Shown here: piece by piece, positions 1 to 35,968 of the stretch
How positions within the stretch are numbered: position 1 is the stretch's first letter
Layout: each line of letters begins with the position of its first letter
From: Candidatus Microgenomates bacterium
GTDB taxonomy: Bacteria; Patescibacteriota; Microgenomatia; JACPZF01
NCBI GenBank assembly: GCA_016199065.1
Contig: JACQHK010000001.1
Span: forward strand, 1-35,968
DNA length: 35,968 nucleotides
Direction of reading: 5' to 3'
Program-made: the position numbers and the translations under genes
Notes under the pieces: generated by a model
What the model was told of the DNA's origin: nothing
The model's database searches: none
Seen by the model: only the letters and a program-made list of their open reading frames with translations

Positions 1-162
1 CACTCGCTGGAAGACCGGATAGCAAAAAATGCCTTAAGGCAAGCCGAGAAGCGGGGAGTGATGAGAACTTTAACTGACAAAGTCGTCATTGCCGGTAAGA
101 AGGAAACTGAGATAAATCCTTCGGCCAGAAGCGCAAAATTAAGAGCGGCGTTCAAGTTGTAA
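1..162 (+). CDS. rsmH: 16S rRNA (cytosine(1402)-N4)-methyltransferase RsmH, C-terminal fragment (5' end outside window)
   Basis: Frame 1 translation HSLEDRIAKNALRQAEKRGVMRTLTDKVVIAGKKETEINPSARSAKLRAAFKL*; SLEDR and NPxARSAKLRA are RsmH C-terminal signatures; position directly upstream of ftsL/ftsI. Confidence 0.85.
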   Translation, partial: HSLEDRIAKNALRQAEKRGVMRTLTDKVVIAGKKETEINPSARSAKLRAAFKL

Positions 163-168
163 AGTATT

Positions 169-492
169 ATGAGAAAACTCGATAACGAAAGACAACAACA
201 AAAACAAGGACGACAAAAATTACTCTTAAGAGCGATCTTTATGGTTGTTTTTATACTTCTTACTTGTCAGATATTTGTTTCAAATTTAATTTCGGCTTCC
301 GGTGATAAGATACAACTTCTTGAACAAAGGCATACCAGTTTAACTTCGCAAAATGAGCAGATTAAAAAAGAAATCGCTTCGGTTAATTCGCTTTCCAACC
401 TCTTACAGGAAGCCGGTAAATTAGGCTTGGTAAAAACCAATTCCGTTATTTATCTCGAAACCCAAGTTAATGTGGCAATGGATGCCCGCTAA
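169..492 (+). CDS. ftsL: FtsL/DivIC-like cell division protein (small single-TM coiled coil)
   Basis: 107 aa, one N-terminal TM followed by a coiled coil, between rsmH and ftsI. Confidence 0.7.
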   Translation: MRKLDNERQQQKQGRQKLLLRAIFMVVFILLTCQIFVSNLISASGDKIQLLEQRHTSLTSQNEQIKKEIASVNSLSNLLQEAGKLGLVKTNSVIYLETQVNVAMDAR

Positions 493-498
493 TTTATT

Positions 499-2238
499 GT
501 GTGGAGAATTCGTTTTACACTCATCTTCTTTACGGTTTTAATTGTCGTAATTATTCTGCGACTTTTTTATTGGCAGGTAATCTTATCCGACAAGCTTTCT
601 TTAAGCGGACATCAACAATATCTTTCTGAAACTGATATTCCCGCTCCGCGTGGAGAAATCAGAACTACTGACAATATTGTTTTGGTAACTAACGAGGCAG
701 CATTCGATCTGTATGTGGCCAAGAACGAAATAAAAATTGACCCTCAATCAATCGCTGACAAACTTGCGGTTCTTTTCGGACAGGAAGATTTTGCTCCCGA
801 AGCTACTTTTTCCGGCATGATCAAACAACCCAGTAATGAAGACGTAAAAACAGAGCTAATTAACAAATTAACCGATAAAAGTTCGGTTTGGACGTTACTT
901 TTCAGAAAAGTTCCGCAGAATATAAAAAACACCATTGAATCATATAAAATCGATGGTCTACATTTTGAAAACGGACAAAAAAGATTCTATCCGGAAAGCT
1001 CGATGTCCGCGCAACTTCTTGGTTTCGTGGGCAGAGATATTACAGCTTCAGACAAAGGTTATTTTGGCCTCGAGGGTTTTTACGACCGGGAATTAAAGGG
1101 AGTTCCGGGAATGGTTTCCCAGGAAAAAGACGTTTACGGCAGACCAATAGTTATCGGAGAAAAGACCGTTAAGGAAGCCGATAACGGTAGAACATTGGTA
1201 TTACATTTAGATCGCACGGTGCAATTTATTATTGAAGAAAAATTACGCGAGGGTCTCGAAAAATACGGGGCCAAAGCCGGTTCAGTAGTCGTAATGGATC
1301 CTACCACCGGAGGTATTATCGGCATGTCCTCTTTCCCATCCTACGATCCAAGAAACTGGTTTACGTACGACTCTTCCCTTTATAAAAATCCTGCTGTTGC
1401 TGATTTTTATGAACCAGGATCCACATTTAAAACCTTAGTAATGTCAGCCGGGATTAACGAAGGAGTAGTTACGCCGGAAACAGAATGTGACAAATGTACT
1501 GGTCCGCGGGAAATTAGTGGTTTTACGATTCGAACCTGGAACAATAAGTACTTTCCTAACTCAACGATGACGCAAGTTCTGGAGCATTCGGATAATACCG
1601 GAATGGTTTTTGTTCAAGAAAAACTGGGTAAAGAAAAATATCTTACTTATCTGCGAAATTTTGGAATAGGAGAAAAAACCGGTATAGATTTGGAGGACGA
1701 GGCGACAATTCCCTTACGGGCAGAAGATGATTGGCGGGCGATAGACTTGGCAACGTCGTCCTTCGGACAAGGAATTGCTGTTACTGCAATCCAACTGGTA
1801 AGAGCCGTGGCGACAATCGCTAATGGCGGTTTACTGTTGGAACCTCATGTTGTTGACAAAGTAATCACACCGGAAGGTAAAGAAATTCCCATCGCGCCTA
1901 AAATCGTTAAGAGGGTAATAAGCAATAAAACAGCTAAAATTATGACAGAGATGTTGATCAATGCTGTAGAAAAGGGAGAGGCCAAATGGGCTAAACCGCC
2001 GGGATTTAGAATTGCCGGAAAAACGGGAACCGCGCAAATCCCCGTAAAAGGGCATTACGACGAAACCAGAACCATTGCCTCTTTCATTGGTTTTGCGCCG
2101 GCAGACCGTCCCAAATTCGTCATGTTAGTGAGAATTTCTGAACCCACGACTTCTCCTTATGGCTCAGAAACCGCAGCACCGCTTTTCTTTGCGATTGCCA
2201 AAGACCTTTTTGCTTATTACGGAATTGGACCGCAATAG
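499..2238 (+). CDS. ftsI: Penicillin-binding protein transpeptidase (FtsI/PBP2-like)
   Basis: GTG start; STFK (SxxK), SDN (SxN) and KTGT motifs; N-terminal TM; dcw context. Confidence 0.92.
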   Translation: MWRIRFTLIFFTVLIVVIILRLFYWQVILSDKLSLSGHQQYLSETDIPAPRGEIRTTDNIVLVTNEAAFDLYVAKNEIKIDPQSIADKLAVLFGQEDFAPEATFSGMIKQPSNEDVKTELINKLTDKSSVWTLLFRKVPQNIKNTIESYKIDGLHFENGQKRFYPESSMSAQLLGFVGRDITASDKGYFGLEGFYDRELKGVPGMVSQEKDVYGRPIVIGEKTVKEADNGRTLVLHLDRTVQFIIEEKLREGLEKYGAKAGSVVVMDPTTGGIIGMSSFPSYDPRNWFTYDSSLYKNPAVADFYEPGSTFKTLVMSAGINEGVVTPETECDKCTGPREISGFTIRTWNNKYFPNSTMTQVLEHSDNTGMVFVQEKLGKEKYLTYLRNFGIGEKTGIDLEDEATIPLRAEDDWRAIDLATSSFGQGIAVTAIQLVRAVATIANGGLLLEPHVVDKVITPEGKEIPIAPKIVKRVISNKTAKIMTEMLINAVEKGEAKWAKPPGFRIAGKTGTAQIPVKGHYDETRTIASFIGFAPADRPKFVMLVRISEPTTSPYGSETAAPLFFAIAKDLFAYYGIGPQ

Positions 2239-2263
2239 TGATTTTGTTATATAATATTTCCTC

Positions 2264-3580
2264 ATGGTTACTAAGCAGAGTCTGCCGTTTAGAACGACAA
2301 TACGCCCTTTTTTGAAAACGCAAATTAAAAAATACCTTCCTTTAGAGGCAATCAATTATTTGTATCATTTTCCTGTTGCTTTAATGGGAGTTTTATTCCA
2401 TTTTTATCCTGCCCGTAATTTAACGGTGATTGGTGTAACAGGAACCTCAGGGAAAACTACCGTAGTTTCGATCATTTACCATCTGCTAAAAAAAGCCGGC
2501 CTTGCGGTTTCTATGGTTTCTACCATCCAGGCAATCATTGGTGATAAAGAATACGACACCGGTTTTCATGTGACAAATCCCGATCCCTGGCAATTACAAA
2601 AATATTTTCAACAAGCAGTTAAGGCTGGGTCGAAGTATTTTGTTTTAGAAATTACTTCGCATGGCTTGGCTCAATTTCGCAACATCGGTGCCCATATTGA
2701 TTTAGGAATCGTTACCAATGTTACCCATGAACATTTAGATTATCATAAAACTTTTAAGAACTATTTATTAACAAAGGCCAAAATCTTCTCGGGTGTTAAA
2801 TACAGCATTATCAACCGTGATGATAAAAATTTCCGTTTGTTAAAAAATTTATCTTCAGGAAGAGTAGTCAGTTTTGGTATTAAAAATGACGCTGATTATA
2901 CGCCGGCAAAATATCCTTTCGTGACAAATCTCACCGGCGAGTTTAATAAATACAATTGTCTGGCAGCCATTTGCGCGGCAAAGATTCTTGGTTTAAGCGA
3001 CGAATTAATAAAAAAGTCATTAGTTAATATTCCTGCCTTGCCCGGTCGGATGGAGGAGGTAAAATTGGGCCAGAATTTTCGTATTTTTATTGATTTTGCA
3101 CACAAGCCCGATGCTCTAGAAAAAGTTCTACAAACATCCTTAAAAAAACCTCATAAAAGGATTATCGTTATGTTCGGAGTGGCCGGTTTAAGGGACAAAG
3201 CCAAAAGGCCAATCATGGGTGAGATTGCCACTCGATTAGCCGATATTTCCGTTTTTACCGCTGAAGATCCCCGAACGGAAAATCTGGGAAGTCTTATCAA
3301 TCAAATAGTGCAGGGTGCACGTCGGACAAACTCTAAGGAAATTAGCGAGCGAGAGCTGGTAAGTATCAATAAAAAATTACCGATACAGCATCTTTTTCTG
3401 CGGGTGCCCGATCGTAAAAAGGCCATCAATCTTCTTATTAACAAGATTGCCCAAAAGGGCGACATTATTTTATTTTGCGGTAAGGGTCATGAGAAATCGA
3501 TGTGTTTCGGTACCACGGAATTTCCCTGGGATGAAAAAAAGGAAATAGTTGATTCGTTAAAAGACAATGCCAAAAAATAA
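2264..3580 (+). CDS. murE: Mur ligase, UDP-N-acetylmuramoyl-tripeptide synthetase-like (MurE)
   Basis: GVTGTSGKTT P-loop, NPDP, ITSHGL, EDPRTE and CGKGHEK motifs; dcw position. Confidence 0.85.
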   Translation: MVTKQSLPFRTTIRPFLKTQIKKYLPLEAINYLYHFPVALMGVLFHFYPARNLTVIGVTGTSGKTTVVSIIYHLLKKAGLAVSMVSTIQAIIGDKEYDTGFHVTNPDPWQLQKYFQQAVKAGSKYFVLEITSHGLAQFRNIGAHIDLGIVTNVTHEHLDYHKTFKNYLLTKAKIFSGVKYSIINRDDKNFRLLKNLSSGRVVSFGIKNDADYTPAKYPFVTNLTGEFNKYNCLAAICAAKILGLSDELIKKSLVNIPALPGRMEEVKLGQNFRIFIDFAHKPDALEKVLQTSLKKPHKRIIVMFGVAGLRDKAKRPIMGEIATRLADISVFTAEDPRTENLGSLINQIVQGARRTNSKEISERELVSINKKLPIQHLFLRVPDRKKAINLLINKIAQKGDIILFCGKGHEKSMCFGTTEFPWDEKKEIVDSLKDNAKK

Positions 3581-4967
3581 AAAAAGAATTCATTTTGTCG
3601 GAATTAAAGGGGTAGGAATGACCGCTTTAGCAATTTACGCTAAGGAGAGGGGTTATTTGGTAAGCGGTTCTGATGTGGCAGAAGAGTTTTTGACTGACAA
3701 GATGTTAAACAAATTTAGCATTCCCTTTAAGATCGGTTTTGAGCGAAAAGATTTAAAAACAAAACCGGATTTAGTAATAGTCACTGGCGCACACGGCGGG
3801 ATGACCAACAGAGAAGCAATGGACTTTTCTCAGGAAGGAATTGAGGTTATTACTCACGGTCAGGCCTTAGGGCGTTTTGTTAACGAAAAAAAAGGTATCT
3901 CAGTTTCCGGTGTGGGAGGAAAAACAACCACTTCTGCCATGATTGCCTGCGTGTTGATGCATAACAAAATAGATCCCTCTTATGCTGTAGGTGTGGCTGA
4001 TATTTTTCCTTTAGGACAACCCGGGCACTACGGAAAAGGAGAATATTTTGTGGCAGAAGCCGATGAATATGCCTCCTGTCCTCATACCGATCCTACGCCT
4101 CGATTTTTATATCAAAAACCTCGGATAATAGTTATAACCAATATCGAATACGATCACCCGGATATCTACCCGTCTCTTTTAGACACTTTGGCGGCTTTTG
4201 GTTCATTTGTTAATAATATGCACGAGGATGGGTTATTAGTGATCAATGGTGATAACCCGCATAATCGAACTTTGCTAAAAAGCATAAGTAAAAAAACACA
4301 AACCTATGGTTTTTCTCCTAACCTTTCGTATCAGATAGAAAAAGTTAAATTTAGGGAAGGAAAAACTACTTTTTCTCTCAGGCAAAAAAACTTGTCCCTA
4401 GGAGAATATCAGCTAAATGTGCCTGGCAAGTTTAATATTTTAAACGCGACTGCAGCGATTGTCGTTGGTTTACAAGTCGGCTTAACTACTTCGCAAGTCA
4501 AAGAAGGTTTGCAGCAATTTCTGGGTACCAAAAGAAGATTTGAATTAATTGGAGAAAAAGGAAAAGTTAAAGTATATGATGATTACGCACATCATCCTTC
4601 GGAAATAAAAATGACCTTAATGGCTGCAAAAGAATGGTTTCCCAAGCACAAAATTTTTTGTCTTTTTCAACCGCATACCTATTCTAGAACCAAAAGTCTC
4701 TTGCCTGATTTTGCCCGCAGTTTCGGTTTTGCGGATGAAGTTATGATCTTGCCTATTTTTCCCTCCGCCAGAGAAGAAGTTGACCCGGAAATTAATTCCT
4801 CTATTTTGGCGAGCAAAATCAACCTGTTCCACCCGCGAGTTACTTTTGAAGGACGCGAAGAAAAAATTCTGGAAAGAATAAAAAACACTAAAGACGATAC
4901 AATAGTAATAACCATGGGTGCTGGTGATATTTATGAAATAGGCCCAAAAATTTTGCGAAGTATTTAA
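3567..4967 (+). CDS. murC: UDP-N-acetylmuramate ligase, MurC/Mpl family
   Basis: HFVGIKGVGMTALA N-terminus, GVGGKTTT P-loop, EADEY and NIEYDHPDIYP motifs, DDYAHHPSEI; position between murE and murB. Confidence 0.85.
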   Translation: MPKNKKRIHFVGIKGVGMTALAIYAKERGYLVSGSDVAEEFLTDKMLNKFSIPFKIGFERKDLKTKPDLVIVTGAHGGMTNREAMDFSQEGIEVITHGQALGRFVNEKKGISVSGVGGKTTTSAMIACVLMHNKIDPSYAVGVADIFPLGQPGHYGKGEYFVAEADEYASCPHTDPTPRFLYQKPRIIVITNIEYDHPDIYPSLLDTLAAFGSFVNNMHEDGLLVINGDNPHNRTLLKSISKKTQTYGFSPNLSYQIEKVKFREGKTTFSLRQKNLSLGEYQLNVPGKFNILNATAAIVVGLQVGLTTSQVKEGLQQFLGTKRRFELIGEKGKVKVYDDYAHHPSEIKMTLMAAKEWFPKHKIFCLFQPHTYSRTKSLLPDFARSFGFADEVMILPIFPSAREEVDPEINSSILASKINLFHPRVTFEGREEKILERIKNTKDDTIVITMGAGDIYEIGPKILRSI

Positions 4968-4969
4968 CT

Positions 4970-5962
4970 ATGTTACCAAAAACGTTACAGTCAAAATTAG
5001 AAAAGGAATTAGGAGAGGGAAGAATTAAACGAGATGAAAAATTAGCTCTCCATACCAGCTGGCGCATTGGTGGTTTAACTAGGTTTTGGTTTGAAGCAAA
5101 AAACCAGGATGAGTTAGTAAAAGCAGTGATCATGTCCAGAAAACTCAGTCTCCCCCTTTTCGTCTTGGGAGGGGGCACCAATGTTTTAATCGGTGACAAA
5201 ACTTTTCCCGGTTTAGTTATTAAAAATAATAGCGGGCAGATAAAAATATTAGGAGTAGGCGGAAAAATCGTTAAAGGAGAGAGACAAGACTCGCGAGTTT
5301 TAGTAGAAGCTGATTCAGGAGTGGTGTTTAACCGCCTAGTTCGCTTTACCCTGGACGAAGCTTTATCCAATTTTGAATCATTTTTGGGCCAGCCAGGTTC
5401 AGTGGGAGGCGCCATATATATTAACGCGCATTTTATGAAAGACAAAAAGTACGTGGGAGACTATGTTTCCAGTGTGAAATTACTTGATTCCAATAATCAG
5501 GTCAAAGAAGTGGGATTGGATTATTTGCAATTTGGTTATGATTATTCAAAAATACAGGAGACACAAGACATTGTCTTAAGCGCCACTTTTAATTTCACGC
5601 GCTTTGTAAAAGAAAAAGTTTGGGAAAGAGCCAACCAGACGACTTTTTACCGACAAACTACACAACCGTCCGGTTATCCTACTGCCGGATGTACCTTTCG
5701 CAATATATCTTACGCGCAAGCCCTTTTTATTCCTACGCCCGAATATACCACGTCGGCCGGATATTTAATTGATCAATGTGGACTTAAGGGTAAGGTAATC
5801 GGAGGGGCACAAATTTCTGACCAGCATGCCAATTTTATTCTCAATGTCAAAAACGCTTCGGCACAGGACGTACTGGATCTAATTAATCTCTGCAAACAAA
5901 AAGTTAAAGAAAAATTTAATATTGAATTACACGAAGAAGTAGTTTTAAAAGGAGTTTTTTAA
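4970..5962 (+). CDS. murB: UDP-N-acetylenolpyruvoylglucosamine reductase
   Basis: LGGGTNVLIGD FAD-binding motif, GQPGSVGGAIYINA, AGYLIDQCGLKG; dcw position. Confidence 0.92.
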   Translation: MLPKTLQSKLEKELGEGRIKRDEKLALHTSWRIGGLTRFWFEAKNQDELVKAVIMSRKLSLPLFVLGGGTNVLIGDKTFPGLVIKNNSGQIKILGVGGKIVKGERQDSRVLVEADSGVVFNRLVRFTLDEALSNFESFLGQPGSVGGAIYINAHFMKDKKYVGDYVSSVKLLDSNNQVKEVGLDYLQFGYDYSKIQETQDIVLSATFNFTRFVKEKVWERANQTTFYRQTTQPSGYPTAGCTFRNISYAQALFIPTPEYTTSAGYLIDQCGLKGKVIGGAQISDQHANFILNVKNASAQDVLDLINLCKQKVKEKFNIELHEEVVLKGVF

Positions 5963-7296
5963 TGGAAATCTATACGGTGGAAGGTGGTTACAATTTAACA
6001 GGAGAAGTCAGAGTTAGTGGTGCAAAGAATGTGGCCCTTAAAGTTTTAATCGCCAGTCTGTTAACAGATGAAGAAGTATTGATTGAAAACATACCGTCAA
6101 TCTCCGACGTCTTTTCTTTGATAGAAATGCTCAAAGAAATAGGCGTAAGAATTGAAACAGATGAAAAAAAACACCGTTTGGTAGTCAGCGCCAGAGAAAT
6201 TAAACGAAACAAAATTACTTCTCCTCATTTCTCAAAGTTAAGAGCCTCGTTTCTATTGATGATTCCCTTGTTGTTAAGGTTTAGGGAAGTGGAAATTCCG
6301 TTATCCGGTGGCGATAAGATCGGTGTACGTCCCATTGACCGGACGATTGAAGGATTGGAAAAAATGGGAGCAAAAATTACTTACCAAGATCACAGCCATC
6401 TCCTACAGGCAAAAAAGTTAACGGGAGCAAAATATACTTTTAAAAAAAATACCCATACCGGAACTGAGGCTTTAGTTATGGCTGCAACTTTAGCTTGGGG
6501 TGAAACGGTTTTGAAAAACGCCTCCGAAGAACCGGAGGTCGATGAACTGATTAGACTCTTAAACGACATGGGTGCAAAAATTAAAAGACTTTCCAGCAGA
6601 AAAATCGTCATTAATGGGGTTAAAAAATTACATGGTACAAAGTTTACTATAATTTCCGATCGCAACGAAATTGTCACTTTTATCTGCGCGACGATTTTTA
6701 CGCGAGGCAAAACAGTGATTTCGCCAGTGGAGCATTTGCACCTGACGCATTTTTATGAAAAATTATCCGTCGCCGGTGCAAAAATTGAACAGCGAGAGTC
6801 ACGGCTTTTTGTTAATGGCGCAAACAGCGATTTAAAAGGAATTGATATTGTTACTTCACCCCATCCTGGATTTATGACAGATTGGCAGGCGCCCTGGGCG
6901 GTTTTGATGACTGGCGCGCAAGGAAGTTCCGTGGTGCACGAGGCTGTTTTTGAGAAGCGATTCGGTTATATTTCCGAGTTGAATAAAATGGGTGCGGGAA
7001 TAGAGTTATTTAACCCGGATGTAAAAAACCCGGAACTTTTTTATAATTTTAATTTAACCGACCGGGGAGATAATTTTCACGCGATTAGGATTTCCGGGCC
7101 CAAACAACTATTAGGTAACGAATTGGTGATTCCTGATCTGCGAGCCGGTGCAACGTTGGTTTTAGCCGCCTTGGGTTCTCAAGGAACCAGTAAACTCACG
7201 GGAATAGAACACATCGACCGCGGCTACGAAAAATTTGAAAAGAGACTTTCTGCACTGGGAGCTAAAATTAGACGCGTAGAAGTAGCAAGCAAATAG
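5962..7296 (+). CDS. murA: UDP-N-acetylglucosamine 1-carboxyvinyltransferase
   Basis: EPSP-synthase-fold protein: VSGAKNVALKVLIASLL, TSPHPGFMTDWQAP, DLRAGATLVLAAL; start overlaps murB stop. Confidence 0.92.
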   Translation: MEIYTVEGGYNLTGEVRVSGAKNVALKVLIASLLTDEEVLIENIPSISDVFSLIEMLKEIGVRIETDEKKHRLVVSAREIKRNKITSPHFSKLRASFLLMIPLLLRFREVEIPLSGGDKIGVRPIDRTIEGLEKMGAKITYQDHSHLLQAKKLTGAKYTFKKNTHTGTEALVMAATLAWGETVLKNASEEPEVDELIRLLNDMGAKIKRLSSRKIVINGVKKLHGTKFTIISDRNEIVTFICATIFTRGKTVISPVEHLHLTHFYEKLSVAGAKIEQRESRLFVNGANSDLKGIDIVTSPHPGFMTDWQAPWAVLMTGAQGSSVVHEAVFEKRFGYISELNKMGAGIELFNPDVKNPELFYNFNLTDRGDNFHAIRISGPKQLLGNELVIPDLRAGATLVLAALGSQGTSKLTGIEHIDRGYEKFEKRLSALGAKIRRVEVASK

Positions 7297-7308
7297 TTAA
7301 ATAGGTTT

Positions 7309-7336
7309 TACTATGATACTGCACAGTATCATAGTA
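7309..7336. terminator. Hairpin between convergent murA and femX-like genes (candidate bidirectional terminator)
   Basis: Perfect 13-bp inverted repeat TACTATGATACTG-CA-CAGTATCATAGTA; only a weak T tract follows. Confidence 0.5.
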
Positions 7337-7360
7337 TTTAAGGGTTAAATTGTTGTTAAA

Positions 7361-8383
7361 TTATATTTTTCTTATTTTTTTCCGGATATTTTCCACCAAA
7401 TAATTTAAAAAGTATCTTTTCCTGTCAATCACGAAGTCTTGAGCATGAAGATAAGCTACGTCTTGCCCGCCAAACCCTCTCTTGAATACCGAAACATTAT
7501 AAAAACGATGGGCCGGATTGTTGGTTGAAGTTACTCCCCAAAAATTATATTTCCTAAAACCTCGTTTTTGGGCATCTTTAATTGCTTCCCATTGAATTAA
7601 ATAGGCACCGGGATGTTTCCTTCCCTCTGAGGTGCCAGTTCCGTAATGATAAACGGCTTCTTGGTTATAAAAAATTATAAAAGCTTGGGCTAACAACGTG
7701 TCTTCGTAATATGCTTCATACAAGAGAGCAGTTTTGTTTTTAGCAAATTCAGTAAACTGGTTTACTAAAAAATCATACGTAAAAGGAACAAATTTATGGC
7801 GGCGTGCCGTTTCCAGTTGTATTTCGTAAAAAAGTTTTATTTTCTGTGGATTGTCTGATTTTTCAACTCGGATATTTTGTGAAATTGCTTTTTTAATCTC
7901 GTACCTGGTTGATTTTCTCATCTTGGACAATAGTTGATCCGGGGACAGAGCAAGATCCAGCACAGAAGTAAGTTCGGCATGCAGATGGATTAACGCGTCT
8001 TTAGAACCGTGATCAGAAAAAATATTTTTGTTTGACTGACTTTCTAAAAGCTGCGGACGTATTCTGATAAAAACGCAAGAGTTTTGTCGGGCGATATTTT
8101 TAATCTCGCTAAAAAAAGTTTCCACCAATTCTTTTGTTGGCCAATCAATAATTGGTCCTCCGGGAATAACGAGATGTTTACCTCTTTTGGCCGTTTCAAT
8201 AATTGCTAAGCAGACACCGATCATCTTACCCTCTTCTTCAAAAGCGAGCCGGAAAATTTTTTTTCCCAGTTTTTCGTTAAATTCTCCCCAAGACCATGAC
8301 TGAAGAAAGGAAGACTCCTCATGACTTAAGAGAAATTCTTCCCAATCGTGTTTGTTGCTCTGTAGATTTACTTTAATAACCAT
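7361..8383 (-). CDS. FemAB/FemX-family peptidyltransferase (GNAT fold), peptidoglycan interpeptide bridge
   Basis: SFLQSWSWGEF N-terminus, RKSTRYEIKKA, GAYLIQWEAIKDAQKRGFRKYNFWG; characteristic of FemAB (COG2348). Confidence 0.85.
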   Translation of the reverse strand: MVIKVNLQSNKHDWEEFLLSHEESSFLQSWSWGEFNEKLGKKIFRLAFEEEGKMIGVCLAIIETAKRGKHLVIPGGPIIDWPTKELVETFFSEIKNIARQNSCVFIRIRPQLLESQSNKNIFSDHGSKDALIHLHAELTSVLDLALSPDQLLSKMRKSTRYEIKKAISQNIRVEKSDNPQKIKLFYEIQLETARRHKFVPFTYDFLVNQFTEFAKNKTALLYEAYYEDTLLAQAFIIFYNQEAVYHYGTGTSEGRKHPGAYLIQWEAIKDAQKRGFRKYNFWGVTSTNNPAHRFYNVSVFKRGFGGQDVAYLHAQDFVIDRKRYFLNYLVENIRKKIRKI

Positions 8384-9552
8384 TTTTTTATTTCCCCAGA
8401 AATATATAAGGCCTGTTTCCTGTTAGTATTAGAGTGCGTGGGGAGATTTAAAATCTGGTCTGCTATTTTTTCCGCGATGGGACAATCACCTCTTTTATAG
8501 TTTGTTTGGTTTAAATATTTTTTGGGAGCAATAGGGCCATCATACCAGATATCTGACAAATAAATTCCCTTAGTTTTAAGATATTGTATTAAACTAGCCC
8601 TGTTTTTTACCAGAACAGGAAAACGGACACAAGAAGATAACTCAAGACTATGTTGATCGACCAGAACGGTTAACTCGGGAGGCAGATTCTTTAAATATAT
8701 CAAGCTGATTTTCTGACGATGTTTAATGTTATCTGAAAGTTTCTCTAATTGTTGCCTGATCAAAGCCGCATTCCAGGGTGGCAGTTTTTTGTAAACGGAA
8801 GTAAAAGAGGTCATGGGTTGAGAAAGCAAGTTAAATGTTTTGAGAATATGATGTAAAATTTTTCCAGCGCCAATAAAGTAGGTTTTTCTAATTAGATAAG
8901 TTAAAAGCGGATAGAAACGATTTAGAAGATCCTCTCTAAAAGACAAATCAGAAAAACTTTTGGAAAGTGGTAAGGTACCTATGTTTCGTATGATTAATGC
9001 GCCCCCTGTTACTCCGTCAATCATTTTGTCCTGGCTGAAAGAAAACGCACTAAAATCACCCACCGTTCCTGCCGGTCTTTGGTTTGGATAAATTGTTCCG
9101 GCGCTGTGGGCAAGGTCCTCAATGAGGATAAGATTATTTTTTTTACAGGCTTTTTCAATTTCCGTCAGATTGCAGGGGAAACCAAGTGTATTTTGTAATA
9201 AAACAATTTTTAAATCCGGGTTTTTAGCTAGGGTTATTTTTAAGGTACGCGCTGAAAAATTTAAAGAATTTTTTTCCAAATCGACAAAAACCGGGCGACG
9301 ACCGCTTTTTACCACAGCTTCAAAAACGGCAAAGCACGTAAAACCGGTGATACCAACCGCATAGGTTATAGGATAGCTTGTTAAAGCCATTTCTATCGAT
9401 TCGCGGCCTTTATTAGTAAGAATTACCTTTCCCGAGTATTTCTTTTCTAACAAAACCTTTAGTTGATTTAAATAAGATTGGTTGTTAGCCGTAAAAAGTG
9501 CCTTGAGAACAAAATTAAAATTGTAATTAGAGCCGAGGGAATTAAAGATCAT
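8368..9552 (-). CDS. DegT/DnrJ/EryC1-family PLP-dependent aminotransferase
   Basis: LIEDLAHSAG and FSFSQDKMIDGVTGGAL (PLP lysine) motifs. Confidence 0.8.
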   Translation of the reverse strand: MIFNSLGSNYNFNFVLKALFTANNQSYLNQLKVLLEKKYSGKVILTNKGRESIEMALTSYPITYAVGITGFTCFAVFEAVVKSGRRPVFVDLEKNSLNFSARTLKITLAKNPDLKIVLLQNTLGFPCNLTEIEKACKKNNLILIEDLAHSAGTIYPNQRPAGTVGDFSAFSFSQDKMIDGVTGGALIIRNIGTLPLSKSFSDLSFREDLLNRFYPLLTYLIRKTYFIGAGKILHHILKTFNLLSQPMTSFTSVYKKLPPWNAALIRQQLEKLSDNIKHRQKISLIYLKNLPPELTVLVDQHSLELSSCVRFPVLVKNRASLIQYLKTKGIYLSDIWYDGPIAPKKYLNQTNYKRGDCPIAEKIADQILNLPTHSNTNRKQALYISGEIKKWLLK

Positions 9553-10237
9553 GATTTTTTAAGTAGTTAATAATTACTTCTGCTGTTTTTTTGGGGTGAG
9601 TAAAATGTGGGGAGTGTCTGGCGGATTTAATAATTTCCAAGTGAGAATTTGCTATTTTTTTATTCATTAATTTACCATCGGCCAAAGGAGTTATTTGATC
9701 CTTTTCTCCCCAAATAATTAATGTTGGAACTTTAATGGCAGAGAGGATTGGCGTTAAGTCCGAAGAGATGAGATTAAGCATGGTTTCTTTTAAAGGACCA
9801 TTAGCCAGACGATAATCCTGTTCTCCCACCACCCGGTAGAGAAGTTTTTTCATTAATGGCGAAGTGGTAATTTTTTTACCCTTTTTGGCTATCAGATTAA
9901 AAATATTTCTTTTTAACAACAAAAAAAATTCCCGATGGTAAATTCCTGCACTGTCAAGAAGAATTAGTTTTTCGATGTTCTCGGGATGTTGATTTGCAAA
10001 ATAGAGAGCCAGCCTTCCGCCGTTTGAATGACCGAATAAAATCACTTTTTGGTCACCTATTTCCTTTTTTAGCCATTCGGAATAATCATTTACCGTCCAA
10101 ACCGAATCTAGTTGACCAGTCAGGCCAGGTATTTTTAATAATTTACCGGCGATTTTATTGTGTTTCAGGATGGATACAAATTCATGCCATTTTTCGAAAG
10201 AATATGTCCAGCCGTGTAAAATATATATTTTTTTCAT
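9542..10237 (-). CDS. Alpha/beta hydrolase
   Basis: LHGWTYSFEKW (oxyanion region), GHSNGG nucleophile elbow, WGEKDQITP, ARHSPHFTHP. Likely start is the inner Met at 10237, giving an ATGA overlap with murF; the ORF-track start is 10267. Confidence 0.85.
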   Translation of the reverse strand: MKKIYILHGWTYSFEKWHEFVSILKHNKIAGKLLKIPGLTGQLDSVWTVNDYSEWLKKEIGDQKVILFGHSNGGRLALYFANQHPENIEKLILLDSAGIYHREFFLLLKRNIFNLIAKKGKKITTSPLMKKLLYRVVGEQDYRLANGPLKETMLNLISSDLTPILSAIKVPTLIIWGEKDQITPLADGKLMNKKIANSHLEIIKSARHSPHFTHPKKTAEVIINYLKNHDL

Positions 10238-11475
10238 AAGTAGAATTTCTTTCTCCGTTCTTCCCAAACTTTTTCCCGCCTACAAAGATAGCGTTTGTCT
10301 TCGGGGTCCTTTAACAGTGTCTCAACGATTACTTCTAAGAATCCTGCACCTTTAATTAATATTAGTTCTTTTCCGGAAAGATTTTTCAGAAGGTATTCCA
10401 GCCCTTGGCGAGGTCGAGAAAAAGCAACCACATCTTTATTCTTAAGTTGGGGTAGAGTATAGGCAAGATTACGTTTTCCGACCAATATTAATTTTTCAAA
10501 GTCAGATTTTTGTAAAATTTCTGCTAATCTCCCATGTTCTTTTTCCTCATTTTCTCCCAAATCAACCATGTCGCCAACGATGAGCCATTTTTTAGGAGCA
10601 GAAAGTACATTAAAAGTTTCGATCATTGCCTGGGTGGAAGATAAATTTGAATTATAGGTGCTGTCAACGATGGTTGTTTCCCTTATGCCCTTAAATATCG
10701 TATTTCGTCCCGGTTCTAAACGCAAAGCGGAAAAATCTTTCCTCATTGCCTGTCCCAAAAGTGACATAGTTTGGTAAAGCATCTTTAAAGCATAAAAAGA
10801 GTCTTTGGGTAAAATATAATCTAGGTGGCAAATCATTTCTGCGGTCACGAAGTCGGTTCCTTTCAGGGAAACTTCGTATTTTCTCAAGTCATTTTTTTTA
10901 AAGCCAATTATTTTAGCTGCCGTGCGCGATAATTGCTTTTCAATAGCCTGAGAATCTTCATTAACCAGAACATAGTTTTTAGTGTACTTGAGAAAATAGC
11001 CAAATTCATAAGCGATGCTTTCCAAACTCCCGGGAAAAAAATTTCCGCTATGACTTAAGGAGACGTTTTGCCAAAGAGTAATATCCGGATGTAAAAATGA
11101 CGCTAGAAATTTTCCTTCTCCGGTTCGATCGCAGTCGGCTTCTACAAACAAAAGTTTTTGAGAAGGGATTTTCTTCCAGGCAGAGAATGGTGCTTGGAAA
11201 AAAAAGAGTAACCATTCAAAAACAGAGTAGCTTTTCCGCCGCATATTTAATAAATAAAAGGGAATGCCGAATGCGCTGTTGGCACCAAAGGTATAACACG
11301 CCTTGTTACCGAGCTGGTGAGAAAACAAGGAAAGTAAAAACGTTTTACCAGTAGAGCCCGTAATAACGATAATTTTTGGCCGCCAGCGCTGCAGTCTAAT
11401 TCTTGCCCAAAAACGAAAATAGGCCGCTACAGGAAAATATAGTGCGGTTTTGGCCCTTTTGATTATTTGATACAT
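10234..11475 (-). CDS. murF: UDP-N-acetylmuramoyl-tripeptide--D-alanyl-D-alanine ligase-like (MurF)
   Basis: VITGSTGKTF P-loop, STYNSNLSSTQAMIETF and WLIVGDMVDLGENEEKEH (MurF DMxELG-like) motifs. Confidence 0.82.
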   Translation of the reverse strand: MYQIIKRAKTALYFPVAAYFRFWARIRLQRWRPKIIVITGSTGKTFLLSLFSHQLGNKACYTFGANSAFGIPFYLLNMRRKSYSVFEWLLFFFQAPFSAWKKIPSQKLLFVEADCDRTGEGKFLASFLHPDITLWQNVSLSHSGNFFPGSLESIAYEFGYFLKYTKNYVLVNEDSQAIEKQLSRTAAKIIGFKKNDLRKYEVSLKGTDFVTAEMICHLDYILPKDSFYALKMLYQTMSLLGQAMRKDFSALRLEPGRNTIFKGIRETTIVDSTYNSNLSSTQAMIETFNVLSAPKKWLIVGDMVDLGENEEKEHGRLAEILQKSDFEKLILVGKRNLAYTLPQLKNKDVVAFSRPRQGLEYLLKNLSGKELILIKGAGFLEVIVETLLKDPEDKRYLCRREKVWEERRKKFYL

Positions 11476-11547
11476 AGAAGGCTCTTGTATTGTAGCAAAA
11501 TAACCCTTTGATATGCAGCCGAAAGACTAAAAAGCTATAATATTAAT

Positions 11548-12189
11548 ATGTCACAAGAGAACGGAATTGTTCATGAACAAGGAGAATCTGGTAGGGTTGC
11601 TCTTGTTCTTAAAAGCAGAGAGCATTTAAAAAGGGCTTCCGGAATCTTTGAAACTCACGGTTTTTCTTTGGCTACGATAGAGAATCTTATTGATGGAAAT
11701 TACGAAACAATGACTGTAGTAAGTGGACCAACAAGGAAAACTTGGCCGGATGTCGATCCCGTCGAAACTTTTGAGGAGAGGATTATTAAAACTTCCGACG
11801 GAGTAGAACTAGAGCGTTCTAACTGTCATTTCAACCGCATCGAAACTCGTAATGATCAGATTGACGGTAAGCCATGGCGTTTTCTTAACATTTCAACCAG
11901 GATCACTCCCCAGGGAAAACCTACACCGATAGAAATAATTCATGTAACTGGAGGTTATGGAATGATCTATTTTTCTGACAAAATTCAAGGCGATGGAGGT
12001 AACTTTCGAGGATCAAAAACAGGAAGAGTAATTGAATTGGAACCCGGAATGACTGTGGTAGTTACCGAAGAAATTGGTAACGCCATTTCCGGTATTGGCA
12101 AAGACGGGCTGGATTTTATCTATGTTAGCTCACCTCCCTATGAAGATGTGGAAACTGCTTTGGTAAAACCCGAAGTGGAAATTGTTTAA
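11548..12189 (+). CDS. Hypothetical protein with probable C-terminal cupin-like domain
   Basis: GGYGMIYFSDK...GRVIELEPGMTVVVTEEIGNAISG...FIYVSSPPY resembles the paired cupin motifs; TATAAT 6 nt upstream of the ATG. Confidence 0.6.
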   Translation: MSQENGIVHEQGESGRVALVLKSREHLKRASGIFETHGFSLATIENLIDGNYETMTVVSGPTRKTWPDVDPVETFEERIIKTSDGVELERSNCHFNRIETRNDQIDGKPWRFLNISTRITPQGKPTPIEIIHVTGGYGMIYFSDKIQGDGGNFRGSKTGRVIELEPGMTVVVTEEIGNAISGIGKDGLDFIYVSSPPYEDVETALVKPEVEIV

Positions 12190-12236
12190 CCGCTGCTCTT
12201 GCTACAGGTTGTTTTTTCGCGCTATAATCGAGATAC

Positions 12237-12617
12237 ATGCATAAACCTTTTCAAAACCACGGGCATCATATTTCCTTCAAGGCAGCAGTGGAAGGACTTT
12301 TTTTTGCTTTTAAGACCGAGATTAATATGAAATTGATCGTTCTTTTTGCCTTGCTGGCAATCTTACTGTCCCTTTCCTTGCCAATATCTTATTCTGAATG
12401 GCTGGTAATCTTCTTAACAATTATGATTGTTTTTGTGGCGGAAATGATAAACTCCAGTATCGAAGCTGTCTGCGATTTAATCACCCGGGACTGGAACGAA
12501 AACGTCAAAATAGCCAAGGACGTTGCAGCCGGAACAGTTCTGTTGGCCAGTTTTTTTGCCTTGTTAATCGGTCTGGTGATTTTTCTTCCGAAAATTATTA
12601 ACCTGCTGATTACTTAA
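12237..12617 (+). CDS. dgkA: Diacylglycerol kinase / undecaprenol kinase (DgkA family)
   Basis: ALLAILLSLSLPISYSEW, EMINSSIEAVCDLI, KIAKDVAAGTVLLAS motifs; three TMs. Confidence 0.9.
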   Translation: MHKPFQNHGHHISFKAAVEGLFFAFKTEINMKLIVLFALLAILLSLSLPISYSEWLVIFLTIMIVFVAEMINSSIEAVCDLITRDWNENVKIAKDVAAGTVLLASFFALLIGLVIFLPKIINLLIT

Positions 12618-12625
12618 ACCAATTT

Positions 12626-13636
12626 ATGGGACAACTTTTAGGACTTTTATTATTGTCTTTTTTAATTACCAGTATTTTAATTGTACCTTTTATTGATCTG
12701 CTTTATAAATTCAAATTACGCAGAAAAAGACAGGTTACCAGAGACGCTTTTGAGAAACTGACCCCGATTTTTGATAAGTTTCACGGATGGAAGGTCGGTA
12801 CGCCGGTTGGCGGTGGTTTGTTAGTCATTGTTGTCGTAAGTATTTTAACTTTATGGACCTATGAACTTTTTGGTTTTAGCCCGAAATTTTGGGAAGTTTT
12901 TGTGATACTTTTCACCTTTATCTCATTTGGATTGTTAGGGCTGTACGATGATATCAGAAAGACCTTTGGGTATAAACACGACGGGCTTTTCGGTCTGCGT
13001 CTTCGCTTTAAATTACTTTTTCAAATAGTTCTTTCTTTAATTATTGGTCTGATTTTTTATTATAAATTGGGTTTTGATTTTATCAATATCCATTGGTTTG
13101 GGAAAATTGAAATTGGTATTTTATTTATTCCACTAACGTCTTTTGTGGTGGTATCTTTTGCCAACGCGTTTAATATTACCGATGGGTTAGACGGCTTAGC
13201 TTCGGGTCTGTTAGTAATTTGTTTGATTGCTTTTTGGGCTATTTCTTCAACGCTTCTTGATCCGACTCTGGGAATTTTTATTTCTTTATGGATCGGTTCA
13301 GTGTTGGCTTTTCTCTATTTCAATGTTTTTCCTGCTCGTATTTGGTTAGGTGACGTGGGAGCACTTTCGTTTGGGGCAACCCTGGCCGTCGTGGGTTTGT
13401 TGACGGGTAAAATTGCTGCTGTGGGAGTAATTGGCGGGGTACTGGTGGCCGAAGTCGGAAGTTCTCTGTTGCAATTGCTTTCCAAGAAGTTTACGGGTAA
13501 AAAACTTTTCCTGGCCGCGCCGCTCCATCTCTGGTTTCAGAATAAAGGTTGGCCAGAACCAAAAATCGTCATGAGATTTTGGTTAGTGGGAATTTTGTTT
13601 GCCATCTTTGGTGTGTGGATTGCCGTTATCAAATAA
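12626..13636 (+). CDS. mraY: Phospho-N-acetylmuramoyl-pentapeptide transferase
   Basis: Polytopic; GLYDDIRK, FANAFNITDGLDGLASG, VFPARIWLGDVGALSFGA, APLHLWFQNKGWPEPKIV. Confidence 0.93.
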   Translation: MGQLLGLLLLSFLITSILIVPFIDLLYKFKLRRKRQVTRDAFEKLTPIFDKFHGWKVGTPVGGGLLVIVVVSILTLWTYELFGFSPKFWEVFVILFTFISFGLLGLYDDIRKTFGYKHDGLFGLRLRFKLLFQIVLSLIIGLIFYYKLGFDFINIHWFGKIEIGILFIPLTSFVVVSFANAFNITDGLDGLASGLLVICLIAFWAISSTLLDPTLGIFISLWIGSVLAFLYFNVFPARIWLGDVGALSFGATLAVVGLLTGKIAAVGVIGGVLVAEVGSSLLQLLSKKFTGKKLFLAAPLHLWFQNKGWPEPKIVMRFWLVGILFAIFGVWIAVIK

Positions 13637-13648
13637 TTCAAACAGTCA

Positions 13649-14974
13649 ATGACTATTAATTCCTTCAAAAACAAAAAAGTTCTTGTCATGGGTTTAGGTC
13701 TTCAGGGTGGAGGAGTCGGAAGTGCCCTATATTTTGCCAAAGCCGGAGCACAAGTTACCATTACCGATTTAAAAACCGAAAAACAACTTGAACCATCATT
13801 AAAATTGCTGAAAAATTATTCTTTTAAATATGTTTTAGGAAGGCACGACTTGGCGGATTTTTTGAACAGTGATCTAATTGTAAAAAACCCCGATGTGTCC
13901 TGGGACAGTGAATATATCAAAAAAGCTCAAAAAAAAAGCATTCCTATAGAGATGGAAGAAAGTCTTTTTGTAAAAATGTCACCCTCTAAAATTATAGGAA
14001 TAACCGGCACCAGAGGTAAAAGTACAGTAAGTAAGTTAGTCTATGAAGTTCTAAAAAATAACCAGAAGCGCGTCTTTTTAGGCGGTAACATGAAAGGTTC
14101 AAGGACCTTAGAACTTCTTTCTCAAACGTCAAGAAAGGATTGGGTAGTGCTGGAATTATCCAGTTGGCAGCTGTCCGCTTTTACCAAAAGTCCCCATATT
14201 AGTTTGATCACCAATCTTTATCCAGACCACTTAAATCGTTATGGATCAATGACAAAATATATTAAAGATAAAAAAAACATTTTTCGTTTTCAGAAAGTCT
14301 CTGATTATTTACTACTAAACTATGAAAATGAAACGACAAGAAAATTTGCAACGGAAACTAAGAGCAAAGTAATTTTCTTTAAGAAAAACGATTGGCCAAA
14401 AGATTGGCCACTAAAAATTTTAGGGACCCATAACATCAGTAATGCCGCAGCGGTTTGGAAGCTGGCTCAATTATTAGGTCTGGATAATGAGATAACCAGA
14501 AAAACTATTCAGGATTTTTCCGGTCTAGATTATCGTCTGCAAAAAGTGAGAGAAATTAACGGCAGACAATTTATTAACGATTCGACATCCACGACCCCCA
14601 TTGCCACGATTGCTGCCATAAAATCTTTTCCCCCCGGGTCAATAATATTGTTATTGGGCGGTAACGATAAAAGCTTGCCGTTACAGGAATTGCTTGAGGA
14701 AATTAAAAAAAGAGTGAAGTATGTCGTATTACTTAAAGGTTCTGGAACCGAGAGATTATTAACTTTGCTAAAAAAAGATCCGCAACTGGCCCAAAGATTT
14801 TCTCCGGTTTTCTCAGATTATCGCAAAGCAGTTAAACTGGCTTCTAGTAAGGCAAAAAGGGGTGAAACTGTGTTGCTTTCTCCTGGTTTTACCTCTTTTG
14901 CCATGTTTAATAATGAATTTGAAAGAGCTGAAAAATTTAATTTGTATGCCCAAGAACTTAAGACTAAAATTTAA
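13649..14974 (+). CDS. murD: UDP-N-acetylmuramoylalanine--D-glutamate ligase
   Basis: GLGLQGGGVGSALY, GITGTRGKSTVSKLV, LELSSWQL, ITNLYPDHLNRY, DSTSTTPIATIAAI. Confidence 0.92.
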   Translation: MTINSFKNKKVLVMGLGLQGGGVGSALYFAKAGAQVTITDLKTEKQLEPSLKLLKNYSFKYVLGRHDLADFLNSDLIVKNPDVSWDSEYIKKAQKKSIPIEMEESLFVKMSPSKIIGITGTRGKSTVSKLVYEVLKNNQKRVFLGGNMKGSRTLELLSQTSRKDWVVLELSSWQLSAFTKSPHISLITNLYPDHLNRYGSMTKYIKDKKNIFRFQKVSDYLLLNYENETTRKFATETKSKVIFFKKNDWPKDWPLKILGTHNISNAAAVWKLAQLLGLDNEITRKTIQDFSGLDYRLQKVREINGRQFINDSTSTTPIATIAAIKSFPPGSIILLLGGNDKSLPLQELLEEIKKRVKYVVLLKGSGTERLLTLLKKDPQLAQRFSPVFSDYRKAVKLASSKAKRGETVLLSPGFTSFAMFNNEFERAEKFNLYAQELKTKI

Positions 14975-16052
14975 ATTACGCAGTACTAAAACAGATTGGT
15001 ATCTAATCACCACGGTAATTTCCTTGGTGTTATTTGGTGTGTTGATGGTTTTTAATGCTTCTTCAATTTCTGCTTTAACGGACTTCGGGAATAAATTTTA
15101 CTATCTACGAGAACAATCAAAATGGGTGATTATCGGTGTGCTGGGACTTCTTTACGCGTCCTTTTTTGATTACAAAAAATATTTTTACTTGGCACTGCCA
15201 TTATTGCTGGTTTGTCTCTTACTCTTAATATTGGTATTTGTTCCCGGGTTGGGGGTTAACGCTTTAGGCGCACATCGTTGGATAAATTTTCATTTATTTA
15301 TTTTACAGCCTTCTGAATTTACCAAACTGTCCTTAATAATTTATTTGTCGGCCTGGTTTTCCCAAAAAGAAAAGAAAAGATTTTTTGCCTTTCTCTTATT
15401 GCTGGCCATGATTGTAGGTTTAATAATCTTACAGCCAGATATGGGAACAGGTGTGGTTTTGGTTAGTATCAGTCTGATTTTATATTTTGTCTCTGGTGCG
15501 CCCCTGATGCATTTTGGCGTCTTTTTGCCTTTGGGGTTTATGGCGGGTGTCTTTTTGGCAATTACCTCTCCCTATCGTTTAAACAGAGTTTTAACTTTTT
15601 TTAATTCTTCCCGCGATCCTTTGGGTGCTTCGTATCACGTGCGTCAAATCTTAATCGCCTTAGGATCAGGAGGTTTATTGGGCTTAGGTTTCGGTAAATC
15701 ACGCCAAAAGTTTGCTTATCTTCCCGAAGCCACCACCGATTCCATCTTTGCCATCATTGCCGAAGAGCTTGGTTTTATCGGTTCTACAATCTTAATTTTA
15801 GTTTTTTTGTTTTTGATCTATCGTATCTTTAGTATCGCCAAACGAGCTCCTGATAATTTCGGAAGACTTCTGGCGGTAGGAATTGGTTCATGGTTTGCCA
15901 TGCAAATTATTATTAATCTGGGTGCCATGGTGGCTTTAATTCCCTTAACGGGAATTCCCTTACCGTTTATTTCCTATGGTGGGTCATCTTTGGTGGTGGC
16001 TCTCTTTGCCGTTGGCATATTAATTAACATCAAAAGACAAGGAAAAACATGA
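14946..16052 (+). CDS. ftsW: Lipid II flippase/glycosyltransferase FtsW (SEDS family)
   Basis: QPDMGTGVVL, YHVRQILIALGSGGLLGLGFGKSRQKFAYLPEATTDSIFAIIAEELG, PLPFISYGGSSL. Start assigned to inner ATG 14946 (ORF track begins 14862). Confidence 0.92.
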   Translation: MPKNLRLKFKLRSTKTDWYLITTVISLVLFGVLMVFNASSISALTDFGNKFYYLREQSKWVIIGVLGLLYASFFDYKKYFYLALPLLLVCLLLLILVFVPGLGVNALGAHRWINFHLFILQPSEFTKLSLIIYLSAWFSQKEKKRFFAFLLLLAMIVGLIILQPDMGTGVVLVSISLILYFVSGAPLMHFGVFLPLGFMAGVFLAITSPYRLNRVLTFFNSSRDPLGASYHVRQILIALGSGGLLGLGFGKSRQKFAYLPEATTDSIFAIIAEELGFIGSTILILVFLFLIYRIFSIAKRAPDNFGRLLAVGIGSWFAMQIIINLGAMVALIPLTGIPLPFISYGGSSLVVALFAVGILINIKRQGKT

Positions 16053-17212
16053 GAATTGCAATTTGTGGCGGACATTTGACTCCTGCCCTGGCGGTCTTAG
16101 AAAGTTTAAGAGAAAAAGATCCCCGCAGCCAAATTATATTTTTTGGCGTAAAGCACACGCTGGAAAACGAAAAAACCTTGTCGTTGGAGTTTCAGACCAT
16201 TTCTCAAATTACGGGTGTGGAATTTGTTCCACTGACTTCCGGAAAATGGCAGAGGTATTTTACTTTTAAAAATTTATTAACCCCTTTGTTAGTACTGAAA
16301 GGATTTTGGCAAAGCTTGAAAACGCTTCACAATTTTAAACCACAGGTGATCATGGCTTTTGGGAGCTATCTTTCGGTTCCCGTCGTCATTGCCGGTTGGG
16401 TTTTGAGAATTCCGATAGTGATTCATGAACAAGGTATTGAAGCAGGGATTGCCAATAGAATTAGCTCGCTGTTTGCCAGGAGAATTTGCCTGTCTTTTGC
16501 CCAAAGCAGAACATATTTTCCAATTAAAAAGGCGGTTTTAACGGGAAACCCTCTGCGGAAGAATATAACCAGTCCTACAACCTACCCGGAACTGGAGACT
16601 TTTTTAAAGCAAAACGACCGGTTTCCGATAATTTTAATCACCGGAGGAAATCAGGGTGCGCATTTTATTAATCTTAAAATATTAGAAATTCTGCCATTGC
16701 TTCTTGAAAAATATATAGTGATTCATCAATGCGGAGCATCCCAAAATTATCAGGATTACGAATTGCTAAATGAGGCTGTAAAAAAACAGTCTCTAACGCG
16801 GCAAAGAAGATACCTGTTAATCAAAAATTTCTCTCCGGACTTAATGGGTGCGGTTTACCAAAAAGTAGATTTGGTGATTTCCCGAGGAGGGATAAATTCA
16901 ATATCAGAACTGATATTTTTTCAAAAAAAAGCAATCATTATACCCTTACCATTTTCGGCCAAAAACGAACAATACAACAACGCCTTACTCCTTAAAAAAA
17001 CTAACCAGGTAGAAATTTTGGAGCAGAAAAATTTAGTTTCTGATAAAGTTATGTTAGAAGCGATTGAGTCTTTAATTAAATCGCCGACAATATCTAAAGG
17101 AATGAAAAACGATGTTGATTTTAGATTGGCTGCGGAAAAAATTATCGAAGAAATTTATTCCCAAGCAGGAAATTATAAAGCACAAAACTCGGATAAAACT
17201 GACCTGGAATAA
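16049..17212 (+). CDS. murG: UDP-N-acetylglucosamine--N-acetylmuramyl-(pentapeptide) transferase MurG
   Basis: CGGHLTPALAV, HEQGIEAGIANR, TGNPLRKNI, ITGGNQGAHFIN, ISRGGINSISELIFFQKKAIIIPLP, EQYNNALLL; ATGA overlap with ftsW. Confidence 0.9.
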   Translation: MRIAICGGHLTPALAVLESLREKDPRSQIIFFGVKHTLENEKTLSLEFQTISQITGVEFVPLTSGKWQRYFTFKNLLTPLLVLKGFWQSLKTLHNFKPQVIMAFGSYLSVPVVIAGWVLRIPIVIHEQGIEAGIANRISSLFARRICLSFAQSRTYFPIKKAVLTGNPLRKNITSPTTYPELETFLKQNDRFPIILITGGNQGAHFINLKILEILPLLLEKYIVIHQCGASQNYQDYELLNEAVKKQSLTRQRRYLLIKNFSPDLMGAVYQKVDLVISRGGINSISELIFFQKKAIIIPLPFSAKNEQYNNALLLKKTNQVEILEQKNLVSDKVMLEAIESLIKSPTISKGMKNDVDFRLAAEKIIEEIYSQAGNYKAQNSDKTDLE

Positions 17213-17240
17213 GCCACATCTTCCAGAAAGAAAAAAAAGA

Positions 17241-17630
17241 GTGAACAAAAAGAAAGCGCAGCTTCTTTTACTCGTTTTGCTCTTGATACTCATCATTTTT
17301 GGAGTCTTTATTATTTATAAAAACAAACCGCAGGTGTTTATTAGCATCCCTCAGCCAGGGAAATTAGTCGGGCCGTCAGCTAACAGAGATCTTTATGTGG
17401 ATTTAGTCAATTTGCTAGCCCAAAATCAGCTTTCTGTTAGCTACTTAAACTTTATTGATAATGAAACGATTGAAGCTTCATTAAGCTCCGGAATAAAAGT
17501 TATCTTTACTACAAAAAAGGACATAAAAGAGGAGGTTGCCTCTTTACAATTAATCTTGGCACGTTTTAGAATAGAAGGTAGGAAAGTCAATAAAATTGAT
17601 CTCCGTTTTAAAAACGCGTTTATTGAGTAA
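17241..17630 (+). CDS. ftsQ: FtsQ/DivIB-like division protein, short form
   Basis: Basic N-terminus, one TM, C-terminal KIDLRFKNAF typical of FtsQ; lies between murG and ftsA. ORF track opens at 17112; GTG 17241 is a plausible start. Confidence 0.65.
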   Translation: MNKKKAQLLLLVLLLILIIFGVFIIYKNKPQVFISIPQPGKLVGPSANRDLYVDLVNLLAQNQLSVSYLNFIDNETIEASLSSGIKVIFTTKKDIKEEVASLQLILARFRIEGRKVNKIDLRFKNAFIE

Positions 17631-17672
17631 TTTTAAACAGCAAAAATTATTCTTTAAAACGTAAAATTTAAT

Positions 17673-18977
17673 ATGGCCAAAGATAAAATTGTTGTCGGTA
17701 TCGACGTTGGTACCTCCAAAGTTACCACAGCCATCGCCTCCGTAGAAGAAAACATGGTTAACGTTATCGGAGTATCTACGATTCCTTCCAAAGGTTTACG
17801 CAAGGGCCAGGTGGTAAATATCGAGGAAGCCGTAGCAAACGTTTCCCAAAGTCTTGAGTCAGCAGAACGAATGGCTGGTTTGAGCGTTTCTTCGGCCTTT
17901 GTTTCTATTGGAGGAACTCACATCAGCTGTCAAAACAGCAAGGGTGTCGTGGCAGTAGCCGAACCGGATAAAGAAATAACTCAAGATGATGTGCGTCGTG
18001 TTGTAGAAGCCTCCAGGGCCATCAGCCTTCCTTCTGTCAGAGAAATTTTGCACGCCATTCCGCGTCATTTTATTGTTGATAGCCAGGAGGGAATTGCTGA
18101 CCCCACGGGCATGAGCGGAGTGCGTTTAGAAGTAGACACACATATTATTACCAGTTCTTCTACAGCATCGAGAAATTTGGCAAAGTGCATTGAAGAATTG
18201 GGAGTCTCTGTTTCGGGGCTAGTTTTTTCCGGACTTGCTTCATCTTATGCTGTTTTAACCGACACGGAAAAAGAGTTAGGCGTGGTGATGGTTGATATCG
18301 GAGGAGGAACGACCGACATAAGTATCTTTGTAGACGGAGCTTTATCGTATTCTTGCGTAATTCCGGTAGGAGCAAGAAATATTACCAACGATCTGGCCAT
18401 CGGTTTGCGCATTTCCTTAGAAAGCGCCGAAAAAATAAAAATCGCCTTAAGCAAAAAACACAAAACTCCTGCCTTACCCGAGGAGTTTTTAGGAACCAAA
18501 GGAAAAAAAGAAGAAACCAATAAAGATGAGTTGGATTTTTCCGAACTTGATCTGCCCGAAGGATTAAAAAAAGTTTCCAAAAGGACATTAATAGACGGTA
18601 TTATTAGGCCGCGTTTAACGGAGATTTTTACATTGGTAGGCATAGAGCTGCAAAATAGCGGTTTTGGCGGTCAGACACCTGCAGGAGTGGTAATAACGGG
18701 CGGCGGAGCGGAAACCATCGGAGTACCAGAGGCTTGCAGGCAGCGTCTTTCTTTACCAGTTAGATTGGGATATCCTACCGGAGTAACAGGATTAATTGAT
18801 GAGCTGCAAAGTTTACCCAGTTCTACCGCCGTGGGACTTTTATTATATGGTGCCCAAGGCGAAGAAGGTGGTACCAAAGGTTGGTCTGTACCAAAATTTT
18901 CCTCATTCGGTTCAAAAATTCCCGTAAAGGGGATTGCAAAGAAGCTTATAGATTTGATAAAATCCTTCCTGCCTTAA
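17673..18977 (+). CDS. ftsA: Cell division protein FtsA
   Basis: VVGIDVGTSKVTT, VVMVDIGGGTTDISIF, GVVITGGGAETIGV; upstream of ftsZ. Confidence 0.95.
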   Translation: MAKDKIVVGIDVGTSKVTTAIASVEENMVNVIGVSTIPSKGLRKGQVVNIEEAVANVSQSLESAERMAGLSVSSAFVSIGGTHISCQNSKGVVAVAEPDKEITQDDVRRVVEASRAISLPSVREILHAIPRHFIVDSQEGIADPTGMSGVRLEVDTHIITSSSTASRNLAKCIEELGVSVSGLVFSGLASSYAVLTDTEKELGVVMVDIGGGTTDISIFVDGALSYSCVIPVGARNITNDLAIGLRISLESAEKIKIALSKKHKTPALPEEFLGTKGKKEETNKDELDFSELDLPEGLKKVSKRTLIDGIIRPRLTEIFTLVGIELQNSGFGGQTPAGVVITGGGAETIGVPEACRQRLSLPVRLGYPTGVTGLIDELQSLPSSTAVGLLLYGAQGEEGGTKGWSVPKFSSFGSKIPVKGIAKKLIDLIKSFLP

Positions 18978-19036
18978 TAACTAAACGCAAAAACTTATAA
19001 AACCTTCTTGTTCTGCCCAAAGAAAGGAAAATATTT

Positions 19037-20164
19037 ATGCTCATTAAGCCTGATTTGGCTAAATTCGCCAAAATAAAAGTGATCGGTGTCGGTGGCGGTG
19101 GTTGCAACGCAATTAACTCCATGATTTCTACCCAACAAATTCAAGGAGTAGATTTTATTGGTGTTAACTGTGACGCCCAGGCGCTTTTAACCTGTCTTGC
19201 TCCCATCAAAGTTCAAATCGGGGATAAATTAACCAAAGGCTTAGGTGCCGGAGCAGATCCTGAGGTGGGAAGAATGGCGGCTGAGGAAAGTAGGGAGAAG
19301 ATTAAAGAGGCCTTATTGGAGGCAGATATGGTTTTTATCACAGCAGGAATGGGTGGGGGAACAGGAACAGGAGCCTCTGCGATTATTGCCGAAATTGCTA
19401 AAGAAGTAGGTGCACTAACTATGTCGGTAGTTACCAAACCCTTTATTTTTGAAGGAACAAGAAGGATGATTGTGGCAGAGGGCGGAATTGCCAGTTTGAA
19501 AGATAAGGTTGACGCGTTAATCGTGATTCCTAACCAAAGATTGCTGGATGTGGTGGATAAAAAAATGACCCTCATTGAGGCGTTTAAAGTGGCTGATTCG
19601 GTTCTGGGTCATGGTGTGCAGGGAATTTCTGATTTAATCACCTTGCCTGGGCTTATTAACGTCGACTTTGCCGACGTGAAAGCCATTATGCAGGATGCCG
19701 GATCAGCCTTAATGGGAATTGGTATGGGAGCCGGAGAAAATCGGGCAACAACTGCAGCAAGAACAGCAATTTCCTCACCCTTGCTCGAAATTTCCATTGA
19801 TGGCGCTAAAGGTGTGTTGTTTAATATCACCGGCGGAACGGATTTGACCATGAATGAGGTTGACGAAGCCGCCAAAATTATTTCCCAGGCAGCAGATCCT
19901 GATGCCAACATTATTTTTGGTGCCGTGATTGATGATTCCATGGTGGATCAGGTAAAAATCACCGTTATAGCTACAGGTTTTGACGAAAGTAAAAGAAGAC
20001 TTAAGGAAATGGTTACCCAACAGCCTGTTACCAGAGGACAAGGATATAATTATCGCCAGCCCGAAGAAAAACCAATGCAAACTACTACCCAAACAGGCGA
20101 ACAGCCCGAAGAAGAAAAAGATATTTGGGATATCCCCGCGTTCTTGAGGCAAAACAAAAGCTAA
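19037..20164 (+). CDS. ftsZ: Cell division protein FtsZ
   Basis: [26 protein letters not shown]-terminal [10 protein letters not shown] conserved peptide; AAAGGA SD. Confidence 0.97.
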
Positions 20165-20236
20165 TACTACAAAAAGAAAAAACGGTATTGTCCGATCGGC
20201 TTGAATTTTACTCAGTAAATAGTGCAAGATTAGATT

Positions 20237-20752
20237 ATGGGAGAAGGACAAGCTCACGAACAGGAAGTTACTTTTACACCACCGGTTGATATTCGAGATA
20301 AACTCGGTAGCCGTTACGCCGATTTAATCGGTGCTCATCAGGTACACACCAGAGATAATCAACCAAGAATCGTCATGACCATTGGATGTACCAATGTAAA
20401 TACACCCACTCATGCAGGAGAAGTTTCCCGTCAATTTGAAACCCATATTTCGCCTTCAATTGATGATTTAGGACAGGAAACAATCGAAGGATATACTTTA
20501 TTGCAATTACCAAATTTTGGTGAAAATTCCCGGACTTTTGCTAGCATGCTTCATGAAACAATTGTCCCCTTTTTTCAGGCAGCAAATATTACTCCTGAAG
20601 TATTGTCGCAAATGCAGGAACTTTTTGATTCCGTTTCTTCCGAGACATCGTATGGTGAGATAATAAGCCAGGTCGGTCAGCTTATTTTTGGTGAATTAAT
20701 TTTGCAGCCCAAAGGAGTCTCAAAACAGGATTTAGTAAAATTTGTAACCTAA
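20237..20752 (+). CDS. Hypothetical protein
   Basis: 171-aa ORF in an otherwise non-coding interval; no recognisable family. Confidence 0.6.
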   Translation: MGEGQAHEQEVTFTPPVDIRDKLGSRYADLIGAHQVHTRDNQPRIVMTIGCTNVNTPTHAGEVSRQFETHISPSIDDLGQETIEGYTLLQLPNFGENSRTFASMLHETIVPFFQAANITPEVLSQMQELFDSVSSETSYGEIISQVGQLIFGELILQPKGVSKQDLVKFVT

Positions 20753-20762
20753 ATTTATCGGT

Positions 20763-20779
20763 ACCACCTGACAGGTGGT
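20763..20779. repeat. Intergenic perfect inverted repeat/hairpin
   Basis: ACCACCTG-A-CAGGTGGT, no T tract. Confidence 0.6.
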
Positions 20780-20940
20780 GTAGGTTCACACCCCTAGTTT
20801 AAGATTCGCGCTTATGTTATTAGTAATTCTCAAGCACTGGAGTGCGGGAGTTAAACTCACTACTAAATTTACCAAAACTGCATGGTTTCATTAATTCACT
20901 TTTAAGATGTGGCCGAATGGTTTGTTATAATTGAATAAAT

Positions 20941-21417
20941 ATGAAACTACTTTCCTGGCTGGTGGGTGTTTTCCTCTTTTTTGTCATTTATGTCCCTGGT
21001 CCATATTTTTTTATCTCTCTTAATCGGAATTTAAACTTTCCCGTTTTTAAGATTCCCTTTGGTCTATATTTGGGTATGTTAATGATCATTTCGGGATTGG
21101 CATTCATTGTCTATTTGATATTTGTTTTTAAGGTAGTAGGAAAAGGATCACCGGTAATAACTGAAGGGGCAAAAAAACTAATCATTAAAGGGCCATATCA
21201 ATACGTCAGAAATCCCATGTATTTAACCCATCTTTGGATTTGGCTGGCTATGTTTGTAATTTTTGGCGATGTGTTGTTGATTCTGTATCTTTTACTAGGT
21301 TGGCTAACTCTTCATGTTTTTGTTACCAAATGGGAAGAACCTCAACTGAAAGAAAAATTCGGCAGAGAATACGATGAATATGTAAAAAAGATACCCCGCT
21401 GGATTTCCAAATTGTGA
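20941..21417 (+). CDS. Isoprenylcysteine carboxyl methyltransferase (ICMT)/PEMT-family membrane methyltransferase
   Basis: GPYQYVRNPMYLTHLWIW and WEEPQLKEKFGREYDEYVKKIPRW signatures; polytopic. Confidence 0.85.
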   Translation: MKLLSWLVGVFLFFVIYVPGPYFFISLNRNLNFPVFKIPFGLYLGMLMIISGLAFIVYLIFVFKVVGKGSPVITEGAKKLIIKGPYQYVRNPMYLTHLWIWLAMFVIFGDVLLILYLLLGWLTLHVFVTKWEEPQLKEKFGREYDEYVKKIPRWISKL

Positions 21418-21471
21418 GATTACCTCACTCTGTGTTATAAAATCCTTTGACAAGTAACAAAAATATTATTC

Positions 21472-22326
21472 ATGGCTCACGAACAAGAATTGACAATTTT
21501 ACTCGGAAAACATACAGATCTGAGAATGCAGCGATATGCACATCGTGTTGCTGACGTATACTCGGGCAAAATAATAGAAAACGACGACGAAATTAAAGCC
21601 GGCGGTCCTTTACTTTCCTTCGGCGGAGATCATACAGCCCAAAGGGCGGTCAGAGCAATAATAAAAGGAGGAATTAATCGTCCCATTGGGGTGATTGAAG
21701 CCGGTACTAATAACGTGCTGCACCGTAGCTGGAACGATGAAAAAGGAGGAATGGAATTGGCAGATTTTATCACCCGGGCAAGAGAGGGTGATGATTTTTT
21801 CAGGTTCCAATTCTCGCCGGGTTTAATCGGTAGAAGACTTTTTAATGTGGATGCAGGTGTAGGAGGTTTTGAAATTAAGGCCGGGCATGTCAGTAAAATG
21901 TTTCGAGATCTTCCCAGGAGCATTCGTCCTAAACTATCCAGCTTTGTGGCGGCAGTCGCCACAGTATTGGATTTAAAAGTTAGACATCCTTTGGAAATTT
22001 TCTCCAACGCTCCTTTTATTGGCAAACGGAGAGTTTTTCCTGAGCAAAAATTGGGAAGCTCAACGATAACCCATGCCTTTATTGATGACGATGACCCTTT
22101 CCGAAGCAAAGTTAAATTAGCAGCAACTTTATATTGCTGGCAAAGAGAAATCCAACCGCCGCCCGGAGTTTTAACTACCAGACAAATAGCCCAACATGAA
22201 TTAAAAGGTCCATTTACTCACGTTTGGACTGATGGTGACACACATATAAATAGTATCGAAGGAAGTATCTTGGTAAAGAGAGCAGATGAACAAGTAACAG
22301 TCGTTCCTATACTAAATCATCAATAG
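21472..22326 (+). CDS. Diacylglycerol kinase catalytic domain-like / lipid kinase-like protein
   Basis: LSFGGDHTAQRAVRAI (GGDGT-like) and GVIEAGTNNVLHR (GT.N) motifs, FNVDAGVGGFEIKAG (N.a..G). Confidence 0.65.
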   Translation: MAHEQELTILLGKHTDLRMQRYAHRVADVYSGKIIENDDEIKAGGPLLSFGGDHTAQRAVRAIIKGGINRPIGVIEAGTNNVLHRSWNDEKGGMELADFITRAREGDDFFRFQFSPGLIGRRLFNVDAGVGGFEIKAGHVSKMFRDLPRSIRPKLSSFVAAVATVLDLKVRHPLEIFSNAPFIGKRRVFPEQKLGSSTITHAFIDDDDPFRSKVKLAATLYCWQREIQPPPGVLTTRQIAQHELKGPFTHVWTDGDTHINSIEGSILVKRADEQVTVVPILNHQ

Positions 22327-22379
22327 CGAGAAAATTTTTGACGATTTTGAATATAATCAAATAAGATATTCAAATTATT

Positions 22380-23378
22380 ATGCTTATAAAAATTAAAGAA
22401 CTAAAAGAACTTGTTAAAAGAGTTTTACTTACAGAATATTCTGAAGAAGAAGCACTATTGATAGAAGATGTGTTGATGTATGGTGAACTTTCTGGTAGAT
22501 CATCACATGGTCTCTTGCGGTTAATAAGGGGTAACTACGGAGTTTTTGTCGATAAAACAAGATTTACTCCACATTTTGACAGAAAGACCAAGGTCTCGAC
22601 ATTAATCAGGGGAAATAATAATCCTGGTATGCTTATTGGTCCTTTGGCGATGCAGGAAGGCATTAAGTTGGCAAAGAGAAATAGCATAGGCATTGTAGGA
22701 ACGATGGGAAGTTTTAATTCGATCGGCCCGCTTTCCTATTATTGCGAAAAAATCGGCAAAGAAAATCTTATCGGAATCATTATGGCAAGTGCTGCTCCAC
22801 AAATTGCTCCTTTTAATTTAAAACAGCCATTTTTCGGCACAAATCCAATTGCCTTCGTGATTCCTGCTGATCCCTTACCCGTTATTTTCGATATGTCCAC
22901 ATCCTCGATGACTTTTGGAGATATAGTAAAGTACAAAATAGAAGTAAGACGTCTCAAACCTCATGCAGCTTTAGATAAAAACGGTGAAGAAACGACAGAT
23001 CCCGAGGAGGCTCTTAAAGGAGCTACTCTGGCCTTTGACGCATTTTACAAAGGTTCAGGTTTAGCAATGATGGTGGAAATTTTGGCCGCTGTATGGTCAG
23101 GTGGTGGTTTTGCTTCGTTGCATGAGGAAAAAGGCTGGGGAAATCTGTTTATGATGATGTCACCAGAATTATTAAGTGATGTTAAGACTTTGAAATCTAG
23201 AACTCATGAATTAATTACCCATCTTAAAAACTCTTCTACAAGAGACGGAAAACCGGTCAGAATACCAGGTGAAAGAAGTTTGCAGACCAAAGAGGAGAAT
23301 TTAAGACGGGGAGAAATCGAAGTTAATGAAGAGATAGTTATAGAACTTCGCGACTCTCTTAAGCAAAAAAATAAATAA
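22380..23378 (+). CDS. Malate/L-lactate/ureidoglycolate dehydrogenase family (Ldh2-type) oxidoreductase
   Basis: GELSGRSSHGLLRL, FFGTNPIAFVIPADPLPVIFDMSTS, DPEEALKG, KGSGLAMMVEILAAV; COG2055 signatures. Confidence 0.85.
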   Translation: MLIKIKELKELVKRVLLTEYSEEEALLIEDVLMYGELSGRSSHGLLRLIRGNYGVFVDKTRFTPHFDRKTKVSTLIRGNNNPGMLIGPLAMQEGIKLAKRNSIGIVGTMGSFNSIGPLSYYCEKIGKENLIGIIMASAAPQIAPFNLKQPFFGTNPIAFVIPADPLPVIFDMSTSSMTFGDIVKYKIEVRRLKPHAALDKNGEETTDPEEALKGATLAFDAFYKGSGLAMMVEILAAVWSGGGFASLHEEKGWGNLFMMMSPELLSDVKTLKSRTHELITHLKNSSTRDGKPVRIPGERSLQTKEENLRRGEIEVNEEIVIELRDSLKQKNK

Positions 23379-23379
23379 C

Positions 23380-23440
23380 AGTAATTCCCATACTCCAGTG
23401 TGCGGGAGTAGCCGCATCTTATAGGTATGGGAGGTTTTTC
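23380..23440 (+). terminator. Candidate intrinsic terminator after the Ldh2-like gene, containing a repeated intergenic motif
   Basis: TCCCATAC ... GTATGGGA inverted arms followed by GGTTTTT; inner ACTCC/GGAGT hairpin. Confidence 0.5.
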
Positions 23441-23475
23441 TTGACAAAATTTTTCCTCTCTGTCATTCTTAATTT

Positions 23476-23928
23476 ATGAGTAATAATCTGCCAACTGAAA
23501 ACGACCAAAAAGATTCAGAAACACCGCGGACGGAGAGTTCTTTACCACCCTTGGGTAATACACCAGACTTACCAACAGCCCAGGTTGTGAATCCCTTGCC
23601 TCCCTTATCTAATGTCCAAGATTTATCTCAACCGCAGACAACTACTGCCAAAGAAGTCTTACCACCATTGCCTGACCCTTCGACCGTTGGTACGGCTAAG
23701 CCAAATCTTCCTCCTCTTCCTATTAAAGAAGAGACTCAGCCTATTCATCTGTCTGTGCCTACAACTGATTTACCTGCCCGTAAAGACGGAAGTATCGTCA
23801 TGACTCTGTTAATCTTGTTTATGCTTTTGATTTCGGGGGTAGGAATCTATCTTTATGTAGCGTATACAAATCTGGCAAATCAGAATGTGCCGTCAGAAAC
23901 TAATCCTGTCTCGTATTCTCAACAATAA
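23476..23928 (+). CDS. Hypothetical proline-rich protein with LPPL repeats and C-terminal TM
   Basis: Four LPPL motifs then a single hydrophobic segment VMTLLILFMLLISGVGIYLYVAY near the C-terminus. Confidence 0.65.
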   Translation: MSNNLPTENDQKDSETPRTESSLPPLGNTPDLPTAQVVNPLPPLSNVQDLSQPQTTTAKEVLPPLPDPSTVGTAKPNLPPLPIKEETQPIHLSVPTTDLPARKDGSIVMTLLILFMLLISGVGIYLYVAYTNLANQNVPSETNPVSYSQQ

Positions 23929-23964
23929 ATCTTCATTTCTCTGTTTCTCTGTTATAATACCTTC

Positions 23965-24846
23965 ATGAAAAATGATCAGAAAAAGGATAAATATAGTGCT
24001 GTTTGGGTTTCTTACTCATCTATTAGTGACTACCTAAAATGTCCCCGTGCCTATTATTTAAAAAACATTTGGCGTAATCCGCAAACAGGACACAAGGTAC
24101 AGATTATTAATCCTCAACTGGCCTTAGGACAGGCAGTTCACGAAGTCGTGGAGTCTCTGTCTTTGTTACCGGTAGATAAGCGACTTACCGATTCATTATT
24201 TGAAAAATTTGAGAGGGCTTGGAAAAAAATAAGCGGAAACGCAGGTGGTTTTTCGAATCAGGCAACCGAAGAAGCTTTTAAAAATCGTGGCCTTTCCATG
24301 TTAAAAAGAATTGTCGCCAATCCGGGCCCGATCGCCAAACTCGCGGTAAAGATCAAAGAAGAAATCCCTCATTTTTGGCTTTCGGAAGAAGACGGAATAA
24401 TCTTATGCGGAAAAATCGACTGGCTTGAGTATTTAGCCGAAAGCGACTCGGTGCATGTGATTGATTTCAAGACCAGTAAATCTACTGAAAATCCCAATTC
24501 TCTTCAATTGCCGATTTATCAATTATTAGTAACTTATTGCCAAAAGAGAAAATTGGCCAAGGCCAGCTATTGGTATTTGGAATTTAGCGATATTTGTGAG
24601 GAAAAAACTTTATCCGATATTAACCTTTCCCAAGAACAGGTTTTAAAGATTGCCAAACAGATTAAAGTTGCAAGACAGCTACAGCGATTCGTTTGCAAAA
24701 GTCAAAACGGCTGTTCAGCATGTCTTCCTCTGGAAAAAGTTTTTCGGGGAGAAGCCAAGTTGGTGGGAGTCAATGATTTTAAACAGGATACCTTCGTCAT
24801 TCCTGATCATCAGTTCAGAGAGGGCGAAGAAAGCGAGATCCTGTAA
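23965..24846 (+). CDS. PD-(D/E)XK nuclease (RecB/Cas4/AddB-like)
   Basis: SSISDYLKCPRAYYL, LGQAVHEVVESL, GKIDWLEYL, VIDFKTSK, C-terminal C-x5-C-x2-C. Confidence 0.85.
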   Translation: MKNDQKKDKYSAVWVSYSSISDYLKCPRAYYLKNIWRNPQTGHKVQIINPQLALGQAVHEVVESLSLLPVDKRLTDSLFEKFERAWKKISGNAGGFSNQATEEAFKNRGLSMLKRIVANPGPIAKLAVKIKEEIPHFWLSEEDGIILCGKIDWLEYLAESDSVHVIDFKTSKSTENPNSLQLPIYQLLVTYCQKRKLAKASYWYLEFSDICEEKTLSDINLSQEQVLKIAKQIKVARQLQRFVCKSQNGCSACLPLEKVFRGEAKLVGVNDFKQDTFVIPDHQFREGEESEIL

Positions 24847-24860
24847 ACGTAAACTTTAAA

Positions 24861-26006
24861 ATGCAAAAGTCTAAACTTCATTTAATTTCATTGTTTTTTT
24901 CTCTTATCTTTTTGTTTCTTCTGGCAATTCTTCAACCGGTTTTAGCTCAGGAAACAGCACTTAAATATGATAAAGAAGAGAGAATTGAAGCAGTTGTTGT
25001 AAAAATTTCTCAAGAAAAAGAAATTACAGTGATGGGAAAGGAAAACCTTTCTCAAACTCTGGAGCTAGAATTTTTACCGCCTGCACTCAGAAAAAGAGTC
25101 ACTTTAACCACCGGAAATATTCCAACAGCTTATCAGCCGGTCTATAAAGTAAATGACACGGTTGTTTTAAACTCTCTTGTGACGGGAAACGGAGAAAAAA
25201 CTTACATCATCACAGATTACGTACGACGTGATGCTCTGTATTGGCTATTTCTTATTTTTGTCATTTTAACGATTTTTGTTGCCCGAAGAAGAGGAATTTT
25301 TTCTCTTTTGGGAATGTTCATTTCCTTTTTCTTGATCGTAAAATTTTTGTTACCCCAAATTATGTCCGGTAACGACCCGATATTAATTGCCGTTTTGACC
25401 GCGCTCGCGATCATTCCTCTCACTTTTTATTTGTCACACGGTATTAACTTAAAAACCAGTATTGCTGTCTTGGGAACCGTGACAGCCTTAATTATTTCCG
25501 GTCTGTTGGCAAATTATTTTATCGTATCAGCTAAATTGTCAGGATTTTCTTCGGAGGAGGCGGTCTTTTTACAAGTACAGAACCCTAATTTCGCCAATAT
25601 TAGGGGTCTAATACTAGCAGGAATTATTATCGGTTTGGTGGGAATTTTGGATGACATTACTATTTCTCAAGCGGCTATAGTTCGGCAGTTAAAAACCAAT
25701 TCTCCCAAATTAGGTTTTTGGGAACTGTATCAAGGAGCAATGGAGGTAGGAAAAGACCACATTGCTTCTTTGGTCAATACTTTAATTTTAGTTTATACCG
25801 GCGCCGCTCTCCCCCTTCTATTATTGTTTGTTAATAATCCCGCACCATTTGCCGACGTAATAAACTTAGAGTTGGTAGCAGAAGAAATCTTAAGAGCGTT
25901 GGTAGCTAGTATTGGTTTAATTTTGGCCGTACCCATAACGTCTCTTTTAGCGGCAGTTGTTTTTGGGAATAAAAAATATTATGATTTACGCATAAATATT
26001 AAATAG
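24861..26006 (+). CDS. YibE/F family membrane protein
   Basis: N-terminal signal/TM, multi-TM, GILDDITISQAAIVRQL, GKDHIASLVNTLILVYTGAALPLLLLF. Confidence 0.85.
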   Translation: MQKSKLHLISLFFSLIFLFLLAILQPVLAQETALKYDKEERIEAVVVKISQEKEITVMGKENLSQTLELEFLPPALRKRVTLTTGNIPTAYQPVYKVNDTVVLNSLVTGNGEKTYIITDYVRRDALYWLFLIFVILTIFVARRRGIFSLLGMFISFFLIVKFLLPQIMSGNDPILIAVLTALAIIPLTFYLSHGINLKTSIAVLGTVTALIISGLLANYFIVSAKLSGFSSEEAVFLQVQNPNFANIRGLILAGIIIGLVGILDDITISQAAIVRQLKTNSPKLGFWELYQGAMEVGKDHIASLVNTLILVYTGAALPLLLLFVNNPAPFADVINLELVAEEILRALVASIGLILAVPITSLLAAVVFGNKKYYDLRINIK

Positions 26007-26034
26007 GAGGTTGAGGATTTTATAGTCAGGGCAA

Positions 26035-26210
26035 AGCGTGTGGCCCGCCGATGCGGCGGGAGACGAGGAAGAAGGTTCCCCCCGCTCAACGGGAGGAAAA
26101 TCGGACTTTCAGGATTTCTGAAAAGTATCTGCGGAAACCTTCAGGTTGCAACTGTCAACCTTAAAGATTTAGAAAAAGTTTCGGGTAACCGAAACCACAG
26201 AGATAAATCT
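26035..26210 (+). ncRNA. glmS glucosamine-6-phosphate-activated ribozyme/riboswitch (divergent)
   Basis: Directly upstream of glmS. AAA|GCGTGTGG cleavage-site-like segment (A26035|G26036); P1-like CCCGCC-GATGC-GGCGGG; invariant GACGAGG (26062-26068); P2-like GAAGGTT (26071-26077)/AACCTTC (26136-26142); ATCTGCGG vs canonical AUCGGCGG; P3-like AGGTTG...CAACCT (26143-26161); P4-like AGATTT...AAATCT (26165-26210) with inner GTTTCGG-GTAA-CCGAAAC GNRA hairpin. Confidence 0.85.
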
Positions 26211-26247
26211 AAACAGTTAATCCTCTCAAACTTCCAACCTCTTTCTT

Positions 26248-28023
26248 ATGTGTGGAATTTTTGCCTATATAGGTAAAAACAACAGGGCAGGTGACATTGC
26301 CTTTAATGGACTTAGGCGTTTGGAATACCGTGGTTATGACAGTTGGGGTATTGCCGTGTTAACAAAAAAGGGCTTGGTAATTAAGAAAAAAAGGGGGAAA
26401 ATAAGCGAGGCGGCACCGGTTTTACCTGCAAGCAATACGTCAGTAGCTCATACTAGGTGGGCAACTCACGGCAAAGTGTCTGATAAGAACGCTCATCCTC
26501 TTTTTTCTTCCCAAAAAGATTTTTGTCTGGTACATAACGGAATTGTAGAAAATTTTGCTGAACTTAAAAAAAATTTAGTAAAGACTTATAAGTTTTCTAC
26601 ACAAACAGATACTGAGGTAATTGTCAAATTAATCGAAGAAGAGCAAAAAAAGAAACAACCATCGTCAGAGGCAATACGGAAGGCTTTTATTAAACTACAA
26701 GGCCGCAATACTATTATAGTTTTATGCAATAACGGTGATTTGTTTGCAGTCAGAAACGGCTCTCCCTTGGTAATCGGTTTTAATCTTAAAACAAAAGAGT
26801 TGTTCTTTTCCTCAGACGCCTTATCGTTTGCCCAATTGGCTACTCAAATGCATGTTGTTAGAAACGGTCAAATGGCAAGCTATTTTCAACAAAGCGGTAC
26901 CCTAGAATTTTATGATTTGGTAACGAAAGCTAAAATACCGCTTGCTTGGGAGAAGATGGATTTTGTCTCTGCTGAGGTGAGTCACCAAGGTTTTGGTCAC
27001 TACATGATTAAAGAAATTAACGAATCGCCCTGGGTAATTAGACAATTGCTAAAAACCAAGAGATCTGACTTCTATAAACTGACAAGACAAATTAGATTGG
27101 CAAAAAATGTCTACACTATTGGGGCAGGGACAGCAGGAGTCGCTGCTGCCCAAATTGGTTTCTATTTACGAAAGTACGCACACCGGAATACAATTTCTCT
27201 AGTGGCAGCCGACGCTGACGAATATTTACCATTAATGACCAAGCGAGATTTAGTAATTTGTCCTTCCCAAAGCGGTGAAACGGCAGACCTTTTGGAATTT
27301 CTTGAAAAAGCCAAAAAAACCGGAATCAAAATTGTCTCCCTGGTTAACATGCCGGGTTCAACTTTGACGCGAATTTCTAACTTCCGATTTATGAATCAGG
27401 CCGGACCGGAAATTGCGGTAATGTCTACTAAAGTCTTTACCTCACAAATTGCCTGGGGTTACTTACTTGCCAAAACTGTTCAAAAACAATTTTTCCAGGG
27501 AAAGAAGAATCTTCGTAAAACAGCTGACCTTCTGGAAAAAATGCTGCAGGATAAACGATGGTTGAGAAAAATAAAACGTATAGCAGATTTGCTCTCTCTA
27601 AAAAAGAGTATTTTTTTATTGGGAAAATCGGAAAATTTGCAGATTGTCAAAGAAGGAATGATCAAAATGATTGAGGGTTCATACATTCATGCCCAAGCGA
27701 TTCCGGCCGGTGATCTTAAACACTACGCAATTACTCTCATGGAAAAAAATACACCGGTAGTTTGTGTTATCCCTGCTAATTATTTACAAAGTGACGTTTT
27801 GAATTCGGTAAATGAAATAAAGACTCGTGGCGCGCTTGTTATAGCCATAACTCCCGTAAAGCACGAAGCTTTTGACGAGTATATAAAATTACCGGTGGTT
27901 GAGGAGACAACCGCAATTTTAAATGTCCTTCCCTTACAGCTTTTGGCTTATTATTTAGCGTTAAGTTTAGGACACAATGTTGATAAACCAAGAAACATTG
28001 CCAAAAGCGTTACTGTTAAATAA
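26248..28023 (+). CDS. glmS: Glutamine--fructose-6-phosphate aminotransferase (isomerizing)
   Basis: MCGIFAYIG Ntn N-terminus, RLEYRGYDSWGIAV, HTRWATHGKVSDKNAHP, two SIS domains, C-terminal NVDKPRNIAKSVTVK. Confidence 0.97.
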   Translation: MCGIFAYIGKNNRAGDIAFNGLRRLEYRGYDSWGIAVLTKKGLVIKKKRGKISEAAPVLPASNTSVAHTRWATHGKVSDKNAHPLFSSQKDFCLVHNGIVENFAELKKNLVKTYKFSTQTDTEVIVKLIEEEQKKKQPSSEAIRKAFIKLQGRNTIIVLCNNGDLFAVRNGSPLVIGFNLKTKELFFSSDALSFAQLATQMHVVRNGQMASYFQQSGTLEFYDLVTKAKIPLAWEKMDFVSAEVSHQGFGHYMIKEINESPWVIRQLLKTKRSDFYKLTRQIRLAKNVYTIGAGTAGVAAAQIGFYLRKYAHRNTISLVAADADEYLPLMTKRDLVICPSQSGETADLLEFLEKAKKTGIKIVSLVNMPGSTLTRISNFRFMNQAGPEIAVMSTKVFTSQIAWGYLLAKTVQKQFFQGKKNLRKTADLLEKMLQDKRWLRKIKRIADLLSLKKSIFLLGKSENLQIVKEGMIKMIEGSYIHAQAIPAGDLKHYAITLMEKNTPVVCVIPANYLQSDVLNSVNEIKTRGALVIAITPVKHEAFDEYIKLPVVEETTAILNVLPLQLLAYYLALSLGHNVDKPRNIAKSVTVK

Positions 28024-28075
28024 AGCTCGCGGCACAACCTATACCACTCTGCTTTGATTTTGCAAAAAAGTAGTA

Positions 28076-28190
28076 TATACCCCCGAAGCTTTCAAATTAT
28101 AATTCAGATTGACTTTACGGTTAAATTAATACTTCAAAACCAAAGCTCCGTTAGGTATAAACCCTTGCAATTTGAAAGCAAAGGGGTATA
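28076..28190. repeat. Long imperfect inverted repeat in the glmS-ileS intergenic region
   Basis: TATACCCC(CGAA)GCTTTCAAATT at 28076-28098 pairs with AATTTGAAAGC(AAA)GGGGTATA at 28169-28190 (8 bp + 11 bp with an internal loop). Confidence 0.75.
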
Positions 28191-28194
28191 AAAT
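28165..28194 (+). promoter_or_regulatory. Candidate promoter of the ileS leader
   Basis: TTGCAA (28165-28170), N18, TAAAAT (28189-28194). It overlaps the 3' arm of the inverted repeat. Confidence 0.4.
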
Positions 28195-28203
28195 GATAAC
28201 TAA

Positions 28204-28382
28204 GGTTAGTCTTGAATCGCAAGATAGCCGGTTAATATTTAACCGGAAACCGTAGGAAGAAAGTCCCGCTTAGCGGGATAAATAGAATCTACCGGGTATG
28301 CCCGAGATAGCTGGAAATAAGTTAAAGAAAAAGGTGGTACCGTGAAACACTCACCCTTTATTAAAGGTCAGGAGTGTTTTTT
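28204..28382 (+). promoter_or_regulatory. T-box riboswitch / tRNA-dependent transcription attenuator upstream of ileS
   Basis: AAAGG-TGGTACC-GTGA-AACAC-TCAC-CCTTT (28330-28359) is a perfect T-box antiterminator with 7-nt bulge. The mutually exclusive terminator AAACACTC...GAGTGTTT plus T run spans 28345-28382. Upstream hairpins at 28204-28229, 28228-28246, 28265-28278 and 28287-28308. Confidence 0.88.
28345..28382 (+). terminator. T-box-controlled intrinsic terminator
   Basis: AAACACTC / GAGTGTTT stem with inner CCTTT-ATT-AAAGG, followed by TTTTTT. Confidence 0.85.
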
Positions 28383-28444
28383 GATGGATTAAAATCTAAG
28401 TCTTATGAAGCTAATTAGGCTTATAAGACTTATGAGAATAAGAT

Positions 28445-31246
28445 ATGTTTAAACCCGTTGATCCTAAAGTAAATTTTCCCGCCTTGGAAGAGAAAATCTT
28501 GGCCAGGTGGGAAAGCGAAAAAATTTTTGCCAAAAGCGTTGAGAAAAACAAAGGTAAAAAAAACTTTGTTTTTTACGAAGGTCCGCCTACTGCCAACGGA
28601 AAACCCGGATCTCACCACGTTGAAGCACGCGTATTTAAGGATTTCATCCCGCGTTACAAAACAATGAAAGGGTTCTATTGCGAAAGAAAAGGCGGATGGG
28701 ATTGTCATGGTCTTCCGGTGGAACTTGAAGTAGAGAAAAAACTTGCCATTACAGGAAAATCGCAAATTGAGGAATTCGGAGTCGAAAAATTTTGTAAACT
28801 TTGCCGCGAAAGCGTCTTTGAATACGTTAATGAATGGGAAAAACTAACGAAAAGAATAGGATTCTGGATTGGCATGAAAAACAGTTACGAAACAATGGAG
28901 AACACTTACATTGAAAGCGGGTGGTGGATTTTAAAACAGGTTTGGAATAAGGGATGGTTATACGAAGATTACAAAGTCGTTCCGTATTGTGCACGCTGCG
29001 GTACTTCTCTCTCTTCGCATGAGTTGGCTCTTGGGTATAAAGATAACACTCAAGATCCCTCTTTGTTTGTAAAGTTTAAAGTTAAAAACCAAGTTGACAC
29101 TTTCTTTTTGGCCTGGACCACTACACCCTGGACTCTTCCGGGAAACGTCGCGTTAGCCGTTGATCCTACGGCAGTTTACATCAAAGTAAAAACCGATCAG
29201 GGAAACTTGATTTTAGCCGAAAAACGATTAGTAGAAATAGCAAACGCCCAAGTCATCACAAAATTTAAGGGAAAGGATCTGCTTGGTTGGGAATATGAAT
29301 CACTATTTAATTGGGTGAAGTATGATAAAAAGGCGCATTTTATAGTAGAAGGAAACTTCGTTTCTTTAGAGGAAGGGACAGGAATTGTGCATACGGCTGT
29401 GATGTATGGTGAGGATGACTTTGAATTGGGAAAAAAATTTAATTTGCCTAAAAAACATGTAGTAAACGAAAAAGGGCAGTTTACAGAAGAAATTAAACCT
29501 TGGGCAGGATTGTTCGTTAAAAAAGCCGATCCTTTAATCATTAAGGATTTGGAAGAAAAACGATTACTATACAAGCACGGAACTATTTTGCATACTTATC
29601 CCTTTTGTTGGCGATGCGGTACACCGCTACTATATTACGCGCTGACTTCCTGGTATCTAAAAACTACCGCGGTAAAGAAAAGATTACTTGCTAACAATAA
29701 TTCTGTAAATTGGATACCACGACATATCAAAAACGGACGAATGGGAGAATGGTTAAAAAATAACCGCGATTGGGCATTGTCCCGAAGTCGTTACTGGGGT
29801 ACACCATTACCGATATGGAGGTGTCAAGAATGCCAGGAAACTATTTGTATCGAAAGTCTGTCAGAACTGGAAAAATTAAGCGGGAAGAATCTACAAAAGC
29901 TAGATTTGCACCGCCCTTACATTGACGAAGTCAGCTGGCCGTGCAAATGCGGCAAAGGACAGATGAAAAGACTAGCTTTCGTTTTAGATTGTTGGTTTGA
30001 TTCGGGCGCAATGCCTTTTGCCCAATGGCATTATCCTTTTGAAAACAAAGAAGTATGGAGGAAAAATTTTCCTGCTGATTATATTTGTGAGGCGATTGAT
30101 CAGACAAGGGGATGGTTTTATACTTTACAGGCGGTGTCTTCACTTTTAGAGAAAGAAAGTCCTTATAAGAACGTGATCTGTTTGGGTCATGCTCTGGACG
30201 AAAAGGGAAATAAAATGAGTAAGTCCAAGGGCAATGTGGTTGATCCGTGGTCCGTAATCAACGAAGCCGGGGTAGATGCAATGAGATGGTATTTTTACTC
30301 TGTTATTTCCCCGGGAGAGAGTTTCCGTTTTTCGGTATCCTTAGTCAAAGATGTCAACCGCCGTTTTTTATTGATTCTCTGGAATATCTATAACTTTTTG
30401 GTAACATATGCTAATTTTGACGATTGGCAAGGGAGGAAATCTATAGTTCCTCAATCCGGTAATATTCTCGACCGGTGGCTTTTAACAAGATTTAAGGACC
30501 TGGTCTATCGGGTTACTAAGTTGCTTGATGCTTATGATATTTATACCAGCACCGGGTTGATCGAGACTTTCGTTGGCGATTTTTCCAACTGGTATATTAG
30601 AAGAAGCAGAGACAGAATTGGCCCAAGTGCTGTTAATCAAAAAGATAAAGAACAATTTTATCAAACTTGTTATTACGTTTTGTCTGAACTGACGAAACTT
30701 TTAGCTCCCTTCACGCCCTTTATTGCCGATGAGATTTATCAGAATTTAACTTTTAAACAAAGCGTTCATTTAGAGTCCTGGCCGCAGATGCCTCGACGGC
30801 TTCAGTCAACGGAGAAAAAAATTCTGGCCGCCATGGTTCTGGTGAGAAAGATAGTCGAGTTAGGGCACGCCCAAAGAAAAACTTTATCAATAAAATTGCG
30901 ACAGCCCCTGGCTAGTGTGGAAATTAAAACGAGCGAAAAGCTCGGAAGAGAATATGAAGAATTATTGCTTTCTGAACTTAATGTTAAAAAAGTAATTTTT
31001 AAGAAAAGTAATTTACTAGAAGTATCTTTCGATACAAAACTTACCAGGGAGCTGGAAAATGAAGGTACGGCTCGTGAACTGGTGAGAAAAATTCAGGAAG
31101 AAAGGAAGAAGCTGGGTTGTCGTCTTGATGAAAAAGTGGAGGTTAATCTTCCTGATTGGCCTGAGGATTTTTCCCAATATCTTAAAACGCAGACGCTAGC
31201 CAGCAAAATAACAAAAGGAGAATTTGCAGTTAATAAGAAATCATAA
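28445..31246 (+). CDS. ileS: Isoleucyl-tRNA synthetase
   Basis: GPPTANGKPGSHHVEARVFKD (HIGH region), GGWDCHGLPVE, GNKMSKSKGN (KMSKS), WTTTPWTLPGN editing motif. Confidence 0.95.
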   Translation: MFKPVDPKVNFPALEEKILARWESEKIFAKSVEKNKGKKNFVFYEGPPTANGKPGSHHVEARVFKDFIPRYKTMKGFYCERKGGWDCHGLPVELEVEKKLAITGKSQIEEFGVEKFCKLCRESVFEYVNEWEKLTKRIGFWIGMKNSYETMENTYIESGWWILKQVWNKGWLYEDYKVVPYCARCGTSLSSHELALGYKDNTQDPSLFVKFKVKNQVDTFFLAWTTTPWTLPGNVALAVDPTAVYIKVKTDQGNLILAEKRLVEIANAQVITKFKGKDLLGWEYESLFNWVKYDKKAHFIVEGNFVSLEEGTGIVHTAVMYGEDDFELGKKFNLPKKHVVNEKGQFTEEIKPWAGLFVKKADPLIIKDLEEKRLLYKHGTILHTYPFCWRCGTPLLYYALTSWYLKTTAVKKRLLANNNSVNWIPRHIKNGRMGEWLKNNRDWALSRSRYWGTPLPIWRCQECQETICIESLSELEKLSGKNLQKLDLHRPYIDEVSWPCKCGKGQMKRLAFVLDCWFDSGAMPFAQWHYPFENKEVWRKNFPADYICEAIDQTRGWFYTLQAVSSLLEKESPYKNVICLGHALDEKGNKMSKSKGNVVDPWSVINEAGVDAMRWYFYSVISPGESFRFSVSLVKDVNRRFLLILWNIYNFLVTYANFDDWQGRKSIVPQSGNILDRWLLTRFKDLVYRVTKLLDAYDIYTSTGLIETFVGDFSNWYIRRSRDRIGPSAVNQKDKEQFYQTCYYVLSELTKLLAPFTPFIADEIYQNLTFKQSVHLESWPQMPRRLQSTEKKILAAMVLVRKIVELGHAQRKTLSIKLRQPLASVEIKTSEKLGREYEELLLSELNVKKVIFKKSNLLEVSFDTKLTRELENEGTARELVRKIQEERKKLGCRLDEKVEVNLPDWPEDFSQYLKTQTLASKITKGEFAVNKKS

Positions 31247-31279
31247 CTTGCGACGAGCCAATTGTAGTAAAATAGCTGG

Positions 31280-32353
31280 ATGAAAATTCTGCAAAAAATC
31301 GACTGGTGGATTATTTTGCCTTCGGTAACCATTTTCGTTTTGGGAGTAACCATTCTGCTTTCTATTGCTCCCCAACTTTTTCTAAATCAATTAATCTTCG
31401 GTTTATTTGCGTTGTTGATTTTTTTCCTCTTTTCGCAAATTGACTACAAAATATTTCGTCAGTTAAGTAATTTTTTTTACGTTGGAAGTGTTTTTTTCCT
31501 CATCCTTACATTTTTATTGGGGGTGGCAACCAGGGGTTCCGTGCGTTGGATAGATTTCGGTATAGTAAGGCTTCAGCCTTCGGAAATAATCAAACCGTTA
31601 ATGATAATTTTTGCAGCGGCATTTTTTAGCGCAAAAAAGGAAAATTTATTAGCATTTTTTAAACATGCTTTAATGTTTTTTATCCCGGTTTTTTTTGTTC
31701 TGCGCCAGCCTGACCTGGGCAGTGCGATAGTGTTTTGCTTTTTTTGGGTCGGTATTTTATTGACCTCAGGATATAAACCCAAATTTGCCTTGAGTTTTTT
31801 ATTATTTGCTTTAATTTTGTTGCCCTTTTTTTGGCATTTTTTGAAGAGTTATCAAAAGGAAAGAATTATTAGTTTTTTAGACCCCGCAGTGGACCCGCTT
31901 GGTATCGGCTATAACGTAATTCAATCAATGGTAGCAGTTGGTTCCGGTGGTGTGTTGGGTAGAGGTTTAGGACGGGGAACGCAATCGCATCTTCTGTTTT
32001 TACCTGAATATCAAACCGATTTTATTTTTGCCAGTTTTTCCGAAGAATTAGGTTTAGTGGGAGGTTTGATCTTACTTTTTTTGTATTTTACTTTACTGTA
32101 TCGAATTCTCAAAATAGCCTCAGTTACTGATAGCCATTTTGGCAGGCTTATTGCCTATGGAATTTTTTTTGTTATTTTTGCCCAAGTAATGATTAATATC
32201 GGAATGAACATGGGTATTTTTCCAATCACCGGTATTACCTTACCTTTAGTTTCTTACGGGGGAAGCTCCTTGGTTTCTCTGGCAATTATGTTGGGTATGG
32301 TCTCGAGTCTTTCGCGTCACGCCAAGGAAGATAACCCGTTGACGATAAGATGA
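31280..32353 (+). CDS. rodA: Rod shape-determining protein RodA (SEDS family)
   Basis: RQPDLGSAIVF, GYNVIQSMVAVGSGGVLGRGLGRGTQSHLLFLPEYQTDFIFASFSEELG, LPLVSYGGSSLVSL. Confidence 0.9.
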   Translation: MKILQKIDWWIILPSVTIFVLGVTILLSIAPQLFLNQLIFGLFALLIFFLFSQIDYKIFRQLSNFFYVGSVFFLILTFLLGVATRGSVRWIDFGIVRLQPSEIIKPLMIIFAAAFFSAKKENLLAFFKHALMFFIPVFFVLRQPDLGSAIVFCFFWVGILLTSGYKPKFALSFLLFALILLPFFWHFLKSYQKERIISFLDPAVDPLGIGYNVIQSMVAVGSGGVLGRGLGRGTQSHLLFLPEYQTDFIFASFSEELGLVGGLILLFLYFTLLYRILKIASVTDSHFGRLIAYGIFFVIFAQVMINIGMNMGIFPITGITLPLVSYGGSSLVSLAIMLGMVSSLSRHAKEDNPLTIR

Positions 32354-32442
32354 CTATTGAGAAAAGGCTTTCAGTTAGGCTATAATAATTGTTTAGTCAT
32401 TAGTCATTAGACTATCGACTAAAATCAGAAAGACTAAATAAT

Positions 32443-32853
32443 ATGCCATCAGCTTTAATCGAAATTAACGGTAAGCAATATTTTGCCAAATTGGGTGAAG
32501 AAATCGTTGTTTCTTCGTTGAATAAGGAAGTCGGCGAAAAAATAAAAATAGACAAGGTTCTTTTGGTGGAATTGGAAGGAAATACGAGTTTAGGACAACC
32601 TTACTTAGAAGGGGTATCCATTGAGGCTGAAGTGATAAAAAACTTTAAAGGTCCGAAAGTGGAGGTAAAGAAGTTTAAGAGCAAGGTGCGTTATCGAAAA
32701 AAGACCGGTTTTCGTCCGCATTTAACAACTTTAAAAATCCTAAAAATTGGTCAGCATCAGCACCAAGCAGTATCTGAAAGCAAAAAAAGTCCTACTAAGG
32801 CAAAAACAATAAAAAAAACACCCGCAATCCCCAAGACAAAAAAGAAAAAATAA
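32443..32853 (+). CDS. rplU: 50S ribosomal protein bL21 with Lys-rich C-terminal extension
   Basis: ALIEINGKQYFAKLGEEI, KFKSKVRYRKKTGFRPHLTTLKI; Lys/Thr-rich tail. Confidence 0.93.
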   Translation: MPSALIEINGKQYFAKLGEEIVVSSLNKEVGEKIKIDKVLLVELEGNTSLGQPYLEGVSIEAEVIKNFKGPKVEVKKFKSKVRYRKKTGFRPHLTTLKILKIGQHQHQAVSESKKSPTKAKTIKKTPAIPKTKKKK

Positions 32854-34056
32854 ATGGAGGAAAAATATCTCTTTCTCTTTGGTAATACACCACAACTTGG
32901 TTTAAAAGAGTTAGAAAGCTTTTTTACGAATTGTAAAGTAAGCGTAGAAAATCTAGAACGGTTTTCCTTATACGTCTTGGCAAAAACTTCAGTAATCGAT
33001 TATCAGACTGTTCTAAATCAGCTGGGCTGTACGATAAAAATTGCTCTGGTGTTGGGAGACGATTACGATGCCGCTCAATTAGAGGCAGCTATTTTTCAGG
33101 AATTAAAAAAAGGCCAGCAGAAAGTTGTTTTTGGAACCTCTTCTCCAGATAAATCGCTTTCCCAGCAGTCCCTGCGCGTTTTAAAAGTGGAAATAAAAAG
33201 AAAACTGTCTTTAACTAAGAAAGGTATCAGATTCATTGATTCGCCTGACGAACGAGGTCTTTCCAGCGTCGTTATTGCCAAAGAAAAGGTATCGGAATTC
33301 TTGATTTTTAAGCCAGATAATAAATTCCTGCTTGCTAAAACGATTGCTGTGCAGAATTATGAGTATTGGTCAAAGGCAGATTTCGGTCGTCCGTTTGCTG
33401 ATCCCCGAAGCGGTATGTTGCCACCCAAAATAGCCAGAGCAATGGTTAACCTGAGTCAAGAATGCCCTTGTAATACAAAAGAAAGCAGAACTCTTCTTGA
33501 CCCTTTTTGCGGAATGGGTACTATTTTACAGGAGGGTCTAGCAGATGGATTCGCAGTTATCGGAAGTGATTTTTCCTCTGAGGTAATTAAGAAGACTCAA
33601 AAAAATCTGGAATGGTACACGAAAGAATTTAAACCCGTTAAAAACTTTTCCCTTTTTACGGTAGATGCCGTACATCTTTCCCAGCTACCGTTATCTGAGA
33701 TTGACTGCATTGTGACCGAAGGTTATATGGGTCCGACATTGGAAATATATCAGGAGGAAGTTTTTACTTCGGGACGAACGGAAAAACTCAACACCGAAAA
33801 ACTGAAAAATATTTACAAAGGCTTAGAGAAACTTTATATTGGTAGCCTCCGAGAGTGGAAAAAGGTACTTAAAAAAGATGGCAAGGTTGTTATGATTTTT
33901 CCGTCTTTTCATCTGCCGAAATTTACTTTAAAACCAGAAAAAATAATTGACAAGATAAGAAATCTTGGGTATAGTATCTCGTACGGTCCGTTGGAATATA
34001 GCAGATTCGGCGCAAGTATAATACGAAATATCTATCTTCTAAATAATCTGTCTTAG
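32854..34056 (+). CDS. Trm11/Trm-G10-like (COG1041) SAM-dependent RNA methyltransferase with THUMP-like N-terminus
   Basis: KADFGRPFADPRSGMLPPKIARAMVNLSQ, LLDPFCGMGTILQEG, VIGSDFS, TEGYMGP. Confidence 0.8.
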   Translation: MEEKYLFLFGNTPQLGLKELESFFTNCKVSVENLERFSLYVLAKTSVIDYQTVLNQLGCTIKIALVLGDDYDAAQLEAAIFQELKKGQQKVVFGTSSPDKSLSQQSLRVLKVEIKRKLSLTKKGIRFIDSPDERGLSSVVIAKEKVSEFLIFKPDNKFLLAKTIAVQNYEYWSKADFGRPFADPRSGMLPPKIARAMVNLSQECPCNTKESRTLLDPFCGMGTILQEGLADGFAVIGSDFSSEVIKKTQKNLEWYTKEFKPVKNFSLFTVDAVHLSQLPLSEIDCIVTEGYMGPTLEIYQEEVFTSGRTEKLNTEKLKNIYKGLEKLYIGSLREWKKVLKKDGKVVMIFPSFHLPKFTLKPEKIIDKIRNLGYSISYGPLEYSRFGASIIRNIYLLNNLS

Positions 34057-34068
34057 GGAGAAAAAGAA

Positions 34069-34326
34069 ATGGCACATATTAAAGCAGGCGGTGTAGCTAA
34101 AGGAAATAAAGACTCTCAGGCCAAGCGATTGGGAGTCAAAATTTTTGGTGGAGCCAAAGTGATTCCGGGAAATATCATTGTTCGTCAAAGAGGAACTAAA
34201 TTTGCCATAGGAAATGGTGCTAAGTTTGGTAAAGATTTTACTATTTTTTCTGTAGTTTCCGGGGTGGTCAATTTTAAGAATAAACATGGTAAAAAGGTAG
34301 TCGAGGTTCTGCCCCAAAAGACATGA
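34069..34326 (+). CDS. rpmA: 50S ribosomal protein bL27
   Basis: MAHIKAGG...KRLGVKIFGG...GNIIVRQRGTKF; AGGGAG SD. Confidence 0.95.
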   Translation: MAHIKAGGVAKGNKDSQAKRLGVKIFGGAKVIPGNIIVRQRGTKFAIGNGAKFGKDFTIFSVVSGVVNFKNKHGKKVVEVLPQKT

Positions 34327-35144
34327 ATAAGGGAAATCAAGAAGTATTAGAGCTGGAGATTAATCTTCTCGAACCAAATCCATTACAGCCCCGTGGATTA
34401 ATTCCTCCTGAAAACCTAAGCGAGTTGGTTGATTCAATTAAAATTCATGGAATCCTGGAACCTTTAGTGGTGGCTAAAACTCCTGCTGGCTATCAAATTA
34501 TTGCCGGAGAGAGGCGTTGGCGGGCAGCCAAAGTTGCAGGTTTTAAAACAGTACCAGTAATCGTCAAAGAAACTACTCCTCGCGGAATGCTAGAAATGGC
34601 TTTAGTAGAAAACGTTCAGCGAGAAGATTTAAACCCCCTGGATAGAGCGCAAGCCTATAAAAAATTGATGGAAGAATTCAGTTTAAGCACGACTGACGTT
34701 GCCACACGCGTCGGAAAAAGCGTTCCTTACATTAGCAATACTCTTAGACTCCTTGTTTTACCCGACGCCATCAAAGATGGTTTAGTGTCGGAATTAATTA
34801 GCGAAGGTCACGCGCGCGCCTTATTGCAACTAAGCGATCACAGATTAATGGTGGAGACCTACAAACAGGTATTAAGAGAAAGCGCTTCAGTACGTAAGGT
34901 TGAAGAAATGGTAAGAAGAATTCTTTCTCAGGGACAGATTCAGCCAAAAACGCGAGTTGCGCAGATTAAAACTCCGGAGATAGAAGAATTAGAGAAAAAA
35001 TTGGCTAAAATTCTTAAAGGAAAAGCAAAAATTGAATTATCTCAAGTTCAGGCAAAACTTTCCTTGGTGTTTAGGGGAGATCTTGATTTTACAACGGATA
35101 AAATAGAGAAGATTACTAAGATGCTTGAGCAAATTTTTGCTTAA
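34323..35144 (+). CDS. parB: ParB/Spo0J-family chromosome partitioning protein
   Basis: LLEPNPLQPR, QIIAGERRWRAAK, VENVQREDLNPLDRAQAYKKL, GKSVPYISNTLRLL HTH; ATGA overlap with rpmA. Confidence 0.93.
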   Translation: MNKGNQEVLELEINLLEPNPLQPRGLIPPENLSELVDSIKIHGILEPLVVAKTPAGYQIIAGERRWRAAKVAGFKTVPVIVKETTPRGMLEMALVENVQREDLNPLDRAQAYKKLMEEFSLSTTDVATRVGKSVPYISNTLRLLVLPDAIKDGLVSELISEGHARALLQLSDHRLMVETYKQVLRESASVRKVEEMVRRILSQGQIQPKTRVAQIKTPEIEELEKKLAKILKGKAKIELSQVQAKLSLVFRGDLDFTTDKIEKITKMLEQIFA

Positions 35145-35148
35145 GAAT

Positions 35149-35709
35149 TCAAAAATCTACTTTTTGTACAAAACCCAATTCCGATAACGGCCAATATCTC
35201 AGCCAGGCTTTGCCGATTATTTCTTCTTTTTTCACGAATCCCCACTCTCTTGAATCTGAACTGTGACTACGGTTATCACCCAAAACGAAATATTCATTGG
35301 GAGGAACGATCAGGTCCTCGTCACTTCGGGCAAAAATTCCCGGATTGGTCACATAATCGCTCGGCAGAAAGCTTTCGTTTAACGGCTCATTATTCAGGTA
35401 AATTTTTCCATCGGACACCCGAACGACATCTCCGGGTGTACCGATAATTCTCTTAATGTAATCAACTTCATGGTCCTTAGGTGCTTTAAAGACTACAACG
35501 TCACCGTGTTGGGGTGGATTAAGACGATAGGAAATTTTGTCTGTCAAAATATACTCCCCGTCAATAAAATTGGGAACCATGGAATTTCCCTTTACCTGAT
35601 GGGGTTGTACCAGAAAAAGATAAATGACCACGAAAATGGCCAGTGCTACGACAATTGTCTCTATCGTATCCAAAAAAAATGTACCAATTTTTTTAAGTAC
35701 ATCAACCAT
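35149..35709 (-). CDS. lepB: Signal peptidase I
   Basis: VKGNSMVPNF (catalytic Ser), DYIKRIIGTPGD (catalytic Lys), VLGDNRSHSSDSREWG; N-terminal TM. Confidence 0.95.
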   Translation of the reverse strand: MVDVLKKIGTFFLDTIETIVVALAIFVVIYLFLVQPHQVKGNSMVPNFIDGEYILTDKISYRLNPPQHGDVVVFKAPKDHEVDYIKRIIGTPGDVVRVSDGKIYLNNEPLNESFLPSDYVTNPGIFARSDEDLIVPPNEYFVLGDNRSHSSDSREWGFVKKEEIIGKAWLRYWPLSELGFVQKVDF

Positions 35710-35923
35710 AAGTTAAGTTTAAGCTATGCTATAATTGAGTGTCAATGGGAAACAAATGTACAACGCAAAATGTGCAGTTTACACTTTTTACTAAGTAATT
35801 TTGTACATTATACATTGAGAATTGTACATTATTTTTTGGACTTGTAGCTTAGTAGTACCTGCCCGCAATTGCTACGCAAAGCGTCGTAGGCGGGGAGCGT
35901 TAGGTTCACACCGCGCCTGCACT

Positions 35924-35968
35924 GGCCGCTTAGCTCAGTTGGTTAGAGCGCTTCGTTCACATCGAAGA
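35924..35968 (+). tRNA. tRNA-Val(CAC), 5' portion, truncated by window end
   Basis: GGCCGCT TA GCTC AGTTGGTTA GAGC G CTTCG TTCACAT CGAAG A: D-arm and anticodon arm fold canonically, anticodon CAC. Confidence 0.85.

Follow-up and report, generated by a model that had tools for sequence, protein, structure and literature searches.

The leader of the glmS gene in a genome of Candidatus Microgenomates bacterium truly belongs to the glmS ribozyme family RF00234 on all features that can be computed. The stretch of DNA analyzed, hereafter the window, comprises 35,968 nucleotides and belongs to a genome of 0.89 Mb in 62 contigs that is 95% complete. A search of the whole window against 4227 Rfam families gave a match to the full RF00234 model with 69.6 bits (E 3.4e-14; gathering cut-off 37 bits), and the sole other Rfam match in the window was a partial tRNA at its end. 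The RF00234 copy is single in the whole genome, and the model match ends 27 nt 5′ of the glmS ATG. The elements of the locus are the following:

24861-26006 (+): YibE/F-like gene, ending just before the P0 helix (PF07907, 236 bits)
26024-26220 (+): glmS ribozyme, RF00234 full model 1-167 (cmscan)
26248-28023 (+): glmS, glutamine-fructose-6-phosphate transaminase, the predicted regulated gene (TIGR01135, 495.5 bits, cut-off 418)

The initial annotation of this DNA had proposed that the leader upstream of glmS is a glmS ribozyme, and had named a search with RF00234 and the analysis of covariation in related genomes as checks. Both gave positive results: the match to the family is significant, P2.2 and P3.1 covary, and the core hairpins recur in relatives.

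Cleavage site, catalytic core and pseudoknots

Direct reading of the sequence at 25800-26500, alignment to the family model, folding and comparison with relatives led to the following assignment of the ribozyme:

26035-26036 (+): predicted cleavage site A-1|G1, context AAA|GCG (alignment to the RF00234 consensus AAAGCG)
26037-26042 (+): 5′ strand of P2.2, C2 G3 U4 G5, bulged U6, G7; partner 26129-26133 (covariation, 50 loci)
26044-26060 (+): P1 hairpin CCCGCCG-AUG-CGGCGGG, 26044-26050 with 26054-26060, AUG loop (sequence, RNAfold)
26062-26068 (+): GACGAGG, with C64, G65 and A66 in P2.1 and G26068 as general-base guanine by homology (sequence; PMC11602151)
26071-26075 (+): 5′ strand of P2, GAAGG; partner 26138-26142 (RF00234 alignment, relatives)
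26100-26103 (+): AUCG, with U101, C102 and G103 in P2.1 with 26064-26066, and A100/U101 as GlcN6P-pocket positions by homology (sequence; roles from PMC7125110)
26129-26134 (+): 3′ strand of P2.2 and conserved CUGCGG (covariation, relatives)
26138-26142 (+): 3′ strand of P2, CCUUC; partner 26071-26075 (RF00234 alignment, relatives)
26143-26161 (+): P3 hairpin AGGUUG-CAACUGU-CAACCU, 26143-26148 with 26156-26161 (RNA fold, relatives)
26165-26210 (+): P4, helix 26165-26171 with 26204-26210, purine-rich internal loop, GUAA tetraloop at 26185-26188 (RF00234 alignment, fold)
26213-26218 (+): 3′ strand of P3.1, ACAGUU; partner P3 loop 26150-26155 (six Watson-Crick pairs; covariation, 50 loci)

All pairs of the double-pseudoknot core P2/P2.1/P2.2 form in the window, and all positions checked against the published catalytic core are kept. 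The conserved active-site letters comprise A-1|G1 (26035-26038), GACGAGG, AUCG and CGG (26132-26134); AGCG, GACGAGG, AUCG and CGG are also kept in nearly all relatives, the first letter of GACGAGG being variable. The A|GCG cleavage context, the P1 and P3 hairpins, the segment AUCUGCGG (26127-26134) and a P4 with an A-rich internal loop and a GNRA hairpin cap had all been recognized in the initial annotation, and each was found at its place. The internal loop of P4 consists of GAAAAA / CACAGAGA, and the GNRA hairpin spans 26178-26195. The GACGAGG motif had likewise been identified correctly, but its general-base guanine had been assigned to 26062, the first G of the motif; by homology to G42 of B. 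subtilis, it is the last one, G26068. This position follows from the published numbering, in which the B. subtilis core starts at G36 and the active-site mutant G42A is homologous to the earlier-studied G40A (PMC11602151). A37 and C38 of the same core form an A37*(C38-G55) triple (PMC11602151). A pairing of GAGGA (26065-26069) with UCCUC (26221-26225), seen in the pseudoknot-free fold, is absent in relatives and was rejected as an artefact of omitted pseudoknots.

The P2.2 pseudoknot exists, as had been claimed, but is longer than the three pairs initially proposed: 26037-26040 (CGUG) pairs with 26130-26133 (UGCG), followed by a bulged U26041 and the pair G26042-C26129, and the four-pair run ends in a tandem U.G/G.U. 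Since the Rfam model contains no pseudoknots, and neither P2.2 nor P3.1 is present in its structure line, these pairings constitute independent evidence. With the bulge allowed at position 4, 5 or 6, pairing is possible for 99 of the 100 variable P2.2 pairs (two in each of 50 parsed loci), the best of 2000 shuffles of the 3′ strands reaching 98; these shuffles keep the relatedness among loci, and the result is to be taken as supportive and not as a probability. The distinct compensating pairs are the stronger point: among the 13 strand combinations found in the 50 loci, C-G, U-G and U-A alternate at one position; the neighbouring position has G-U, U-A or A-U, and a G-C pair is replaced once by A-U. 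In place of consensus G-C pairs, the window has the wobbles U4.G54 and G5.U53, and single mutations at those two positions were damaging in vitro (PMC7125110). The presence of this two-wobble combination in 19 of the 50 patescibacterial loci speaks for its tolerance or selection.

The second pseudoknot, P3.1, was absent from the initial annotation and is known from crystal structures (PMC11602151). In the window, the P3 loop AACUGU is the exact complement of ACAGUU, and at least five Watson-Crick pairs can be formed in 31 of 50 loci, as compared with a mean of 9.2 and a maximum of 17 in 500 shuffles.

Extra hairpins in the core and ribozyme subtypes

Two hairpins that the initial annotation did not contain are inserted into the core:

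26079-26096 (+): extra core hairpin A, between P2 and the GlcN6P-pocket (AUCG) strand (same insertion in 24 of 49 parsed relatives; centroid fold)
26105-26126 (+): extra core hairpin B, in the P2.1-P2.2 loop (also a hairpin in those 24 relatives)

Both occur in about half of the copies from Patescibacteria, that of the window among them. The sequences of these hairpins differ among the 24 loci, with long complementary stems (a mean of 6.8 Watson-Crick pairs each for A and B vs 3.4 and 4.0 in shuffles). Hairpin A, which abuts the cofactor pocket, never occurs without B; four loci have B only, and the remaining loci have neither.

The window shares with the RF00234 type of B. subtilis, B. anthracis and T. 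tengcongensis the cleavage site, the double-pseudoknot core, P1, P2, P3, P3.1, a P4 with GNRA loop and purine internal loop, and the position before glmS. It differs from this type in the two extra core hairpins, in a wobble-rich P2.2, in AAACC preceding the P2 strand, where the consensus has GAUGCC, and in the P0 helix that encloses the ribozyme. Variants of the glmS ribozyme with additional core stems were reportedly described in Deinococcus-Thermus by McCown and others in 2011; these likewise have additional stems within the catalytic core. No Deinococcus glmS locus is among the matches listed.

A group of compact loci was also observed (family f64: L068-L074, L076, L078-L083). They are about 130-140 nt long, their P1 is short, the distal P4 hairpin and the GNRA loop are missing, and the P2.2 bulge has moved to position 4 or 5. 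These bulge shifts match rearrangements that PMC7125110 deduced from mutants.

A P0 helix enclosing the ribozyme

A further helix, absent from the Rfam model and from the initial annotation, encloses the whole ribozyme by pairing a leader strand with a strand located right after P3.1:

26006-26019 (+): 5′ strand of P0, GGAGGUUGAGGAUU, 5′ of the cleavage site (RNAduplex with 26219-26235, -17.4 kcal/mol; geometry kept in relatives)
26219-26235 (+): 3′ strand of P0, AAUCCUC...AACUUCC, with an alternative outer register CAACCUCUU at 26235-26243 (fold, relatives)

The same geometry was seen in relatives (L002, L039-L087, L103-L122), with the inner end of the helix mostly 11-17 nt before A-1 in 51 loci. 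The P0 helix passes the shuffle, held-out and shifted-window tests. In the 51 loci, the mean duplex energy with own flanks was -14.6 kcal/mol, compared with -10.3 (sd 0.37) when the downstream flanks were dealt among loci. For 20 held-out loci, fetched after the P0 idea had been formed, the values were -14.5 vs -11.0 (sd 0.73), beyond all 2000 shuffles. Narrow flanks gave -9.4 vs -6.5 (sd 0.33), and in this test the window's own P0 partner was the best of 51. Shifting the tested segment upstream resulted in no comparable effect (-4.3 vs -3.9, sd 0.26).

An alternative to be weighed is that P0 has no function and arises as a side effect of promoter, Shine-Dalgarno or pyrimidine-tract biases in both flanks. 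The upstream strand of P0 does often contain purine-rich tracts of Shine-Dalgarno-like or GGGA type, and the downstream strand pyrimidine tracts, and only about half of the non-patescibacterial references show the helix clearly (5 of 10 from Firmicutes and Fusobacteria by eye, with a weaker shuffle result of -13.6 vs -11.2, sd 0.99). Dealing flanks among loci keeps such biases, however, and own flanks still pair better both in the 51 loci and in the 20 held-out loci; the upstream-shifted segment shows nothing comparable. We consider this alternative unlikely. As a functional helix, P0 would keep the 5′ end of the RNA paired to the leader and thereby protect the intact message, and cleavage would bypass this protection by creating a new 5′ end inside the clamp.

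The leaders contain other signals upstream of the cut. The motif GGAGG is found 21-36 nt upstream of it in 13 of 69 loci. The sequence AAAGGAGG is present at about the same distance, 21-36 nt, in eight loci (L045, L052, L053, L055, L067, L077, L084, L113); by eye, no well-spaced ATG follows AAAGGAGG in those eight. This sequence resembles the stabilizing Shine-Dalgarno motif (STAB-SD) cited in PMC3997798, and by analogy it may be an mRNA-stabilizing motif that cleavage would remove. In nine loci (L040, L043, L047, L049, L051, L068, L070, L071, L074), TATAAT-like boxes lie about 40-50 nt upstream of A-1, which suggests that their transcripts may start at the P0 5′ strand. In the window, a promoter scan of 25700-26400 revealed no sigma-70 site by consensus.

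Proposed mechanism of glmS control

In known glmS ribozymes, glucosamine-6-phosphate (GlcN6P) made by GlmS binds a preformed pocket and drives cleavage. The architecture of the RNA in the window, its covariation and its tie to glmS are established by the results above, and very probably the element acts as a glmS ribozyme in the 5′ leader, feeding back on amino-sugar synthesis. Speaking against this are the two wobble pairs of P2.2, the position of hairpin A next to the cofactor pocket and the lack of the element in two genomes of the same family. According to this proposal, the RNA would fold into the P2/P2.1/P2.2 double pseudoknot and bind GlcN6P, which would serve as cofactor for a cut between A26035 and G26036, and the downstream 5′-OH fragment would then be degraded by RNase J. 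Cleavage, GlcN6P dependence and RNase J decay are proposed here by analogy with B. subtilis, in which RNase J1 degrades the cleaved glmS mRNA, that is, the 5′-OH fragment (PMC3997798; PMC7125110). Family searches identified both RNase J (540.5 bits, cut-off 400) and RNase Y (558 bits) in the genome, so that the Bacillus mechanism could be carried over.

It is quite improbable that the leader is a ribozyme derivative which no longer cleaves and whose remaining role is to bind GlcN6P or to shape translation. Core changes and inserts do lower the Rfam score of the window to 69.6 bits; nine references from Firmicutes and Fusobacteria score 87-148 bits, and a tenth one 64.8. An RNA that only bound its ligand, however, could dispense with A-1|G1 and the general-base G. 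The letters of the cleavage site and the active site are kept in the window and, except for the first letter of GACGAGG, in nearly all relatives, and the pairs next to the scissile bond covary.

Distribution in Patescibacteria and origin

RF00234 matches were found in 53 of 385 genomes of the window's class, 44 of them above the cut-off, and, in a phylum-wide sample of 389 genomes, in 25. GlmS was detected above the cut-off in 216 of the 385 class genomes, and the ribozyme is thus present in roughly one in five glmS carriers of the class. The glmS gene lies directly downstream on the same strand in 51 of the 52 ribozyme loci read, and follows the ribozyme in 19 of the 20 held-out loci. The exception among the 52, a match of 24.5 bits (L089) with no adjoining glmS and a sequence resembling GC-rich coding DNA, was discarded as a false positive. 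In the window's family, the element was found in one of three genomes, the window's own, the two genomes without it being 83-87% complete. A named Woesebacteria genome (L035) also carries the element before glmS.

The broadening of the class beyond Firmicutes anticipated in the initial annotation is confirmed by the dozens of copies in the class and phylum surveys, and its placement of the DNA in Patescibacteria agrees with the WWE3 genome MEVA01 belonging to the window's phylum. The WWE3 copy (MEVA01000003.1, L002) has the same double-hairpin type and P0 as the window; its P2.2 letters are different (GCGCUUG/CAGCGG) and still pair. In the literature accessible without subscription, no report was found of a glmS ribozyme or riboswitch in Patescibacteria, Candidate Phyla Radiation, candidate phyla or Saccharibacteria.

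Ribozyme presence is clustered on the GlmS tree, with nine changes vs 28 in shuffles; the 95 rows of this tree were partly picked for ribozyme presence, so that it shows clustering and not the rate of loss. One of the nine changes is an artefact due to L075, which is the same gene as L002 and was labelled as having no ribozyme. With one exception (L087), the patescibacterial GlmS proteins in the tree cluster with full support in a group of 63 rows that is separate from the Firmicutes references; within it, the GlmS of the window is sister to that of WWE3 (56% identity). Judging from these sequences, a recent transfer from Firmicutes is unlikely. A chance resemblance, an assembly artefact or contamination from a Firmicute, which the fragmented assembly and the close family members lacking the element might suggest, has a negligible probability given the E value, the independent copies that precede glmS in dozens of cases across the phylum, and the position of the window's GlmS in the tree; for practical purposes, surveys, glmS linkage and tree already refute it.

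Implications

Few natural ribozymes depend on a metabolite, and descriptions of the glmS class come mainly from Firmicutes. The surprising parts of the present data are the spread in Patescibacteria, the core variants and the P0 clamp. We tentatively put forward a broader reading, about which considerable doubt is in order: that glmS ribozymes are an old and widespread control of cell-wall sugar synthesis in Patescibacteria, with a double-hairpin-core and a compact subtype without P4 tetraloop arm, and that in glmS leaders, including those of some Firmicutes and Fusobacteria, the P0 clamp is a functional element so far undescribed. In this reading, the Shine-Dalgarno-like AAAGGAGG that accompanies it upstream of the cut in some loci might stabilize the message until self-cleavage removes the motif. 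If true, the clamp would be a missing piece in the stability of the intact message before cleavage. The spread across the phylum suggests that these host-dependent, small-genome bacteria control their own amino-sugar synthesis by RNA. The natural sequence variation of their copies also allows catalytic models to be tested, for instance the shifted P2.2 bulge predicted from mutants. A 2024 perspective described Patescibacteria as lacking inducible expression tools and named riboswitches as candidates (PMC11665869); a native riboswitch would help to supply such tools.

Other genes in the window

A protein of 213 residues encoded at 11548-12189 had no NCBIfam or Pfam match at E 0.001. At 23965-24846, a PD-(D/E)XK nuclease-family protein (PF12705) shows weak similarity to Cas4. 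A long run of cell-wall and division genes (169-20164) lies upstream of glmS and includes, with names given by eye from the translations, those for a penicillin-binding protein, mur ligases, mraY, an ftsW-like gene, murG, ftsA and ftsZ.
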